Assembly (NCBI GenBank): GCA_001789205.1
Contig: MFYT01000001.1
Location: 1-64,000 of the forward strand
Direction: 5' to 3'
DNA length: 64,000 nucleotides
DNA from: Candidatus Raymondbacteria bacterium RIFOXYA2_FULL_49_16
GTDB lineage: Bacteria; Fibrobacterota; OXYB2-FULL-49-7; XYB2-FULL-49-35
Position numbers and translations under genes: made by a program. Positions 1 to 64,000 of the stretch are shown here, one piece after another. How positions within the stretch are numbered: the stretch's first letter is position 1; the number at the start of each line of letters is the position of its first letter. The notes beneath the pieces were generated by a model. That model saw only the letters and a program-made list of their open reading frames with translations. It had not been told where the DNA came from and did not search any database.

Positions 1-1997
1 TTAATTACTATGAATTTAGCAAATCGATTTATTTCGTTACTTCTTAACCCTACTATGTACATTGCCGTGGGCAACATTGGCACGAACATCCTTGTTTTGT
101 AAGAAACGGGGACAATTTTATCTGAAAAGAGTATTTTACCGTTGATAGTATATATGGAAACCGTTGCAGTGGAAAAATGAATCTCTTCTGGAATACTTAA
201 GTACAGCGTATGTGGTGTAGTAAACCGAGCGCATAGGGTGGTGGAAATGACTTTTTCACTAGGTTTTTTAAGTGCCGTCATGTATATGTCTGAAGAGGAA
301 AGGACCGCGCCATAATCACCAACAGTAAGATATTCGTTGTTCCCATAAGAAACAGAATAGAGACTTGATATTGCCCCTGTTTGTCTACTAGTCCAGATAA
401 TGGCATCTGAAGAAGTTAGAATTGTGCCACTAAGGCCTGTGGCGACATATTGTCCGTTACCATAGGTAATTGAATAAAGGGTCGTTGTCGTGCCAGAATT
501 ACTGCTCGTCCAATGCAGGCCATCTGCAGAGGTTCTTATGATGCCATTCGTACCCACGGCAACAAATTGACTGTTGCCAAAAGTAATTGACCTGAGAGTT
601 TCAGTCGTATCTGATGCTGCAATTGTCCAAGTTGTACCATCTACAGACGTTAAGACAACACCATTTTCGCCTAAAGCAACAAACTGGTCGTTGCCATAAG
701 TAACCGATTGAACCATCCAAATACCCGAGAATATTTTAGACCATGATTGGCCATCAGGAGAGGTCAAAATTGTGTCTTGATAGCCAACGGCTACAAACTT
801 ATTATTGCCATAAGTGACTGAAAATAGTGTGTTACGCCCGCCGGAAGACGTGGTTGTCCAATCTATTCCATCTGGTGATGTTAGAATGATAGAGCTGCCT
901 GCGAATTCACCGCCCACAGCAACATAATGGCCGTTACCAAAAACTATTGAAGAGAGCCTGATTGTTGTTCCAGAGTTTCTATCTGTCCAAATCACACCAT
1001 CCACAGAAGTCAATATGGTACCATGGATTCCAACGGTTACATATTGACTGTTATTATAAGTGATTGAAAGAAGGGCATTTGTGTTCCCCGAGTTTCTGTT
1101 TGTCCAAATTACGCCATCGGTAGAGGATAGGACTGTGCCCCCCTCGCCAACAACAATATATTGGTTGCTCCCACTGGTAATCGAGTATAGCATGCTCTGT
1201 GTTCCAGAATTTCTGAGTGTCCATGTGATACCATCTGGAGAGGTTAGAATAGTACCATAAATATCCACAGTAATATACTGGTTATTGCCATAAGTAATCG
1301 AATAAAAATAGCCATACCCTGCGGAACTTCTTCGAGTCCATGTGATACCATCTGAAGAGGTTAGAATCATACCGTAATTGCCCACCGCGACATAATTAGA
1401 ATCACCATAAATGATAGAAGAGAGGGTGTAGGATGTTCCAGAGCTTCTTGTGGCCCAGGTTATACCATCTGCAGAGGTAAGTATAGTACCATAATAGCCC
1501 ACCGCTATATACTGACCATTACCAAAAGTGATAGAATAAAGTTGTCTCGTTGTGCCCGAAGACCTGATTGTCCAGGTCAAACCATTTCCAGAAGTAAGAA
1601 TGGTACCAGAATCGCCGACTGCGACATATTGACCATTGCCATAGGAGACTGAAGAGAGCCTGTTTGTTGTACCCGAACTCTGATTGGTCCAGCCTATCCC
1701 GTTAGTTGAGGTCAGAATAATGCCTGAATCACATACGGTTACAAACTGGTTGTTACCATAGGTAATCTCAGAGAGGTCGTGCAATGTCCCTGAATTTGCA
1801 GGTATCCAGGTTACACCATCAGTAGTGATTAGGCATGTGCCTGCCTCTCCCACAGCCACATATTGACCGTTACCAAAGGCGATCGATTGAAGGTTGTTTC
1901 CAGTGGGTAGTGGATTGCGACGTATCCAGTCAATTTGTGAAAAGCATTGAATTGAAAAAAGAATTATTATTACTTGAGAAAGTGTTAGAATATTCAT
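1..1997 (-). CDS. Secreted repeat propeller protein with C-terminal sorting-like domain (3' end cut by window)
   Basis: I translated this minus-strand frame by hand; it is open from an ATG at 1997 to the window edge, about 665 codons. The start follows AAAGGA eight bases upstream and opens a signal peptide (MNILTLSQVIIILFSIQCFS). The body is about 14 tandem units of roughly 39 residues with the core YGN.QYVAVG..GTILTS.DG..WT.R.SGTT, so a BNR/Kelch-like beta-propeller or solenoid outside the cell is likely. The last 60 or so residues resemble the short sorting domains of the other secreted proteins here and read ...RFAKFIVI at the edge, so only a codon or two should be missing. Repeat units are also very alike in DNA (period near 117 bp). 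The ligand is unknown. It lies just beyond an attC-like site and is AT-rich, so it may be a cassette gene. Confidence 0.8.
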   Translation of the reverse strand, partial: MNILTLSQVIIILFSIQCFSQIDWIRRNPLPTGNNLQSIAFGNGQYVAVGEAGTCLITTDGVTWIPANSGTLHDLSEITYGNNQFVTVCDSGIILTSTNGIGWTNQSSGTTNRLSSVSYGNGQYVAVGDSGTILTSGNGLTWTIRSSGTTRQLYSITFGNGQYIAVGYYGTILTSADGITWATRSSGTSYTLSSIIYGDSNYVAVGNYGMILTSSDGITWTRRSSAGYGYFYSITYGNNQYITVDIYGTILTSPDGITWTLRNSGTQSMLYSITSGSNQYIVVGEGGTVLSSTDGVIWTNRNSGNTNALLSITYNNSQYVTVGIHGTILTSVDGVIWTDRNSGTTIRLSSIVFGNGHYVAVGGEFAGSSIILTSPDGIDWTTTSSGGRNTLFSVTYGNNKFVAVGYQDTILTSPDGQSWSKIFSGIWMVQSVTYGNDQFVALGENGVVLTSVDGTTWTIAASDTTETLRSITFGNSQFVAVGTNGIIRTSADGLHWTSSNSGTTTTLYSITYGNGQYVATGLSGTILTSSDAIIWTSRQTGAISSLYSVSYGNNEYLTVGDYGAVLSSSDIYMTALKKPSEKVISTTLCARFTTPHTLYLSIPEEIHFSTATVSIYTINGKILFSDKIVPVSYKTRMFVPMLPTAMYIVGLRSNEINRFAKFIVI

Positions 1998-2104
1998 ACT
2001 TATTTCCTTTTATTTAGAGCATACATTTTACCATGATTTCCTGGCAGGTAAATGTTCACTTTATTCAAGCTATTTTACACAATATAGTAACCCCACCGTC
2101 AAGG

Positions 2105-2164
2105 CAACGCAGCCAATAACCTGCCGCCCGCAACTAAGGGCGGTCAGGTTGATTGGCGTTGTTG
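2105..2164 (-). other. attC-like recombination site (site 1)
   Basis: A 60-bp imperfect inverted repeat that begins CAACGC and ends GCGTTGTTG on the + strand. Read on the minus strand it has the attC plan: an AAC/GTT outer box, an unpaired spacer, an inner stem AATCAACCTG paired with CAGGTTATT with one extrahelical base, and a GC-rich tip. The central CCGCCCGCAACTAAGGGCGG is shared with the site at 5973. It lies just 3' of the lipoprotein gene, where an attC belongs. The R box (GTTGCCT) departs from the GTTRRRY consensus. Confidence 0.55.
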
Positions 2165-2196
2165 CACAGCAGTCGGCATTTTTATAAAGCGGGTTG

Positions 2197-3633
2197 TCAT
2201 GGTTCATAAGTGCTATAAATACCCATATCGGTGCCGTTCATTCCAGTACTCATACAAGGAGAATTGAACTGCAGATGGTAGTCTTCATTTCCCGTACTGT
2301 CATTAACAAACAATGGATTTTCATATAGTGTCATTGATGCAGAATCAAGCGAATATTGTACTTCTGCGGATGAGGTTGAATCGGGACAGCGCATAAGGGG
2401 CTCTTGGCAATTAAAGAAACAGTTGTTTCTAAACAATACGCTAGAAATCCAATAACCTGTCATTCCAACGGAATTATTTAAAAAAACATTGTTTGCGAAG
2501 ATGCAGTACGCTGGGGGACGAGTAAATATTTGGAAATTATGATTACCATTTACATCCATTGTCATATTATGAATAATATTGTTGTAGAAAAGCAGACTAT
2601 CTTTTATACCGCTAATCCCATCAATTAGCCGATTTCCATAGCGAAAAATGCATTTTCGAATGGTTGCTCGGTTTGCATGGAGCGATAGGCCCCATTTTGA
2701 ATTCTCGAATACGCAATATTCAAGAGTAATAGTGTCCGCAGTAATCCCAAATGTATTCCATGTATCCTGTGGGAATTCATGTTTAAAAACAATAAAATTG
2801 CTGTCTTCCCCCTTGCAGGTTAAAGAACCATTAACTATAATGTTGTAGAATTGAGCAAAGATTACTTTGGTTCCTGGCAGTATTGTCAATTCTTTGCCAA
2901 GAGGGACCTCGATGTCAGTATAAATCCTGTAGTTTTTATTTGGACCCCATGTACCCCATACAACAGTTGTTAAAATATCTATTGTATCTGGCTCATATAC
3001 TTTGATGAAGATGGTATCTAAATCTAAAGTTTCGCCAGCATTTAAGGTCGTATCCAATATTTTAACATTGTATGTAGGCAGGGTTGGGTTAATAATTATT
3101 TGATACCTTCCCGCTGGCATCAGGTCAAAAGTGAATCTGCCTCCAATATTCGGGAGGGTAATTCTTCTTGTTCCCGGAACATATATATTCACGCGTACTT
3201 GATTTGTGTCGCTTTGCCCAGGCATATGCGTGATTCCAGTTATTTTTCCAAGTTTTTTTAACTGCCCAGGCGGAACATCTATGATGCTTGTGTCGTCAGG
3301 AACATCTATGGAATCTATGAATACACCTAAAGTATCCTTCTGGCCCTCAATGTTATAAGTACCTGTATCTACGTTTGGAATTTCATAGACACCTTCATCG
3401 TCTGTGGTGTCCAAGTTTGCTGCCCGAATTTTCATTGCCGTTGTTGAGGGAACATAGTCTACTGGGTAGAGCCTGACAATTGCACCAGAGACAGGATTAT
3501 TGCTTGCATCGACTAATTTTCCTTTGACTCCGGCACTGATATGGGTAGTGTTATCTTCATTGTTCTTGGTAGGATTATCCGAGCACCCGAAAAAGAGACA
3601 TAGCATTAATCCAAGGATTAGAATTGTTTTCAT
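2197..3633 (-). CDS. Lipoprotein with carboxypeptidase-regulatory-like domain and parallel beta-helix
   Basis: The protein has 478 residues. It starts with a lipoprotein signal (MKTILILGLMLCLFFGC), so it should be anchored to a membrane through Cys17. Residues about 34-125 contain a carboxypeptidase-D-regulatory-like beta-sandwich (GVKGKLVDASNNPVSGAIVRL), a second similar module follows, and residues about 240-470 carry the Asn-rich short repeats of a right-handed parallel beta-helix (for example NNIIHNM, NNVFLNN, NNCFFNC). It lacks the sorting-like tail of its neighbours. An attC-like site follows its stop and a group II intron lies 62 bases upstream of its start. Function is unknown; surface carbohydrate binding or adhesion is possible. 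Confidence 0.8.
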   Translation of the reverse strand: MKTILILGLMLCLFFGCSDNPTKNNEDNTTHISAGVKGKLVDASNNPVSGAIVRLYPVDYVPSTTAMKIRAANLDTTDDEGVYEIPNVDTGTYNIEGQKDTLGVFIDSIDVPDDTSIIDVPPGQLKKLGKITGITHMPGQSDTNQVRVNIYVPGTRRITLPNIGGRFTFDLMPAGRYQIIINPTLPTYNVKILDTTLNAGETLDLDTIFIKVYEPDTIDILTTVVWGTWGPNKNYRIYTDIEVPLGKELTILPGTKVIFAQFYNIIVNGSLTCKGEDSNFIVFKHEFPQDTWNTFGITADTITLEYCVFENSKWGLSLHANRATIRKCIFRYGNRLIDGISGIKDSLLFYNNIIHNMTMDVNGNHNFQIFTRPPAYCIFANNVFLNNSVGMTGYWISSVLFRNNCFFNCQEPLMRCPDSTSSAEVQYSLDSASMTLYENPLFVNDSTGNEDYHLQFNSPCMSTGMNGTDMGIYSTYEP

Positions 3634-3695
3634 TATTTTACCCCGCTTTTAAAAATGCCCTTTTAGCGCAGATATCATAAGCAAAAGTACTGTCT

Positions 3696-5890
3696 GTACC
3701 GGGTAGGGCAGGACCCTCGCGGGTCCTTTCCCCCCTCAGAACCGTACTTGATAGTTTCCCATCATACGGCTCAAGCATTCCTTAAGACCGCCCTTGTGGA
3801 GCAGTTCGCCGATTATACTTCACTATCGCCCAGGCTGACAGCTCTTTCCACAGACGCGCCTCCTTCTTCTCCCGCCTGTACGCGAAATATCGCGCATACA
3901 CAGGGTTATACGGGTTCGCGTCCGCCTTTACCTTAAGATGCCGCCTGATGCCAATGGAGCTGACGCGGACCACGCCGTACAGTTGTACCCTGTCTTTGCG
4001 TTTCCGCCTTACCGAGAATATCCATTTCTGTCCAGCCGCTTGCCAATAGTGTTGTATCAACCAGCCTCTGGACTTTCCTGGATGGTTCCGGCGTATCATT
4101 CTCCACAACTGCCTGTAGACATACTGGTCAACCCGGTTAAACGCCTTTGACGATACCACGTGACGGTGGTAATTGGCCCATCCCCGAAGCGTTTCATTCA
4201 GCTTCCCGATGAGCTTTTCCATCAAATCATTCCTATATTTCCGGATGATTGTTCCCGCCTTTTCAATGACAGCCCGGACCGCCTCTATCGAGGGCGTAAT
4301 GCGCAGAACATTGCCGGACTTGCGAAAAGACTGGCCGAGGAACTTGAACCCGTCCCGTATATAGGTTATCTTACTTTTCTCTTCCGAGATCGTAAGGCCG
4401 CGTTTTGCAAGGAACGCTTTGACCGCGGGGATAATCTTCAGGATCAGCAGGGCCTTTGATTTGGCCGTGACAATGAAATCATCCGCATAGCGGAGAAAGT
4501 TGACCCGCAGCCGCTTGGGAACAGCGGTGAGCACGGTCTGTTCCAGCCCGTCGAGGGTCATGTTCGCAAGAAGGGGGCTGATAACCCCTCCTTGCGGGGT
4601 TCCTTTGAGCGTTGGGTACGTGATACCGTGTTCCACGTACCCTGCTTTGAGCCATTGCCGCAGAATCCGTTTCTCCATCGGGATGTTCTCCATCATCCAG
4701 GCGTGCGATATGTTGTCATAGCAGCCCGTGATGTCCGCCTCCCAGACCCATGTGGCCGAATTCGGCTTGGACAACGCTGAAAAGGCCGCTGCCACGGCAT
4801 CGGCGCAACACCTGCCTTCCCGGAACCCGTACGAGTTCCGGTCTGCCGTGGTCTCGGCCACAGGGGCCAGTGCAAGCTTGTACAATGCCTGCATCGCCCT
4901 GTCGTACATGGTGGGGATCGAAAGAGGTCTGAGCTTTCCCGATTTTTTCGGAATGTGCGTTCTGCGTAATGGACGCGCTTGGTAACCGCGTTGCCGCAAG
5001 CCGCGAATGGCTTGCATCCTGTCGCTGCCGGTCTTCCATAAGACCCCGTCCACGCCAGGAGTTCTTTTGCCTTTGTTTGAAGTCACCCGCTTCACAGCCA
5101 ATGCCTTGGCGTAGCGCGAGTGGGTCAGCAGCCACTGCAAAGACTGTACCCTGCCGTGCCTGCCTTCCTTAACCGCCTTTGCGATACGCACCTGCAGTCT
5201 CCTGGTTTCGCGTTGGGCCGTGGGCCAGTCTATGGACCGCCAGCTTTCCGCTCTGCCGATGAGCGCACCAGCATCCGTGGATGCCGTCATTTGCTTTCCC
5301 ATCTTAAGAAGATTCTCCAAGCTCTCTCGCAATCCGCCGCAGGCGGACTGCTCGGACGTCAGCGCCTACTTCCTCTGCACTTCGGATACAGAGTTTTCAG
5401 ATTAGGCCATGTTGCATGCCCTATCCGCCCCGTTACAGGACGGCATTCGCTTCTTCCGAATTCTCAACGCTCCTCCTCCAACAGCATGCCTTGCGGTTTG
5501 CCTGCCCTGCATTGCACAGGGCGGAGAAAGAGCTTTTCCACGTTGCGCGTACATATCCATTGCGGACACCGTAGGTGAATCCTGAACGCCGGGGGTGCGA
5601 CAGTTCCGTATCAGTACGTTAGCTGCCTGATACCCTGACCCCTCATGTTCGCACTGGGGAACATGTCTAAGGCCTGTTAATCTCCGTAGGCCCATGCGGC
5701 ATGACTAGCGCGTCCGGATCTTTGTGTGCTCTCACCATAGTGTCCATGACCCTGGCCCTTAACCCCGTGAGACTCGGGGATGGGTATCGGCCTCGCGGCT
5801 TCCTCCCGTTTCGGTACTTTGTTAGACAGGCTTCACACCCCTTCATACGCGCGAAGGTAGCATGCTGTCCTAGGGTACTGGCAGGAACAT
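3696..5890 (-). mobile_element. Group II intron (5' boundary approximate)
   Basis: Downstream of the reverse transcriptase the minus strand shows a clear domain V: GAGCCGTATGATGGGAAACT continuing to the pairing arm AGTACGGTTC (about 3738-3775). Domain VI follows as GGGGGG..AGGACCC paired with GGGTCCT..CCCTACCC, with a bulged A in CCCTACCC, and the intron probably ends at GGTAC (3696, an AY end). The 5' end is not resolved. A GUGYG-type GTGTG occurs at 5838 but lies inside a predicted hairpin, so the true end may be up to about 5905. The intron sits between an attC-like site and the lipoprotein gene, on the same strand as both cassettes. Confidence 0.75.
3782..5302 (-). CDS. ltrA: Group II intron reverse transcriptase/maturase, no HNH domain
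   Basis: It encodes a group II intron reverse transcriptase, which acts in splicing and retrohoming. The N-terminal RVT_N region is recognisable (IDWPTAQRETRRLQVRIAKA, then TSNKGKRTPGVDG). The polymerase domain contains FLRYADDFIV with the catalytic YADD, and PQGGVISPLLANM. The maturase region follows (RGWANYHRHVVSSKAF, then SIGIRRHLKVKADANPYNP). In many relatives this last motif leads into an HNH endonuclease with Cys pairs and HH. Here the protein stops about 40 residues later with none, so it looks endonuclease-minus. A TTG at 5332 would add ten residues; I prefer the ATG. The frame is intact, so the intron may be mobile. Confidence 0.9.
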   Translation of the reverse strand: MGKQMTASTDAGALIGRAESWRSIDWPTAQRETRRLQVRIAKAVKEGRHGRVQSLQWLLTHSRYAKALAVKRVTSNKGKRTPGVDGVLWKTGSDRMQAIRGLRQRGYQARPLRRTHIPKKSGKLRPLSIPTMYDRAMQALYKLALAPVAETTADRNSYGFREGRCCADAVAAAFSALSKPNSATWVWEADITGCYDNISHAWMMENIPMEKRILRQWLKAGYVEHGITYPTLKGTPQGGVISPLLANMTLDGLEQTVLTAVPKRLRVNFLRYADDFIVTAKSKALLILKIIPAVKAFLAKRGLTISEEKSKITYIRDGFKFLGQSFRKSGNVLRITPSIEAVRAVIEKAGTIIRKYRNDLMEKLIGKLNETLRGWANYHRHVVSSKAFNRVDQYVYRQLWRMIRRNHPGKSRGWLIQHYWQAAGQKWIFSVRRKRKDRVQLYGVVRVSSIGIRRHLKVKADANPYNPVYARYFAYRREKKEARLWKELSAWAIVKYNRRTAPQGRS

Positions 5891-5895
5891 GCCAG

Positions 5896-5947
5896 GTATT
5901 GTACAATGTCAATACTCGTTAATGTATTGCAAGTCATTGTCAATACA
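5896..5947. repeat. Two tandem GTATTG...CAATAC palindromes
   Basis: GTATTG-N8-CAATAC (5896-5915) is followed within eight bases by TGTATTG-N11-CAATACA (5923-5947), and then by a short CGCGAC/GTCGCG hairpin (5956-5972) next to the attC-like site. The pair looks like a double operator or a terminator-like target. It could also be part of the intron's 5' exon or domain I. Confidence 0.4.
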
Positions 5948-5972
5948 TGTATATACGCGACTTCGTGTCGCG

Positions 5973-6033
5973 AACAACGCAGCCGTTAACTTGCCGCCCG
6001 CAACTAAGGGCGGTCAAGTTGAACGGCGTTGTT
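5973..6033 (-). other. attC-like recombination site (site 2)
   Basis: A 61-bp imperfect inverted repeat AACAACGC...GCGTTGTT with the same 20-bp centre as site 1. On the minus strand the inner stem is GTTCAACTTG with CAAGTTAAC, which has the typical extrahelical base of attC L boxes. Compared with site 1, paired positions changed on both sides (CCAAT..ACCTG became CCGTT..ACTTG and the opposite arm changed to match), so the fold is conserved. It lies 66 bases 3' of the nuclease stop codon. Confidence 0.55.
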
Positions 6034-6099
6034 GGTTTGCGGTTTGTTTTGCGGCGATGATCGCCAAAGCGCAGGGACGTGCACAGGCGATTTTGTTTA

Positions 6100-6918
6100 T
6101 TAACCGAGTCGTTTAAGAACTTTGTCAATAAAAAGATCTTTTGAGGGCGCTTTTGCATACAAGATACCATTCATAAGGTCCATATGCCGTGTTCCGATAG
6201 GACGAATGAGCTTAAGATGATATCGCCCATTTGATTTCTTTTTCATCCTATAAGAAAGGAAAACGATGTTGCTATCTTTAATGGGTGTCTCTTGAAATCT
6301 GCCAACCTCCCATAATTTGTCAACAAGGACATCTTGCATGACAGCTACGATCTTGGTTCCCCAATGATGGTGTGAGAAGCCCTTGAATATTAATTGCATA
6401 ATATAACGTTTATAAACATTCCGCCAATTAAAATTGTAGACAGGACGTTTATCGAGACGTTTAGAATTAATGAAAGCATTGTAGGCGGGAAAGTATGAGC
6501 CTGTGATATCTACTGTTTGAAGTTCAACGGATACGAACTGAATAATGTTATTTGCTGAGTCTGTCTGGGCGAGCACACAATCAATTTTACCTAAACTGGA
6601 TAAAGAAACTTCATAAGCTACTTTATATGAAGCTGGTTTTCTTCCTGGCCAACAGTGCTTGATTACATCCTTAAAAATATTTGCCTCGTAAAGCCTGTTA
6701 GGGCAAACACAAACAGGACCTTTTGCAGTCATCTGGCCTTCGGTTTTTGTCCAGCGTTCAATAGAACAGACAGGAAAAGGATCATTAATAAGGTGCGAAC
6801 GTTTAGTACAAATAGTATCGGTAAACGGGCATTGGTATCCTGCATTAACAGGATTTCTCATAGAAGAGGCCGGTTCGCCTAGTATTTCAACAAGAAAATC
6901 TGTAGGATTAATGGACAA
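6100..6918 (-). CDS. NotI-like type II restriction endonuclease
   Basis: The predicted product has 272 residues. Residues about 27-75 hold Cys motifs (YQCPF, ICTKR, PVCSIERW, GPVCVCPNR), as in the NotI family, where cysteines bind iron. Further on come YEVSLSSLGKIDCVL and FVSVELQTVD, matching the NotI-type PD-(D/E)xK centre with ExQ as the last element. I chose the TTG at 6918, nine bases after AAAAGG, which overlaps the methyltransferase stop by 11 bp; the open frame continues upstream inside the methyltransferase but has no other support. Together with the two upstream genes it forms a restriction-modification operon, and an attC-like site follows it. Family assignment is by motif recall; the recognition site is unknown. 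Confidence 0.7.
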   Translation of the reverse strand: MSINPTDFLVEILGEPASSMRNPVNAGYQCPFTDTICTKRSHLINDPFPVCSIERWTKTEGQMTAKGPVCVCPNRLYEANIFKDVIKHCWPGRKPASYKVAYEVSLSSLGKIDCVLAQTDSANNIIQFVSVELQTVDITGSYFPAYNAFINSKRLDKRPVYNFNWRNVYKRYIMQLIFKGFSHHHWGTKIVAVMQDVLVDKLWEVGRFQETPIKDSNIVFLSYRMKKKSNGRYHLKLIRPIGTRHMDLMNGILYAKAPSKDLFIDKVLKRLG

Positions 6919-8038
6919 AAGAGCCAACCTTTTCTTGCTGAAGCGTTTTGATAATGGAACAAGCGATTGCCTTGCCAAGTAATGGAGGCACAGCGTTGCC
7001 AACTTGACGGTATTGTTCTGTTCTAGGTCCTTGAAAAATAAATTTATCAGGGAATGATTGAATCCGTGCGGCCTCGCGGACAGTAATTGTTCTATCGTGA
7101 TAAGGATGAATGTAGCAACCCCAATGAACATCACATTTTGTAAGAATGGTGCTTGCTAAACCATCTGGTTCCATCCGCCCATAACGTTTAGTATGATCGC
7201 TGCGCTTAGCCTTTTTCATTCCAGGCGGCAACAGTTTCTGCGGAATATCCCGCCAGCTGCCTCCTTGTGGAATGAATTTCATGCGTTCTAGATTAATCTT
7301 GGATAAAACTGGTGCCACATGATTGTAAACATACTGGGATTTCCCACGCATTGAACGTTGGTAATCAGCGCATTCACCGTAAGGAACAGAATAAGCTTGT
7401 ACTTCAGTTCCTTCACCATTTTTTAAGGGTGGGAGGTCACCGATAGCCTCTTGAATGGTGACAAATTTAACGTTTATCCCGTCGTGAGTTGGATCTGGCC
7501 AGATAATGGGAAGGTCACCGCGGGTCGCAATAAAGACGATTCTGCGGCGTTCCTGGGGTACACCATATTTTTCCGTGAAGAGAACTTTGTATTCTATGTT
7601 ATCATAGTCAAGTTCTAGAAGGCCATGTTTTATTTCTTCAACTGCCTGACCTTCAGCAACTGAGGTTATACCTGTTACATTTTCCATCACTATCGCACGT
7701 GGTTTTAGCCCTTCAACGATGCGAAGATATTCACGGAATAGACCACTTCGTTCATCATGCATGCCTCTTTGGTGATTGTAAACGCTGAAAGCTTGGCACG
7801 GTGGACCGCCAACGAGGCAGTCTAGTTCACCCTTGTGGATACTAGCTGCGCGCAAGAAATCGGAAGCAGATAATTCTTGTATGGGGCCATCAAGAAAACG
7901 AGTGTTAGGATGGACTGTTTTAAATGTCTGAGATGAGTATTTATCAAAATCGTTAGCAGCGAGGATATTAAATCCTGCTTGCCGGAAACCTTCGGATAAC
8001 CCGCCTGCGCCAGCAAATAGATCAATAGAGGTTAACAT
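6908..8038 (-). CDS. DNA (cytosine-5-)-methyltransferase
   Basis: A 376-residue C5 methyltransferase, the modification half of the restriction system. Motif I is DLFAGAGGLSEGF at residue 6, motif IV is GGPPCQAFS with the catalytic Cys, motif VI is MENVTG, motif VIII is QERRRIVFI, and motif X near the end is RQVGNAVPPLLG. The start is the ATG at 8038, eight bases after GGAGG; a GTG 15 bases earlier would place that site inside the gene. It overlaps the nuclease gene by 11 bp and follows vsr by 75 bp, so the three are probably cotranscribed. Length fits the family and no motif is broken, so it should be active. Confidence 0.93.
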   Translation of the reverse strand: MLTSIDLFAGAGGLSEGFRQAGFNILAANDFDKYSSQTFKTVHPNTRFLDGPIQELSASDFLRAASIHKGELDCLVGGPPCQAFSVYNHQRGMHDERSGLFREYLRIVEGLKPRAIVMENVTGITSVAEGQAVEEIKHGLLELDYDNIEYKVLFTEKYGVPQERRRIVFIATRGDLPIIWPDPTHDGINVKFVTIQEAIGDLPPLKNGEGTEVQAYSVPYGECADYQRSMRGKSQYVYNHVAPVLSKINLERMKFIPQGGSWRDIPQKLLPPGMKKAKRSDHTKRYGRMEPDGLASTILTKCDVHWGCYIHPYHDRTITVREAARIQSFPDKFIFQGPRTEQYRQVGNAVPPLLGKAIACSIIKTLQQEKVGSFVH

Positions 8039-8113
8039 TAGCCGTCCCTCCACGAACCGAACGAGTTGAGAAAATTAATTTGATTATAATATCGCAACAA
8101 TGAAGGTCGAATG

Positions 8114-8563
8114 TCAATGCTTATTTCGTACCGCATAAACCATTTTAAAGAAACGAGTTAGGCGACTCTTCGCCTTTAAAGGCTTATGGAGTTGGCATTC
8201 CCATATTATTAGAACGTTCCATCCGTTTTTTTTTAATAAAGCAACATTTCTTTTATCTCTTTGAACATTACGTCTAAGTTTTGGTGTCCAATAAGATTTT
8301 CGTGATTTTGGGAGGTGGCAATATTTGCATTTGGTGTGTTGGTGCCAAAAACATCCGTGGACAAAGATTGCAAATTTATGTTTACGATTTATAATATCAG
8401 GAGAGCCTAGGATATTTTTTGGATGAAGACGGTATTTGATGCCGAGTTGAGAGACAAGTTTTCGTGTGATTAATTCCGGCTTTGTATGCCTGGAATGTAT
8501 TCGACGCATGTTTTCGCTACGAGTGATTCTAGATATTTTGTCCATTTTGTTTTTGGCGGCCAT
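8114..8563 (-). CDS. vsr: Very short patch repair endonuclease
   Basis: A Vsr-type endonuclease of 149 residues that nicks T:G mismatches formed when 5-methylcytosine deaminates. Visible family motifs are MRRIHSRHTKPEL near the start, YRLHPKNILGSPDI with the catalytic Asp, FVHGCFWHQHTKCKYC with zinc-binding Cys and His, and RDKRNVALLKKNGWNVLIIWECQL. It is first in the operon with the C5 methyltransferase, the usual partner. The start could also be the second Met (MDKISRITRSENM), which aligns better with short relatives; neither has a strong ribosome binding site. Confidence 0.92.
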   Translation of the reverse strand: MAAKNKMDKISRITRSENMRRIHSRHTKPELITRKLVSQLGIKYRLHPKNILGSPDIINRKHKFAIFVHGCFWHQHTKCKYCHLPKSRKSYWTPKLRRNVQRDKRNVALLKKNGWNVLIIWECQLHKPLKAKSRLTRFFKMVYAVRNKH

Positions 8564-9049
8564 GGATGGCCGGTTTAAATCGCCGCAATTACTTTATTTC
8601 TGAAAACCGGAAAAATATTAAGATAATCCGTCAAACCAACAATTTATTAGCCAGATCCGGGTAGTAACTTGTTGGCCGACAGACTACATCGTTTTTTATC
8701 CCTATAAACACCTTTTAACGAAAAACATTACGTGATGTATCCTCTGCACGCATGTATCACGGCCTTTTAGTTAGTACGCATCCATTATTCCCAACGTCCT
8801 GCATATAACAAACCAACTGAAAAGCGAAAAAATGTGCGTATTTGATGTTATTGTGGAATACAGTGCGGTGTTCCATGGCCGTCCTCATCCTAAACCCCAA
8901 ACCTCAACACGCATATACATGCGCGTTGAAATCAGTTCCAACAGATTGTTTTAAAGCACCATGGAAGAAATGGACTACTGGATATATATTAAATGAAATG
9001 ATTGCGAATCAAGGAAAATAAGTCCTGCTAACAAATCCCGGGGAATTGA
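8564..9049. other. Non-coding gap with a 40-bp imperfect palindrome
   Basis: No credible gene lies in these 486 bases. The notable object is an inverted repeat at 8636-8675 whose outer arms are CCAACAA and TTGTTGG; inside, TTA/TAA, TA/TA and CC/GG pair around a six-base loop, separated by single symmetric mismatches. It precedes the restriction operon and may be an operator, a decayed recombination site, or the boundary of the cassette region. Confidence 0.4.
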
Positions 9050-11665
9050 CTATTTCAAGTAAATCATTTTTTTCTGCAGTAACTGTTTCGTTCCTTCAAG
9101 GGTTAGTATATATACCCCGCCCGCCAATGGATGGTTCGCATTGTCCCGGCCATTCCACGATAAACGATAGTGCCCGGGCTTGCGCCATCCTTGCTCCAGC
9201 GTCCTGATTTTTTTACCATTTACGGAGAAAACAGACAACCGGTACACGTCTTCTTTTGGAAGGGAATATTGGATGATAAGCGCTGGGTTAAAAGGGTTGG
9301 GCGAGGTTTCCAGGGACCACGCCGGTACAGCAGGCAGACCATCCCCGGTCGCAGTGGTCGTTGAGTCTGCCAATTCAAAGCCGATTTCATCAGCATTCAC
9401 ATTGTAGTTGTTCGCGGTGCGCGCGGAAAGACGGACATGCTTTGCGTCTCTTGCCGTAAATACAGCTTCTTTCTGTTTGAGATCCACGGCCCAGGTCCCT
9501 GTTGCGGCCGTGTCAAAGGTGACGCTGTCCATGCTGGTGAGCACTGCATATGAGGCGATGACGCCATTCATACGGCTGTCCTGCCATGGCAGGTAAAAGA
9601 GCTTGGATATCCGATATGGTTTTACAAATGAGACAGTGAATGATTGCGGCGCTGCCAGACGGCTGACATAGCTGTTCCGGGTGCTATCCACTGTATAGGC
9701 AACGGCAAAACTGCTGCTATATGGCTCGTCACTGGCAGTCACGGTCATGTCCGCCCTTGGGACAAGGAATGGGGCAAATACGCGGCAGGTGTCGTATATG
9801 CCCTGGAGCGTCGCGGTTACGGGAATTGGCTGTGTCGCGGCGCCTGTCGCCTGCTTGACCGTGCCTTTAACCACCGAGACAATTGAGGGGTTGGTCGACG
9901 CCCAAACCGCCACAGTGTCAATATTCGCGAAAAATCGCTCAGCGCCTTTTTGAAAGTATCCGGTCGCTGTCATGGTAAACCCGATCAATGCCGTGTTTTT
10001 TTCGTGTTCCGAGAGCCTGATGGAGTCGAGTATCGCGGTTGTTGAGACAATACGTATGGAAACCGTGTCCAGAAACCCTTGTTTACTGACCCGGATGCGC
10101 GCGGTCCCGGTGTTTTTGGCAATGACCTGGCCGAAAACCGACACAGTGGCCAGAAAGGTGTTGAGCGAGGTGTAGACGCATTCCTTTTCCGTGGTGTCGA
10201 TTTTTCCAGTACTGTACGCGATCACAGCCGAGACCCGGGTTGTGTCGTACTGTTCAAGAACGCTGTCGTGCGCAAAGGCCTGCATGGACGTTGCGGTGAG
10301 ACTGTCGAGAGGGTCTGTGTTGTCAATGGAAAAATGGAAAAAAGTAAGCGGTCCAATGCCGCGGGTGTTTGAAAGCCAGGGGCCGTTGTAGTTGAGACCT
10401 GTGAAGGGATCGTATTCAGGCGGGATATAACTTACCGCGTCCCCTTCGGACGCATTGTTGTGCATATGGAGGGTGACTGTATGGGCTGCTGTGTCCGCGG
10501 AAAGGGAATCAGCCACACCCCACTCCTGGCCATACTCCCGGCGGAGAGAGAAATAGTTTTTCATTGACGCATCAGCGGGAAGCAGCACTGGCTGGTCAAA
10601 CTGGAGCACAAGCCGGGTACGCGCATTGTCCGCGTAGAAGGCCCGCTGAATATCAGGCGGTGTGATGTTCACCGTGTCGGCTGACCCATACAGATCGCGC
10701 GACATCAGTCTATACATCCAGCCCCCCATTTCCTGATACCCGGCGGTGACAAAGTGGCAGTTGTCAGAGGAGCGTCCGGCCACATTGGTGGTGGACATGA
10801 GCGATACGTCCGGTAAAAGCGCCGGAAGCCTTCGCTGGCAATCGCGCAGTATGTCTTGCCTGACGCTGCCGCAACCGGGCCGTATCTGGAACACGTAGAA
10901 ATTGGTGATGGAAGGGCAGTCGGTTTTCCAGGCATCATGAATGGCCTTGAAATTATTGGCATAGCCAACGGCGTTGTACAGGGAATCGCCCCCTTCGGAT
11001 TCTCCCTGGTACCACAGCATTGCCCTGATGCCATTGCGCAGGCCTGCCCGGGTGATGAGGAAAAATAATTTGCCATAGATGGAGGTGAGTGTGGTATCGC
11101 GAAGATGCGAGACAATGGCAGTGGCGCCCACAGCGCCGTTGAAGAAACAGACCGGTATTGCCTGGTTTTCAATGATCGTTTTTCCCAGGTCCCAGGGTGT
11201 GGACCATGACCTATGCCAGGTAGTATCCGTGAGACTGATGTGTCTGAGCCATGGACTGTAATAGGTGACCCCTGAGCTTGCGGCGTTTGACTGGCCATCC
11301 ACCAAAAAGGCATCGCCGCAGAGGACGCTGTCCGCGTTGCTGGCGAGCGTTGCGTCCACGCGCAGCTCAAATTTGTACGAAGCTAATTCCGCATAGATAC
11401 GCGGGTTAAAGGTAAAGGGCGCGCTATCCCCTGAATAAGTCAAATCCTGGCTGAAACGGGCCCACGGGGAGCCGTTTTTCAGGATCGTCAGGATGATTGA
11501 ATCTGAACCAAGTGAAGTGACGCTGCCCGCTACAGGGACAATCGCCGAGTCGTGCGCATCGCGGGCAAAGAATTGCAGCTTTTGCGGAAAAGAATTTAAA
11601 GAAACGGTTTGGCCAATGACGAGTGATGAAAAGCTGAGCAGGGCAAAAACCAGGATCGTTTTCAC
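9050..11665 (-). CDS. Secreted sialate O-acetylesterase-like multidomain protein
   Basis: About 871 residues. The start is a GTG at 11665 after GGAGGAGA and opens a signal peptide (VKTILVFALLSFSSLVIGQ); the frame is open further upstream but would run into the divergent gene. A SASA/DUF303 domain covers residues about 100-370, with LVDGQSNAASSG (catalytic Ser), FFNGAVGATAI and WYQGESEGG, as in enzymes that remove acetyl groups from sugars. Ig-like and F5/8-type C (discoidin-like) beta-domains follow, and the protein ends with a sorting-like domain (SPNPFNP, then LSWNGRD, then GGVYILTLEG). It should act outside the cell. A similar but shorter protein is encoded at 59020-60735. Confidence 0.85.
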   Translation of the reverse strand: MKTILVFALLSFSSLVIGQTVSLNSFPQKLQFFARDAHDSAIVPVAGSVTSLGSDSIILTILKNGSPWARFSQDLTYSGDSAPFTFNPRIYAELASYKFELRVDATLASNADSVLCGDAFLVDGQSNAASSGVTYYSPWLRHISLTDTTWHRSWSTPWDLGKTIIENQAIPVCFFNGAVGATAIVSHLRDTTLTSIYGKLFFLITRAGLRNGIRAMLWYQGESEGGDSLYNAVGYANNFKAIHDAWKTDCPSITNFYVFQIRPGCGSVRQDILRDCQRRLPALLPDVSLMSTTNVAGRSSDNCHFVTAGYQEMGGWMYRLMSRDLYGSADTVNITPPDIQRAFYADNARTRLVLQFDQPVLLPADASMKNYFSLRREYGQEWGVADSLSADTAAHTVTLHMHNNASEGDAVSYIPPEYDPFTGLNYNGPWLSNTRGIGPLTFFHFSIDNTDPLDSLTATSMQAFAHDSVLEQYDTTRVSAVIAYSTGKIDTTEKECVYTSLNTFLATVSVFGQVIAKNTGTARIRVSKQGFLDTVSIRIVSTTAILDSIRLSEHEKNTALIGFTMTATGYFQKGAERFFANIDTVAVWASTNPSIVSVVKGTVKQATGAATQPIPVTATLQGIYDTCRVFAPFLVPRADMTVTASDEPYSSSFAVAYTVDSTRNSYVSRLAAPQSFTVSFVKPYRISKLFYLPWQDSRMNGVIASYAVLTSMDSVTFDTAATGTWAVDLKQKEAVFTARDAKHVRLSARTANNYNVNADEIGFELADSTTTATGDGLPAVPAWSLETSPNPFNPALIIQYSLPKEDVYRLSVFSVNGKKIRTLEQGWRKPGHYRLSWNGRDNANHPLAGGVYILTLEGTKQLLQKKMIYLK

Positions 11666-11726
11666 TCTCTCCTCCATTGTGTTAAAGGTTTGACTGTGTT
11701 TCGTCTTGTGCCTTAAAATTGTGCGG

Positions 11727-11756
11727 ATCATAGCAAAATACAATAATTTTAAACAA
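11727..11756 (-). promoter_or_regulatory. Possible sigma-70 promoter of the esterase gene
   Basis: On the minus strand TTGTTT and TATGAT are separated by 18 bases, about 60 bases before the chosen GTG. The -10 is good and the -35 is weak. The divergent DUF2400 gene begins 54 bases away on the other side. Confidence 0.35.
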
Positions 11757-11809
11757 AACACAAAACAAAGAACTTTTCTTTTTAAAATGCTATTTTTATT
11801 AGAACACCT

Positions 11810-12595
11810 ATGAATCCAGAAACAAAACAACGCATACAATCCACATTCAAGCGCTACCATAGACCCGCATGTCTGGCAGACGATCCTCTGTGCGTTGTGC
11901 GCATGTTCGCGCAACCAGCGGACTGGGAAATGGCCGGGCTTGTAGCAGCGGTCCTTGCCTATGGCCGTGTGGAACAGATCATAGCCGCACTGAACAGGAT
12001 TTTTGAGGCAACGGGAAAAAACCTGAGCGCGTTTGTTTTTTCGACAACCTATGGCGAAAAAACCACGGCATTTGCGGGAATAAAACACAGGTTCAACGAC
12101 AGCGTGGATATTGCCCTACTCTTCGAAGGCGTCAAACAAGCCTATGCCCGACACGGAAGCCTGAACAAATTGTTTCTTTCATATTACAAAGAAAACCATT
12201 CAGCAAGCGCATCGCTCATGGAATTCGCGGCGTTTTTCAGGACATGTGCGCGCGCAATATTCGGCAGGGAAAAAAAGTCATTTGCATTTCTGTTCCCCTG
12301 TCCTTCGGCGCAGTCCGCCTGCAAACGCCTGCATTTGTTTCTCCGCTGGATGGTGCGCAAAGACGACGGCATAGACCTGGGGCTGTGGAAGGGCGTTCCC
12401 GCGTCAGCGCTGCTCATACCCGTGGACACGCACATTGCGCGGGCAGCGCGTCTGCTTGGGTTAACAAAACGGTCAGCAGCGGATTGGACAATGGCAGAGG
12501 AAATTACAGCAGAATTGCGTACCCTTGACCCGCACGATCCAATCAAATACGATTTTGCATTGTGTACGGCCGGGAAAATGGGTGTTCGCCCGTAG
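11810..12595 (+). CDS. TIGR02757/DUF2400 family protein
   Basis: A 261-residue cytoplasmic protein that I recognise as the TIGR02757 (DUF2400) family from its N-terminus (DDPLCVVRMFAQPADWEMAG, then AYGRVEQII) and its C-terminal LIPVDTHIARAARLLGLT and LDPHDPIKYDFALC. The VDTH...LGLT and D.P.KYDFALC segments recall the HhH-GPD fold of DNA glycosylases. The molecular role of the family is not established. It is transcribed away from the esterase gene, and its 3' end meets a repeat-rich gap. Confidence 0.85.
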   Translation: MNPETKQRIQSTFKRYHRPACLADDPLCVVRMFAQPADWEMAGLVAAVLAYGRVEQIIAALNRIFEATGKNLSAFVFSTTYGEKTTAFAGIKHRFNDSVDIALLFEGVKQAYARHGSLNKLFLSYYKENHSASASLMEFAAFFRTCARAIFGREKKSFAFLFPCPSAQSACKRLHLFLRWMVRKDDGIDLGLWKGVPASALLIPVDTHIARAARLLGLTKRSAADWTMAEEITAELRTLDPHDPIKYDFALCTAGKMGVRP

Positions 12596-12673
12596 GGGCG
12601 GCATTTTATTGTGGGGCGCTATTGTAGGGGCGTCATTCATCAAATGATGACGCTCGTTGCAGAATGACGCCCC
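12592..12673. repeat. GGGGCGTCATTC inverted repeat (REP-like)
   Basis: GGGGCGTCATTC (12627-12638) is matched by GAATGACGCCCC (12662-12673), with more partial copies (GTAGGGGCGGCATT, GTGGGGCGC) just before. The longer form, GGGGCGTCATTCTGCAAC on the minus strand, nearly matches the tandem copies at 20051-20116, so this is a dispersed family. It lies between convergent genes and may also end transcription. Confidence 0.6.
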
Positions 12674-12732
12674 ATACAATGCCGAATCAATGTAATCAAT
12701 ATTATGTGCGTGAATGCCCCCGTACAGGCGGA

Positions 12733-14619
12733 TTATTTCAACAATACTAGCCGCAGCGCAGAAAGCCGTTTGTTTCCCGCAGATAAAACACACCAGTACA
12801 CGCCCGAAGAAAATCGGCTTGCATCCCAGGTTAATTCAGCGGGCAGCTGGAAGTGTGCAGTGGGCAGTTTATAGACAATCTTTCCCTGAATATCATAAAT
12901 TTGTAGGTGTATTGTTTCACTGCCAACCGCCTGCTGCCAACTGTCAGCTGATATCTTCACACTGCTGTTAAATGGATTAGGAAATGCCTCAAGCCGTACT
13001 GCAGCTGTTAACGCAGGAGAGCTTTCAGACCCTGTGCCCGAGGTAAAGAAGGTAAAATCATTGGTTGTTGTTGTGTTACCGACAGGGTCTTTCAGCGTTA
13101 TTTCGCAATGGTAGGTCTGGTTTGAGTCCAGGTTTCTCAGATCAATGTCGTGGACCATTTTGTACACTGTCGCGTGGGTCGCGTAATTCGCGTAATTAAA
13201 GATTGAATCATAGTCAGTGGTTTTTCCATAGCGCAGCTGGCAGAGGACAAGGTCTGGCTCCCTGTTGTCAGTATTAATGCTTACCCGTATGCGGCGCTGG
13301 GTTTTATTGTTATACAAGGGCCAGTTTTCAACCATAGGAAGGGGAGGGGCGACCGTGTCCTGAATAGCGGTTTTGGGTTTAAGCGGGTTGTAGATAGGGT
13401 CGCCCACATTCCTGGTCTTCCACCCAAGGGTCGGCTCCGCATGATAAGCGGCCTCGGCAAAGTTGCTGCCATTTAGGATATAGTACAAAAGTTTTTCGGG
13501 CTGAGTATGGCCGCTGAGATATGGTTCGTCGAGCACACCGCAAGCGGCTGTTGCGCCGTAATAGAGCGCGCCGCCGCTAAAACAGCCGGGCGAGGTTGTT
13601 GACAGGGAATTTGAATTCAGGTCGCATACAACAGCGCCGGGCATCCACGTCCAGGCAAACCGGTTGTACTTGCTCAGGTTGTACCAGCCTCCGTAGAACA
13701 AGGCATTGGGCGCGGTTAGGGCAGACGAACCATCGTGATAGAGTGCGCCTGAATCGCCTATCTCAAAACCTTTGCCATCAGTCGCGTCGTCTAAAAGCGT
13801 GTTCTCCCATTTGAGTTCAAAGCCAGCGTTCAGGATAAATTGGGACGCCATGCCCATGTCAAAGTCAGCAAGGTCATATGCTCCGTATCCTTTGGGGTAT
13901 TGGGTCTGGAATTCATTGTCCGTGTATTTCCCATAGCGCGTGTCAACATAGCCAATGCCTGTATACCACCTGGCGCCTGTGGTTACGCCAACATAGCGTT
14001 CTGCATAGAGTGCGCGGTCAACCAGTTCCTTTGCCAACTGAAAGGTCATTGCGTCGAGTTCGGTGACCAGAAACATGCGGGTCCCGTTTATCTGGTACGT
14101 GGCGTCAAAGCGGCCCTTGTCAGTCCCAATGGTAGGCGAAGGTTCGTACATTGGGTTGGTCCCGGGATTTATTGCCGAGTTGGATGTGTCATCGCCAATA
14201 GCGTAAAGCGCTGCCAGATTTTCACACACGGGATAGTTTGTCGAATACGTGGCGCCGTTCTTCCTGCACACAGCGTAAGGAATGCCTTTGCACAGGACAA
14301 TATACAGGATGGAATCAATGCCTATTGCCTCGATTTTTTGCCGTATGGGCGCAACCAGTTCAGAGTAGAAGAGCGGCAGCTGGGCCGCAAGGTTGTAGGT
14401 GCGGTCAGTACTGGTGGCCACACCAAGCATGTTCTGCTCGGGTATTCCCCGCTTATGCTGATAATACAGGGCAAGGTCTCTTGAATCCGAGACGCCATTG
14501 CTGTCCATGTCGCTCTGGTTTGTGCGATACACGACAAGCACGCGTGATGGCGAGTCATCAGCAAAGAGCAGCGCCTGGAGAATGGTAAGAAACGCTATCA
14601 AAAAGAGGGATTTTCTCAT
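12733..14619 (-). CDS. Secreted TIGR03790 family protein with sorting-like domain
   Basis: About 628 residues with a signal peptide (MRKSLFLIAFLTILQALLFA). The following SRVLVVYRTNQSDMDSNGVS and YYQHKRGIPEQNMLGV are typical of TIGR03790, a family of exported proteins of unknown function; the family region extends to about residue 420. A fibronectin-like segment and a C-terminal sorting-like domain (AFPNPFNSS, IYDIQGK, LTWDASRFSSGVY) complete it. The last domain carries an in-frame palindromic insert. An ATG five codons upstream is an alternative start; neither has a clear ribosome binding site. It stands alone, convergent with the DUF2400 gene. Confidence 0.83.
   Translation of the reverse strand: MRKSLFLIAFLTILQALLFADDSPSRVLVVYRTNQSDMDSNGVSDSRDLALYYQHKRGIPEQNMLGVATSTDRTYNLAAQLPLFYSELVAPIRQKIEAIGIDSILYIVLCKGIPYAVCRKNGATYSTNYPVCENLAALYAIGDDTSNSAINPGTNPMYEPSPTIGTDKGRFDATYQINGTRMFLVTELDAMTFQLAKELVDRALYAERYVGVTTGARWYTGIGYVDTRYGKYTDNEFQTQYPKGYGAYDLADFDMGMASQFILNAGFELKWENTLLDDATDGKGFEIGDSGALYHDGSSALTAPNALFYGGWYNLSKYNRFAWTWMPGAVVCDLNSNSLSTTSPGCFSGGALYYGATAACGVLDEPYLSGHTQPEKLLYYILNGSNFAEAAYHAEPTLGWKTRNVGDPIYNPLKPKTAIQDTVAPPLPMVENWPLYNNKTQRRIRVSINTDNREPDLVLCQLRYGKTTDYDSIFNYANYATHATVYKMVHDIDLRNLDSNQTYHCEITLKDPVGNTTTTNDFTFFTSGTGSESSPALTAAVRLEAFPNPFNSSVKISADSWQQAVGSETIHLQIYDIQGKIVYKLPTAHFQLPAELTWDASRFSSGVYWCVLSAGNKRLSALRLVLLK
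12841..12950. repeat. In-frame palindromic insert in the sorting-like domain
   Basis: Arms GGGCAGCTGGAAGTGTGCAG (from 12841) and CTGCCAACTGTCAGCTG (to 12950) pair imperfectly around the codons for IYDIQGK. They are made of repeated words such as GCAGTGGGCAG. A comparable arrangement with different words is present at 62529-62630. Confidence 0.5.
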
Positions 14620-14744
14620 GTATTTAAAATGCATAATGCTCTATGTACAAGGCAAACTATTATTCATAGACACATCTGTTTATCAATTCACGAACACGCT
14701 GTCCCGTAACCGCACAAGAGTATGATATTAAGTAAAATAAGCAA

Positions 14745-14760
14745 TGGCATGGCAAATGCT
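14745..14760 (+). promoter_or_regulatory. Sigma-54 promoter (-24/-12) of the thioredoxin unit
   Basis: TGGCATGGCAAATGCT has the invariant GG and GC separated by ten bases and matches TGGCACG-N4-TTGCW in 14 of 16 positions. Transcription would start near 14771, about 26 bases before the thioredoxin ATG. It shares the TGGCATG..ATGCT form with the sites at 16320 and 24324. Confidence 0.7.
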
Positions 14761-14796
14761 TTGTCATTGTTATGTAATTTGAAACAGGAGGCTTTT

Positions 14797-15129
14797 ATGG
14801 AATCTACAAAGAATGTTCTTCATGTCACAGACAGTAACTTCAAGGCTGAGGTCATTGATTCAGACCTGCCAGTGCTTGTGGATTTCTGGGCAGAGTGGTG
14901 TGGGCCCTGCAGAATGCTTGGTCCAACAATTGAAAAAATAGCTGAAAAATACCAGGGCCGGGTAAAGGTCGTAAAGATGAATACAGACGAGGCGCCGCAG
15001 GCGTCCATGGCATATAGCATAGCAGCCATTCCAACGGTCATGCTTTTCAACCATGGCAGTGTTGTGGACACGCTGGTCGGGGTACAGCAGCCAATAATGT
15101 ACGAGCGGTCGCTCGAGAGGGTGGTATAG
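14797..15129 (+). CDS. trxA: Thioredoxin
   Basis: A 110-residue thioredoxin, the small cytoplasmic dithiol reductant. The active site is DFWAEWCGPCRMLGPTIEKI, and the cis-Pro segment is AAIPTVMLFNHG. The ATG at 14797 follows AGGAGG by six bases; an open frame 25 codons longer begins upstream of the promoter and is rejected. The next gene starts one base after the stop and encodes a small membrane protein with an in-frame TGA, so the two are certainly cotranscribed and may be redox partners. A sigma-54 site lies upstream. Confidence 0.95.
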   Translation: MESTKNVLHVTDSNFKAEVIDSDLPVLVDFWAEWCGPCRMLGPTIEKIAEKYQGRVKVVKMNTDEAPQASMAYSIAAIPTVMLFNHGSVVDTLVGVQQPIMYERSLERVV

Positions 15130-15130
15130 C

Positions 15131-15292
15131 ATGGTGGTAAAAATAGTGGTGGTGGTGGCAGGCGGGCTTCTTGGGTTTGCCTACTATAAATTCATCGGCT
15201 GCCACGGTGGCTGAGGGCTGACGGGAAATCCGTTTACCGCCGTAGTTTACGGGGCAGTCGTGGGTCTCATGATCTCTTCGTTTGTTAAATAG
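15131..15292 (+). CDS. DUF6132-like small membrane protein, putative selenoprotein (TGA at codon 28)
   Basis: Reading through an in-frame TGA at 15212-15214 gives 53 residues. The N-terminus is one hydrophobic helix (VVVVAGGLLGFAYYKFIG), then GCHGG-U-GLTGNPF, then a second helix (VVYGAVVGLMISSFVK). As I recall the DUF6132-like family, the pattern is YYKF.GC...G.CPITSNP..., so the TGA falls at or next to the second conserved Cys (spacing here is one shorter). Reading frame, family motif and second helix all continue after the TGA, which argues for selenocysteine and against decay. A hairpin CCGTA-GTT-TACGG (15240-15252) has its loop about 30 bases after the TGA, the usual range for a bacterial SECIS. 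It directly follows thioredoxin. If not recoded, the gene is a truncated 27-residue peptide. Confidence 0.65.
15240..15252 (+). promoter_or_regulatory. Candidate SECIS hairpin in the DUF6132-like gene
   Basis: Five perfect pairs (CCGTA/TACGG) close a GTT loop starting 31 bases downstream of the TGA. A G at the start of the loop and this spacing suit SelB recognition in bacteria. The stem is short, so this is tentative. Confidence 0.35.
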
Positions 15293-15378
15293 AGCTTAAA
15301 AAGCATTGAAAAATAAAACGCTTTAATTTATATTACTTTAGTAGGAAATAACCATACAAAGAGAGTAAGGAGACCAGT

Positions 15379-16185
15379 ATGAAGAGTATAACCCGCACCA
15401 TCATCATCCTCTGTCTTGCGTCCATGGCCCCGGTGTTTGCGGCTGATTCGCTAAAAGTTTCGGTGAACGTGAGCAATCCTCCGAACGGAAACTACGGATC
15501 CAGGTATTTTGTTGTCATGTGGATCGAAAACGCGGCTGGCCAGTTTGTAAAATCCTTTGGCCTCTGGGGCAGGGAAACCAACAGCAATGATTTCCCCATA
15601 TGGAATTCAAAAAATGGCGGTGTTAAAAGCATCGACGGAGTAAGCGCAGCGACATTGAGTTCCTCTCAGACTCTTTCCACAAACTGGAAGTGCACAAACG
15701 CGGCTGGCACCATTGTGACTGAAGGTACCTACTATATCAATATCGAGCTGACCAACCGCCATAGCACCATGCCAAACCCTGGGACCTATTTTGTACGCAC
15801 ACCCATTGTGATTGACCGAGAGGCAAAAACAAAGAGCACGCTTGATTCATCTCTCAATAATGGCGCAACATACATCACCAGCTTTCTGGCAGACTATATT
15901 CCCGACAATTCCACAATTGAATCATTTGGCGCTCTGACCCAGCTCATGGTCACGCCCTATGGATTTGTCATTCCAGCGGGTCTTGCCTCGCAGGTCCGTT
16001 CAGTGCGTCTCTTTTCCATTGACGGAAGACTTATCTGGCAGGACAACCTTCAGAATCGGACTGGCTCTGGCATTGTGATTACCAGAAACAGCTATCAGCA
16101 GAAGGTGCGTGCATCGGGAATCAACTACCTGGTGGCTGATTTCGGGAAGAACATTGTTACGCATCCTGTTGTCAGTGTAAAATAA
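15379..16185 (+). CDS. Exported DUF2271-like protein
   Basis: A 268-residue protein with a clear signal peptide (MKSITRTIIILCLASMAPVFA). Residues about 25-165 read like DUF2271 (YFVVMWIENAAGQFVKSFGLWG, LSTNWKCTNAAGTIVTEGTYYI), a periplasmic domain of unknown function often found near flavin-linked redox proteins. The last 65 residues (VRSVRLFSIDGRLIWQ ... GINYLVADFG) look like a short form of the sorting-like domain seen elsewhere here. It has its own ribosome binding site (GTAAGGAGACC) and is followed by a strong terminator, so it is probably monocistronic. Confidence 0.75.
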   Translation: MKSITRTIIILCLASMAPVFAADSLKVSVNVSNPPNGNYGSRYFVVMWIENAAGQFVKSFGLWGRETNSNDFPIWNSKNGGVKSIDGVSAATLSSSQTLSTNWKCTNAAGTIVTEGTYYINIELTNRHSTMPNPGTYFVRTPIVIDREAKTKSTLDSSLNNGATYITSFLADYIPDNSTIESFGALTQLMVTPYGFVIPAGLASQVRSVRLFSIDGRLIWQDNLQNRTGSGIVITRNSYQQKVRASGINYLVADFGKNIVTHPVVSVK

Positions 16186-16210
16186 CCGGTATTTTTGTTT
16201 TTTTTTTGCC

Positions 16211-16240
16211 CTGGAGTCGTTTTGACTCCAGAGCTTTTTT
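16211..16240 (+). terminator. Rho-independent terminator
   Basis: CTGGAGTC and GACTCCAG form a perfect eight-pair stem with a five-base loop, followed by AGC and a run of six T, 25 bases after the DUF2271-like stop codon. Confidence 0.9.
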
Positions 16241-16319
16241 ATCATACACAACTGTACAGTAATACAAAGAATTCATCATATCGGTCTTATAATCTATTGA
16301 AAAACTTATAAATACGGCT

Positions 16320-16335
16320 GGGCATGGGAAATGCT
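16320..16335 (+). promoter_or_regulatory. Sigma-54 promoter of the HesB-like gene
   Basis: GGGCATGGGAAATGCT keeps GG-N10-GC and matches the sigma-54 consensus in 13 of 16 positions. Transcription would start near 16346, 27 bases before the HesB-like ATG. Confidence 0.65.
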
Positions 16336-16372
16336 ATTATATTTACATCTATTCGAATACGGAGGAACAGTT

Positions 16373-16663
16373 ATGAAGATTACAGCGCTGGCAAAAGAAG
16401 AGCTCGGGAAAATCTTGGTAAAAAAAGGGCAGAAAAACTCACTTTTTCGAATTTTTATTCAGGGTTTTGGCTGAGGCGGGCCCAGATTGGGCATTGCCCT
16501 GGAAGGGCAAAAGAGCGAACGAGATAGTTCTGAAGATGTGCAGGGTTTCACCGTGGTGTACGAAGACAATCTCAAAGGATATATCCGCGACGCAGTGGTG
16601 GACTATCGGAAGAGCTGGTTTGGTGAAGCGGGTTTTGTCGTTGAAACAGGCTATGCCTGCTAA
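16373..16663 (+). CDS. HesB-like selenoprotein (TGA at codon 34)
   Basis: Read through one in-frame TGA (16472-16474), the gene gives 96 residues of the HesB/IscA iron-sulfur carrier fold: MKITALAKEELGKIL, then FRIFIQGFG-U-GGPRLGIAL, then VVYEDNLKGYIRDAVVDY and a C-terminal GFVVETGYAC. In ordinary HesB-like proteins the position after GFG is Cys (GFGCSGP), and HesB-like selenoproteins are an established bacterial family. A hairpin TTGCCC-TGGAA-GGGCAA with loop about 26 bases after the TGA fits a SECIS. GGAGG precedes the ATG by seven bases. The FmdB-like gene begins five bases after its stop. The role of Sec-HesB proteins is not known; redox or iron-sulfur handling is inferred. Confidence 0.85.
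16494..16510 (+). promoter_or_regulatory. Candidate SECIS hairpin in the HesB-like gene
   Basis: TTGCCC (16494-16499) pairs perfectly with GGGCAA (16505-16510) around the loop TGGAA. The loop starts 26 bases after the TGA and contains the GG favoured in bacterial SECIS loops. Confidence 0.55.
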
Positions 16664-16668
16664 AAAAT

Positions 16669-16863
16669 ATGCCGTATTATGATTTCAAATGTACTGGTTG
16701 CGGGAAGGAGTTTGAAGAGAACATTCCCATGAGCCAGACGACCATGCCGGCGTGTCCAGACTGCATGTCGCCTGCAACGGAGAAGCTCATCACCGGTTGC
16801 GCTGTAGGAGGGGGAAAGTCCTCCGGCAACTCCTCCTGCAGCGCCCGCGGCGGCTTTACCTGA
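16669..16863 (+). CDS. FmdB-type zinc ribbon protein
   Basis: A 64-residue zinc ribbon of the FmdB/CxxC-CxxC family: MPYYDFKCTGCGKEFEE, then PACPDCMSPATEKLI. These four cysteines should bind one zinc. The tail is low in complexity and rich in Gly, Ser and Cys (GGGKSSGNSSCSARGG). Members are small DNA- or protein-binding candidates of unclear function. It starts five bases after the HesB-like selenoprotein and has no promoter of its own, so it belongs to the same sigma-54 unit. Confidence 0.85.
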   Translation: MPYYDFKCTGCGKEFEENIPMSQTTMPACPDCMSPATEKLITGCAVGGGKSSGNSSCSARGGFT

Positions 16864-16971
16864 GCCTCCTGATTCTATGGGCCGGTCAGGCCTGAATTGC
16901 CAATAATTATGCTTTAAGCACCAAGGGGCGTTGCTGGTATAAATTGAAGAATGGCGCCCGTACATATATCT

Positions 16972-16987
16972 TGGTAGATATTTTGCA
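16972..16987 (+). promoter_or_regulatory. Sigma-54 promoter of the regulator operon
   Basis: TGGTAGATATTTTGCA has GG-N10-GC and an ideal TTGCA at -12; the -24 half is weaker. The start would be near 16998, 56 bases before the regulator ATG, which would make the regulator autoregulated. Confidence 0.55.
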
Positions 16988-17053
16988 TTTGGCGCCTGGG
17001 TTTCATGCGGCTTTCTTTGCCCGGTAATATTTTGTATTTTATTCCAATACAAT

Positions 17054-18850
17054 ATGATACCCGCCAGCCTGTTATTCTTATGCACCCAAAATTCCTGCCG
17101 CAGCCAGATGGCCGAAGGGTTTGCCCGTCAATTTGCCCCTGCTGAGGTGTTTATCGCAAGCGCAGGCATGGAACCCTCTACTGTGCATCCCCTTGCCATT
17201 GAAACCATGTCCCAGTTTGGCGTGGATATTTCAGGACACATTTCAAAATCGATCAGGGAATTCGGGTCCCGCAACTTTGACTTGATTATTACCTTGTGCG
17301 ACAACGCACGCCAGAAATGTCCAATTATGCCCGGCTCCCCCACTGTTGTCCATTGGAACCTCGAAGATCCGGCAACAGGCGGCGGATCGCGCGAAGAGAT
17401 ACGTGAACGGTTTAAACAGGGTGCAACGGTCATACGCCAGCTCTGTTATGATTTATTCAACCGCGGCTATTTTTATTCACTTGTCCAAAACAAGAAAAAC
17501 ACCGACAATATTCTCAATGCCCTGCCCCAGGGAATTATTGGCCACGATCTGAACAGGAAAATTTTTCTTTTTTCGAGCGAGGCGGAGAGAATCACCGGAT
17601 ATGTCCAGAACGAAGTGTTGGGCCGCGACTGCCACCAGATATTTGACAACAATCTCTGCGGCGAAAACTGCGCCTTTTTCGATGACAAGGGTCGCATGCC
17701 CGAAACCCACTGTTCATATGATACCACTTACAAGACAAAAAACGGTTCGTTTAAGGAAATTACAATGACCGTGATTCCCCTGCGCAACGAGCGACAGGAG
17801 ACCACGGGAGTCCTTGCTTCCCTGGTCGATCGCACTGTGCTCAAGCATTCGCACCGGCGGACCGAGGAGCCCTTCAGGTTCGGCGACATCATTGGCCAGG
17901 ACCATAAGATGCAGCTTATCTACGACCTTATCGAAGACCTGTCTGACAGCGACGTGCCGGTCATCATCAGCGGCGAAAGCGGTACGGGTAAGGAGATCAT
18001 CGCCCATGCCATACACGCGGCAAGCGGTCGGCGCGACAAGGTCTTTGTTCCGGTCAACTGCGGCGCGCTTCCCGAGGGCACGCTTGAAAGCGAGCTCTTT
18101 GGCCATGTCAAAGGCGCGTTTACCGGGGCAATGCGCGATAAAAAAGGCCGCTTTGAGCTGGCCCATACCGGTACGCTCTTTCTCGACGAGGTGGGCGAAC
18201 TCACCCTACCCATGCAGGTGAAGCTGCTCCGCGTGCTCCAACACGGCACCTTTGAGCCAGTGGGCGGTGAAAAGACCGTGACCGTGGACGTGCGCGTGAT
18301 CAGCGCCACAAACCGCAACCTCAAGGACATGGTCGCAAAGGGTACTTTCAGGGAAGACCTCTATTACCGTCTGGCGGTCATTCCTATTGATGCGCCGCCT
18401 TTACGCCACAAAAAGAACGACATTCCCCTTCTTGCCAATGAGTTTCTTGCCCGGGTAAACCGCGAGACCCGCAGGAATTTTTCCTTTTCGGCCGAGGCCA
18501 TGAAGACCCTGGTGGAATACGCCTGGCCCGGCAATGTACGGCAGTTGCAGAACGCGATCCAATATGCCACTATTAAAAGCCGTAAGGAGCAGGTCCTGCT
18601 TCCCAATCATTTTCCCCACGAAGTGGCAAACGCTGCTGCGCAGCTTGGCCAGCCTGGTGCTGACGGCGCTTTTGCCCATGCGTCCAGACCTGGCAGGAAA
18701 CCCAAACTCAATGCTGCGGCCGTGGAGCTTGCGCTCGCAAAAAGCGGGGGCAACAAGGCAAAGGCTGCGCGCATGCTGGGTGTGGGACGCGCGACATTGT
18801 ATAATTTCATGAACGAACACAACGGAACACTGGAGGATAGCCATGTTTAA
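17054..18850 (+). CDS. ArsC/LMW-phosphatase-PAS-sigma54 AAA+-Fis fusion regulator
   Basis: A 598-residue enhancer-binding regulator with an enzyme-like front. Residues 3-140 are a low-molecular-weight phosphatase/thioredoxin-type arsenate reductase domain with an intact C-X5-R loop (LFLCTQNSCRSQMAEGFA) and DPATGGG. Residues about 150-260 form a PAS domain with clustered cysteines (GRDCHQIFDNNLCGENCAFF, THCSYD), which could sense redox state or hold a metal cluster. The AAA+ domain follows with GESGTGKE (about 306), GAFTGA for sigma-54 contact (about 354) and TLFLDEVGEL (about 374). The Fis-type helix-turn-helix ends the protein (GGNKAKAARMLGVGRATLY). It overlaps the next gene by 8 bp. I infer that it controls the sigma-54 sites of this region. 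Confidence 0.92.
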   Translation: MIPASLLFLCTQNSCRSQMAEGFARQFAPAEVFIASAGMEPSTVHPLAIETMSQFGVDISGHISKSIREFGSRNFDLIITLCDNARQKCPIMPGSPTVVHWNLEDPATGGGSREEIRERFKQGATVIRQLCYDLFNRGYFYSLVQNKKNTDNILNALPQGIIGHDLNRKIFLFSSEAERITGYVQNEVLGRDCHQIFDNNLCGENCAFFDDKGRMPETHCSYDTTYKTKNGSFKEITMTVIPLRNERQETTGVLASLVDRTVLKHSHRRTEEPFRFGDIIGQDHKMQLIYDLIEDLSDSDVPVIISGESGTGKEIIAHAIHAASGRRDKVFVPVNCGALPEGTLESELFGHVKGAFTGAMRDKKGRFELAHTGTLFLDEVGELTLPMQVKLLRVLQHGTFEPVGGEKTVTVDVRVISATNRNLKDMVAKGTFREDLYYRLAVIPIDAPPLRHKKNDIPLLANEFLARVNRETRRNFSFSAEAMKTLVEYAWPGNVRQLQNAIQYATIKSRKEQVLLPNHFPHEVANAAAQLGQPGADGAFAHASRPGRKPKLNAAAVELALAKSGGNKAKAARMLGVGRATLYNFMNEHNGTLEDSHV

Positions 18851-19313
18851 TGCCGACGAATTGTTTGCCATGGGAATTGAGATTGAAAAGAACGGCGCCG
18901 CCTTTTATCAGGCCGCTGCTGTGGCCGCGGGTCCGGGTGCGGCGCAGCGTCTGTTTACCGAGTTGTATGAATGGGAGCTGGACCATGTGGCCTTGTTTGA
19001 AAAGCTGCACGATAAAGCGGTTGCAGGGAAGAAATACAGCAAGGTCGAGGATACTGATGGATTGGGCCGCGCTTATCTTACTGCAATGGCCGCGAACCAT
19101 GTTTTTACCGGCGCGAGCAATCCCGCTACTATGGCTAAAAAATGCAAGGGGCCGCGCCAGGTCATTGAAATTGCCATGCAATTTGAGAAAGACTCAGTGG
19201 CCCTCTACGCGGGCATGAAAGGCCTGGTACCCAGGGAACTGGGAAGAAAGCATATTGATACGCTTATTCACGAGGAAGTGAAGCATATTGGCATGCTTCA
19301 GAAGAAGCTTTAA
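18843..19313 (+). CDS. Ferritin-like (rubrerythrin-fold) protein
   Basis: A 156-residue four-helix protein of the ferritin/rubrerythrin superfamily. Glu and His residues expected for a diiron site appear as GIEIEKNGAAFYQAA (helix 1), YEWELDHVALFEKL (helix 2), IAMQFEKDSVALYAGM (helix 3) and LIHEEVKHIGML (helix 4). There is no rubredoxin domain. The ATG follows GGAGGATAGCC and overlaps the regulator by 8 bp, so its level is tied to the regulator. A role in peroxide or oxygen removal is inferred from the fold and the neighbours. Confidence 0.88.
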   Translation: MFNADELFAMGIEIEKNGAAFYQAAAVAAGPGAAQRLFTELYEWELDHVALFEKLHDKAVAGKKYSKVEDTDGLGRAYLTAMAANHVFTGASNPATMAKKCKGPRQVIEIAMQFEKDSVALYAGMKGLVPRELGRKHIDTLIHEEVKHIGMLQKKL

Positions 19314-19330
19314 AAAAGGACTTTCAAACA

Positions 19331-20050
19331 ATGGCAGAGGAACATGCCGGTGTTGTACGGGAGAAAAAAGCGCTGACACACGACATTGTTAATCTCCGGA
19401 TACAGCTGCGCGAACCAGACCATATGGTATTCAGGGCGGGCCAGATCATACGGTTGTCTAGTCAACCCTATGGCGACAAGCCAAGCGTCACACGCACCTA
19501 TTCAATCGGGTCGCTTCCGTCCGACGCGGGGTTCATTGAATTGAATATCAAGCGTGCGCCCGATGGTGTTTGCACCACCTGGGTCTTTGACCATCTGCAG
19601 GAGGGCCAGGATGTCCGTTTTCAGGGGCCTTTTGGAAAATTCATGCTATCAGCGTCCTCAGCCCCGGCTATCATGATAGCGGGCGGCAGCGGGCTTGGCC
19701 CAATCAGGGCTTTTGCCATGGAGATGCGGGAAAAGGGCATGGTAAAAACCACCTGGTGTTTTTTTGGCGCACAAACTCACCGCGATTTGTACTATCGTGA
19801 TGATTTTTCACGGTTCGAGAAGGAATTGCCTGATTTTAAGTTTGTTCCCGCGCTTTCGAATGAGCCTGCTGAAAGCAATTGGCAGGGAGAGCGGGGACTG
19901 GTCACAGACGTGGTCAAACGGAGTATTCAGGACCTGAACGGGTGGGAGGCCTATTTGTGCGGTCCGCCGGGCATGATCGAAGCATGCCTTAAAATCCTGC
20001 AGGAAAAGGGCATCAGGGATATGGATGTTTATTATGATAAATTCGCATGA
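19331..20050 (+). CDS. FAD/NAD(P)-binding ferredoxin reductase-type oxidoreductase
   Basis: A 239-residue flavin reductase of the ferredoxin-NADP reductase family. The FAD domain shows RTYSIGS, and the NAD(P) domain shows IMIAGGSGLGPIRAFAMEM, FFGAQTHRDLYY and LCGPPGMIEACLKIL. There is no iron-sulfur domain. It follows the ferritin-like gene by 17 bases with AAAAAGGAC upstream, so it is the third gene of the regulator operon. It may supply electrons from NAD(P)H to the diiron proteins or rubredoxin nearby; that partnership is inference. Confidence 0.88.
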   Translation: MAEEHAGVVREKKALTHDIVNLRIQLREPDHMVFRAGQIIRLSSQPYGDKPSVTRTYSIGSLPSDAGFIELNIKRAPDGVCTTWVFDHLQEGQDVRFQGPFGKFMLSASSAPAIMIAGGSGLGPIRAFAMEMREKGMVKTTWCFFGAQTHRDLYYRDDFSRFEKELPDFKFVPALSNEPAESNWQGERGLVTDVVKRSIQDLNGWEAYLCGPPGMIEACLKILQEKGIRDMDVYYDKFA

Positions 20051-20116
20051 TGCAGGGGCGTCATTCTGCCACACTGGCCAAGATTGGTGCATAATGCAGG
20101 GACGTCATTCTGCCAC
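20051..20116. repeat. Tandem GGGGCGTCATTCTGCCAC repeat
   Basis: Two copies of TGCAGGG(G/A)CGTCATTCTGCCAC, 44 bases apart, directly follow the reductase stop codon. They match the inverted repeat at 12627-12673 and so belong to a dispersed intergenic family. Confidence 0.65.
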
Positions 20117-20154
20117 GCGTACCAAGATCAATAAATGACATTTGTAAAATATTT

Positions 20155-21813
20155 ATGAAAAACAGCAACATAGTATTCAAAGGCATTTCTATTAGCCCGG
20201 GAAAAGTGGCTGCTCCAGCGTGCCTTTTCTCCTCTCAGTTTCACCGAACGGTTCCTGAATACCAGCTTGCCAATCAGACTGAAATCAGCAACGAACTCGA
20301 CCGGCTGCATGAAGTGCTGGGCGCCTGTACTGTTGAGCTCGATACGGCCTACCGGCGGACCGTGGAAAAAATCGGCAAAGCAGAGGCCGATATTTTTATG
20401 GTGCAACGCGAAATCATGCTCGACAAGGTCATTGTCGAACGCATTGTGGCCGAGATACGCGACAAACGGAAAAACGCCGAACACGCGATTTTTTCAGTGT
20501 ATAACAGCTATGAAGAACAGTTTATGGCCCTCGAAGACCAGTACCTAAAGGGGCGCGCGCACGATATCGTGGACATACGGCAGCGGCTCCTGGGCCACCT
20601 GAAAAAAGTGCATCCGGTTTTTATCTGTGAAGGTCAGGACCACTGTATGCGCGGCCAGGACCGTATAATCGTCACCCAGGCGCTCTCACTTTCCATGATA
20701 ACCCATATCAATGCTTCCCGGGTAAAGGGTTTTATCACTGAGCACGGCGGGCCTTCGTCGCATGCTGCCATTATCGCCCGTACACTCGGCGTTCCCGCGG
20801 TCAGCGGTGTGCACAATATCATGGACGCGATCCACTGCAGCGATATTGTCGTGGTCGACGGCGACCGGGGCGAGGTCATCCTCCGTCCTGATGCAAAAAC
20901 CATTGTGCAGGTGCGGGTAGAGGAGGAAAAGCGGACCACCAGGCAGTTCGCGGTCCTGTCTCCCAAGGGTACGGAAGTGCTTGCGAACGCCAGTTCGATC
21001 GAGGATGTGACCAAGGCAGCGCAGCTCAACGCCGATGGCATAGGCCTTTTCAGGACCGAGTTTATTTTCATTAGGTCAGACCGTCTGCTTTCCGAAGAAG
21101 AGCAGTTTGAATACTACGCGCAGGCTGCGGCGCTTATGGAAGGAAAGCCGGTTACTTTCCGGATGCTCGACGTGGGCGGCGACAAACCGCTTCCGTTCCT
21201 GAATATTGAAAAAGAGGACAATCCCTATCTGGGATGGCGCGGTTCACGGTTCCTTCTTGACAATCCTGATGTGCTTGCGGCCCAGGTGCGGGCGCTTGCC
21301 CGTCTTTCACGGCTGCGTGAAGCGCGCATGCTCTTCCCCATGGTCGTTGATGTACGCCAGCTCCAATTGCTTCTGCGGGCGCGCAACGACGCGCTCGAAT
21401 CCTTTGACTACAACCCAGCGAATTTGAAGACCGGGGTCATGATTGAGGTGCCGGGCGCCATTTACGAACTAGACAAAATGCTTAATCTGGTTGATTTCGC
21501 GTCCATTGGATCGAACGACCTTATCCAATACCTTTTTGCCGTTGACCGGAACAATGAACACGTGGGCGAGGGCTATGACCAGGACCATCCGGTTTTATGG
21601 AAAGTGCTTGAAGAAATAAGCCAGAAGGCGCGCGCGGCGAAAAAGCCGGTGTCGCTATGCGGAGAAATGGCGGCTGTGCCGGGAATTCCGGGCAGGCTCA
21701 TGGCCATCGGCATTTCGTCGATGAGTGTGAGCCCGCCCTATATTCCTACAGTGCGGGACGAACTGATCAGCTTTTCCAGAGACCGTGCAGATTGCAATAC
21801 GCCCTCGCCGTAA
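20155..21813 (+). CDS. ptsI: Phosphoenolpyruvate-protein phosphotransferase (Enzyme I)
   Basis: A 552-residue Enzyme I, which takes phosphate from phosphoenolpyruvate and passes it to HPr. The phosphorylated His lies in [19 protein letters not shown] (about residue 202), and the PEP-binding barrel shows [40 protein letters not shown] and the catalytic Cys in SLCGEMA near the end. Length is slightly below the usual 570. No HPr, HPr kinase or sugar-specific component is in the window. There is no obvious ribosome binding site before the ATG. Its last 47 bases overlap the convergent desulfoferrodoxin gene. Confidence 0.95.
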
Positions 21814-22141
21814 TGCTCGCGGCATTGACCGCAAAGGCGGCTTCGGGTTTGTCGCCGGGTTTCAGCATCTTGCGGATGACTTTTGTGTCGGTTATCAGCT
21901 CAATGAATTCAATGTAGTGCTTCTCTTCCATGGGATGGGCGACTGACCCAACCCGGACGGTCACGGAGTCGCCTGTTTTTTCTATGATCGGCACGTGTTT
22001 TTCCTTGGCCGCGTCGACCGAGTTTTCCATGAGCAGATTCATGTCCTTGCCGCAGCAGACCAGCGTTCCGCCGCCTGCGTGCGTCACCTCAACGATGTTG
22101 CCGCACACGCCGCACTTGTAGAGTTGGTTTATTGCAATCAT
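21767..22141 (-). CDS. dfx: Desulfoferrodoxin (superoxide reductase)
   Basis: A 124-residue two-iron superoxide reductase that reduces superoxide to peroxide without making oxygen. Residues 1-36 are the desulforedoxin domain ([18 protein letters not shown], then CCGKDM), whose four cysteines bind one iron. The catalytic iron ligands are visible as [24 protein letters not shown] and the final CNLHG. The start is the ATG after GAGGAG; a longer frame adds 29 basic residues and is rejected. It is last in the rub-fprA-ftn-dfx operon and its 3' end overlaps ptsI by 47 bp in convergent orientation. Confidence 0.95.
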
Positions 22142-22184
22142 TGGTTTTCTCCTCTTTGTTTTTTGTTTATGGTAGATATATATA

Positions 22185-22207
22185 CGTAGTGGCGAGTCAC
22201 CCCTACG
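22185..22207. repeat. Short palindrome CGTAGTGG...CCCCTACG
   Basis: A 23-bp inverted repeat (arms CGTAG.GG and CC.CTACG) overlaps the ferritin stop codon and lies in the gap before dfx. It recalls the GTAGGGG type of dispersed element and could stabilise or attenuate the message between the two genes. Confidence 0.4.
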
Positions 22208-22736
22208 CACCCGCTCCCGGATTCGCACCGGTTGCCGGGGGTGGGGTATAGACGCGCTTCGCAGCCTCAGTATCCAGCATCATGAGCGCGGGGCCGCTTG
22301 CCCCCGCCATTTTCACCTTGTTCAGCAATTTGTCGAAATTCGCTTCTTCCTCAATTTGTTCGGTCACGTACCATTGCAGAAAGGTCTGGACCGAACGGTC
22401 CTTTTCCTTTTCAGCAATGTCGACCAGGTTGCTGATGGAGGCGGTCACGAACTGTTCATGTTCGAATCCCGCCCTGAACACCTCTTCGGGCGATTTGAAA
22501 TCCGCCTGCGGCGCGGCAATGGCTTTGAGCGCCACCCGCGCGCCTTTGTCGTGCAGGAAATTAATGAACTTCGTGGCGTGGAAGTGCTCTTCCTGGGTCT
22601 GCACCATCATCCAATTGACAAACCCGTCAAGGTTTTGCGCCGCGAAAAAATCGGCCATTGCCAGATACAGATATTCGGAAAAAAGCTCCTTGTTTATTTG
22701 GTCGTTTATGGCTTCCTGAAGTTTTGGGGAAAGCAT
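22203..22736 (-). CDS. ftnA: Ferritin
   Basis: A 177-residue bacterial non-haem ferritin that oxidises and stores iron in a 24-subunit shell. Ferroxidase ligands are visible in [19 protein letters not shown] (helix A), [16 protein letters not shown] (helix B, E..H) and the helix C/D segment [15 protein letters not shown]. The last 20 residues are a Pro/Ala/Gly-rich tail beyond the normal fold. It starts 22 bases after fprA, with GGAG upstream, and sits between fprA and dfx in one operon. Confidence 0.93.
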
Positions 22737-22758
22737 GGGGTACTCCTATTGGTTTAAG

Positions 22759-23922
22759 TTACGTGATTGCCTTGATAACGGTTTCCCGTACCGAGGACAG
22801 ATCGTCCTGCGAGGGAATGTATTTCACTTTCAGGGGATTCATCATTGTCCAGCCGCACTCCTTCAGGACATCGTTCACCTGTTCGATGCTCTGTCCGCCC
22901 CATCCATAGCTTCCAAAGGCAAGGCCAATCCGGTTTTTGGGTGCAAGACCTTTCATATAGGTCAAAAACGCGGCGACCGTTGGAAGCAGATTATTGTTAA
23001 GAGTGGGGGATCCCACACAGACATACTGCGCGGTCATAATCTCGGTCATAATGTCGGACATATGGTTGTGCTGCAAACTTGCCATCACCACGGGAACGTC
23101 CTTTTCCTCAAAACCGCTACGTATGGCAGCGGCCATCTTGGCAGTTGAGTCCCACATGGTGTCGTATACGATCACGGCCTTGCGGCCGGTTATGTTTGCC
23201 GACCATGCCTGGTAACGTTTCAGAATTTCCGGAACGTGGGCGCGCCATGCAATGCCATGGCTGGGAGCTATAAGGCGTATGGGCAGTCCCGCAAGCGCTT
23301 CGAGCGCTTTCTGCACCTGTGCGCCATAGGGAAGCACGATGTTCGCGTAGTACTTCATTGCCTCGGCAAGAATGGTCTCAAGAGGATATTCGTCGTCAAA
23401 CCTTTCGGCAGAGGCAATGTGCTGTCCAAAGGCGTCGTTTGAAAAGAGGATTTTTTCCTCGGGGCACCACGTCACCATATTGTCGGGCCAGTGGACCATG
23501 GGCGTATGGGTAAACGCGAGGGAATGTTTGCCAAGGGAGAGTGTCTCCCCGTTTTTCACTGCCTTGAAATTCCAGTTATTTTTAAAATGTTCTTTGAGGC
23601 CCTTTTCCCCGTTGGGAGAAGTGAAGAGCGTGGCATTGGGCGCTTTTTCAAGGACCGCGGGCAATCCGCCCGAATGGTCCATTTCAACATGGTTGGCGAC
23701 CACATAGTCGATTTTTGCCGGATCAACCACCTGCGAAACGCGCTCAAACAGTTCGTCAGTAAGATAGTGCTTTACCGTGTCAATGAGAGTGATTTTCTCA
23801 TCTATTATAAGATAGGCATTGTAGGTTGACCCGCGCTGGGTAAGGTATCCATGAAAATTGCGCAGGTTCCAGTCAATGCCCCCTACCCAATAGATTGATT
23901 CGGCAAGCTGAACCGGCTTCAT
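22759..23922 (-). CDS. fprA: Flavodiiron protein (oxygen or nitric oxide reductase)
   Basis: A 387-residue A-type flavoprotein. Residues 1-250 are a metallo-beta-lactamase-like domain with diiron ligands in [12 protein letters not shown] (H-x-E-x-D-H), a later His in PMVHWPDNM, and an Asp in SNDAFGQH; residues about 255-387 are a flavodoxin domain ([40 protein letters not shown]). Such enzymes reduce oxygen to water, or NO, with electrons from rubredoxin. The rubredoxin gene directly upstream overlaps it by four bases (ATGA), so the pair is translationally coupled. Confidence 0.95.
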
Positions 23923-24083
23923 GCGTCTATTTCCTCAAAATCCTCTTTGCCCACGCCGCATTCGGGGCAGGTCCAATCTTCGGGTACTGCACTAAACGGG
24001 GTTCCGGCAGGAACATTGTTGTCAGGATCGCCTTTTACGGGATCGTAGATGTAACCGCAGACTGTGCATTTGAACTTTTTCAT
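23919..24083 (-). CDS. rub: Rubredoxin
   Basis: A 54-residue rubredoxin: [20 protein letters not shown] near the start and [16 protein letters not shown] near the end give the two CxxCG pairs that bind one iron. Length and the conserved aromatic residues are typical. The ATG follows GGAGG by five bases. Its stop overlaps the fprA start. It is the first gene of the operon and lies 36 bases from a minus-strand sigma-54 site, so it should be the electron donor produced together with the flavodiiron protein. Confidence 0.96.
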
Positions 24084-24119
24084 CCATTCCTCCGGTTTGT
24101 AAGTTTATTTATTAGAAAC

Positions 24120-24135
24120 AGCAAATTGCATACCT
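24120..24135 (-). promoter_or_regulatory. Sigma-54 promoter of the rub-fprA-ftn-dfx operon
   Basis: On the minus strand AGGTATGCAATTTGCT has GG-N10-GC with an ideal TTGCT. The predicted start near 24109 leaves a 26-base leader with a good ribosome binding site before rub. Confidence 0.6.
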
Positions 24136-24245
24136 TTGCATTTAAAACGATTATGCCTTTAAATTTCAGTTAGTTAATAGCCTGTTGGAAAAAGATATAT
24201 AATGCTGGAGATGTTTAACAACATGAATAGAACCGGAACAGAAAT

Positions 24246-24257
24246 GTATTGAAATAC
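24246..24257. promoter_or_regulatory. Possible activator-binding palindrome
   Basis: GTATTGAAATAC has five-base arms and lies between two divergent sigma-54 sites, about 110 bases from the minus-strand one and 67 from the other, a normal place for an enhancer. A related GTACAGTAATAC lies about 60 bases upstream of the HesB-like promoter. The match is short. Confidence 0.3.
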
Positions 24258-24323
24258 GGTTTTTTATTTGGCAAGTATTGTTTTTCCCAGGCAGTTGCTT
24301 GTAAAACAAGGGCATAACCGCAT

Positions 24324-24339
24324 TGGCATGTATAATGCT
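24324..24339 (+). promoter_or_regulatory. Sigma-54 promoter of the small gene/ferritin-like unit
   Basis: TGGCATGTATAATGCT has GG-N10-GC and matches the consensus in 14 of 16 positions, nearly identical to the thioredoxin promoter. The predicted start near 24350 leaves almost no leader before the first ATG of the small gene. Confidence 0.65.
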
Positions 24340-24353
24340 TTTTAATTTATATT

Positions 24354-24554
24354 ATGAAATTATGCAATGAAAACATACAGAGAGCGCTCGAACTCTCCCG
24401 GGAGCTCATGGTGCTTTCTGACAAGGGAGACCTTGAACGGGAAGACGACAGCTGCGGGGTGCTCTACGGCATTGTCAGGGATGCCGCCTATAGTATCAGA
24501 AACAGCGCTCTATCGGAAAAGGAAAAGCACGTCATTTCAACCACATGGGGGTAA
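24354..24554 (+). CDS. Small conserved-looking hypothetical protein
   Basis: A 66-residue acidic, probably helical protein (ALELSRELMVLSDKGDLERE, then DDSCGVLYGIVRDAAYSI). I cannot name a family with certainty, although the pattern of a single Cys in DSCGVLYG followed by a helical RDAAY segment resembles small hypothetical proteins found near rubrerythrins in anaerobes. No signal peptide or membrane segment is visible. It begins about four bases after the predicted sigma-54 start, so it may be translated from an almost leaderless message. The ferritin-like gene follows after four bases, so they are one unit. Confidence 0.65.
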   Translation: MKLCNENIQRALELSRELMVLSDKGDLEREDDSCGVLYGIVRDAAYSIRNSALSEKEKHVISTTWG

Positions 24555-24558
24555 AAGA

Positions 24559-25011
24559 ATGGAATCAGCAACAGTACAGGGGTTGATTGATTTTGCCATT
24601 GGCGAGGAACGAAGCGCTTTTTCACTCTATACGGAATTGGCCCAGCGCCTCAGCGACCAAGGTTCCAAAACAATGCTCAGGGACATGGCTGCCATGGAAA
24701 AAGGACACGAACAGAAACTCCTAGATTTAAAGAAGGGTGTTGTTGAGAAACTTGAGACAGTGCCTGTTCCAGACCTGAAAATAGGCGATTTTCTCATTGA
24801 TGTGAAAGTAACCCCAGAGAGCTCGATCCAGGAGGTGCTCGTTTTCGCGATCAAATCAGAGATGAAGGCGAACAAACTCTATACAGAGCTCTCGGGAAAA
24901 ATGGAATCGACCGAGGCCAAAAAGCTCCTGCTGGCCCTTGCATCCGAGGAACAAAAGCATAAAAACGATCTCGAACGCGCCTACGACGATATGATAAACA
25001 GGGAAAACTGA
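24559..25011 (+). CDS. Ferritin-like (rubrerythrin-fold) protein
   Basis: A 150-residue four-helix diiron-type protein: DFAIGEERSAFSLYTELAQ, then MAAMEKGHEQKLLDL, VLVFAIKSEMKANKLYTEL and LALASEEQKHKNDLERAYDD carry the expected Glu and E..H residues. There is no C-terminal rubredoxin domain. The ATG at 24559 is close behind the small gene, so I reject a longer overlapping frame that starts inside it. A peroxidase-like role is inferred from the fold and from the shared sigma-54 promoter. It ends three bases from the convergent pgl gene. Confidence 0.85.
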   Translation: MESATVQGLIDFAIGEERSAFSLYTELAQRLSDQGSKTMLRDMAAMEKGHEQKLLDLKKGVVEKLETVPVPDLKIGDFLIDVKVTPESSIQEVLVFAIKSEMKANKLYTELSGKMESTEAKKLLLALASEEQKHKNDLERAYDDMINREN

Positions 25012-25014
25012 TTT

Positions 25015-25656
25015 TCAGGGAAGAAGCGCTCTTTCAATGTATACTTCATAATCGCGGCACAGCGAAAGTACCCGGACCGCCGGAAGGGACGCATCGCCAT
25101 TGAGCAGTGCTTTGACAACCTGCTGTTTGCCGTTCCCGGCTACTATGAGCACCACCATGCGGGCGGTGCCTATGGCAGCTGGTGAAAGTGAAAGGCGTTG
25201 TATGGGCTGGACAGGGCTTTGGGTGGCAATGACCGGCGCCAGGGTATTATAATAGTTTCCACCGGGAAAAAGGCTTGCTGTGTGTCCGTCGTTTCCCATG
25301 CCCAGAAAAATTGTGTCAAAGACCGGAAGGCCCGGGCCAAAATGTTCTTTGAGAAGATCAGTATACTGTTCGACTGATGCGGGCCAGTTGTGCGCGTCTT
25401 TGGACCGGCCTACTGAGGACAAAAACACACGGGCCGCCTGCCCCCAGTTGCTGTCCGGATCGTCAAAAGGCACCAGGCGTTCATCGACAGGGAAAAAGGC
25501 CGTGTGCATGCAGCGGGGTGAACACGCGATCCATTCGGTAAAAAGCGTCGCATAGGTCGGCCCGCCTGAAAGCGCCACTAATGGTTTTTCAAGATGGCGC
25601 AGGGTGGCGAGGGCAACGTCGCCAATTGAATCAAAGGGATGAGGATGCACAATCAT
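25015..25656 (-). CDS. pgl: 6-phosphogluconolactonase
   Basis: A 213-residue protein of the NagB/RpiA fold that hydrolyses 6-phosphogluconolactone, step two of the oxidative pentose phosphate path. Motifs are VALSGGPTYATLF, FFPVDERLVPFDDPDSNWGQ and DTIFLGMGNDGHTASLFPGG. I use the ATG at 25656; the frame extends three codons to a TTG. The path's first enzyme, zwf, is encoded 630 bases away on the other strand, with rubrerythrin between them, which suggests NADPH supply for peroxide defence. Confidence 0.92.
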   Translation of the reverse strand: MIVHPHPFDSIGDVALATLRHLEKPLVALSGGPTYATLFTEWIACSPRCMHTAFFPVDERLVPFDDPDSNWGQAARVFLSSVGRSKDAHNWPASVEQYTDLLKEHFGPGLPVFDTIFLGMGNDGHTASLFPGGNYYNTLAPVIATQSPVQPIQRLSLSPAAIGTARMVVLIVAGNGKQQVVKALLNGDASLPAVRVLSLCRDYEVYIERALLP

Positions 25657-25707
25657 ATAGAACAATTTACTATTTTTTCAACCTGTTTTTCATTAAAGGA
25701 GGTATTG

Positions 25708-26283
25708 ATGGCACAGATGAAGGGAAGTAAAACCGAAAAAAACCTGCTCAAATCGTTCGCAGGAGAATCGCAGGCGCGCAACCGCTACACCTATTTCGCG
25801 AGCATTGCGAAAAAAGAGGGATATATCCAGATTTCAAACATCTTTTCTGAGACCGCGGACAACGAGAAGGAGCACGCCAAGCGCATGTTCAAGTTTCTCG
25901 AAGGCGGCGTGGTCGAGATTACCGCTTCGTATCCAGCGGGCAAACTGGGCACAACGGCCGAAAACCTTGCGGCTTCAGCAGCAGGGGAAAATGAAGAGTG
26001 GACAGAGCTTTATCCTTCGTTTGCCAAGACCGCGCGCGAGGAAGGGTTCGAAGATGTCGCGAAAATGTACGAGGCCATTTCAATTGCCGAGAAGCAGCAT
26101 GAAAAACGCTACAACGATCTTCTTGCAAATATAAAGGCGAGCACTGTTTTGAAAAAAGCCTCGGCAATCACCTGGCGCTGTTCCAACTGCGGGTATATCC
26201 ACAAAGGAGCGGAAGCGCCCAAGACGTGTCCCGCGTGCGCGCATCCCCAGGTCTATTATGAGGTGCTTGCCGAGAATTGGTGA
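25708..26283 (+). CDS. rbr: Rubrerythrin
   Basis: A 191-residue classical rubrerythrin, an NADH-linked peroxidase of anaerobes. The diiron domain shows NLLKSFAGESQARNRYTYFA, ADNEKEHAKRMFKFL, AAGENEEWTELYPSFAKTAR and SIAEKQHEKRYNDLL. Residues about 155-191 form the rubredoxin domain (WRCSNCGYIHKGAEAPKTCP, then ACAHPQVYYEVL). AAAGGAGG stands seven bases before the ATG. zwf starts two bases after the stop, so the two are cotranscribed. No sigma-54 site was found upstream. Confidence 0.96.
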   Translation: MAQMKGSKTEKNLLKSFAGESQARNRYTYFASIAKKEGYIQISNIFSETADNEKEHAKRMFKFLEGGVVEITASYPAGKLGTTAENLAASAAGENEEWTELYPSFAKTAREEGFEDVAKMYEAISIAEKQHEKRYNDLLANIKASTVLKKASAITWRCSNCGYIHKGAEAPKTCPACAHPQVYYEVLAENW

Positions 26284-26285
26284 TA

Positions 26286-27611
26286 ATGGCTGAACGAAAA
26301 GCGATTGTTATCCTCGGCGCTTCGGGCGATCTTGCTAAAAGGAAGCTTGTTCCTGCGCTCAATGCCTTGAACCAGAATAAACGGCTTGATCCTGATACTA
26401 TCATAGTAGGGTCAGGCCGCACATTTTTTTCTGACCAGGCTTTCAGGAATCGGTTTAATGCTCCAGAAGGGTTTAGAGAGCTGCTGTATTATCACCAGGG
26501 TATTCAGGGGCTCAAACAGTTTATCGAAGAGAAGGGCGCTTTTTCCCGCATTGTTTTTTTCTGCGCCCTGCCTCCCTCAACGTATGGCCAAACCGCCCAA
26601 GAGCTCAGGGCCGAGGGCTTTGGCAAAGAGGCAGCGCTTATTATTGAAAAGCCCTTTGGATACGACCGCGCGTCCGCACAGGTGCTCAATACCGAGCTGA
26701 CAAAATATTTTAATGAAACACAGATATTCAGGATTGACCATTATCTTGCAAAGGAAGCAGTGCAAAACATTTTAGTGTTCAGGTTCGCTAATCCAGTTTT
26801 CACTCCTGTCTGGAACAGCGAGTGCATTGAATCGATCCAAATTAACGCATTCGAATCTGAGGGCGTTGCAGACCGGGGTGCGTATTTCGACAGCGCGGGC
26901 ATTGTGCGCGACATGATTCAGAACCATCTTATTCAACTCCTTTGTCTCTTAACCATGGATGTGCCTGTGTCCCTGAACGCGGAGGAGATACAAAAGAAGA
27001 AAATATCGGTGCTCAAGACCATGCAGGTGCTTTCCTGCAACCGCTTCCAATACCAGGGATATCACGATGAAAAAGGCGTGGCACCCGGTTCTACAACAGA
27101 GACCTTTGCCGAACTGAAGCTTGTCATCAATAATCCCCGTTGGAAGGGCGTGCCGGTTTATATCAGGGCAGGCAAGGCCATGAACCGGAAAGGGACCGAG
27201 ATCGGGATACGGCTCAAACCCCTGCCCAATCTTTTATTCAATGAAAAAGGCGCTGTACAGCCCAACAAGATTGTTTTTCTCATCCAGCCAATGCCGGGCA
27301 TTGTACTCGATGTGGCTACAAAAATTCCCGGAAAGCACTATCAGATCGCGCAGACGCCCATGAAATTCTGCTATCGCGATTCTTTTGACAGTAATATTCC
27401 CGAGGCATACCAGAAGCTGCTCGAGGATGCGCTCAACAACGACCGTACGCTTTTTGTCAGCGCCAAGGAGGCCGAAGCGTCGTGGGAGTTGTTCGGTCCG
27501 GTCCTCGACGCGGGCAAGGTGGAAGGCTACGAAAAGTTTGCATTACCGTTTACCCGATTCTCCTTTGACTGGATAGATTTTGAACGGTATCCAGGCGCCT
27601 GTTCGAAGTAA
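26286..27611 (+). CDS. zwf: Glucose-6-phosphate 1-dehydrogenase
   Basis: A 441-residue enzyme that oxidises glucose 6-phosphate to the lactone and makes NADPH. The nucleotide-binding site is AIVILGASGDLAKRKLVPAL, the phosphate/active site motif is RIDHYLAKEAVQNILVFRFA, and PVYIRAGKAMNRK lies in the second half. The C-terminal region is shorter than in the 490-residue enzymes. The ATG starts two bases after rubrerythrin; a TTG three codons earlier would overlap it. The metF start lies 43 bases downstream. Confidence 0.94.
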   Translation: MAERKAIVILGASGDLAKRKLVPALNALNQNKRLDPDTIIVGSGRTFFSDQAFRNRFNAPEGFRELLYYHQGIQGLKQFIEEKGAFSRIVFFCALPPSTYGQTAQELRAEGFGKEAALIIEKPFGYDRASAQVLNTELTKYFNETQIFRIDHYLAKEAVQNILVFRFANPVFTPVWNSECIESIQINAFESEGVADRGAYFDSAGIVRDMIQNHLIQLLCLLTMDVPVSLNAEEIQKKKISVLKTMQVLSCNRFQYQGYHDEKGVAPGSTTETFAELKLVINNPRWKGVPVYIRAGKAMNRKGTEIGIRLKPLPNLLFNEKGAVQPNKIVFLIQPMPGIVLDVATKIPGKHYQIAQTPMKFCYRDSFDSNIPEAYQKLLEDALNNDRTLFVSAKEAEASWELFGPVLDAGKVEGYEKFALPFTRFSFDWIDFERYPGACSK

Positions 27612-27654
27612 CCAGTCTTTGCGATGTAATGGTGAAAAGCTTTATTTTCAGTAC

Positions 27655-28605
27655 ATGAACATACCCAACCATATCCAAGCGCAAAAGGCCGCGGGCATTC
27701 CGACAATTTCCATTGAAATTTTGCCGCCCCGCAATGGCGAGAATATTGAGAATATTTTCCGGGTCCTCGATGACCTCAAGGGAAAGAAACTCGATTTCAT
27801 CAGCGTGACCCATGGCGCGGGCGGCAGTCTGCGCGGGGGTACTGAGGCCATCAGCTCCCTGGTGCGCGAACGCTATGGCATCGAACCATTGCTGCATCTT
27901 ACTTGCCTCGAACAATCGCGGCAGCAGATCGAAAACATGCTCATGGTCTTCAAATATCTGGGCATGACCAATATTTTGGCCCTCAGGGGCGATCCTCCCC
28001 AGGGTGAGACCCAGTTTATCGCCCATCCGTACGGCCACAAGCTGGCGCTCGATCTTATGAAGCAAATTGCGGCGCTCAACCAAGGAAAACACCTGATCCG
28101 GCAAAGCGACATCGAATTCATGAACCTTCCCAAGGACGCGCAATACCGCGATGGCGAGAAGACCGTGTTTGCGATCTTCGGGGCTTGTTATCCCGAGGGC
28201 CATCCTGAAGGCAGCGGCCCGGAGATACAGAGGGACTATACCATCTTGAAAGCGGAGGCAGGCGCGCGCGCGTTTATTACGCAGCTTATTTTCGATGAAA
28301 AAATTTATACGAAATTTATGGACGACCTGAAGGCGCGCGGCAAAGAGCTTGTGGTTCTTCCGGGCATTATGCCTATTACCCGGAAAAAACAGCTGCCCTA
28401 TGTAAAAAAGTTCTTCAAATCATTTATTCCAGAAGAAATAGAGAACGCGATTGTTTCCGCGGCCACGGACCAGGAGGCGGAGGAAAAAGGACTTGCTCTA
28501 TGCGCGCAGTTGTGCAAGCGCATGCTCAAGGCGGGCGCGCCTGGCATCCATTTCTATTCCATGAACAACGGCGGCCATATTAGACGCATTTTGGACCTCA
28601 TGTAA
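27655..28605 (+). CDS. metF: Methylenetetrahydrofolate reductase
   Basis: A 316-residue flavin-dependent reductase that makes 5-methyltetrahydrofolate for methionine synthesis or the Wood-Ljungdahl path. Typical segments are ISIEILPPRNGENIE, LDFISVTHGAGGS, LLHLTCLEQSRQQIE, NILALRGDPPQGE, ARAFITQLIFDEKIY and APGIHFYSMN. It starts at the ATG aligned with the family N-terminus rather than a longer frame that overlaps zwf. It is probably the last gene of the rbr-zwf-metF unit. Confidence 0.94.
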   Translation: MNIPNHIQAQKAAGIPTISIEILPPRNGENIENIFRVLDDLKGKKLDFISVTHGAGGSLRGGTEAISSLVRERYGIEPLLHLTCLEQSRQQIENMLMVFKYLGMTNILALRGDPPQGETQFIAHPYGHKLALDLMKQIAALNQGKHLIRQSDIEFMNLPKDAQYRDGEKTVFAIFGACYPEGHPEGSGPEIQRDYTILKAEAGARAFITQLIFDEKIYTKFMDDLKARGKELVVLPGIMPITRKKQLPYVKKFFKSFIPEEIENAIVSAATDQEAEEKGLALCAQLCKRMLKAGAPGIHFYSMNNGGHIRRILDLM

Positions 28606-28727
28606 ACCATTGTATTGCTATCTTGCAGGGTCAAAATAATCGTTTTGTAACAACTGTTGAAAAATAGGCGGTGTAAGCAGGGACTTCCATGTCCCCTATG
28701 CAAGCATTGCCTGAAAAACGCGTTCTG

Positions 28728-29501
28728 CTATGCCATTGCGTTCAGCAAGGTCCCTGAAAGATTGAGGTTCGCGCTCAAGCCGCCTTCCTGTGTGTACGAT
28801 GACTGCTGGAAGGTTTCTTTCAAACTGGCCACCAATTCGTTTTTGTCAATGCTGCCATTGGCATCAGTGTCGAGCTGCTCGAGCAGCGTATCGGCCAGCT
28901 TTGACATGATTGACGAAGATTCGGTGTCATCAGACTTACTGAGAGCCTTGATAAGAAATGAAATGGCGTCTCCCGAATCGCTCGAATTCTCAGACATTTC
29001 CTGGGGTGGCAGAGGCGGGGGCGGCGCGTTTTTCATGGCTTCCGCATTCTCCTCCTCATCGATCTTACCATCGCCGTTTGTGTCAGCCTTCTCGAAGATA
29101 TCGTCTACGGAGGGCCCATGGCCATTGGTTTGGTCAACCATTGCCTGCATTTCTGTCTTGTCGATGCTGCCATCGCTGTTCGTGTCGAGCTTGGCGAACA
29201 TTTCGCTTGCCATCCGGTTCTGCATTTCCGCGCGCATCTGGTCCATTTCCGCGCGTCTCTGCTCCATGGCTTTCTCGTTTTCTTCCGCGTTGATCTTGCC
29301 GTCCTTATTCGTATCGGATTTCTCGAAGATCTCGTCGATCGACGGACCTTGGCCCCGGCCCTGGCCCTGATCGAGCATGGCCTGCATCTCTGTTTTGTCG
29401 ATTCCGCCATCTTCATTTGTGTCGAGCCGCTTGAACATCTTCGCGGCCATGTGCGACATCATTGCCGATGAATCGACATTTCCGATTGAACTGATACTCA
29501 T
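28728..29501 (-). CDS. EF-hand calcium-binding protein with five loops
   Basis: A 257-residue acidic protein without a signal peptide. Five canonical EF-hand loops are visible: DTNEDGGIDKTE (about residue 27), DTNKDGKINAEE (about 63), DTNSDGSIDKTE (about 105), DTNGDGKIDEEE (about 139) and DTDANGSIDKNE (about 212). The first four form two pairs that repeat almost word for word, including KTEMQAM(L/V)DQ, so they come from an internal duplication. The linker has a proline run (PPPPLPP) and a Ser-rich region. GGAGG precedes the ATG. Calcium sensing or buffering is likely; the partner is unknown. Confidence 0.85.
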   Translation of the reverse strand: MSISSIGNVDSSAMMSHMAAKMFKRLDTNEDGGIDKTEMQAMLDQGQGRGQGPSIDEIFEKSDTNKDGKINAEENEKAMEQRRAEMDQMRAEMQNRMASEMFAKLDTNSDGSIDKTEMQAMVDQTNGHGPSVDDIFEKADTNGDGKIDEEENAEAMKNAPPPPLPPQEMSENSSDSGDAISFLIKALSKSDDTESSSIMSKLADTLLEQLDTDANGSIDKNELVASLKETFQQSSYTQEGGLSANLNLSGTLLNAMA

Positions 29502-29779
29502 TTGTTACCTCCATTATTAATGAAAACTGGATTCAAGGTTTGTATCTTTTTCCAATACCTAAGTGAAAGGCATATTCATTTTTTTCACCTCCTTAGACAC
29601 CCTTAATTTCGGATACAAACCTGATTAGCTTCATTTTGGCTTATGCGTATTTGATGCTATGTTATATTTCTATTTATTTCAACGACTTAGACTCGAAGGG
29701 AACTTTCAGGGTTTTAATACGTCTAATATGCAGCAAATAAGACACGTAAAAAGAAGAAATTCATTTTAAGGAGGTTATT

Positions 29780-30337
29780 GTGAAACCTTTTTTCTGTGCC
29801 GCAACTATTTTGATCCTTATTGGAGTATGCGCATTTGGCTGCTCAAAAAAGCCGCAAGACCAGGCAAAAAACACTTTTGAAATGCCGTTTCACATGCCTA
29901 AGGGACCGGAAGGTTTTCATATACCCGGTTTTATACCTCCTTCAGCCGCTGATATCGCCAAGCTGTGCGAGGTCGTGGGGTTTGACGAACAGACTGGGAA
30001 GAAAATAATGGAGATCATCCGCGGTTTTGATACGTCCATGAAAGAACGTATCATCAAGGTACAGCGGGAAGAATTGAATATACGCGAAGAACTTCTTAAG
30101 GACAAACCAGACCTTGCCTATATCCAGCGCAGTATTACAAACAAGACCAGCCTGTTCGCGGAGATCGAAATGGCGCAAATCAAACGCGACCTTGATATCA
30201 AGGCCTTGTTGACCCCTGAACAGTATGAACGCTGGTCAGGCGCTGTCTTTCAGAAAATGCGCGAAAGGATGCCGCAGGGCATGCGCGATCAGGGAATGCC
30301 CCCCATGTCCCAAAGCACTCCCCAGCCGGGAAATTAA
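29780..30337 (+). CDS. Spy/CpxP-like periplasmic lipoprotein
   Basis: A 185-residue lipoprotein (signal MKPFFCAATILILIGVCAFGC) with a helical, Met- and charge-rich body. The segment TSMKERIIKVQREELNIREE followed by FAEIEMAQIKRDLDIKALLTPEQYERW is typical of Spy/CpxP and heavy-metal-sensor proteins, whose LTxxQ motif appears here as LTPEQ. The tail is rich in Pro, Met and Gln. The sigma factor gene starts 19 bases downstream, so it may be the envelope-stress sensor of that system. AAGGAGG precedes the ATG. Confidence 0.75.
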   Translation: MKPFFCAATILILIGVCAFGCSKKPQDQAKNTFEMPFHMPKGPEGFHIPGFIPPSAADIAKLCEVVGFDEQTGKKIMEIIRGFDTSMKERIIKVQREELNIREELLKDKPDLAYIQRSITNKTSLFAEIEMAQIKRDLDIKALLTPEQYERWSGAVFQKMRERMPQGMRDQGMPPMSQSTPQPGN

Positions 30338-30356
30338 GGAACAGGATCCGGACGCC

Positions 30357-30878
30357 TTGAACGGTTCCGCAATCGCCTATTCTGAAGACATTGGCAGCGT
30401 TGTCCGCCAAAACGAGGACATGCTCCTGCGAGTTGCCCGGTGTATCACACGCGACAGGGAGTCGGCCAAAGACGCTTTGCAAGATGCGGTATTATCGGTG
30501 CTCACAAGCAAGGGTTCTTTTACGGGCGCAGCGTCGCTGAAGACCTATCTATACAGGACGGTGGTCAATAAATGCATCGACACCAACCGCAGGAACGCCC
30601 GCTGGCGCACGCTCCTCTTTTTCATGCGGCCCGAGGACCTTTCTCCCGGGGCGGTTCCGGTACCGGAAAGCGCCAGCCAGGGGATGGTTATTAAGGATTT
30701 TATAAACCGGTTGCCCGATAAAATCAGGATACCCTTTATTCTGGCGGAATGCGAGGAATTGCCGTACCAGGAGATATCGGAAATACTGCAGGTTCCGTTG
30801 AATACAGTGAGGACAAGGATATTCAGGGCCCGCGAGAAACTTCGGGGTCTGGCCTTGAAAAGGGGGATATTGCCATGA
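30357..30878 (+). CDS. ECF-type RNA polymerase sigma factor
   Basis: About 173 residues from a TTG at 30357 (AGGA ten bases upstream). A longer frame runs back into the lipoprotein gene and is less likely. Region 2 reads RVARCITRDRESAKDALQDA, then SLKTYLYRTVVNKCIDTNRR, and region 4 reads LPDKIRIPFILAECEELPYQ, then SEILQVPLNTVRTRIFRARE. It overlaps the next gene by four bases (ATGA), the usual coupling of an ECF factor and its anti-sigma factor. Targets are unknown; the Spy-like lipoprotein in front suggests envelope stress. Confidence 0.88.
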   Translation: MNGSAIAYSEDIGSVVRQNEDMLLRVARCITRDRESAKDALQDAVLSVLTSKGSFTGAASLKTYLYRTVVNKCIDTNRRNARWRTLLFFMRPEDLSPGAVPVPESASQGMVIKDFINRLPDKIRIPFILAECEELPYQEISEILQVPLNTVRTRIFRAREKLRGLALKRGILP

Positions 30879-31393
30879 AACAATGCGAACAATTCCGAAT
30901 GTTAGTCAGCCGCGGCCTTGATGGCGACCTTGCAGCGTCTGAAACGGCGTTTTTACATGAACATATCATTTGTTGCCAGGAATGTATGAAAGTCAACGAA
31001 CAATACCTGCGGCTTCGCACTCTTTTACGCACCCCAATGGCTGTAGTGGAACCTGTTCTTGATCAGGCGCATGTTTCCCGTTCTTTTTGGCAAATGGGAT
31101 GGAAAATCGCGGCCATGCTCGCGGTCTGTATTGGTGTATTAGGGACACTGTTCCTGGCCCGTAACGATTCTGGAGACGCTCGGGTCATCCACATTATCGA
31201 TAAGACATTGTATCCTTACATGAACACCCCGATTGGCGCATTGGCATACTACCGTCATTTTGCCGGGCATGTGGTGCAGACGCAGTTTTTCTCTATCTCT
31301 GCCCAAGCCCTGCCTTCGATGCGGTCTTCTTTATCCGACTCTGTACTATATTCCTACCGCAGCCCGCTGTTCCAGGACAAGGAGGCGGAATAA
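30875..31393 (+). CDS. Zinc-finger anti-sigma factor
   Basis: A 172-residue membrane protein. Its N-terminus is a ZAS-like domain (KQCEQFRMLVSRGLDGDLAA, then HEHIICCQECMKVN, with His and two Cys for zinc). One membrane helix follows at residues about 77-95 (WKIAAMLAVCIGVLGTLFLA), then an outer domain of about 75 residues. It overlaps the sigma gene by four bases. By analogy with the family it should hold the sigma factor inactive at the membrane. Confidence 0.82.
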   Translation: MKQCEQFRMLVSRGLDGDLAASETAFLHEHIICCQECMKVNEQYLRLRTLLRTPMAVVEPVLDQAHVSRSFWQMGWKIAAMLAVCIGVLGTLFLARNDSGDARVIHIIDKTLYPYMNTPIGALAYYRHFAGHVVQTQFFSISAQALPSMRSSLSDSVLYSYRSPLFQDKEAE

Positions 31394-31401
31394 ACACCGA
31401 C

Positions 31402-31701
31402 ATGCGCCCTCGAAAACAATATGATGATTGTTTCAAACGCAATACGGTCAGGGCGTTTTTGGAAAGCGGGCGGCCCGTAGTCTTGGTTGCGGAAGAAATC
31501 GGGGTTGAGCAAAGTGTTTTGTATAAATGGAAGAAGAAATATGAACATGAGATTCTTTCATTGCCCGACCAATCAAAAGGGAAAACCGTTACCCGGAAAG
31601 AAGTCGCAATGATTCAAAAAGAAATCATCGAGCTTAAGGAATCAATGTCTATCTTAAAATCTGTTCTGCGGAAAACGCTCACAAATATATGCGATTTCTA
31701 G
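31402..31701 (+). CDS. Orphan IS3-type OrfA (helix-turn-helix transposase subunit)
   Basis: A 99-residue protein like OrfA of IS3/IS911 elements: RKQYDDCFKRNTVRAFLESG, then VAEEIGVEQSVLYKWKKKYE (helix-turn-helix) and a heptad-like C-terminal helix (MIQKEIIELKESMSILKSVL). No OrfB integrase with DDE, no inverted repeats and no target duplication were seen near it. It lies nine bases after the anti-sigma gene on the same strand and overlaps the next gene by 13 bp. It could be a remnant or a captured regulator. Confidence 0.75.
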   Translation: MRPRKQYDDCFKRNTVRAFLESGRPVVLVAEEIGVEQSVLYKWKKKYEHEILSLPDQSKGKTVTRKEVAMIQKEIIELKESMSILKSVLRKTLTNICDF

Positions 31702-32837
31702 GATATTTCTGCATCCTTATGTATTCCAATCTGTTCTGTTCTCTTTCGGTTGGCTTTGTTCAATCCGCATATCGTGATTCTATCAGCTACGATTCTATTG
31801 TTCAAAAACTTGACATGCTTGACGCCAAGCAGGCGGATGCGGCCCTGAGCGTTTTGTTCAATTGTCTTAAAGAGATCAAGGCGAAAGGCGACACAAGGCC
31901 GTCCCTCAAAGCTGAATTAATACAAGGATTGCTTTGGCGCCAATTGTCCCAATTGCGCGTTGATAGCGCTTTTTACAAGGCTGATAATGTTTTCAAGAAA
32001 ATAGGTCTCAGGTTTCCTAATACCATCGAGGGCCCATGGTTCCGCGCAATGAACCAGATCGAAGGGGGGGATGCGTTCACGGGGATACGAATCCTTGATA
32101 GTCTGTCAAAAACAGCCATTTCAAACCGGAATTTCTGGTCTGATTATGAAAAGTACGCGTTCCTCGCCTTTTTACCCAAGCGGGGGGCATGGTGTCCGGC
32201 TGAAGCGGCCAATGTGCTGAGTCAGGAGTGCGGCGTTCACTTGGGAGACAGCGGAACAGGTGAGTTCCTTAAAATATACCAATGGAATGTCCTCAGTAAC
32301 ATGGACGGCAATGCCATGCCCGGGTTCTTATATCACCTCAAATTTAATTATTCCAAGAAATGGGATGTTGAACAGTTTTCTCCAAATGCCATGATGACGG
32401 TCACTGGTGGAGGCGGAATACTGCCTCAGTTTTATACCGGCAACGAGCTTAATGAGATACTTTTTAACGAAACGGAGGCTGATCTTGTATTACTGATCGA
32501 TCTCAACGCCGCTGGTTCGTCTCTCCAGGAATTTGTAAATGACAAAATGCAGGGGACGTACGACTCGATTTCGGTGCAAGACGAGTTTGCCGATCAGCAG
32601 GCGTATTCGATCCAATGCTTTCAGAAGAATGCGCATAAAAACAAATATGGCGGTTACGCCTGGTATATCGCCTTTGACCGCTATTATTCCGGAAAGAACG
32701 CCTTTGACAAGGAGCCTGATTCGAAAGTCCCTTCTCATAGGGTCCGCTATTTAATTGCTCTAAATACATGTAAAAGCGACAGGGAAAACGCGGAAAGAAA
32801 CCTAAAGTCCCTTCTTGGTGCGTTTTTGATTCGTTGA
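31689..32837 (+). CDS. Secreted protein of unknown function
   Basis: A 382-residue protein with a signal peptide (MRFLGYFCILMYSNLFCSLS). I recognise no family. The first 120 residues are helical and resemble tetratricopeptide-like packing (DMLDAKQADAALSVLFNCLK); residues about 120-200 are rich in Trp, Phe and Tyr; the C-terminal half has beta character (AYSIQCFQKNAHKNKYGGYA, RVRYLIALNTCKSDRE). It has no sorting-like tail. It overlaps the OrfA-like gene by 13 bp, so it belongs to the sigma-factor unit and may be one of its outputs. Confidence 0.7.
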   Translation: MRFLGYFCILMYSNLFCSLSVGFVQSAYRDSISYDSIVQKLDMLDAKQADAALSVLFNCLKEIKAKGDTRPSLKAELIQGLLWRQLSQLRVDSAFYKADNVFKKIGLRFPNTIEGPWFRAMNQIEGGDAFTGIRILDSLSKTAISNRNFWSDYEKYAFLAFLPKRGAWCPAEAANVLSQECGVHLGDSGTGEFLKIYQWNVLSNMDGNAMPGFLYHLKFNYSKKWDVEQFSPNAMMTVTGGGGILPQFYTGNELNEILFNETEADLVLLIDLNAAGSSLQEFVNDKMQGTYDSISVQDEFADQQAYSIQCFQKNAHKNKYGGYAWYIAFDRYYSGKNAFDKEPDSKVPSHRVRYLIALNTCKSDRENAERNLKSLLGAFLIR

Positions 32838-32861
32838 TGGCGCTTGTTTATGGAAACTCTT

Positions 32862-33515
32862 TTATTGAGCGGTCCAATATAACGCATTGTAGAGCAATTT
32901 TTGAAACGCAGGATGATTATAGGCTTCAGCGCCATGGCCAAGGGCGCAACAAAAAACACGGGCTTTGCCAAAAGAGCGTGTCCAGGCAAGGGCAGGCATG
33001 CTCTTTGGGTGATCGGTAGTGAGTAAAATTTTACTGCCTCTGAGACGTTTTCCCGCAAGGATGAACGCATCGTCATTGATGGTCCAGGAGGACAGGCCCC
33101 GCATGACAGGATGGCAACGGTCTTGAACGCTGACGCTGAGTGATTGATCAATTGTATAGGTGTTCTTCCGATCAGTGATCCCGATGAGCCGCGACCAGAA
33201 AGGCCATTTGGGAAAAGTACATAACCCATGATGGAGCACAATGATTCCTTGCCGTGTTTTTCCCAAGTCCAGAAGCGTTTTCTTCCGATTTCCTTGCCAC
33301 CATGCGGGGTGTTTTTCAGCAAGGTCTTTGTGGAAATTGTAAAATATGACAACATCGTATTTAGTTCGGCAGCGGCCGTAGTCACATACAAAATCATCAA
33401 GCGATTGGATAAAAAAGTCGATTCCATTGAATAATCGAAACCGGAGCATTGCAGTAAATGCCGGGACATCGTACGGATGTTCACCGGTCAGCATTGCAAC
33501 GGACAGATGTTTCAT
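32862..33515 (-). CDS. ThuA-like domain protein
   Basis: A 217-residue protein of the ThuA (trehalose utilisation, glutamine amidotransferase-like) fold: VAMLTGEHPYDVPAFTAML at the start, YDVVIFYNFH, GIIVLHHGLCTFPKWPFWS and PALAWTRSFGKARVFCCALG, then HPAFQKLLYNALYW. Members occur in sugar catabolic loci beside Gfo/Idh oxidoreductases, as here. The biochemical reaction of the family is unclear. AGGA precedes the ATG by eight bases. It follows the AraC-type regulator gene (57 bases) on the same strand. Confidence 0.85.
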   Translation of the reverse strand: MKHLSVAMLTGEHPYDVPAFTAMLRFRLFNGIDFFIQSLDDFVCDYGRCRTKYDVVIFYNFHKDLAEKHPAWWQGNRKKTLLDLGKTRQGIIVLHHGLCTFPKWPFWSRLIGITDRKNTYTIDQSLSVSVQDRCHPVMRGLSSWTINDDAFILAGKRLRGSKILLTTDHPKSMPALAWTRSFGKARVFCCALGHGAEAYNHPAFQKLLYNALYWTAQ

Positions 33516-33571
33516 GGGATTTTTCCTGCATACATGGTTTTAAAAGCAGAGTATTTTGGTATATATGGTTT

Positions 33572-35245
33572 TCATGACTTTAAAATAAATTTCCCCGGAC
33601 TTGTCTGAAAATATTTTTTAAAAAGGTGCTGAAAGTGGGCCTCGTCGTCAAATCCGAGCATTTCTCCTATTTCCCGGATCTTAAATTTGCCGCTTCTTAA
33701 TAAATTTTTTGCTTCTTCCAACCTATATGCTATTTGGAGCGCTTTGGGAGATGTGCCAAAGAGCTCTTTAAACCGTCTGAGAAAGTGGACATAGCTTACG
33801 CAGCATCGATGGGCAATGCTGTGTAAATCTATTTTCCGGCAGAAATTTTCCTTGATATGCGCGCGCGCCTCTTCGAACAAGAGAAGGGCCGCGTCCCGTT
33901 CTTTCTTTTCATGATGGATTGGAATTTGAAAAAAACGGACAGCCAATGCCGGCCGATTCAGGGCATTTACGGGTTCAGCATAATACCTGAAAAAACGATG
34001 AGGATTTGATTTGAATGCAAGGACATGCGCTTCCTCTCGTTCCATCTTATCAATATTGAAAAGTGTGGGTCTTATTTTGATGGAAAACGTACTCATGCTT
34101 ATCGGTTGTTTCCAAAGATAGAAATAAAGAAATGAAGCGTACATGTCGACAACGGGATTCGGATCGGCATATTCGGCCAGGACAGCGTCATTAGCGGAGA
34201 TCGTCAGGTATGGGCCGATTTTTTTTAACAACAAACAAATAGATAAGTTTTTCTTCAGCGGCTGATACGTACCAGAATGCATTGGAGCGGCTTTTCTGAA
34301 AATCTGGCAATAAAGCTGATCCGAGTATTTCAGATCCACCGAATAGGCGGGATTGTAGGTAAGGCTATGCTTGCCCGAAACAGGATGGCCCAGGGCGATG
34401 GCCATTTCACAGCCTTTGGCAAGTGCGAAATGCATTTGTATTTCAAGGTCCTGATTCGAGAAATTAATAGCTTTTGCAAATGCGATAAACGGGAGGGACG
34501 TCTGATTATCGAGTGTGTTCATGATAAATCGCTGTTTCGCGCGTATTTCCGTATTGGAACTTTTAATAAAAAAAGAGGAAATGGCCCGTCCCGCGTTAAC
34601 AAACGCTGGGAATGAGAAAAGCGTTTTCCATGGACCACGGCTTCTGCGTGAGATATTTTTAATGTATGCTGTTTTCTTTTCAAAATTGAACGGAAACGGG
34701 TCTCCATATTTTTCATCGAGTAATTCTTGCAGGCGTCTATTTAGCACCTTGTCTTCATCAATAAAATTCAAGATTGATAGAAAATGAGCGTTATAGGAGA
34801 TAATCGTACGGTCTGCATTAAGCAAGACCAAGGGCCGGTCATCTGTCTTGTACAGGGAAAGAAACTGTTGCACAATGGGATTTTGGACCGTCTGGAGACA
34901 TAAAAAAACGCAGAGGTGTTGTCCGCTATTACAGGCGCTCCAATGCGAATACGAGAAACGGAAGATGGCGATCGCGGAATCCTGGGTATCACGCTTCATT
35001 TTGACGAATAAATCCTGAGGGCACAGCGGATTTTTCATTATAAAACGCATGCTAAGAAAGTTGTCGCTTAAAGATGGCAAGGCCGAAAAGACGCCGTCCA
35101 GATGTTTTCCGACCATTTCCTTGCTGCTTATCCGCAAAATCTGTGCGGCATTGTCTGATATTTCCTGGATTTTTCCGACCGGATCTACAAATAATTGCGC
35201 GACAGTTGGATCAGCAGACACTTTACAGAAGCTTTTACTTTCCAT
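33572..35245 (-). CDS. AraC-family regulator with long sensory N-terminus
   Basis: A 557-residue transcription regulator. The last 100 residues are an AraC-type double helix-turn-helix (DLHSIAHRCCVSYVHFLRRF, then IREIGEMLGFDDEAHFQHLF and KKYFQTSPGKF). Residues about 10-60 and 115-190 look like PAS modules (LFVDPVGKIQEISDNAAQIL, LLNADRTIISYNAHFLSILN). The middle, about 210-440, is unlike any domain I know and is shared with the paralog at 44455-46113. The ATG follows AAGGGG by eight bases. It is cytoplasmic (no signal or membrane helix), so it probably senses an internal sugar product and controls the glycan genes on both sides. Confidence 0.85.
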   Translation of the reverse strand: MESKSFCKVSADPTVAQLFVDPVGKIQEISDNAAQILRISSKEMVGKHLDGVFSALPSLSDNFLSMRFIMKNPLCPQDLFVKMKRDTQDSAIAIFRFSYSHWSACNSGQHLCVFLCLQTVQNPIVQQFLSLYKTDDRPLVLLNADRTIISYNAHFLSILNFIDEDKVLNRRLQELLDEKYGDPFPFNFEKKTAYIKNISRRSRGPWKTLFSFPAFVNAGRAISSFFIKSSNTEIRAKQRFIMNTLDNQTSLPFIAFAKAINFSNQDLEIQMHFALAKGCEMAIALGHPVSGKHSLTYNPAYSVDLKYSDQLYCQIFRKAAPMHSGTYQPLKKNLSICLLLKKIGPYLTISANDAVLAEYADPNPVVDMYASFLYFYLWKQPISMSTFSIKIRPTLFNIDKMEREEAHVLAFKSNPHRFFRYYAEPVNALNRPALAVRFFQIPIHHEKKERDAALLLFEEARAHIKENFCRKIDLHSIAHRCCVSYVHFLRRFKELFGTSPKALQIAYRLEEAKNLLRSGKFKIREIGEMLGFDDEAHFQHLFKKYFQTSPGKFILKS

Positions 35246-35372
35246 GTCTTGCACCCCTTTTATTCTACGTTTGTACTAAAAAGATACTATTTTTCGGGAT
35301 CAGTTTTTTACAATTTCTTTGATTGTTTCGTACATTGAATAAATAGACCCGATGGACTATCTTTACTACTGT

Positions 35373-36659
35373 ATGAACAAGAAGATACGGTGCGCCATAG
35401 TCGGAATCGGAGGTCACGGCGAGACCCATCTACAATATATTGGGAAAGCGGAAGATGCCGGTTTATGCACGCTGAATGCTGCGGTTGTCCGGCCTGCGGA
35501 TAACCTGGATCATATTATAAAACAGTGGCGCCTAATTGAACGGGGCGTGGTTATCTTCAATTCATTCAATGACTTGATTCTGGAAGGAAGCGATCTCTTT
35601 GATCTTGTTATTCTTCCGGTAGGTATTGGATTTCATGCCGAATATTCCTGTAAAGCGATGCGTGCCGGGAAACATGTTCTATGCGAAAAACCGCCTGCGG
35701 CAACGATTCAGGAAGTCGATTCCATGAGCCAATGGTCTGAAGCATCTGGAAAGGTGTGCGCCATTGGTTTCCCGCAGATGTCTTCAGATTTGATAATTGA
35801 AGCAAAATTAAAGGTTTGCGAAGGAATTATCGGCGAAGTTAAAAAAATATCAAATTTTGGCATCTGGAAACGTGACAAACAATATTTCAGCAGAAATGGG
35901 TGGGCTGGTAAAATTACATCTCAGGGTCGTTGGATTCTTGATGGAACTATTAATAATCCATTCGCACACCAAATAATGGCAAGCCTTTTTCTGGCTTCTG
36001 CTGAACAGGGAAGATCCGCGCGTCCACGGGAAGTAACGGCGGAATTGTATCATGGCAATGATATCGAAAGTGAAGATACCTCATGCATAAGGATTAAAAC
36101 TGACAGCGGCGCGACCATTTTTGGCGCGGCAACCCAGTGCGGACCCAAAGACCATTATCCTGAAATCGAGATTGTAGGTACAAAGGGAACGATAGGTATC
36201 GTCATCGGGAAATATGCGAAAATACGTGTAAACAATTCCGTTGAGACGATTCATGCGCGCAATGACGAACGAACGAACATGTATGCGAATATTTTCAATG
36301 CGATCAATGGCGTTCACCCGATACAGTGCCCGGTTTCTATAACAAAAAATTTCACGTTGACGGTCAACGGAGCGTTCGAATCTTCGGCGTTCGTCAACAA
36401 TATCCCTGCGGAATATCGGGCTATGCATTCTCCGTACGGCAGCGCCGTACCCGAAGAAGCTTTCACCGCCGTCCATGATATCGAATCTATCATTTCCCGC
36501 GCCTTTAAAGAACGCCTGCTCTTTTCAGAGGCAGGGGTTGCATGGGCCCGGCCGTCACAGAAGTTTATGATAAACGATGACTATTCTTTCTTCAGGTTTC
36601 ATGCGCATGATAAGGCGACAGTACGAAAAAAACAGTACAAAGGGGTGGTTTATGCTTAA
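35373..36659 (+). CDS. Gfo/Idh/MocA family oxidoreductase
   Basis: A 428-residue NAD(P)-dependent sugar oxidoreductase. The Rossmann site is IRCAIVGIGGHGETHLQYIG, and the catalytic Lys lies in AGKHVLCEKPPAATIQEV. The C-terminal domain includes RWILDGTINNPFAHQIMASL, with Asp and His where the family has catalytic residues. An ATG seven codons upstream would lengthen it; neither start has a good ribosome binding site. It begins a run of glycan genes divergent from the AraC-type regulator. Substrate unknown. Confidence 0.88.
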   Translation: MNKKIRCAIVGIGGHGETHLQYIGKAEDAGLCTLNAAVVRPADNLDHIIKQWRLIERGVVIFNSFNDLILEGSDLFDLVILPVGIGFHAEYSCKAMRAGKHVLCEKPPAATIQEVDSMSQWSEASGKVCAIGFPQMSSDLIIEAKLKVCEGIIGEVKKISNFGIWKRDKQYFSRNGWAGKITSQGRWILDGTINNPFAHQIMASLFLASAEQGRSARPREVTAELYHGNDIESEDTSCIRIKTDSGATIFGAATQCGPKDHYPEIEIVGTKGTIGIVIGKYAKIRVNNSVETIHARNDERTNMYANIFNAINGVHPIQCPVSITKNFTLTVNGAFESSAFVNNIPAEYRAMHSPYGSAVPEEAFTAVHDIESIISRAFKERLLFSEAGVAWARPSQKFMINDDYSFFRFHAHDKATVRKKQYKGVVYA

Positions 36660-36715
36660 AACGGCAAGTATCTCTCGACGCTCATTTATTAAAAACAGCT
36701 CGGAAGGAGCGTCAA

Positions 36716-38257
36716 ATGATGCATAAAATAGTATCGTTAATTGCACTATGCCTGGCGCCCGCGATCATCGGGTATACCACATATGACAACAAGGTAGTAC
36801 CCGAATTGCCCGCTCCGGGAAATGTGATTCAGGTGAACGATGTTGTATCATTTTATATGGCACTCAGAAACCAAACGTCGGGGCAAATAATCGTCATGGC
36901 TGCTGGCCGCTATGACTGCGGGAACATCGAACCAATGAACATCACCGCAAACGGCTTTTCCATCAGAGGGGCGACCGATGACCCTGCTGATGTGGTCATT
37001 ACGGGTAAGGGATTTGATAACTGCGTCAATGTTGAAGAGGAAATGTTCATGCTCTATGCGAACAAGGTGACAGTGGCGAATCTTACCATTTCAGAGTCGC
37101 GGTGCCATGGGTTCAAATTCCAGGGCGGCAATAATGACCATACAATCCTGCATAACGTCAGGTTCTTGAACATAGGGGAGCGGATGGTCAAGGGGCCGGC
37201 GACCCTGGACGCGGTCCAATGCTCCATTCGGTATTGCCATTTTGAAGACACGAAAATCCCGGCCATTACCCGGTGCGGCAGCAGCGCGACCGATTCTGAC
37301 GGCAATTATATCGCGGGCATGGATTTGATGCGCGCAAACAGCTGGGTAATTCATGATAACGTGTTTTTAAATATTAAAGGGCCTACCGGTGGCGGACGGG
37401 GGGCCATTTTTTTCTGGCATTTATGCGAGAACATGATAACCGAGCGCAATACGTTTATCGGATGCGACCGGTCTATCTGTTACGGTAATCCCCATAATCC
37501 AGATAACGAAATTCATGTGATTAAGGGGATTATTAGAAACAATATGATCGCACCAGGGGCCACAAACGGCCTGGAGTTGTATTTTTGTTCTGGAATCAAA
37601 GTTTGGAACAATACTTCATACAGCAAATGGGCGGGTTCCGGCGCATTTATCGGGACGGACAATGACAGTTTAGAGATTAAAAATAACATTATTTTTGGCG
37701 CCCTGAATGTAACAGGCGCGGCTTTTGATACGGCACGTAATATCGTTATGACCCGTACACAGAGAAATCTAGCCGCGAACTGGTTCAACAGCGACGAGTC
37801 GCATGGTGATCTGCATCTGATAAACGATACCTGCAGGCCGGTCAATGCTGGCCTGGTTCTTTCCGGCGTCATTGACGATTGGGACGGCCTGCCGCGTTCC
37901 GGGTCTAATGATATAGGAGCGGATGAAATATCAAATAATTCCGGGATTGACCTCAATTCAGAAACCCCGCACGGATTGTATGTAAGTGGGTCCCAACCGA
38001 ATCCGGGTAATCCTTCAGCAACCTTCAAATATTATATCCCGAATACTTTTCAGGGAAAACACTTTTCCATCTGTGTTTTGAATTCAACGGGAAATAGAAT
38101 TCGTTTGCTGCGAACAGGAAATGCACTACCAGGGCATTCTTCGATTACGTGGGACGGCAAGGATGACAGCGGGTCTATTACCGGCAGCGGCGTTTATTTG
38201 CTTCAAGTACGGGTTGGAAACTTGATAAAAGTAAAACAGAGCGTGATCATTAAATAG
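36716..38257 (+). CDS. Secreted right-handed beta-helix protein (putative polysaccharide lyase)
   Basis: A 513-residue exported protein (signal MMHKIVSLIALCLAPAIIGY). Residues about 35-420 form a parallel beta-helix with Asn-rich turns (LHNVRFLNIGERMVKGP, HDNVFLNIKGPTGGGRGAIF, ERNTFIGCDRSICYGNPHNP). The layout resembles chondroitinase-B-like and other lyase or epimerase beta-helix proteins, but I see no proven catalytic set. The last 85 residues are the sorting-like domain (GSQPNPGNPSA, ITWDGKDDSGSITGSGVYLL). AAGGAG stands six bases before the first ATG. The gene at 41120-42661 is its full-length paralog. Confidence 0.85.
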   Translation: MMHKIVSLIALCLAPAIIGYTTYDNKVVPELPAPGNVIQVNDVVSFYMALRNQTSGQIIVMAAGRYDCGNIEPMNITANGFSIRGATDDPADVVITGKGFDNCVNVEEEMFMLYANKVTVANLTISESRCHGFKFQGGNNDHTILHNVRFLNIGERMVKGPATLDAVQCSIRYCHFEDTKIPAITRCGSSATDSDGNYIAGMDLMRANSWVIHDNVFLNIKGPTGGGRGAIFFWHLCENMITERNTFIGCDRSICYGNPHNPDNEIHVIKGIIRNNMIAPGATNGLELYFCSGIKVWNNTSYSKWAGSGAFIGTDNDSLEIKNNIIFGALNVTGAAFDTARNIVMTRTQRNLAANWFNSDESHGDLHLINDTCRPVNAGLVLSGVIDDWDGLPRSGSNDIGADEISNNSGIDLNSETPHGLYVSGSQPNPGNPSATFKYYIPNTFQGKHFSICVLNSTGNRIRLLRTGNALPGHSSITWDGKDDSGSITGSGVYLLQVRVGNLIKVKQSVIIK

Positions 38258-38302
38258 TCATAAATAAAAACGAGCAAGAATGTACTTAAAAAGGGAGATC
38301 GC

Positions 38303-39502
38303 ATGAAAAAGGCAGTTGTTTATCTGATTTTGTGTATTTTATTAGCAGGGACTGGAGGGTTCGGACAGATCATCATTGGGCATAACAACACTACCCTTTC
38401 CGATATTCCAAGGAAGTGGGTCGAAGCTGCGAAAACCACTCTTCACATAGCCCATGGCAGTACATCACATGGCACACAACTGTCTCTTGGAATGAACTAT
38501 GTAAGGGATTATGCTGACAGCAGCCTCTTCAAATGGGACCTTTTCGGAAGAGGCGGGGCGCTGCATTATGAAGCATATTGCGCGAATTATTTCGATACAA
38601 GCGCCACTCCATGGCTGACAATTCCAAGTTTGGGATTCTTCCCCGGTTCCAGCCAGATAACAGGGGATGAGGCTTCTGACCTTTGGACACCGGATTATTA
38701 TTCGTCGAGTTTCTGGCCTATCAGTACGAAGAATTATCTTGATGATCCCATACACAGTGAAATCAATACCATTATTTGGTCCTGGTGCAGCCAGGTCGGC
38801 GGTCTTTCTGCAAATAATATTCAACAATATTATTTGAATAGAATGAATTCACTTGAAAATGAGTATCCGGACGTCCATTTCGTCTATCAGACAGGGCACC
38901 TGTGGGACCTTAAAACATACTCTACCAAGGCAAGAACGGATTCGAATAACCAGCTGATACGGGACTACTGCATCAATAACGGGAAAACACTGTTCGATAT
39001 CGCGGATATTGAAAGCTATGACCCTGACGGCAATTTCTATCCCAATGAGACGGACGCATGCCTCTGGTGCCCAGACTGGTGCGCTGTCCATCCTTCGGAC
39101 TGCTGGAGAACGTGCGGCGGCGACAGCTGCGCCCATTCGCATTGTTTCAACTGCCAGCGCAAGGGCATTGCTTTATGGCACCTCTGGGCGCGTCTTGCCG
39201 GATGGGATGGCCAGCCTTCCACGGCCGTAAAAAACATCCCGGTTTCCGGAAGCAGCAGCATGTCGGTCAGTATATGTCCTAACCCCTTCAATCCCGGGAC
39301 GGCAATCAGATACAACACCGGCCGCTTGATGACCGCTTTCTTGAAAATCTATACTGTGTCTGGCAGGCTTATTTTTACCGTGCCTGTCAAGGGGAGGGGT
39401 ACATATGAGTGGAGCGCCGCATCCTTGCCCGGTGGAATATACTTTTGCATGTTAAAATCAGGCACGGAGACTGTTTCGAGAAAAATGATGTTTCGGAAAT
39501 AA
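38303..39502 (+). CDS. Secreted protein with Cys-rich segment and sorting-like domain
   Basis: A 399-residue exported protein (MKKAVVYLILCILLAGTGGFG). The stretch TTLHIAHGSTSHGTQLSLGM, followed by GHLWDLKTYSTKARTDSNNQ, suggests an SGNH-hydrolase-like fold but I cannot place it in a family. Residues about 250-282 are very Cys-rich (DACLWCPDWCAVHPSDCWRT, CGGDSCAHSHCFNC), with a spacing that could bind metal or form disulfides. The sorting-like domain ends it (ICPNPFNPGTAIRYN ... LPGGIYFCMLKSG). AGGGAGATCGC precedes the ATG. It is likely an enzyme of the glycan set. Confidence 0.72.
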   Translation: MKKAVVYLILCILLAGTGGFGQIIIGHNNTTLSDIPRKWVEAAKTTLHIAHGSTSHGTQLSLGMNYVRDYADSSLFKWDLFGRGGALHYEAYCANYFDTSATPWLTIPSLGFFPGSSQITGDEASDLWTPDYYSSSFWPISTKNYLDDPIHSEINTIIWSWCSQVGGLSANNIQQYYLNRMNSLENEYPDVHFVYQTGHLWDLKTYSTKARTDSNNQLIRDYCINNGKTLFDIADIESYDPDGNFYPNETDACLWCPDWCAVHPSDCWRTCGGDSCAHSHCFNCQRKGIALWHLWARLAGWDGQPSTAVKNIPVSGSSSMSVSICPNPFNPGTAIRYNTGRLMTAFLKIYTVSGRLIFTVPVKGRGTYEWSAASLPGGIYFCMLKSGTETVSRKMMFRK

Positions 39503-39525
39503 ACGGCTGTATAAAAGGGGGCGGC

Positions 39526-41058
39526 ATGGTTTTTATCTTCATGAAGCTGTTCAAGGCTTCCTCGATAATAACGGTTCTCATCTGTTTCTCAAGCGTCAAT
39601 GCCGCCGATCAGATTCATTTCGGTTCCACCGGAAATCCGTTGAACGGCCTGACCGTGACATGGCACAGCACAAATACAAATGACAGTATAAAATGGGGTT
39701 ATACATCCGGTTATGAACAGGGAGAGTTTTCCGGCGTGCGGCGCACCAATTATTCGGGCTTTTTATACGACTATGCCTTTCCAGCACTGCAGCCCTCAGC
39801 AATTCTTCATTACTCGCTTTATGACGGCAGCTGGGGACCGGAAAAAACGTTTAAAACCTCGATCGATACCTCTTCAACCTCTTTTACATTTATCGCGAGC
39901 GGTGATTGCCAGATGAACAATTACGACCTTGGAATCTGGAAGACCAATTGGCAGACATGCGCCAATGCGGTTGGGGCAGAGGAGGCAGATTTTAATATTC
40001 AACTGGGAGACCATGTCAGCCAACTTACTGCTTGGGGTGTCTCGGAATGGGACAGCCTGTTTCGTTACGGGATAAATTTATTTGAGAACAAGCTTATATA
40101 TCATACGATAGGAAATCATGACAATACATGGGATGAGTATGAACAACATCTGTCTGGCGCGGCTTTGCGCATCTGCAATCTTTTCGTGCATCCGAACAAC
40201 GATAACGACTTCTGGTATTCATTTGAGTTCGGAAATACGGCCATTATCTGTCTGAACAGCCAATATCCTGATTCCCTGGCTCAATACGAGTGGCTTCTCC
40301 AGACCCTTCAAAATGCCAACAATACCGGCAAAACGTGGAAAGCGGTGTTTTTTCACAGGCCCTTTTTCACCCAGTACAGGTCTGCATCCAATAATATGGA
40401 TCCTTACTTCGGAACATGGTGGAAGGCGTTTGACGATTACGGAGTTGACATTGTCTTGAACGGCCACAAACACAATTACGAAGTAATGAAACCTGTCAAC
40501 ATGAACATGAATACTGCCGCGCCGGTCGCAGAATATGGAAGCGGCCCGGATCAGGGCAGGCTTGAGATCGTCTCGGGCAACATGGGTTCCGAAAACGCTC
40601 CGACTCCTGTGGCGGCAAGGCCCAACAGTACTTTCTGGTATAATGACAGGTCTGCGTATTGCCTGAATTACTGCAAATTCCAGGTTAACGGAAATACCAT
40701 GCGCATAAGCGCCGTGCATCCATCTGGTTTTTTAATCGACAGCTTCTCATTGCACAAGGATATCTCGGCTGCGCAGCGGAATATGAAGGCGTCCCATCCG
40801 GTTGCAATAGACGCGTTCCCCGATCCTTTCAACGCCTCGCTGACAATACATCTTCAATTGCCTGTTGCGGTAAAATCAAAGATCGAGGCGCATATATTTA
40901 ACATTCGCGGCACTCTCGTCGATAAATTGAGCGCGGACAGGGCGGAACTGTCTCATGGAATACCATGGAATGCCGGGCATCTGAAAAGTGGCGTGTATGT
41001 CATCAGGATAAAGGCCGGAAATAACACCTTTGTAAAAAGGGTCTCATTAATAAAATAA
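39526..41058 (+). CDS. Secreted purple-acid-phosphatase-like metallophosphoesterase
   Basis: About 510 residues with a signal peptide. After an Ig/FnIII-like front (LNGLTVTWHSTNTNDSIKWG), the calcineurin-like domain shows GDCQMNNYD, IQLGDHVSQL, HTIGNHDNTW, VFFHRPFF and LNGHKHNYE, a complete dinuclear-metal ligand set. The C-terminus is the sorting-like domain (FPDPFNASLTI ... LKSGVYVIRIKAG). The chosen ATG is preceded by AAAGGGGGCGGC; the frame is open 39 codons further upstream inside the preceding gene. It would release phosphate or another phosphoester outside the cell. Confidence 0.87.
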   Translation: MVFIFMKLFKASSIITVLICFSSVNAADQIHFGSTGNPLNGLTVTWHSTNTNDSIKWGYTSGYEQGEFSGVRRTNYSGFLYDYAFPALQPSAILHYSLYDGSWGPEKTFKTSIDTSSTSFTFIASGDCQMNNYDLGIWKTNWQTCANAVGAEEADFNIQLGDHVSQLTAWGVSEWDSLFRYGINLFENKLIYHTIGNHDNTWDEYEQHLSGAALRICNLFVHPNNDNDFWYSFEFGNTAIICLNSQYPDSLAQYEWLLQTLQNANNTGKTWKAVFFHRPFFTQYRSASNNMDPYFGTWWKAFDDYGVDIVLNGHKHNYEVMKPVNMNMNTAAPVAEYGSGPDQGRLEIVSGNMGSENAPTPVAARPNSTFWYNDRSAYCLNYCKFQVNGNTMRISAVHPSGFLIDSFSLHKDISAAQRNMKASHPVAIDAFPDPFNASLTIHLQLPVAVKSKIEAHIFNIRGTLVDKLSADRAELSHGIPWNAGHLKSGVYVIRIKAGNNTFVKRVSLIK

Positions 41059-41119
41059 GGCACCCGTTCAGCATGGCAAGAAGATATACGACCATAAGCT
41101 CAAATGATGAGGGGTATGT

Positions 41120-42661
41120 ATGAAACTCATGATTCTCTGCGGTTTTATTCTTATTCAAACGAGCGTATCCTTCACCACATGGGATGGAAAGGAAGTCCCG
41201 GCCCTTCCTGCACCATCGGGCGAGGTTGTAACCTGCAGCACAATGATACAGTTCTATATGGCCTTTCGCCAGCAGAAACCCGGGAGGACCATAGTATTAA
41301 AAGAGGGGAATTATAATATCTCTTCATTGACCCCACTGAGAATTGATTCGAATGGCGTCACCATCAGGGGCGAATCTGAAGATCCGTCGAAGGTCGTACT
41401 GTCCGGCCGGGGTTTCGACAATAATTATAACGTGGATGAAGAGATGTTCTTCATAAACGGAAATACCATGACTTTTGCGAATCTGACATTATCCGAGTCA
41501 CGGTGCCATACGGTGAAGTTTACTACCCTGGGGGTCAACAGCAGTGCATTGTTTCATAATGTTCGATTCTTAAATGTCGGGGAGCGGATGATCAAGGGGC
41601 CCTCGGCGACCGTTGCAGTCAATTGCACCGTACGATACTGCCACTTTGAAGACATGAAACAGGCTTCGGCGACCAGATGCGTGGGCACTGCCTGCGAATC
41701 GCACGACGAAGGGGGGAACTACATTGGCGGCGTGGACCTGATGAAGGCGGAATCGTGGGTATTCCACGACAATGTGTTCAGGAACATACGGGGCGCAACG
41801 GGTGGTGGAAGGGGAGCGGTATTTTTTTGGCATGGATGCAAAAACATGATTGTGGAGCGCAATACTTTTATTGGCTGCGACCGTGCTGTTTGTTATGGCA
41901 ATCCGCATAATCCAGACAATGAAATCCATGTCATCGGTGGCATCATACGCAATAATTTCATAGTCCGAGGTGCGGGAATTGCCGTGGAGGTCGATTATTC
42001 CTCTGACATCAAAGTGTTTAACAACACCGTATACAATACTGATCCGACATACGCCCGGACAGTCTTGTATTATCATAACGATAGAGGGAATGAATTTAAA
42101 AATAATATTATTTTTGGACGGTTTTTGTTGGACAGCGGCTATGTACCTGACTCGTCCAGCAATATCTGGAAAACAGATGCCGGCGAACAGAATACAAATT
42201 GGTTCGCAGATCGTTTGAATGGCAATCTCCACCTCACTGGAAATGCACAAGCGGCGATTAACACTGGAGAACCTCTTGAGGTTTATGACTGGGACAACCA
42301 TGTCCGTTCGGCAACGGACAGTTTGCCGGATATAGGGGCGGATGAATATAATTCCGGGGTCTTTATTGAAGGCCTGGGGCGATATAGTGATATTATGTCA
42401 ATCAGTACGGCGCCAAACCCCTGCAATCCTTCCGTAACCATTCGGTGCGTTCTACATACAGATCAACAGGTATATAGCGCGATTTATAACATTGAAGGAA
42501 AGCTTATTCGTATTCTAAAAACAGGGAAAACATCAGGAAGGTTTTTAACCACCTGGGAGGGCGTCGACATGCGAGGCCGCATGGTGAATAGTGGAATATA
42601 TTTCGTAAAAGCCATTGCAGGAGAAGCATGCGTTGTGAAAAAAATATCACTGATCAGATGA
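41120..42661 (+). CDS. Secreted right-handed beta-helix protein, paralog of 36716-38257
   Basis: A 513-residue exported protein (MKLMILCGFILIQTSVSF) of the same length and order as the first beta-helix protein. Shared blocks include RFLNVGERMIKGP, FRNIRGATGGGRGAVFFWHG, ERNTFIGCDRAVCYGNPHNP and DNEIHVIGGIIRNN. The Cys pair in TRCVGTACESHD differs from TRCGSSATDSD in the paralog. The sorting-like domain starts at STAPNPCNPSVTI. The two genes flank the Cys-rich and phosphoesterase genes, which suggests duplication followed by specialisation on related glycans. Catalytic residues are not certain. Confidence 0.85.
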   Translation: MKLMILCGFILIQTSVSFTTWDGKEVPALPAPSGEVVTCSTMIQFYMAFRQQKPGRTIVLKEGNYNISSLTPLRIDSNGVTIRGESEDPSKVVLSGRGFDNNYNVDEEMFFINGNTMTFANLTLSESRCHTVKFTTLGVNSSALFHNVRFLNVGERMIKGPSATVAVNCTVRYCHFEDMKQASATRCVGTACESHDEGGNYIGGVDLMKAESWVFHDNVFRNIRGATGGGRGAVFFWHGCKNMIVERNTFIGCDRAVCYGNPHNPDNEIHVIGGIIRNNFIVRGAGIAVEVDYSSDIKVFNNTVYNTDPTYARTVLYYHNDRGNEFKNNIIFGRFLLDSGYVPDSSSNIWKTDAGEQNTNWFADRLNGNLHLTGNAQAAINTGEPLEVYDWDNHVRSATDSLPDIGADEYNSGVFIEGLGRYSDIMSISTAPNPCNPSVTIRCVLHTDQQVYSAIYNIEGKLIRILKTGKTSGRFLTTWEGVDMRGRMVNSGIYFVKAIAGEACVVKKISLIR

Positions 42662-42673
42662 AAAGTGGTTTTC

Positions 42674-43142
42674 ATGAATAGCATAGCGTTCCTCGTGTTC
42701 TCTATCACCGTCTTTGCCTTGGCCTGGGGCAAGCCTGAGTTCAGCTTGTCATCTTTACCGCAATCAAAGCGGCCAAATGAAAAGGTATATCTATCCCTCA
42801 TGGCCGGATGGCGTGTTGCACCGCGGCCTAAGGCAATTGCCGCTTTTTACGGTTATGGTGACTTTCTTTGCCCAGTATTGCCCGCTTAAGAATATTTCCG
42901 GGGATTATCCACCCACCGTGCTGCTGCATAGCGATCAGAATACGGATGTTCCCTATGAGCAATCCGTGTCCATGGCCCAGGAGCTGGTCAATAAAAAAGT
43001 TATACATGAGCTGATTATACTGCCACAACAAGGGCATTGTTTTGATAATGACATAGACAACTCTTTGGTGAAGGAGATTTTTGGAAAGATGCTTGAATTT
43101 CTCAATACACAAATAAATGGAAATATATGTCACGTTCATTAG
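42674..43142 (+). pseudogene. Degraded alpha/beta-hydrolase gene
   Basis: Two overlapping frames together recall a small alpha/beta hydrolase. The first begins with a signal-like segment and reaches PKAIAAFYGYGDF before a stop at 42889. Another frame continues with ISGDYPPTVLLHSDQNTDVP, then VIHELIILPQQGHCFDND, which carry the usual acid and His positions. The nucleophile region is missing and the frames do not join, so a deletion and a frameshift are likely. The 3' end overlaps the amidohydrolase start by 16 bp. Confidence 0.6.
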
Positions 43143-44404
43143 ACATTATAATACATTACGTAATGGGCCTGCGTATTATTGACACTCATGAGCATCTGCC
43201 AGTTTTTGAGAAGTTGTGTGAACAAAACACCGATATTTTGCGCGAATACCTCCTTCACTCATTCATATCTGATCTGCGCTCCGCCGGAATGAGTGATAAG
43301 TCCGCGGAACAGGCGCGCGATATTTCCATCCCACTTTTAAAACGATGGGACATGGTTGAGCCATTCTGGGAACAGGTGCGCTATACTGGGTATGGACAAG
43401 TCCTCGACCTTGCAGCCAGGGATATCTATGGTTTTCCGCGTATTGACAGAGACACTATAGAGCCTCTTAATAGCGCCTTTATGGCAGCTCGAAAACCTGG
43501 TCATTTTAAACATGTGCTTAAAGATTTGTCAAAGATCGATATAAGCATTAACGACAACATACACAGCACCGGCGGCAGCCTTGACTGTGACAAAACATTT
43601 TTCAGGAGCGTATTCAGGCTGGAAAGGTTTTTATTCCCTGAGAATCTTAATGATATCAAGTCCGTTGAAGAGGAAATGGGGATACGCATTCAATCGTTAT
43701 CCGATTGGATTGATGCTTGTGAAGAGGTTTTTAATACATCAATAAAAAACGGCGCCGTGGCGCTTAAGCTGGGGCTTGCGTATTCCCGTCCTTTGCGGTT
43801 CGATCGGCCCAGGCGGGCGGAAGCATCACATGATTTTAATTTTCTGCGCGATGCATGGAAAAAAAAGAAATCCGTTCAGATTCAAGATGGCAGGAAATTA
43901 CAGGACTTTATGATGCATCACGTCATGAGTTTGGCGAATAGGCGGGGGCTGGTTTGCCAGTTTCATACCGGCCATCTGGAGGGCGCAGGCGCAATGCTTG
44001 GATACTCAGACCCCCTTCTGCTGAATAATTTGTTCCTTGAATACCCCGATGTAAAATTCGACATATTTCATATTGGCTGGCCTTTCCAGAACCATCTTTC
44101 ATCCCTGGCAAAAATGTTTCGCAATGTGTTCGTTGATATGTGCACAGCGCACATCATCTCACCTATTGCGGCATACACTATTTTATGCGAGTGGTTGGAA
44201 AGCATGCCATTGAATAAAATATGCGCTTTTGGCGGCGACTATGTTTTTGTTGATGGTGTATATGGCAGTCAGCTGATTACGCGCCGCAACGTGGCCAGAG
44301 CCATTGCCAGCAAGGTTGATACGGGATTAATAAACATCGAGAGAGCCAAGGAAATCGCGGAAATGCTTTTTATTAAGAACCCAAAGTTGTTATTCGGCAT
44401 TTGA
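43127..44404 (+). CDS. Amidohydrolase family protein
   Basis: A 425-residue cytoplasmic metal hydrolase of the COG2159-like amidohydrolase group. The metal ligands appear as RIIDTHEHLPVF (H-x-H), CQFHTGHLEG, FDIFHIGWPFQN and FGGDYVF near the end. Relatives include uronate isomerases and decarboxylases, so the substrate could be a uronic or dehydrated sugar acid, but this is inference. It starts inside the end of the degraded hydrolase gene. A second, shorter amidohydrolase is at 57109-57915. Confidence 0.82.
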   Translation: MSRSLDIIIHYVMGLRIIDTHEHLPVFEKLCEQNTDILREYLLHSFISDLRSAGMSDKSAEQARDISIPLLKRWDMVEPFWEQVRYTGYGQVLDLAARDIYGFPRIDRDTIEPLNSAFMAARKPGHFKHVLKDLSKIDISINDNIHSTGGSLDCDKTFFRSVFRLERFLFPENLNDIKSVEEEMGIRIQSLSDWIDACEEVFNTSIKNGAVALKLGLAYSRPLRFDRPRRAEASHDFNFLRDAWKKKKSVQIQDGRKLQDFMMHHVMSLANRRGLVCQFHTGHLEGAGAMLGYSDPLLLNNLFLEYPDVKFDIFHIGWPFQNHLSSLAKMFRNVFVDMCTAHIISPIAAYTILCEWLESMPLNKICAFGGDYVFVDGVYGSQLITRRNVARAIASKVDTGLINIERAKEIAEMLFIKNPKLLFGI

Positions 44405-44454
44405 CCATTGACTAACCAGCGGGTTTTGCATTGTTCCACTATGGCCGCTGGTAA

Positions 44455-46113
44455 TCATCTGAATTCCCCGGGATTTTTATTGAAATATTTCTTGAACATC
44501 TTATAAAAATTCGCCTCGTTTTCAAAACCAACCATTTCTGAAATTTCACGTATCGCATATCCGCTTGTTTTAATAAGGCCCATGGCTTCCTTAAGACGCA
44601 GTTCCATTTGATGATGCTTGGGCGTCGCCCCGTATGTTTCTTTAAATTTGCGGATGAAATGGACAACGCAAACGCAACAGCTTTTCGAAAGGCTTTTAAA
44701 GTCTATTTTTTTCCGAAAATTGTCGTTTATATAATTATACGCCTCTTGGAAAAGCGCGGTTGTTCTATTTTTATTGGACGCTTTTGACGGAGATATAATG
44801 CGTTTAAAATATATGGCCACACAATACCGGTTAAGCATGTTGACGGGTTCAAGGTAATACGAGAAGAAAACGTCGGGCAAAAGTTTGAAGGAAATAAGCC
44901 GTGGACTATGTTCTTCCATCTTTTCCATGTTGAATAACGAGGGGCGGGTGCTGATTGTCAGTTTTTCTATCGTTAGGTCTTTTTTCCAGGCATAGAAATA
45001 GAGATACCGGGAACGAATGTCAAGGATTGGCATTGGATCGCAATACGTCATTACCTGTTTTCCGCATACTATTATTGAAAAAAAAGCGCCAATCCGTTCA
45101 AAAACGCAATTGATGCCTTTCTTTGTATTGCGTACGTTCAAGGAATGCGCGGCCACCGGAACCGATCTTCTGCACAGTTGAAAGGTAAGGCCTTCTTTGT
45201 GCTTAATGTCAATATGATACGCCGGGTCAAAGCCGTCGGTTTCATTAAAAATATGGCTCAACGCCATGGCCCAATCCATCCCAGTGCCAGGGATGAACGT
45301 GAATTCTATGCGCAGGTCCCTGGAGTCCGTATTGAAGGGCTTCCGGGATGCAAGATACGACATGCTGGACGCGGGGTCGCTGCGAGCGGAAAACCCCTTG
45401 TCGCGGCCGTTAGTTATGGCGATTTTATACGTATGAAATAGTGTTTTACAGGGGGTTTCCTGTCGAGATACTGCAACAACGGGTTCCCACCGGGCGCCAT
45501 GCGATTCCGCAATGCGTTGTATATAGTCGTTTCTTTCCCTGAAGGAGAAAGGATTGGATGTATGATACGTACTGTCCAGCAATTCCATAATATTCTTGCG
45601 AAGTATGGCTGACATGTGCGGGAAATTCAGCGCCTCGCTAAAAGCCGTATTTACCATGAGAATTCTATTGTCCTCTTCAATGACCGCGACGGGGATATTG
45701 AAACCGCGGTATAGCGTAAGAAATCTCTGGACTATAGGAGAATTAAAAGTCTGAGGGAAAAGGTGGATCAGGAAGTATTGCCTGTTAGTGAGCGCTATGG
45801 GCCGGGAATAGGAAAACAGGAAAATTCCCTTGTTCAGGGTTGAGAAGAATTCTTTGTACAGTACCCGAACATATATGCCATCTGGACAGATGAGGTTGTT
45901 TTTAATCACATTAATAAGGGGAGCTGAGATTCCAGGCGGCGTCAGTTGCTGAAAGAGATTGTCTATTTTTTTACCAATGATTTTTTTACCTGTACTTTTT
46001 ATCATTTTACCTATTGGATCAGTGCAGTCATGAATTACTCCGCTGGCATCGGCAAGGATCGCATAACCCATTGAGGTATCAAACAATGACGGTATTTTTA
46101 ATGTTTCATGCAT
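44455..46113 (-). CDS. AraC-family regulator, paralog of 33572-35245
   Basis: A 552-residue regulator with the same plan as the other AraC-type protein here. The front has PAS-like modules (AILADASGVIHDCTDPIGKM, VAVIEEDNRILMVNTAFSEA). The middle includes DLTIEKLTISTRPSLFNMEK, which matches ISMSTFSIKIRPTLFNIDK in the paralog. The double helix-turn-helix ends it (DFKSLSKSCCVCVVHFIRKF, IREISEMVGFENEANFYKMF). Three consecutive residues before the first recognition helix contain two Cys in both paralogs. AAGGA precedes the ATG by ten bases. It is divergent from the large multidomain gene at 46309 and probably controls it. Confidence 0.85.
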   Translation of the reverse strand: MHETLKIPSLFDTSMGYAILADASGVIHDCTDPIGKMIKSTGKKIIGKKIDNLFQQLTPPGISAPLINVIKNNLICPDGIYVRVLYKEFFSTLNKGIFLFSYSRPIALTNRQYFLIHLFPQTFNSPIVQRFLTLYRGFNIPVAVIEEDNRILMVNTAFSEALNFPHMSAILRKNIMELLDSTYHTSNPFSFRERNDYIQRIAESHGARWEPVVAVSRQETPCKTLFHTYKIAITNGRDKGFSARSDPASSMSYLASRKPFNTDSRDLRIEFTFIPGTGMDWAMALSHIFNETDGFDPAYHIDIKHKEGLTFQLCRRSVPVAAHSLNVRNTKKGINCVFERIGAFFSIIVCGKQVMTYCDPMPILDIRSRYLYFYAWKKDLTIEKLTISTRPSLFNMEKMEEHSPRLISFKLLPDVFFSYYLEPVNMLNRYCVAIYFKRIISPSKASNKNRTTALFQEAYNYINDNFRKKIDFKSLSKSCCVCVVHFIRKFKETYGATPKHHQMELRLKEAMGLIKTSGYAIREISEMVGFENEANFYKMFKKYFNKNPGEFR

Positions 46114-46308
46114 GCTCGTTATTTCCTTAGTGCCGCTAAATAATGTTGCTCTTGAACACCTCTATAAAATACAAAACATTGACTATAATAATCGATGAAT
46201 GTTCATTTCTACTAGTAATTAATATAAGTTCTACTATTGCTATATTCCCTCGATTGCGATATATTATTTATAGCAAGAGGCATTTAATTTCTAAAGGAGA
46301 GATCAATT

Positions 46309-49300
46309 ATGAAAACGGCGTCATGTTCCCTGATAGCCATCTTTATTTTATCTCTTTATTCCTTTTCCAGCTTACAGGCGCTGATTATTCCCAGACCTAA
46401 AGAATATACGGACCTTTCCTCGCAATGGACGATTTCGAGTTCTGACGGTTGTGCAATAGTATTAGGAAATTCGGCAAGCCAGCAGGAACACTATGCAGCA
46501 GAGTGTTTTCAACAGGACTTTCTGAAACGTTTTGAAAAGACTGTGGATATAATAACCGAATCAGCGGCCCCAGGGGGATATGCGTATGTTTTTTATTTCG
46601 GTACAGCCACTTCGAACGGCAAAATTAACGCGCTCAAGACCCTGGATATAAGCGCTCTTCCCGCTGATGGTTTTATTATCGAGATGGCCATGGACGGCGT
46701 CGCAAAGGCGGCATTGGTGGGCGGTGCTGATGTAAACGGCGTCATATACGGCCAAAACAGCTTGTTCCAGCTTTTTGAAAAGAGCGATAGCTCGATCATT
46801 GTGCATCGGGCCGCTGTCAGGGACTGGCCGAGTATAAAAATGAGGATACATACCAGATATCTTAATGAAAATTTTTATAATGCGGGTGTATTTAAAGAGT
46901 CAAGTGTGAATTGCATCGCCAGGTCCAGGCAGAATGCTGTTATCCTTGAATATGCTTCGGATAATTATGATACTACTCAATCCAGGACCATTATTCAAGA
47001 AGTGGAAAAACGGGGTTTGTCCACAGTTTGGGCGGTGATAGGATTGCGGGTTGATTCTGCCGCCCAGCTTGACGCGAAAATAGCGATCATGAGAAAGCTT
47101 TACGGGTTTGGCATTGATAACTTTTATCTGCGGTATAATGACCGTGGCAGCTGGGACGGCCCTGGACCGGAAATCGCGTTTCCAAAGATATTCGCGTTTA
47201 CCGATTCTGTGGGAATACCGGATAGCAATTTGTTGTTTCTTCCCACTGACAACGGCAAAGCGGGTTCCTATGAAAGCCCGGACAGGGCGGATAACGACAG
47301 CGTGCTTGCAAAAACCGCGCGGCTGAAAAATGTACGCTGGGTTTTTACTTCGACTCCTAAAGCAAGCACACGCCAGATATGCGAAAACATGGGATTTGTC
47401 CATAAGCCAAGCTGGTGGTACAATTGGACACGGATAGCTGCTGGTTTTACCCATATGAAATACGGGCTTACGCCTTATCCGGAAGGTTCGGACGGGTTGT
47501 ATCACGAAATCCCCAACTTTGATGAATCCAGTTGGTTCAATAATGATAACAGCATGGCCTCGCTTGATATGCGCGAGGCGGACCAAAATATTGACGCTGT
47601 CCATCTTTGGATGCATCGTAATGTAGTTGAGGACTACCTTGCATTGATCTATGGCTTCTGGGCCTGGAATCCCAATGCCTATAATTTTAATGAGGTTTCC
47701 CAATATATCCATGAAACCGTTTTTGGCAAGGACAAGGTTGCGGCGGCGCATGCGTTTGACAGCGCCTTGCATGCCATTCGCCTGCAGTTTGACCCGAATT
47801 GGTACGATGATGACCTGTGCTGCGGGACATCAGGCCCTTCCCGGCCCTTTGCTCTCAATGGAAGCCGTGATAGCGCCATTGCCCTTGCCATTACCATGAT
47901 GAATAATCTTGAGATACTTAAAGGTGCGAAAAACTCCCTCATTGATTCAGTGCGGTTCGTTGAACAGTATCTCTCGCAAATGCAGCGTACAGTCAATATT
48001 GTCTATGATTATATGGGCCTGGGAGAACCTGTGGCATATAGCGACAGCACGCCCCCTTCCAATGTGTCGGTATATGATCCTGCAATAGAAAAGGGCATGG
48101 TGGTGCTGCGGTGGAACCCGGCGGTTGACCTGGAAAGTGGAATACGCAGTTATAAAATATACCGCGGTACCTCACCTGATCCGACACAGCTTTACAGGGA
48201 AAACGTGCAGTCCACGGCCTTTTCCGAAGAAGCGGGTACCGAGTCCTTCACCTACTATTACAGGGTTAAAGCCGTTAATGGGCTTTTTATGGAAAGCCCT
48301 GAATTCAGTAATGGTGTTGCGATAACAATAGAAGCGGACACCATTCCTCCGCATATTGATACTGTGTATTGCTTTAGAAAGTCGGAAGTGAAGATGATAT
48401 TCAATGAGCCAATTGATACGGCCCTGGCCCAGGATATCGGTAATTATACCATGGACCATGATATAGGGATCTCATCGGCAACGCTATTGTCCGACAATCG
48501 TACGGTGGTCCTTTCCCTGGCATCGCTCGTACAATCGGACACAGCATACACTCTGCACGTCAGCAATATTACGGACCGCGCAGGGTCCCCGAACACCATT
48601 GCGGCAAATACCGGGCGGACCTTCCTGTTGCAGGATATTCCCAGAAATGGCCTGGTAGGGCGCTGGATGTTTGACGAGACAAGCGGCGGCATTGCGTACG
48701 ATTCATCCGGATACGCGCACAACGGCTCCATAAATTTGCCCTCACGGATTGCGGGAAATATCGGCAATGCTCTCGCTTTTCATGGGGAATGGCAATACGT
48801 GCGTATCAATACTATTCCAGTGGATACTGCCGCGGGATCGCGCAACACGGTTTCTTTCTGGATGAAGCACGGGGATAATGTCACGGGAAAAATGGTACTT
48901 GGCTGGTATTATGATCTTAGTTATTCACTCATTTTTAAACAAAATTATTTTGGGGTCACCACCGGAGATGACAATCTGTTTGGCCTTCCCGCGTATCTTG
49001 TGGATACCGGATGGACCCATGTCTCGGTAGTATTTAATAATGGAACGCTTTCCGAATCCAATACCCAGATATATATTAACGGAACAATGCAAAACATAAA
49101 AGACTGTCTTATTAATAACCCGACTACTCAGGGCAAAAAGATAAGCGCTACACTATACATTGGAGGCGTGGATTGGCACTCAACACCGGAAAAATTAATT
49201 GGCGCCCTGGATGAACTTTGCGTCTATAACCGTGCCTTGACACCGGGTGAAGTTTTAACACTGTTTAACTATGGAAACGGTACCCAGATTCCCAGCATAG

Positions 49301-49608
49301 TCGCAAAGACACAGGAAGCCGAACATTATGGTTTGCTGACCCTGCAGGCATATCCCAATCCTTTTAATCCATCAATAAACATCGTATTGTCAAATATGCA
49401 GCGTTCCAATACACATGCGCGGATCAGGCTTTACGATATCCAGGGGCATCTGATTCAACATTATTCCCCACAGGCAAATACAGATAGAATAAAAATTGTC
49501 TGGGATGGCCGCGATACGTTTGGCAAAAACGTGGCTTCCGGTATGTACATACTCGTTGTTAAAGCTGATAATAAACATTTTGTGCGCAAATTATTGTTGA
49601 TTCGTTAA
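46309..49608 (+). CDS. Secreted multidomain glycoside-hydrolase-like protein (GH20b front, LamG, sorting-like domain)
   Basis: A 1099-residue exported protein (MKTASCSLIAIFILSLYSFS). Residues about 25-165 look like the GH20b-type domain in front of hexosaminidases and GH84/GH115 enzymes (LIIPRPKEYTDLSSQWTISS, ALVGGADVNGVIYGQNSLFQ). A barrel-like region follows to about residue 560; the paired Asp of GH84 is not obvious, so the class is uncertain. Then come an FnIII module (SNVSVYDPAIEKGMVVLRWN), an Ig-like module, a LamG/concanavalin-like domain (GLVGRWMFDETSGGIAYDSS) and the sorting-like domain (AYPNPFNPSINIVL). AAAGGAGAG precedes the ATG. The heparinase gene starts directly after its stop. 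Confidence 0.82.
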   Translation: MKTASCSLIAIFILSLYSFSSLQALIIPRPKEYTDLSSQWTISSSDGCAIVLGNSASQQEHYAAECFQQDFLKRFEKTVDIITESAAPGGYAYVFYFGTATSNGKINALKTLDISALPADGFIIEMAMDGVAKAALVGGADVNGVIYGQNSLFQLFEKSDSSIIVHRAAVRDWPSIKMRIHTRYLNENFYNAGVFKESSVNCIARSRQNAVILEYASDNYDTTQSRTIIQEVEKRGLSTVWAVIGLRVDSAAQLDAKIAIMRKLYGFGIDNFYLRYNDRGSWDGPGPEIAFPKIFAFTDSVGIPDSNLLFLPTDNGKAGSYESPDRADNDSVLAKTARLKNVRWVFTSTPKASTRQICENMGFVHKPSWWYNWTRIAAGFTHMKYGLTPYPEGSDGLYHEIPNFDESSWFNNDNSMASLDMREADQNIDAVHLWMHRNVVEDYLALIYGFWAWNPNAYNFNEVSQYIHETVFGKDKVAAAHAFDSALHAIRLQFDPNWYDDDLCCGTSGPSRPFALNGSRDSAIALAITMMNNLEILKGAKNSLIDSVRFVEQYLSQMQRTVNIVYDYMGLGEPVAYSDSTPPSNVSVYDPAIEKGMVVLRWNPAVDLESGIRSYKIYRGTSPDPTQLYRENVQSTAFSEEAGTESFTYYYRVKAVNGLFMESPEFSNGVAITIEADTIPPHIDTVYCFRKSEVKMIFNEPIDTALAQDIGNYTMDHDIGISSATLLSDNRTVVLSLASLVQSDTAYTLHVSNITDRAGSPNTIAANTGRTFLLQDIPRNGLVGRWMFDETSGGIAYDSSGYAHNGSINLPSRIAGNIGNALAFHGEWQYVRINTIPVDTAAGSRNTVSFWMKHGDNVTGKMVLGWYYDLSYSLIFKQNYFGVTTGDDNLFGLPAYLVDTGWTHVSVVFNNGTLSESNTQIYINGTMQNIKDCLINNPTTQGKKISATLYIGGVDWHSTPEKLIGALDELCVYNRALTPGEVLTLFNYGNGTQIPSIVAKTQEAEHYGLLTLQAYPNPFNPSINIVLSNMQRSNTHARIRLYDIQGHLIQHYSPQANTDRIKIVWDGRDTFGKNVASGMYILVVKADNKHFVRKLLLIR

Positions 49609-52428
49609 ATGATCATGAAGGTGCTGGTTATATTCGTTCTTTATTGGTCTGTAATTTCTATCTGGGCCCTTGGCCAAACAGAGACAACGCGCATGCCTAC
49701 GGGTGTCCGGGCCTTGCATTCTCTTGCAGGGAATCCCCTGTGCAGCAGTGTTGTTTCGCAAGGCTGGATAACCAGGTATTGTGAACGCCTGCCGGAAGAT
49801 ACGGTTCCGTACGGCTTTCTTGAATACGATTCTGCATGGAATCTGCGGTCTGTTGCGGAACGGGTGATCCGGATACACTATGCGCTGGCAAAGTACGGCA
49901 GTTCCCTTGAACGTCCCGCGTACAATGCGTGTATTCAATCCTTGCTGGACCATACCCGGTATTTGTTTGCGTTCAATAATACAAAAAGTGAATACGTCTG
50001 CGGCCTTTCCGGGGCTGGCCTTCTTTTAAGCAGCCTGTATCTCCAGGACGGAATGCCGGAAAAAGCCTTATGGGAACTTTGCGGGCAATTACGCCTTGTC
50101 AGCTATCTGGATTCTGTGCCAGTGGAAATACTAAAGCCATGCCTTGGTGCAGCTGCTCTAAGCATTGTTTTTGTTCCTGAATTGGCAAAAGCCTGTTTAT
50201 CATTAAACCCAGGGTGTACCGGCAGTAACCGTACACGGCTTGTTTTATCAGACAGCGCTTTTTTTACAGCATTGAATCTGGAATATGCAGGCCTGAAGCT
50301 GGTGAAAGAAGCAGTATTAAAAAAAGATTACGCAAAGGCGAAAAAATCATACCTGGAGTACAGGGCCGGCCATGCAAACCGCCAGGCAGTTCTCCTGAAC
50401 ATTTCAGACAGTGCTGACGTTGATCTGAACGAGGCCGATGACGCGTGCAGGAATGTCCTGATATTAAGAAACCATATGTACCGCAAACACGATTATGGCA
50501 GCACGCTGGACTGGACCTCAATACTGGACAATGATATTGAAACAAACACATCACTCGTGGGCCATCTCCACCCGCAGCTTCTTGCCAGGGCGTATTCAAA
50601 GACACATTCAGCAAAATACGCGCATAATTGCGCCCGCATGCTCAGGTCCTGGATGGACCAGGTGCCGCCCATGCACAACATAACAGAATCAATTAATACA
50701 CAGGCCCGTAACTGGCAGACGCTGAATACTGGGGGCCGTTTGTACAATACATGGCCGGAAATAATGGCACGCATGCAGGGCGAACGCGAATTTCATGATA
50801 CGGTTCTGTTTGATATGATAAAAAGGACGCTCGAAAGCGCCCGCTATTTATGCGCGCATGCAACGCACCGGGGCAACTGGTTCCAGGTTGAGTCAAGCGG
50901 GCTTGGCATAGTGGCCTGTCTTTTCCCGGAATTCCATGAATCCGGCATTTTTCAGGAAACCGCCATGCGCCGCTTTAACTGGATATTGACCCAGTACTTT
51001 TTAAAAGACGGTTTTCATGCGGAAGTCTCTTTTGAATACCATGCATTTCCACTTGGCGCGGTGGCCAAATTTTATGAGATTGCCAAAGGGAGCGGGGCGG
51101 CCTTGCCAGCCTGGTTCTCCAGGGCCATCGCACAATACTATGATGTTTTGATGTATGGCTGTTTTCCAGACTATACGCTGCCGAAAATCAATGATGGCGG
51201 CGCTGGCGAACCGGACGCGTCATTGTACCTGCAAAACGCCTGCCGTCTTTTTGATCGAAAAGACCACGTATATGTGTCAACCAAAGGCAGGGAGGGAGTT
51301 CCTCCTTCGGCGACCACGTACCATTTTCCTGAAGCGGGCATTGGCATCATGCGCGAAAACTGGACGCTATCCTCGCAATATTTGCTTTTTGAAATGGGTT
51401 TTTATGGAACAGGGCACCAGCACGAGGATAAGCTAAACATGGTGCTGTACGCCTATGGACGCCCGTTGCTTTATGATCCGGGAATATACGATTACAACCT
51501 GGACGATTTTGAGAGCTATTTCCGGTCATCGCTGGCCCATTCGGTGATCATGGTCGATGGCAAGGGCCAGAACAGGTCTTTCCTTGTTGATGAAGAGCAC
51601 CAATGGGTAAAAGAACCCATACCAGACCCTGATTCCCGATGGATACCCGCTGAAAAGCACTGTTTTGCGGAATCATGGTATACGAATGGTTTTTTTGAGC
51701 GGTCTCTGCATTTGTGGGAAAACCGTGACAAAACAGTGGACCTTGAAACGGGAATCGATGTACAACACCAGCGGACAATACTATGGTCAAAATCAGGGTA
51801 TTATATACTCCGGGACATATTGTATGGAGAAGGAGAACATGAGGCGGAGCAGATTTTTCATCTTGCCCCTGTTATAGAAAAACACACGGCCGATGGGATA
51901 CGTCCCGGAAATTTAAGAGAAATAAACAAGATCGCAGTGGTGACTGACGAGCCTGGGTTGGCCAATCTTGCCATTATCCCTGTCGAGACCAATGGATTGT
52001 CAAAAAAGGTTTTTTGCGGTTCCACGGACCCTGTCCGGGGATGGACCGCGTTATACGCCAAACAGCCATCCAACGATCTTGTTTATTATAAAACATCGAC
52101 ATTGCCAATGCGTTTCACTACAGTACTGGTACCTCTTGAAAAAGGGGAGAACCAACTCCCGGCAATAGAGAAGCTTTCCACACCAGCGGATTGGGTTGGG
52201 TTCAGGATATTTTATAAAAATCGGACGGACATGTATTTGGCCCACGACAAAGGGCCTGGAAAAATAACCATTGAAGATATAACATTCGAAGGTGAACAGG
52301 TGTTGCTGAGCACCTTTGAAAACAGCACACAAGGTTCGTTCTTTGTTGTTGGCGGCCGTTTGCTGGAGCAAAACAGGAAGGTCATTTTTCAATCAGCTGT
52401 TTGCCAAAGCATGGAGAAACAATGGTAA
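49609..52428 (+). CDS. Heparinase II/III family protein (putative polysaccharide lyase)
   Basis: A 939-residue exported protein (signal about residues 3-22, VLVIFVLYWSVISIWALG). The long helical toroid domain (about 280-520) includes NTQARNWQTLNTGGRLYNTW and DGFHAEVSFEYHAFPLGAVA. The beta-sandwich part begins near FPEAGIGIMREN and contains GTGHQHEDKLNMVLYAYGRP, LLYDPGIYDYN and SLAHSVIMVDGKGQ, the hallmark of heparinase II/III proteins, whose His and Tyr act in lyase catalysis on uronate polymers. It has no sorting-like tail. Its ATG abuts the previous stop, and its end overlaps the next gene by seven bases. Confidence 0.9.
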   Translation: MIMKVLVIFVLYWSVISIWALGQTETTRMPTGVRALHSLAGNPLCSSVVSQGWITRYCERLPEDTVPYGFLEYDSAWNLRSVAERVIRIHYALAKYGSSLERPAYNACIQSLLDHTRYLFAFNNTKSEYVCGLSGAGLLLSSLYLQDGMPEKALWELCGQLRLVSYLDSVPVEILKPCLGAAALSIVFVPELAKACLSLNPGCTGSNRTRLVLSDSAFFTALNLEYAGLKLVKEAVLKKDYAKAKKSYLEYRAGHANRQAVLLNISDSADVDLNEADDACRNVLILRNHMYRKHDYGSTLDWTSILDNDIETNTSLVGHLHPQLLARAYSKTHSAKYAHNCARMLRSWMDQVPPMHNITESINTQARNWQTLNTGGRLYNTWPEIMARMQGEREFHDTVLFDMIKRTLESARYLCAHATHRGNWFQVESSGLGIVACLFPEFHESGIFQETAMRRFNWILTQYFLKDGFHAEVSFEYHAFPLGAVAKFYEIAKGSGAALPAWFSRAIAQYYDVLMYGCFPDYTLPKINDGGAGEPDASLYLQNACRLFDRKDHVYVSTKGREGVPPSATTYHFPEAGIGIMRENWTLSSQYLLFEMGFYGTGHQHEDKLNMVLYAYGRPLLYDPGIYDYNLDDFESYFRSSLAHSVIMVDGKGQNRSFLVDEEHQWVKEPIPDPDSRWIPAEKHCFAESWYTNGFFERSLHLWENRDKTVDLETGIDVQHQRTILWSKSGYYILRDILYGEGEHEAEQIFHLAPVIEKHTADGIRPGNLREINKIAVVTDEPGLANLAIIPVETNGLSKKVFCGSTDPVRGWTALYAKQPSNDLVYYKTSTLPMRFTTVLVPLEKGENQLPAIEKLSTPADWVGFRIFYKNRTDMYLAHDKGPGKITIEDITFEGEQVLLSTFENSTQGSFFVVGGRLLEQNRKVIFQSAVCQSMEKQW

Positions 52429-53525
52429 AACACATTGGGCTGGTTATATTGTTCTTCATGCATTCGATGTGTTCTTCTTCTGATTTAAACTGGCCATCCA
52501 TGTATAGGGGCGGACCGGAAAGATCGGGCCTGTTCAGCGGTCCATCATTGAAAAAGATCAAGAAGGTCCGTTGGTCAGTAAAAACAGAAGGGGATTCGTA
52601 CCAGGCAACGGGTGATGTCTTTTCTTCCATGTCCGCGGCCAATGACGTTGTGTATTTTGGAAACAGGCTCGCCCTAAACGCATATGACATGGCAACTGGC
52701 AAACAACGTTGGAAGCATCAATCTGATGGCTATATAACAGGCACTCCGGCTGTGTCCAATGGCACGGTTTATTACGGCAATGATGAATGCAGGTTATATG
52801 CGCTTGATGTAAAGACAGGCGCTGAAACATGGCATTGTACCGCCCATGCCAGGATCGTGTCTTCACCGCTTATTGTTAAAGACGCTGTTTATTTTGGCTG
52901 CAATGACGGCCATGTATATGCCATAGACACCAAAACCGGCGCTCGTATCTGGAAATTTAAAACCAGCGGCATGGTCGTCTCCTCACCAGCGTATTGGGAG
53001 GGAGCGCTATTTTTTGGAAGTTACGATAGCATTGTATATTCAGTGAACACCAAGACTGGTGCGGAAATCTGGCGGTTTAAGACAGGGGGCTATGTAACAG
53101 GCACTCCGGCCATTGATAAAGGCGTGGTGTATATTGGCAGCCACGATTACCATTTGTACGCCTTGTCTGCGCATGATGGCTGCGTTGTATGGAAATACCG
53201 GACAAGCGGATACCGGGTGACCACCCCAGCCGTCTCTTCGAAAAGAGTATATTGCGCTGTTGGCCCGTATCTTTGCGCGTTTGAAAGCAGTACCGGTGCG
53301 TTGCTTTGGCAATACAAAGACGGATTCAGTGATTTTATAGTTCCAAGCGTCTCGGCAGGGGTTGTGTATGCATGCAACTGGAACAAGAACTTGTATGCCA
53401 TTAACGCAAAGACCGGAAAGGAACTCTGGCGTTTTACCGCAGCCGCTGTTCCTGCTTCGTCCCCTATTATAGCAAACGGCGTATATTTCGGCTGCAGGGG
53501 TGGTTATGTGTATGCCCTGGAGTAG
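52422..53525 (+). CDS. PQQ-type beta-propeller protein
   Basis: A 367-residue exported protein made of about eight PQQ/pyrrolo-quinoline-quinone-like blades with the core G.VYFG..DG.VYALD.KTGA..W.F.T.G.V.SSP (for example DAVYFGCNDGHVYAIDTKTG). The signal peptide is MVKHIGLVILFFMHSMCSSS, possibly a lipoprotein given the Cys. The ATG at 52422 follows GGAGAAACA and overlaps the heparinase end by seven bases, so the two are coupled. No quinone-binding or catalytic residues were identified; a binding or assembly role is more likely than dehydrogenase activity. Confidence 0.85.
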   Translation: MVKHIGLVILFFMHSMCSSSDLNWPSMYRGGPERSGLFSGPSLKKIKKVRWSVKTEGDSYQATGDVFSSMSAANDVVYFGNRLALNAYDMATGKQRWKHQSDGYITGTPAVSNGTVYYGNDECRLYALDVKTGAETWHCTAHARIVSSPLIVKDAVYFGCNDGHVYAIDTKTGARIWKFKTSGMVVSSPAYWEGALFFGSYDSIVYSVNTKTGAEIWRFKTGGYVTGTPAIDKGVVYIGSHDYHLYALSAHDGCVVWKYRTSGYRVTTPAVSSKRVYCAVGPYLCAFESSTGALLWQYKDGFSDFIVPSVSAGVVYACNWNKNLYAINAKTGKELWRFTAAAVPASSPIIANGVYFGCRGGYVYALE

Positions 53526-53541
53526 TTTAGCGGGATCGGTG

Positions 53542-54633
53542 TCAAGTATTTAAAGACGAATCAATCAACTTTTGAAGTTGGTGCGCATACGCATCTCCAT
53601 CGAGCGGTAATTCGACAGTTTTTTTCCGCAGGCCTGATAAAAGCATGGCATTACCAAGTTCAAGCGATTTGATGCCTTCCTCGGCCGGAGCGATGAGCGG
53701 AACATCGTGCAGTATTGCGTCCCGAAAATTTTTGTGGATGCCCGTGTGCTGTTCGCCAGTACTGTTGACAGGTATGTCGATCTCCCATACCGGCGGCGCG
53801 CCAAAACAAAGGTCCGTGGTCTTGCTGAAATGGGCTGTTTCAACCTCATTGCGCGTAAAATGCAGTTTTCCGTGTTCGAGCACCAGTTTGCCGCGCTCAC
53901 CAGCGATTTCGAAGCGGTTGGTGCCAGGCGCCTCAGCTGTTGTGGTGATAAAAACTCCCGTCGCATCGTTCTCATATTCCATAAATGCGTTCACCTCGTC
54001 TTCCACCTCTATATCATGGTACTTTCCCAGCCCGATGAAGGAGGTCACCTTCTGCGGCATGCCGGTGATCCACTGAAGCAGGTCCAGATTATGAGGACAC
54101 TGGTTGAGCAGGACCCCGCCGCCTTCACCTTTCCAGGTGGCGCGCCAGCTGCTTGATGCGTAATACGCGTATGACCGGAACCAGTTTGTAACAATCCAGT
54201 TGGTCCTGCGTATCTCTCCCAGTTCACCGGATACAACAAGGTGCTTCATTTTCTGGAAAACAGGGTTGGTCCGCAGATTGAACATGGCCGCGAACTTCAG
54301 CTTTTTGTCGGTATGCGCGGCAATCATTTTTTTTGCGTCGTTCACATGAACGGCAATGGGTTTTTCAACGAGTACATGCAGTCCGTTTTGAAGGGCGTCG
54401 ATAGCGGCCTGCGTATGGGCGTAATGGAGGGTCGCGATAAGGACCGCATCAACAGCGCCCGACATAATCAGCTTGTGATGATCATCGAATTTTTTACCTT
54501 GGAAAAAGGCGATGCGCGTATCATCCACATCGCACAAAGCGGTTATCTCGATGTGTTCAATATTCTGGAGGAATTTGAAGTGCTCGGTTCCCATGCCGCC
54601 CATGCCAATGATTCCAAGGCGAACTTTTGTCAT
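53542..54633 (-). CDS. Gfo/Idh/MocA family oxidoreductase
   Basis: A 363-residue NAD(P)-dependent sugar oxidoreductase. The dinucleotide site is VRLGIIGMGGMGTEHFKFLQ, and the catalytic motif is HVLVEKPIAVHVNDAKKMIA with Lys. GGGVLLNQCPHNLDLLQWIT carries the family's D.G.H-like position as NQCPHNLD. It is convergent with the propeller gene and divergent from the ROK regulator, whose operator lies between, so it may be under ROK control. GGGAG precedes the ATG. The substrate is unknown. Confidence 0.92.
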   Translation of the reverse strand: MTKVRLGIIGMGGMGTEHFKFLQNIEHIEITALCDVDDTRIAFFQGKKFDDHHKLIMSGAVDAVLIATLHYAHTQAAIDALQNGLHVLVEKPIAVHVNDAKKMIAAHTDKKLKFAAMFNLRTNPVFQKMKHLVVSGELGEIRRTNWIVTNWFRSYAYYASSSWRATWKGEGGGVLLNQCPHNLDLLQWITGMPQKVTSFIGLGKYHDIEVEDEVNAFMEYENDATGVFITTTAEAPGTNRFEIAGERGKLVLEHGKLHFTRNEVETAHFSKTTDLCFGAPPVWEIDIPVNSTGEQHTGIHKNFRDAILHDVPLIAPAEEGIKSLELGNAMLLSGLRKKTVELPLDGDAYAHQLQKLIDSSLNT

Positions 54634-54721
54634 GTTCCATCTCCCTTATAATTTGTGTGGTTAAAAAATAACCGGTCATTGAAGGCAAAACAAGGCTAAA
54701 AAAAGCGGGAAAATTTTTTGC

Positions 54722-54773
54722 TTGACTTTTAATATAAAATTAGTTAGTTTATTTAATAGACCAACCAACTTAA
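54722..54773 (+). promoter_or_regulatory. Promoter with ROK-type palindromic operator
   Basis: A TTGACT -35 (54722-54727) is followed 17 bases later by a poor -10 (TAGTTT). Overlapping that region is the inverted repeat TTAGTTAGTTTAT...AGACCAACCAACTTAA (54740-54773; inner arms AGTTAGTT and AACCAACT). This resembles operators of XylR/NagC-type ROK repressors, and the ROK gene starts 17 bases downstream, so autoregulation is likely. Confidence 0.55.
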
Positions 54774-54789
54774 AAAAACAGGCATCATT

Positions 54790-55839
54790 ATGACATGCTC
54801 TAAACAAACAATGAAGCAGATTAACGTAGCAGCCTTGCTTAGGACCTTTTTGATTAATGGTCCGGCATCTCAGACGCAACTCGTTGAAATAACTAATCTT
54901 AAGAAACCTACGGTCAGCGTGTTAATCAATCAATTAAAAGAACAAGGATTAATTTTTGGCACTGGAAGCGGTAATTCTTCTCTACAGGGCGGACGTAAAC
55001 CTCAATTTATCGACATCAACCGTACAAATATAGTGGGTCTTGGTGTATCTTTAAGGAATTTAGACCTGCAATTTGGTTTATATGATCTTCAGGGCAAACA
55101 AATATGGCAAACCGCCATCCAGCTTGGAAAAAATCATTCCAGCATATGGGCGCCAATTATATTAAAAACCATTAAAAAGATCCAGCAAAGATGCGCTGCC
55201 CGGCAACAAGTATTTTTGGGTACCGGGTTTGCCATAGGATGCATTTTTAATCCCCTTAGAAATAACCTCAACGCCATTTCAAACAACGACGAAAAGGACC
55301 TTTCCGTAAACGAACTGTTCAGCAGCCACCTGCAGAACACCGCTGTGGTGGTTGATGATTTCCCTAACGCCATGGCTATCGGCGAGATGTGGTTTGGCCG
55401 GGCAAAGGACCTGAGCGATTTTATTTATTTCCAACCCGTACACCCGAAGCTGACTATTATTATAGATAAGAAAATATACCGGGGCCACAGGTTTTTCGCG
55501 GGTGAGATAGGCGATTGCGTCATGGGCGCGGTCCCTATGCGCGATCTTAAGGGAAAAGCAGGTTTTTTTACAGATGCCGCGTTTTTACAGTGGCTGTATG
55601 AACTCACGTTGTATTATGATCCGGAGAAAATAATCATCTCCGCGGAAAGCGCCCCGGCTGGCTTGAAAGACAATCTGGCCGCAATCAATGGTTTCATCGG
55701 GGACCGGTACCGGGAGCGCCATCCTGCTTTTATTAAAGATGATTTTATTCAGTTTGGGACGCTGGATTCCTCTGAAACAGTCAAGGGCGCCGTTGCCCTG
55801 GTATTTGAGAATTATTTCTATTCATACAAAGTACAATAA
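54790..55839 (+). CDS. ROK family transcriptional regulator
   Basis: A 349-residue regulator. Residues about 8-70 are a winged helix-turn-helix (SQTQLVEITNLKKPTVSVLI, NQLKEQGLIFGTGSG), and the remainder is a ROK sugar-kinase-like domain (NIVGLGVSLRNLDLQFGLYD, VVVDDFPNAMAIGEMWFG, FFAGEIGDCVMGAVP). The CxCGxxGCxE zinc motif that follows GEIGH in typical ROK proteins is absent here, so zinc-dependent effector binding may be changed. It heads the operon that runs to the window's end and faces the oxidoreductase gene. The effector is likely a sugar or sugar phosphate. Confidence 0.87.
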   Translation: MTCSKQTMKQINVAALLRTFLINGPASQTQLVEITNLKKPTVSVLINQLKEQGLIFGTGSGNSSLQGGRKPQFIDINRTNIVGLGVSLRNLDLQFGLYDLQGKQIWQTAIQLGKNHSSIWAPIILKTIKKIQQRCAARQQVFLGTGFAIGCIFNPLRNNLNAISNNDEKDLSVNELFSSHLQNTAVVVDDFPNAMAIGEMWFGRAKDLSDFIYFQPVHPKLTIIIDKKIYRGHRFFAGEIGDCVMGAVPMRDLKGKAGFFTDAAFLQWLYELTLYYDPEKIIISAESAPAGLKDNLAAINGFIGDRYRERHPAFIKDDFIQFGTLDSSETVKGAVALVFENYFYSYKVQ

Positions 55840-55853
55840 CAAAAGGAGCGATC

Positions 55854-57101
55854 ATGCCACTATCCGCAACAGTCGGCGCACGACTGGCCATTGACGGCGG
55901 CCAGAAAGTAAAAACAACCCCCTATGGCATAGGCAAGCGGTTTGGGGACGAAGAGCTTTTACAGGTGAAGGAGGCGCTGGAACAGAACACGCTGTTTTAT
56001 TATAAAGGAAAGAAAGTCAAGGAATTCACGGCAAAATTCGCCCGGATATACGGGTTCAAAAATTGCATTGCCACAAACTCAGGGTCTGCCTCCATCCATG
56101 TGGCCCTATCCGCTCTGGGTGTTTCCGTTGGCGATGAGGTCATTGTCAGCCCCTTGACCGACATAGGTTCCGTGATCGGCATACTTTTCCAAAATGCCAT
56201 CCCGGTCTTTGCCGACATCCACCCGCACAACTACACCATGGACCCGGCATCAATCGAAGCCAGGATAACCGCGCGCACAAAGGCCATTCTCGCGGTGCAG
56301 ATCATGGGCGGCCCTTGTGATATGGACGCTCTCGTACAGATCTCACGGAAGCACAATATTCCCCTGGTCGAGGACTGCGCGCAGGCTTTTGGCGCTTATT
56401 ACAAAGGCAAAAGGCTGGGTGGCTTTGGTGTTTTCGGCTGTTTCTCTACCAATGATTTCAAGCATATGTCCACCGGAGACGGCGGCATGGTCGTTACCGC
56501 GGATGACGCGCTGGCACAGAAAGCTTTTGAGATCGCGGATAAAAATTATTATCGGAGCGGTACACATGTCGGTAAATCAGCCAAGTTTCTCGCCCCGAAT
56601 TACCGCATGACTGAACTGCAGGGCGCTGTGGGCATTGCCCAGCTCGATAAACTTGAAAGCATTTGCCAGCGCCGGACAAAACTCGGTGATATGCTCTCCT
56701 CGCTTCTGCAGGATACGCCCGGGATATTGCCCTATGAAGTGACCGCAGGCGGGACATCCACCTATATGTTGTATCTTGCCCGGATAAAACCTGAGGAATT
56801 GCGTGTGGATCTGGACACGTTCATAAAAGCCATGAACGCCGAGGGAGTTCCCGGGGGCAGGTATCTGATGACACCAGTATATCAGTATGACCTGTTCCAA
56901 ACACGGACCATTTATCAGAACACCCATTTTCCGCTTGAAGGCACGGGAAAAAGTTATTTTTACGAAAAGGGGCTCTGCCCGGTCGCGGAAGAGGTTATTT
57001 CGACCAATCTTTCATTCCCCCTGAATGAATTCTTTACAAAGACCGATATTGAGGAAACCGCTTGTGCAATCAAAAAGGTTGCGGAAGCGTACGCAAAGTG
57101 A
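55854..57101 (+). CDS. DegT/DnrJ/EryC1/StrS family aminotransferase
   Basis: A 415-residue PLP-dependent sugar aminotransferase-type protein. Motifs are CIATNSGSASIHVALSALGV, GDEVIVSPLTDIGS, LVEDCAQAFGAYYKGKRLGG, and FSTNDFKHMSTGDGGMVVT with the Schiff-base Lys. Most relatives make amino sugars from keto sugars. In a catabolic setting the partner may be an oxidoreductase that makes a keto sugar, such as the Gfo/Idh proteins here; that is inference. AAAGGAGCGATC precedes the ATG, 15 bases after the ROK gene, and the next gene begins eight bases after its stop. Confidence 0.92.
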   Translation: MPLSATVGARLAIDGGQKVKTTPYGIGKRFGDEELLQVKEALEQNTLFYYKGKKVKEFTAKFARIYGFKNCIATNSGSASIHVALSALGVSVGDEVIVSPLTDIGSVIGILFQNAIPVFADIHPHNYTMDPASIEARITARTKAILAVQIMGGPCDMDALVQISRKHNIPLVEDCAQAFGAYYKGKRLGGFGVFGCFSTNDFKHMSTGDGGMVVTADDALAQKAFEIADKNYYRSGTHVGKSAKFLAPNYRMTELQGAVGIAQLDKLESICQRRTKLGDMLSSLLQDTPGILPYEVTAGGTSTYMLYLARIKPEELRVDLDTFIKAMNAEGVPGGRYLMTPVYQYDLFQTRTIYQNTHFPLEGTGKSYFYEKGLCPVAEEVISTNLSFPLNEFFTKTDIEETACAIKKVAEAYAK

Positions 57102-57108
57102 GGGACGG

Positions 57109-57915
57109 ATGATAGATATACATCAACATGTCAACTGGCAAGGCAAAAACGACAAAGGCCTGATCGCATATCTCGATGACGCGGGTGTGCGGAAATGCTG
57201 GCTTTTATCGTGGGAATCAGTGGACGGAAGCCGTGAGCAGCATTATCAGCACCTGTCTATTCAGGATGTGTACCGTACCTATAAGAAATATCCCAAACGG
57301 ATCATTCCCTTCTGCGGGGTTGATCCCCGGAGGGAAAACGCTGAGAAGATCCTGATGGATCTGCATAAAAAAGGGTTCAAGGGATATGGCGAGCTGAAAT
57401 TTCGCATCCTTGCGGACAACCCGGACTTTATCCGCATGCTGCGGCTTGCTGGAAAACTCCGTATGCCTGCGCTCCTGCACCTTGATGTTGATATTCCTTC
57501 AACTCCACAATGGTATCTTGGCGACATCATTCACCTGGAAAGGGCAGCGCGTCTTTGCCCCAAAACAATCATTATCGGCCATGGCCCCGGGTGGTGGCGC
57601 GAGATATCGGGAAACGCGCAAAAGGTCGATGTCATATATCCAAAAGGCCGTATCGTAAAAGGCGGAAGGCTCTGGTCTGTGCTTGAACGCAATCCGAACG
57701 TTTATGCAGACCTGTCCGCCCAGTCTGCGATAAACGCCTTGTCCCGGGACATCCGATATACAAAAAGATTGCTGAATACATTCAGGAAGAAGATTTTGTA
57801 CGGGACAGACAGCTATGATACCTCCCTGCTCAATTTTTTGCAGAACCTGAAGCTCGATTCCGGGGTCTTCAAGGACATTACTGAACGGAATGCGCAAAGA
57901 CTGGTCAGGGGATAG
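57109..57915 (+). CDS. Amidohydrolase family protein
   Basis: A 268-residue TIM-barrel metal hydrolase. It starts at MIDIHQHVNWQG (H-x-H), preceded by GAGGGACGG; a frame 28 codons longer lies inside the aminotransferase gene and is rejected. Other likely metal or active-site positions are PALLHLDVDIP, TIIIGHGPGWW and ILYGTDSYDTSLLNF. The size fits COG2159-like hydrolases. It lies between the aminotransferase and the UroD-like gene with gaps of seven and two bases, so the three products probably act in one path. Confidence 0.85.
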   Translation: MIDIHQHVNWQGKNDKGLIAYLDDAGVRKCWLLSWESVDGSREQHYQHLSIQDVYRTYKKYPKRIIPFCGVDPRRENAEKILMDLHKKGFKGYGELKFRILADNPDFIRMLRLAGKLRMPALLHLDVDIPSTPQWYLGDIIHLERAARLCPKTIIIGHGPGWWREISGNAQKVDVIYPKGRIVKGGRLWSVLERNPNVYADLSAQSAINALSRDIRYTKRLLNTFRKKILYGTDSYDTSLLNFLQNLKLDSGVFKDITERNAQRLVRG

Positions 57916-57917
57916 TC

Positions 57918-59018
57918 ATGACAAGAAAACCGGATTACACAACTCTTAGGGATAAAAAAGGATTTTCCTGGTATGTGGGAACATCCCAGGATGCGCTTCG
58001 GGGAATAACCGGCATATCCATCAAGGATTTCAATCTTAGGCCCGAGGCCTGTATAGAAGCGCACCAGCTTGGCCGTGTTAGACTCCGGGAGATGTTTGGT
58101 AATGAAGTTCAAATTGCGGGAGTGAGTACGCCCGCGATCAGCTATGGACATGTAAACGGCCTTGGTTCAGAGCTGCTGTTTCCCGAAGGTGGTGAGGTCG
58201 GGCATACCCATATCTACAAATCCCTGGATGAGGGGATCGGGGCATTGAGAAAACCGGTTGATTTTTTATCCGCAGGCATGGCGCCCTTCTATCTGAAATT
58301 CAGAGAAAGCATGAAAGCGGCCTTTCCAGGAGAGAGTGTCGGATTCGGATACGGGCTCGAAGGCCCCATTACCACGGCATGGGAACTGCGCGGTGAGGAT
58401 TTCTTCATAGATATTTTTGATAACCCCTCGGGCATGCGTGAATTTCTTGCAACAACCACTGAAAGCATTTTATGCTTTCACCGTTTTCGATGCCGTGTCC
58501 TGGGAACGCCGGAGATTGATCCAAAAAGGAGCGGCATGGCCGATGATATTGCAAGCATGGTACCGCCCGATCTCTGGGACGAACTGGTCATACCCTACTG
58601 GGACCTCTATTATCGCGGTACAACAACAGGCGAGCGCCACGCGCATGTGGAGGACCTGAGGCCGATTCAGGTGAAATATCTGGAAAAGATAGGACTTGAG
58701 TTCTATGACCCTTCAATTTCCCCTCACGTAAACCAAGAGATCGTCTTTAAGGAATGCCGCGTTCCGTTCTCCTGGAGACTTCCGAGCTTTCATTATGATG
58801 CAATGACCCACGAGGACGTGAGGAATTTTGTATTTTCAACCGCAGCCCAGGGCGCAAGCAGTGTGACCACCTGGGTCGAGGCGAATATGTGCAATGAGCA
58901 GGCTGCTTTAAAAGTGAAATGTTTTATCCAGGCGGCAAAAGAGGTAAAGGATTTGATTGATCGGGGTAATAGCAGAGAGGAGATAGGCAACCGTATCAGC
59001 GTTACCACAGGAGCATAG
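57918..59018 (+). CDS. Uroporphyrinogen decarboxylase family protein
   Basis: A 366-residue protein of the URO-D superfamily, which also covers methyltransferases acting with corrinoids. Visible family traits are VSTPAISYGHVNGLGSELLF, GFGYGLEGPITTAWELRGED, PPDLWDELVIPYWDLYYRGT and HAHVEDLRPIQVKYLEKIGL. No other haem gene is near, and the setting is glycan use, so haem synthesis is unlikely. Proteins of this group recur in sugar loci of Lentisphaerae- and Verrucomicrobia-like bacteria, but their reaction is not settled. The SASA gene starts one base after its stop. Confidence 0.85.
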   Translation: MTRKPDYTTLRDKKGFSWYVGTSQDALRGITGISIKDFNLRPEACIEAHQLGRVRLREMFGNEVQIAGVSTPAISYGHVNGLGSELLFPEGGEVGHTHIYKSLDEGIGALRKPVDFLSAGMAPFYLKFRESMKAAFPGESVGFGYGLEGPITTAWELRGEDFFIDIFDNPSGMREFLATTTESILCFHRFRCRVLGTPEIDPKRSGMADDIASMVPPDLWDELVIPYWDLYYRGTTTGERHAHVEDLRPIQVKYLEKIGLEFYDPSISPHVNQEIVFKECRVPFSWRLPSFHYDAMTHEDVRNFVFSTAAQGASSVTTWVEANMCNEQAALKVKCFIQAAKEVKDLIDRGNSREEIGNRISVTTGA

Positions 59019-59019
59019 C

Positions 59020-60735
59020 ATGGCGCATTGCAAACAAATGGCGTTTATTGCAGGGTTTTTTTCGTGCGTGCTTGCGGCACAGGCAGCGACAATAGTATTT
59101 GACCGCATACCAACGCATCTGCAATTGTTCCCCCGGGATTCCGCGGATTCAAGCCAGGTTGTCATTTCCGGCAGAGTGACATCGCTTGGATCAAATTCCG
59201 TCTCCGCGGAACTATATAAAAACGATTCTCTTTGGAAAAGCTGCATCACATCATTAGCCTATACCGGTAGCAGCGCTGATTTTTCCATGAATTTCCAGTT
59301 ATATTCAGAATTAGCCGAATACAAATTCAGAATACATATTGACGATTCCCTTGTTACGGAAAGGGACAGCATTACCTGCGGCGATATTTATCTGTTAAAC
59401 GGTCAGTCAAATACCCGGGCAACGGATTTTCAGGGTCTTGCGACATTTCAGAGCGAATGGATACGGTCCTATAGTACTTCAGGCTCTGATGTCAGCGTTG
59501 ATTCCCTCTGGGGGCTTGCACAGGGACATATAGATCATACTCACGCGGCAGTGGGCGTCTGGGGCCTTCTTCTGGGCAAACGCTTGGTTGAAACATATGG
59601 TATTCCTGTCTGCATATTGAACGGAGCTGTCGGAGGAACGACCATAGCCGCCCATCTGAGAAACGAGTCAAACCGGTTAGATGTATCCACTATCTACGGA
59701 CGTCTTCTCTACCGCGCCTCCAAAGCAGGCATAGAGCAGAACGTCAAAGCGATCATATGGCATCAGGGGGAAAACAATACCGATGCCACGTATGCGGCAT
59801 ATGCCGCTAGTTTTCATACACTATACGACGCGTGGAAAGAGGATTATCTTAATCTGAAGAAAATGTATGTTTTCCAGATACGGCCTGGCTGCGGATTTGA
59901 TTTCCAGAACAACCTTCGGGAAATTCAGAGGACCTTGCCTGAATCGTACGATGATATCGAAATAATGTCAACTAATGGGATCGTTAACCATGACGGATGC
60001 CATTACGGATGCTCAGGATACGACCAAATGGCGGAATGGATTTTCGGCCTGGTTGCCCATGATTTTTACAATTCCACTGATACAATAGGCATCCGGCCGC
60101 CGAACATTCAAAGAGCGTATTATACCACAGGGACATATGACAGAATCGCCCTTGAATTTGACCAGCCGATTGTCTGGCCGTCAAATTACCTGGGAAACGC
60201 GATGAAGAACTACATGTATATTGACGGCGCATACGGCGCTGTTGATTCCGGATATGTTCAGGATAGCACAACGGTTATTTTGAATTTGTCAGCGTCCTCG
60301 AACGGGCAAAGAATAACCTACCTGCCAAACTGGTACTACAACGGCACAGCGACTGTTTTTGAAGGACCCTGGATACGGAACCCGCGCGGTATTGGCGCAT
60401 TATCGTTTTTTGATTTTCCCATTGCAGACTCAGCGACCACGGACATTCACTATGACGAAGATACGGCCCCTGCGCATTTCCGCACTGCATGTTATCCTAA
60501 TCCTTTTAATCCTGTAACCACTATCGCATTCAGCGTATCTCAGACAAGTACTATGCGAATATCCGTGTATGATTTTTCCGGTAGGCATATTGAGACCCTT
60601 TTCAATGGACCAGTCCTTCTGGGTGAACATCATGTTCAATGGAATGCAGGGGCCTTTGCCAGCGGCTTGTATGTGTATCGTATCCAAAGGAACGGGAAAT
60701 TGGTCGAGACCCGGCGGATATGCTACCTGAAATGA
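59020..60735 (+). CDS. Secreted sialate O-acetylesterase-like protein
   Basis: A 571-residue exported esterase (MAHCKQMAFIAGFFSCVLAA). The SASA/DUF303 domain shows YLLNGQSNTRATDFQGLATF with the catalytic Ser, CILNGAVGGTTIAAHL, IIWHQGENNTDATY and NHDGCHYGCSGYDQMAEW with Asp and His. Its front and the PPNIQRAYY.....RIALEFDQP segment match the esterase at 9050-11665, so they are paralogs; this one lacks the discoidin-like domain. The sorting-like domain (CYPNPFNPVTTIAF) ends it. AGGAG lies six bases before the ATG. It should remove acetyl groups from sugars outside the cell. Confidence 0.87.
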   Translation: MAHCKQMAFIAGFFSCVLAAQAATIVFDRIPTHLQLFPRDSADSSQVVISGRVTSLGSNSVSAELYKNDSLWKSCITSLAYTGSSADFSMNFQLYSELAEYKFRIHIDDSLVTERDSITCGDIYLLNGQSNTRATDFQGLATFQSEWIRSYSTSGSDVSVDSLWGLAQGHIDHTHAAVGVWGLLLGKRLVETYGIPVCILNGAVGGTTIAAHLRNESNRLDVSTIYGRLLYRASKAGIEQNVKAIIWHQGENNTDATYAAYAASFHTLYDAWKEDYLNLKKMYVFQIRPGCGFDFQNNLREIQRTLPESYDDIEIMSTNGIVNHDGCHYGCSGYDQMAEWIFGLVAHDFYNSTDTIGIRPPNIQRAYYTTGTYDRIALEFDQPIVWPSNYLGNAMKNYMYIDGAYGAVDSGYVQDSTTVILNLSASSNGQRITYLPNWYYNGTATVFEGPWIRNPRGIGALSFFDFPIADSATTDIHYDEDTAPAHFRTACYPNPFNPVTTIAFSVSQTSTMRISVYDFSGRHIETLFNGPVLLGEHHVQWNAGAFASGLYVYRIQRNGKLVETRRICYLK

Positions 60736-60770
60736 TGGTAACGGGATACTAATTTGAAAAGGGGGTTGTC

Positions 60771-62732
60771 ATGAGAGGAACGAATAGGCGCAGATTAATT
60801 GCAATGCCGGTTTTGATCTTTTTGCTGCTCCTTGTGATGAATATGCCGGCTCAGGTAGCCTATGATGCACAATTCGTCAGATGTGTCATCCCGGAAACCC
60901 TGACCACGGACGAGATCTTTCCTGCGGTGATCTGCATGAGAAATACCGGCGACTCTGCTTGGGATATCACAAACACATTACTTCATTCACAAAACCCGTA
61001 CAAAAACTATACCTGGGGTACATATTTTATTCTGCAGCACCATGGGCCCATGCTTGCTCCGGGAGATACCTTTGATTTCACCTCCCATTTCAGAGCCCCG
61101 CATTCACCGGGAAAATTCCCTTTTTCATGGCAGTGCTATAATAACAATTCCCGGCAGCTTTACGGCGAAATTGTACCGGCGGAGAGCATCACAGTGACAC
61201 AGCGGATTGAACAGCCCCCGCCCCCGCCCCCGCACCAAGATTCGCTCCTCGACTCCTCGGATTTCGAATATCTCGGTTCTTTCAAGCTCCCGGCCATCTC
61301 CGGTCATGATAATACATTCAACCGCACCGGATGTGCGCTGCGCATCATGCCCGACAGTACCAGGCATCTGTTTCTGGAAACAGGGTATCCCAATTCAATC
61401 TATGAAGTGGAAATCCCGCAGCAGTTTGTTAAAATGACGAACAACGATGGCTCGGTGCTCAACGCCGCACTCCTTGTCAAAGAGTGGGGGCCTGTTACCT
61501 GGTCAAATCCGGGTTCAGGCGACCAGGACCCTTTGGATGCCAACGGCGGTTTCTGGTGGGATGACAGCGCACAGACTCTTTACTGGACAATTTTTAATTC
61601 ATATTATACCGGTTCCGGGTTCCCTATGCTTGCCGCTTCCAGGCTTGCCAACGACAGTGTGACAAATCTGAAGTATTGGTATTTGCCCATGCCCAGCTTG
61701 GTTGCCTGGAAAGGGTACTGGAGGGGTGTGACAAATATCCCAAAAGCATTTGCCGACACCTATACCGGCGGCAGAGACATTGGATTGGGGTTCGGGGGCA
61801 TGTACAGTATTGGTCAGACCGCAAGCAGGGGGCCTGCAATCGCGGCCATACAAAAACCGGACATTTCCAAAGATACCGTTGACCTGGTTGAAATGCTCAG
61901 ATATAATACGTATACCACTCCTTCTGAGGCTGCTGTCAGGAACGGCAATTATTTTGGCACCGGTGACGATGGTGGCTGGTGGTACTATCAGCCGCCAAAT
62001 CCCTGGGATGGAAGGTTCGCGTATAACAGCTCATGCGCGGCAGGAGTGTTCATTGATCTTCCTGACAAGCACGGATATGTCGCGTTCGCGACCCATCTGA
62101 CAGGCAGGATCGCATACGACTGGGGTGGACAAGTTGTTGACGCGCATTATGAAGACGACTGGTATTTCTATGATCTCAAGGACCTGGGGGCAGCGGCCCT
62201 GGGGCAGATCGGTCCGGGGACCATTCAGCCCACATCGTTTGTTGCATTTAATTGGCCCACACCGTTCGAAAATACCACAAACCGTTCGGTGACCGGCGCC
62301 TGTTTTGATGAGCAGACACGGACCATGTACGTGTATATGCCCGGCTCCATCGATGATGTGGCTTATTACAGGAGCCCTGTGATCCATGCTTATTATGTGA
62401 AAAAAGATAGCGTAACGGCCGCCGAATCCGCGGTTGCGGTGATAGCTGGACCGATATTTTCTGTGAGCCCGAACCCGTTCAATCCGGCAACGAGAATCAG
62501 GATACAGGAGCCCTCCGGCTATGCTCAGAGCAAGCAAGAAGCAAGGAGCAAGAATAGTGAGATACGGATATTTGATATCCATGGCAAACTTGTCCAAAAA
62601 CTTGCTACTGACTACTTGCTACTTGCTTCTGGTATTACCTGGGACGCTTCGAATCAGCCCAGCGGGTTATACATCATCAGGGTGCAGGTTGGAGGCAAAA
62701 CACTGGTGAAACAGGCGCTACTGCTGAAATAA
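60771..62732 (+). CDS. Large secreted protein of unknown function with sorting-like domain
   Basis: A 653-residue exported protein (hydrophobic AMPVLIFLLLLVMNMPAQVA). Residues about 30-145 are an NBR1-like Ig domain (MRNTGDSAWDITNT, WGTYFILQHHGPMLAPGDTF), followed by a Pro-run linker (EQPPPPPPHQ). Residues about 160-540 look like a single propeller-type domain rich in Trp, Gly and Tyr (FEYLGSFKLPAISGHDNTFN, YNSSCAAGVFIDLPDKHGYV) that I cannot assign. The sorting-like domain contains an in-frame palindromic insert. AAGGGGG precedes the ATG. It is sixth in the ROK operon. Confidence 0.78.
   Translation: MRGTNRRRLIAMPVLIFLLLLVMNMPAQVAYDAQFVRCVIPETLTTDEIFPAVICMRNTGDSAWDITNTLLHSQNPYKNYTWGTYFILQHHGPMLAPGDTFDFTSHFRAPHSPGKFPFSWQCYNNNSRQLYGEIVPAESITVTQRIEQPPPPPPHQDSLLDSSDFEYLGSFKLPAISGHDNTFNRTGCALRIMPDSTRHLFLETGYPNSIYEVEIPQQFVKMTNNDGSVLNAALLVKEWGPVTWSNPGSGDQDPLDANGGFWWDDSAQTLYWTIFNSYYTGSGFPMLAASRLANDSVTNLKYWYLPMPSLVAWKGYWRGVTNIPKAFADTYTGGRDIGLGFGGMYSIGQTASRGPAIAAIQKPDISKDTVDLVEMLRYNTYTTPSEAAVRNGNYFGTGDDGGWWYYQPPNPWDGRFAYNSSCAAGVFIDLPDKHGYVAFATHLTGRIAYDWGGQVVDAHYEDDWYFYDLKDLGAAALGQIGPGTIQPTSFVAFNWPTPFENTTNRSVTGACFDEQTRTMYVYMPGSIDDVAYYRSPVIHAYYVKKDSVTAAESAVAVIAGPIFSVSPNPFNPATRIRIQEPSGYAQSKQEARSKNSEIRIFDIHGKLVQKLATDYLLLASGITWDASNQPSGLYIIRVQVGGKTLVKQALLLK
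62529..62630. repeat. In-frame palindromic insert in the sorting-like domain
   Basis: Arms AGCAAGCAAGAAGCAAGGAG (from 62529) and CTACTTGCTACTTGCTTCT (to 62630) pair imperfectly around the codons for IRIFDIHGKLVQKL. They are built from the repeated word AGCAAG/CTTGCT. The place within the domain matches the insert at 12841-12950, although the words differ. Confidence 0.55.
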
Positions 62733-62743
62733 AGGAATAGTCA

Positions 62744-63607
62744 ATGAATCTTGGTATTATTGGCGCGGAAAACACCCATGCCGCCGCAATTGCCAGATTG
62801 CTGAACGTCGAGAAAAAGATCAGTGGTTTTAGGGTAAGCCACATATGGGGAGAAACAGAGGCCTTTGCACACGCTGCGGCCTTGGCCGGACAGATACCCA
62901 CTATTGTTACAAAGCCCGAACACATGATCGGTCAGGTTGACTGTATTATGATAGACCATCGCCACGGCAAATATCATACGCCTGCGGCAATTCCATTTAT
63001 AAAAGCGGGTATTCCGGTTTTCATCGATAAACCCCTGAGCACGTCGTTTGCAGAGGCAAAAAAGTTCCTCGCCTTTTGCGCCCGGAACTGTGTTCCGGTC
63101 ACCACCCTTAGCGCCATGCCTTGCCAGGATTCATTCAAGGAGATCCGCGGGAAAATCAAGGGGCTGGGAAAAATACGAGCACTCAGTTTCAACGGTCCTG
63201 GAGATTATAAAAGCAAATACGGCGGGATCATGTTCTATGGAATCCACCAGGCCGATATGATGGTCGAGTTGGTGGGTTCTGCGCCAGCCTCAGTACGGGT
63301 CAGCGTATGCCGGAACTCCTGCTCAGCCATATGCGCGTATCCTGACACATGCATTGCGACAATCACCATGATTCCAGGCCTGGAATCATTCTACGTCACG
63401 GCAATGGGGGATAAGGGGTCTTTTCACTGTGCCGTGGCCACGGACCAAAATGTGTTCCTTGGCTCTGCCAGGATATTTACCACAATGTTCCGTACAGGCA
63501 AGGAACCGTTTACGCACGAGCGTATGCTGGCCCCTATTGCGCTCCTTGATGCCATGGCCCGGTCGTTGAAAAATAAGAAGTGGGTCAAAGTCCCTGTTGT
63601 TGCATGA
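62744..63607 (+). CDS. Gfo/Idh/MocA-like oxidoreductase (short form)
   Basis: A 287-residue member of the Gfo/Idh/MocA family. NLGIIGAENTHAAAIARLLN is an unusual dinucleotide site without the full GxGxxG, IMIDHRHGKYHTPAAIPFIK and IPVFIDKPLSTSFAEAKKFL (catalytic Lys) are typical. The C-terminal domain is shorter than in the other two family members here and shows GGIMFYGIHQADMMVELVG with a His. AAAGGAATAGTCA precedes the ATG, 11 bases after the previous gene. The altered cofactor site may mean a different cofactor or reduced activity. Confidence 0.85.
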   Translation: MNLGIIGAENTHAAAIARLLNVEKKISGFRVSHIWGETEAFAHAAALAGQIPTIVTKPEHMIGQVDCIMIDHRHGKYHTPAAIPFIKAGIPVFIDKPLSTSFAEAKKFLAFCARNCVPVTTLSAMPCQDSFKEIRGKIKGLGKIRALSFNGPGDYKSKYGGIMFYGIHQADMMVELVGSAPASVRVSVCRNSCSAICAYPDTCIATITMIPGLESFYVTAMGDKGSFHCAVATDQNVFLGSARIFTTMFRTGKEPFTHERMLAPIALLDAMARSLKNKKWVKVPVVA

Positions 63608-63635
63608 ATCTTCAGCATGAAATGCCCCATTACTG

Positions 63636-64000
63636 ATGATGAATAAAAAAACCGTTCCGCTTTTTCTTGCCGGTTGCGTTGGCGGGGGCGTAGGATTGTA
63701 CCTGATCCTTATGCTGGTAAGTTGGTGGGTCAGGCCTGCCATGCTGCAACAACCTCCCGCATATAAAGCCGAGGAACTAAAGAAAGTTGAGACGCTGAGA
63801 CGCGTCTCCATTGATCCTGATAATCTTCCTGTCATTCATCGCGATGTTGACTACAACCAAGGGCGCACCGCCGCTTGGTATCCGAAGAATGAGGCGCCGG
63901 CACTTTCCGCATTGGTAAAAGAAAACAGGCTGCCCGCTTTGCCTGAACGGATCGGCAAGGAGCCGATTGTAGTGGAAGGGGTAGAGGGTATAGGCGCCTA
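63636..64000 (+). CDS. ABC transporter solute-binding protein, family 5-like (3' end outside window)
   Basis: The first 121 residues of a gene cut by the window end. A single membrane or signal segment (LFLAGCVGGGVGLYLILMLV) is followed by a linker and then by EAPALSALVKENRLPALPER, IGKEPIVVEGVEGIGAY, the start seen in family 5 (peptide or oligosaccharide type) solute-binding proteins. The open frame is unbroken to the edge. It is last visible in the ROK operon, 28 bases after the oxidoreductase gene, and would bring in the glycan products. Two ATGs in tandem are possible starts. Confidence 0.72.
   Translation, partial: MMNKKTVPLFLAGCVGGGVGLYLILMLVSWWVRPAMLQQPPAYKAEELKKVETLRRVSIDPDNLPVIHRDVDYNQGRTAAWYPKNEAPALSALVKENRLPALPERIGKEPIVVEGVEGIGA

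Follow-up and report, generated by a model that had tools for sequence, protein, structure and literature searches.

A probable sigma-54 regulon for oxygen and redox defence and its candidate ArsC-PAS-AAA+ activator

PerR and OxyR control the same kind of target genes as those considered here and are the usual regulators for this job, neither of them acting through sigma-54, while PrdR of Clostridioides difficile controls proline reductase. Other close systems are NorR-norVW of E. coli, in which a sigma-54 activator controls flavorubredoxin (PMC2941729), and the sigma-54 regulomes of Desulfovibrio vulgaris and the Clostridiales, which include many one-component PAS activators (PMC4641369, PMC6615313). 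The texts of the latter two papers mention neither rubrerythrin, superoxide nor arsenate, the table of the D. vulgaris regulome holds no oxidative-defence regulon, and we found no earlier description in the open literature of an ArsC-fused sigma-54 activator or of such an oxygen-defence regulon. Here, we describe a 64-kb stretch of DNA (the window) that probably carries part of a sigma-54-dependent oxidative-defence regulon, with the regulator REG as its enhancer-binding protein acting at upstream elements. The genes concerned are:

14797-15129, plus strand: thioredoxin (PF00085, 1.1e-29)
16373-16663, plus strand: HesB/IscA-like selenoprotein, TGA as selenocysteine at residue 34 (IscA_HesB_Se 4.1e-11, below cut-off)
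16669-16863, plus strand: FmdB-type zinc ribbon protein (PF09723 3.9e-13, TIGR02605)
17054-18850, plus strand: REG, an ArsC/LMWPc-PAS-AAA+(GAFTGA)-Fis HTH sigma-54 activator
18843-19313, plus strand: ferritin-like/rubrerythrin-like protein, overlapping the REG stop (weak Pfam matches)
19331-20050, plus strand: FAD/NAD(P) oxidoreductase (PF00175, PF00970)
20155-21813, plus strand: PtsI-like PEP phosphotransferase, directly 5' of REG in most relatives
21767-22141, minus strand: desulfoferrodoxin (superoxide reductase), last gene of the rubredoxin run (dfx_rbo 4.4e-59, above cut-off; start 22141 read from the sequence)
22203-22736, minus strand: non-haem ferritin (PRK10304 3.5e-33)
22759-23922, minus strand: flavodiiron protein (PF19583, PF00258)
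23919-24083, minus strand: rubredoxin, first gene of the run (PF00301 5.2e-24)
24354-24554, plus strand: unnamed 66-aa protein, a conserved marker of the putative regulon
24559-25011, plus strand: rubrerythrin-like ferritin-fold protein (PF02915 9.5e-19)

REG resembles NorR in that both are one-component sigma-54 activators with a Fis-type HTH and upstream enhancer sites, but NorR senses nitric oxide via a GAF domain with non-haem iron, whereas REG combines ArsC and PAS domains, and its predicted targets serve superoxide, peroxide and iron defence; the NorR model gives REG 330 bits against a cut-off of 476. The PAS-AAA+-HTH part (residues 139-588) resembles PrdR, with 347.8 bits to the NCBIfam model, and REG differs from PrdR in its ArsC domain; the equivalog cut-off of 795 led us to reject REG as a PrdR. 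The N-terminal 130 residues, with three redox cysteines in this genome, recall the thioredoxin-coupled ArsC of the pI258/B. subtilis type, from which they differ in being fused to a regulator, in scoring below the family cut-offs (TIGR02691 116.1 versus 174.3; PRK13530 98.2 versus 215) and in having lost the catalytic cysteine in about half of the orthologs. As distinct from PerR and OxyR, the promoters associated with REG are of the -24/-12 type.

The earlier note had read REG as a regulator with GAFTGA, a Cys-rich PAS domain and an intact arsenate-reductase/LMW-phosphatase domain, and this is borne out in this genome by Pfam (LMWPc 7-133, PAS 151-257, Sigma54_activat 279-445, HTH_8) and by comparison with B. 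subtilis ArsC 1jl3, of which C10, C15, R16, C82 and C89 are kept; the thioredoxin-type loop Cys10-X4-Cys-Arg-Ser is accompanied by Cys82 and Cys89. The AAA+ sigma-54 interaction domain is present (PF00158 3.7e-70, GAFTGA at residue 354) and the C-terminal Fis-type HTH (PF02954 1.3e-8) is conserved in orthologs, its recognition helix being nearly invariant across those of the phylum. Three PAS cysteines are kept in 15/17 orthologs, all three arsenate-reductase redox cysteines in 5/17, and Cys10 is Asp or Ser in 9/17. Among the neighbours, the selenoprotein reading draws on the in-frame TGA and a tRNA-Sec over cut-off in the genome, with HesB family matches of 4e-11 to 5e-9, all under their cut-offs; hairpins predicted after the TGA (z = -1.06) are at most candidates for a SECIS. 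The FmdB-type gene is probably co-transcribed with that of the selenoprotein. The 66-aa protein has no Pfam or NCBIfam match; it is modelled as a helical hairpin, and a fold search with that model gave no significant match.

All five 16-base GG-N10-GC sites listed by the earlier note are present as claimed (each distance is counted from the -12 GC up to the start codon of the gene):

14745-14760, plus strand: sigma-54 -24/-12 site TGGCATGGCAAATGCT before thioredoxin, score 15.2 (top of the window), 39 nt to ATG 14797
16320-16335, plus strand: sigma-54 site GGGCATGGGAAATGCT before the HesB-like selenoprotein, score 11.4, shuffle p 0.0018, 39 nt to ATG 16373
16972-16987, plus strand: sigma-54-like site TGGTAGATATTTTGCA before REG, score 12.3, doubtful as a real promoter, 69 nt to ATG 17054
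24120-24135, minus strand: sigma-54 site AGGTATGCAATTTGCT before rubredoxin, score 13.9, shuffle p 0.0002, 39 nt to the start at 24083
24324-24339, plus strand: sigma-54 site TGGCATGTATAATGCT before the 66-aa gene, score 15.2, conserved before homologs, 17 nt to ATG 24354

For thioredoxin, the ORF-finder start at 14722 was replaced by ATG 14797, which follows aggagg. Scored with a matrix written from the known consensus rather than derived from a database, such sites are no more numerous in the 64 kb than chance allows (12 at a score of at least 11 versus 12.1 expected); it is their placement that goes beyond chance, with 5/12 of the best window sites in promoter position, where a correctly oriented gene start follows at 12-90 nt, a zone that makes up 2.8% of strand positions (P = 1.2e-5). 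When each upstream region is shuffled at constant composition, 0.02-0.18% of the shuffles reach the score of the real site. As a group, 16972 excepted, these qualify by sequence as sigma-54 (-24/-12) promoters: a TGGCAYG-N4-TTGCW-like core stands at promoter distance, exceeds chance and is conserved.

The rpoN gene, whose absence the earlier note had named as fatal to its reading, is represented in the genome by one match over cut-off (G000:C23). The core pattern TGGCATGNNNNATGCT occurs six times in 5.4 Mb against about 0.65 expected by simple arithmetic, and with one mismatch has 53 matches against 12 for the reversed pattern. Because some of these matches lie within genes or adjoin other activators, the TGGCATG..ATGCT shared by three of the sites, which the earlier note had singled out, is the sigma-54 core only and not a regulon signature; it also precedes unrelated genes (L004, L050).

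A more specific signal lies further upstream. An element of about GTATTTCAATACA-N4-TGT was derived solely from other genomes, 23 non-window promoters scoring 247.1 against 204-211 when shuffled, and the matrix built without window data places 24238 and 16246 at ranks 1 and 2 in the 64 kb. The elements in the window are:

24238-24257, minus strand: element GTATTTCAATACATTTCTGT, common to the divergent rubredoxin and 66-aa promoters and best in the window
16246-16273: overlapping elements before the HesB-like selenoprotein, 16246 on the minus strand GTATTACTGTACAGTTGTGT and 16254 on the plus strand GTACAGTAATACAAAGAATT
14672-14691, minus strand: weak element GTGAATTGATAAACAGATGT before thioredoxin, seventh of all window positions with the same matrix

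The palindrome remarked on at 24246 proves to be part of the conserved element at 24238-24257, which is also the sole exact match to GTMTWTCAATACANNNNTGT in the genome. Random stretches score as high as the 16246 element in 0.6% of cases and reach the score of the thioredoxin element in 2.6%. Twelve other sigma-54 promoters of the genome are without a strong element, ten being at background and two weak. Dyad counts gave nothing above shuffles, and Gibbs sampling restricted to 12 non-window sequences gave no coherent version of the motif, the larger set of 23 succeeding. An early exact form, GTCYANNWATACANNNNTGT, had 13 matches across 168 genomes and is not specific by itself, because about half of these lie outside the REG set of genomes and lack sigma-54 sites. 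An exact-pattern search using an earlier form of the element led to a new desulfoferrodoxin (dfx) promoter in G019, and a later scan to a peroxiredoxin operon, a rubrerythrin and a PNPOx-like gene, all with sigma-54 sites; two exact matches (G033:C53, G065:C68) have none, and elements with 0/1 and with two mismatches differ in sigma-54 association at p = 0.06 only. The element scan found nothing before 16972. Most REG orthologs, moreover, belong to TIGR02757-PtsI-regulator operons that lack sigma-54 sites, a peroxiredoxin operon in G023 standing apart, and the autoregulation implied by 16972 is unsupported.

Relatives extend the picture. Homologs of the 66-aa gene have a sigma-54 site upstream in 11/16 cases on the sense strand and 0/16 on the antisense (shuffles mean 0.03), including Verrucomicrobia and Lentisphaerae copies directly after REG, and homologs of the ferritin-like protein at 18843-19313 adjoin this gene. 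The G023 operon, peroxiredoxin-dfx-77aa-66aa-REG, is headed by TGGCACGCCTCTTGCA. Sigma-54 promoters before dfx occur in 7/10 genomes with REG and 0/6 without (p = 0.010), three genomes (G021, G049, G037) having REG yet no such site before dfx, and among flavodiiron orthologs only those of G045 and G033 have a sigma-54 site. These comparisons support a sigma-54 regulon for oxygen and redox defence that recurs across families of the phylum, its promoters, target genes, regulator and upstream element matching from one to the next. The promoters, the element and their conservation, the domain make-up of REG and the presence of rpoN can be read in the sequences themselves; that REG binds the element and turns on selenoprotein, iron-sulfur, ferritin and flavodiiron genes together, as the earlier note put forward, is inferred.

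Since the genome holds at least 21 places resembling sigma-54 activators, the link between REG and the element rests on co-occurrence and gene linkage. It is therefore conceivable, if unlikely, that the regulon is real and a different activator binds the element, REG being a neighbour with separate targets, as the lack of an element before REG and the 66-aa promoters of G053 and G070, where full REG was not found, might suggest. These two assemblies are, however, incomplete (86% and 77%), in G023, L058 and L059 alike REG adjoins the 66-aa gene, the two genes co-occur (8/13 genomes with REG versus 2/48 without, p = 1.6e-5), and dfx sites are missing from all six genomes lacking REG. That the window sites are chance GG-N10-GC matches, for which their overall count speaks, is scarcely credible in view of placement, conservation and upstream element; it is plausible for 16972 only and contradicted for 24324, 24120 and 16320.

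As for the signal, a NorR-like response to nitric oxide, in which the flavodiiron protein is the NO reductase, would suit both the best match of that protein, the anaerobic NO reductase flavorubredoxin model (4.2e-124), and the use of sigma-54 promoters by NorR, but Pfam finds no GAF domain in REG, and superoxide reductase, peroxiredoxin, ferritin and rubrerythrin make up most targets in relatives, leaving this quite unlikely. We consider it very unlikely that REG responds to arsenate, other oxyanions or phosphotyrosine, the redox genes responding since oxyanion stress is oxidative: the ArsC domain does have all catalytic residues here, but no ars gene is among the target genes found. Because Cys10 is replaced in so many orthologs while the dfx and 66-aa promoters persist there, the oxyanion half of the sensing proposed by the earlier note is unsupported as a general signal. 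Oxygen or ROS would be the likelier input; our best guess for the sensor is the cysteines of the PAS domain, C193, C202 and C206 in REG, and wherever the ArsC cysteines survive, these may act as a second thiol input.

In the preferred reading, that of REG as activator of the oxidative-defence regulon, this one-component enhancer-binding protein would most likely bind the elements, which for the most part lie 45-160 bp ahead of a -24/-12 promoter, and upon a redox or oxygen signal would remodel sigma-54 polymerase there. Transcription in the window would then be switched on for the rubredoxin-flavodiiron-ferritin-desulfoferrodoxin run, the divergent 66-aa/rubrerythrin-like pair, the HesB-like selenoprotein and probably thioredoxin, which might reduce an ArsC disulfide and so provide negative feedback. 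A broader and distinctly tentative proposal is that part of the phylum, with some Desulfobacterales, Verrucomicrobia and Lentisphaerae, runs its main oxygen and superoxide response via sigma-54 and the ArsC-PAS activator in place of PerR/OxyR; the PAS Cys triad (C-x8-C-x3-C) might be the usual sensor, the fused arsenate reductase, still active in certain lineages but degenerate elsewhere, a thiol switch that thioredoxin reads and resets, and the 66-aa helical hairpin a feedback partner of the activator.

Sigma-54 promoters are silent without an ATP-burning activator, so that such a regulon, if true, would let anaerobes turn their oxygen defence tightly on and off, in a manner unlike PerR de-repression or direct OxyR activation. 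It would also offer testable functions for an enzyme-regulator fusion, a Cys-rich PAS motif and an unnamed family of small proteins, and the cis element may let the target genes be listed genome by genome.

The genes that concern us here are the following:

14797, plus strand: thioredoxin
16373: HesB/IscA-like selenoprotein with Sec34 (a tRNA-Sec is found in the genome)
directly after the selenoprotein gene: FmdB-type zinc ribbon
17054-18850, plus strand: REG, a putative sigma-54 activator
after REG, in order: ferritin-like protein, FAD/NAD oxidoreductase, PtsI
24083 down to 21767, minus strand: rubredoxin-flavodiiron-ferritin-desulfoferrodoxin run
24354-24554, plus strand, with a rubrerythrin-like protein gene, divergent from the rubredoxin run: a gene for a 66-aa protein

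The five 16-mers that the earlier note had read as sigma-54 sites (GG-N10-GC), ahead of thioredoxin (14745), the selenoprotein (16320), REG (16972), rubredoxin (24120, minus strand) and the 66-aa gene (24324), are all present, and the genome carries the one rpoN that such promoters presuppose. The comparison with chance density that it had proposed shows no excess, with 12 sites seen against 12.1 expected in 64 kb at score 11, so density alone is no proof. The placement of the sites, unlike their number, is not due to chance: five of the 12 top-scoring sites lie on the right strand 12-90 nt ahead of gene starts, a zone comprising 2.8% of positions (P = 1.2e-5), and these five all fall inside 10 kb. 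At the 66-aa gene, the -12 GC is 17 nt from the start codon (24337-24354), which would leave the mRNA nearly leaderless; in most homologs this spacing is 35-69 nt.

A putative control element was sought by Gibbs sampling of 260 nt upstream of promoters, some of them picked in line with the hypothesis, scoring 173.2 (shuffled, 159-161) with window sequences included and 247.1 (204-211) for 23 non-window promoters only; a smaller set (n=12) did not recover it. The element, about GTMTWTCAATACA-N4-TGT, includes the dyad GTATT-N2-AATAC. By the matrix of the second run, built without window sequence, 24238, which lies in the gap separating the rubredoxin promoter from the divergent one of the 66-aa gene, ranks first of all positions in the 64 kb and covers a palindrome already flagged at 24246, while 16246, ahead of the selenoprotein, ranks second and 14672, ahead of thioredoxin, seventh. 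Exact GTMTWTCAATACANNNNTGT occurs in the 5.4-Mb genome at 24238 only. The site ahead of REG itself scores at background. A further 12 sigma-54 promoters in this genome, that of flgB included, gave 10 background scores and two weak ones. Other own-genome sigma-54 promoters lacking the element serve flgB, a PEP-utilising-enzyme-like protein and a BON-like protein (loci L040, L054, L157).

REG consists of an ArsC/LMWPc domain (7-133), a PAS domain (151-257), an AAA+ domain (279-445) with GAFTGA, and a Fis HTH, and has orthologs of 46-58% identity in several families of the phylum, with others in Desulfobacterales, Verrucomicrobia and Lentisphaerae. Its own ArsC part retains C10, C15, R16, C82 and C89, whereas among 17 orthologs C10 is replaced by Asp or Ser in nine and all three redox cysteines are kept in five. 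The PAS cysteines C193, C202 and C206 are retained in 15 of the 17, their loss being confined to Verrucomicrobia/Lentisphaerae copies, and this comparison points to PAS as the common sensor and ArsC as an optional one. The PAS motif, DC[HQ]-x7-xCG-x2-C (residues 193-209, window about 17630-17680), often followed two residues on by an additional Cys, is possibly a metal or iron-sulfur site.

The closest functional parallel is NorR of E. coli, which activates flavorubredoxin with sigma-54 (PMC2941729), although sensor and regulon differ, and REG scores under the NorR and PrdR cut-offs. Text searches of two genomic sigma-54 regulome papers (PMC4641369, PMC6615313) gave no regulator like REG, nor was one found in the openly accessible literature.

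The 66-aa protein, a predicted two-helix hairpin matching nothing in Pfam or NCBIfam, has homologs in 14 of 168 phylum genomes (this one counted), and also just after REG at L058 and L059. A sense-strand sigma-54 site lies within 110 nt upstream of 11 of 16 homologs, against 0/16 on the antisense strand and a mean of 0.03 in shuffles. The gene co-occurs with REG (8/13 genomes with REG, 2/48 without; p = 1.6e-5), and desulfoferrodoxin genes have a sigma-54 site in 7/10 genomes with REG against 0/6 without (p = 0.010). The family (window copy, L222-L235, L058, L059) shares ...D-x2-C-G-V-x-x-G-I-x-RD-x-AY...W, with one invariant Cys; beyond the phylum, it serves as a marker of the regulon in no fewer than two groups.

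In most phylum relatives a TIGR02757/DUF2400 gene and PtsI immediately precede REG. The former lies directly ahead of PtsI-REG or REG at L190, L193, L194, L196-L199, L055 and L056, a linkage spanning several families and Desulfobacterales; the window copy (11810-12595) is separate from REG. An outer-membrane-like protein gene without Pfam match, each with a strong sigma-54 site, stands immediately 3' of REG in L197 (10782-11867) and L198 (minus-turned, 11012-12166). Genome G023 has the order peroxiredoxin-desulfoferrodoxin-77aa-66aa-REG, headed by TGGCACGCCTCTTGCA, a near-perfect sigma-54 consensus.

When other genomes were scanned with the element alone, sigma-54 sites were then seen in G019 ahead of desulfoferrodoxin, in G021 ahead of a rubrerythrin and of a lipoprotein-peroxiredoxin pair, and in G066 ahead of a PNPOx-like protein gene. 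The scans also pointed, weakly, to a gene for Ku, a DNA end-joining protein, which has a one-mismatch element and a weak sigma-54 site (L344, G019:C61); repair of oxygen damage may belong to the regulon. Glucose-6-phosphate dehydrogenase, sometimes with 6-phosphogluconolactonase, adjoins defence genes (window 25015-27611; L244-L247, L192, L193, L197), and this response may also include the provision of NADPH.

The layout of promoters and element, their conservation and the domains of REG are documented at the level of sequence. REG, whose recognition helix hardly varies among orthologs in the phylum, would bind the element, sense oxygen/ROS via PAS and thiols, and activate sigma-54 polymerase. 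As the thioredoxin gene lies in the probable regulon, this arrangement suggests a candidate thioredoxin feedback through the ArsC cysteines, where those survive.
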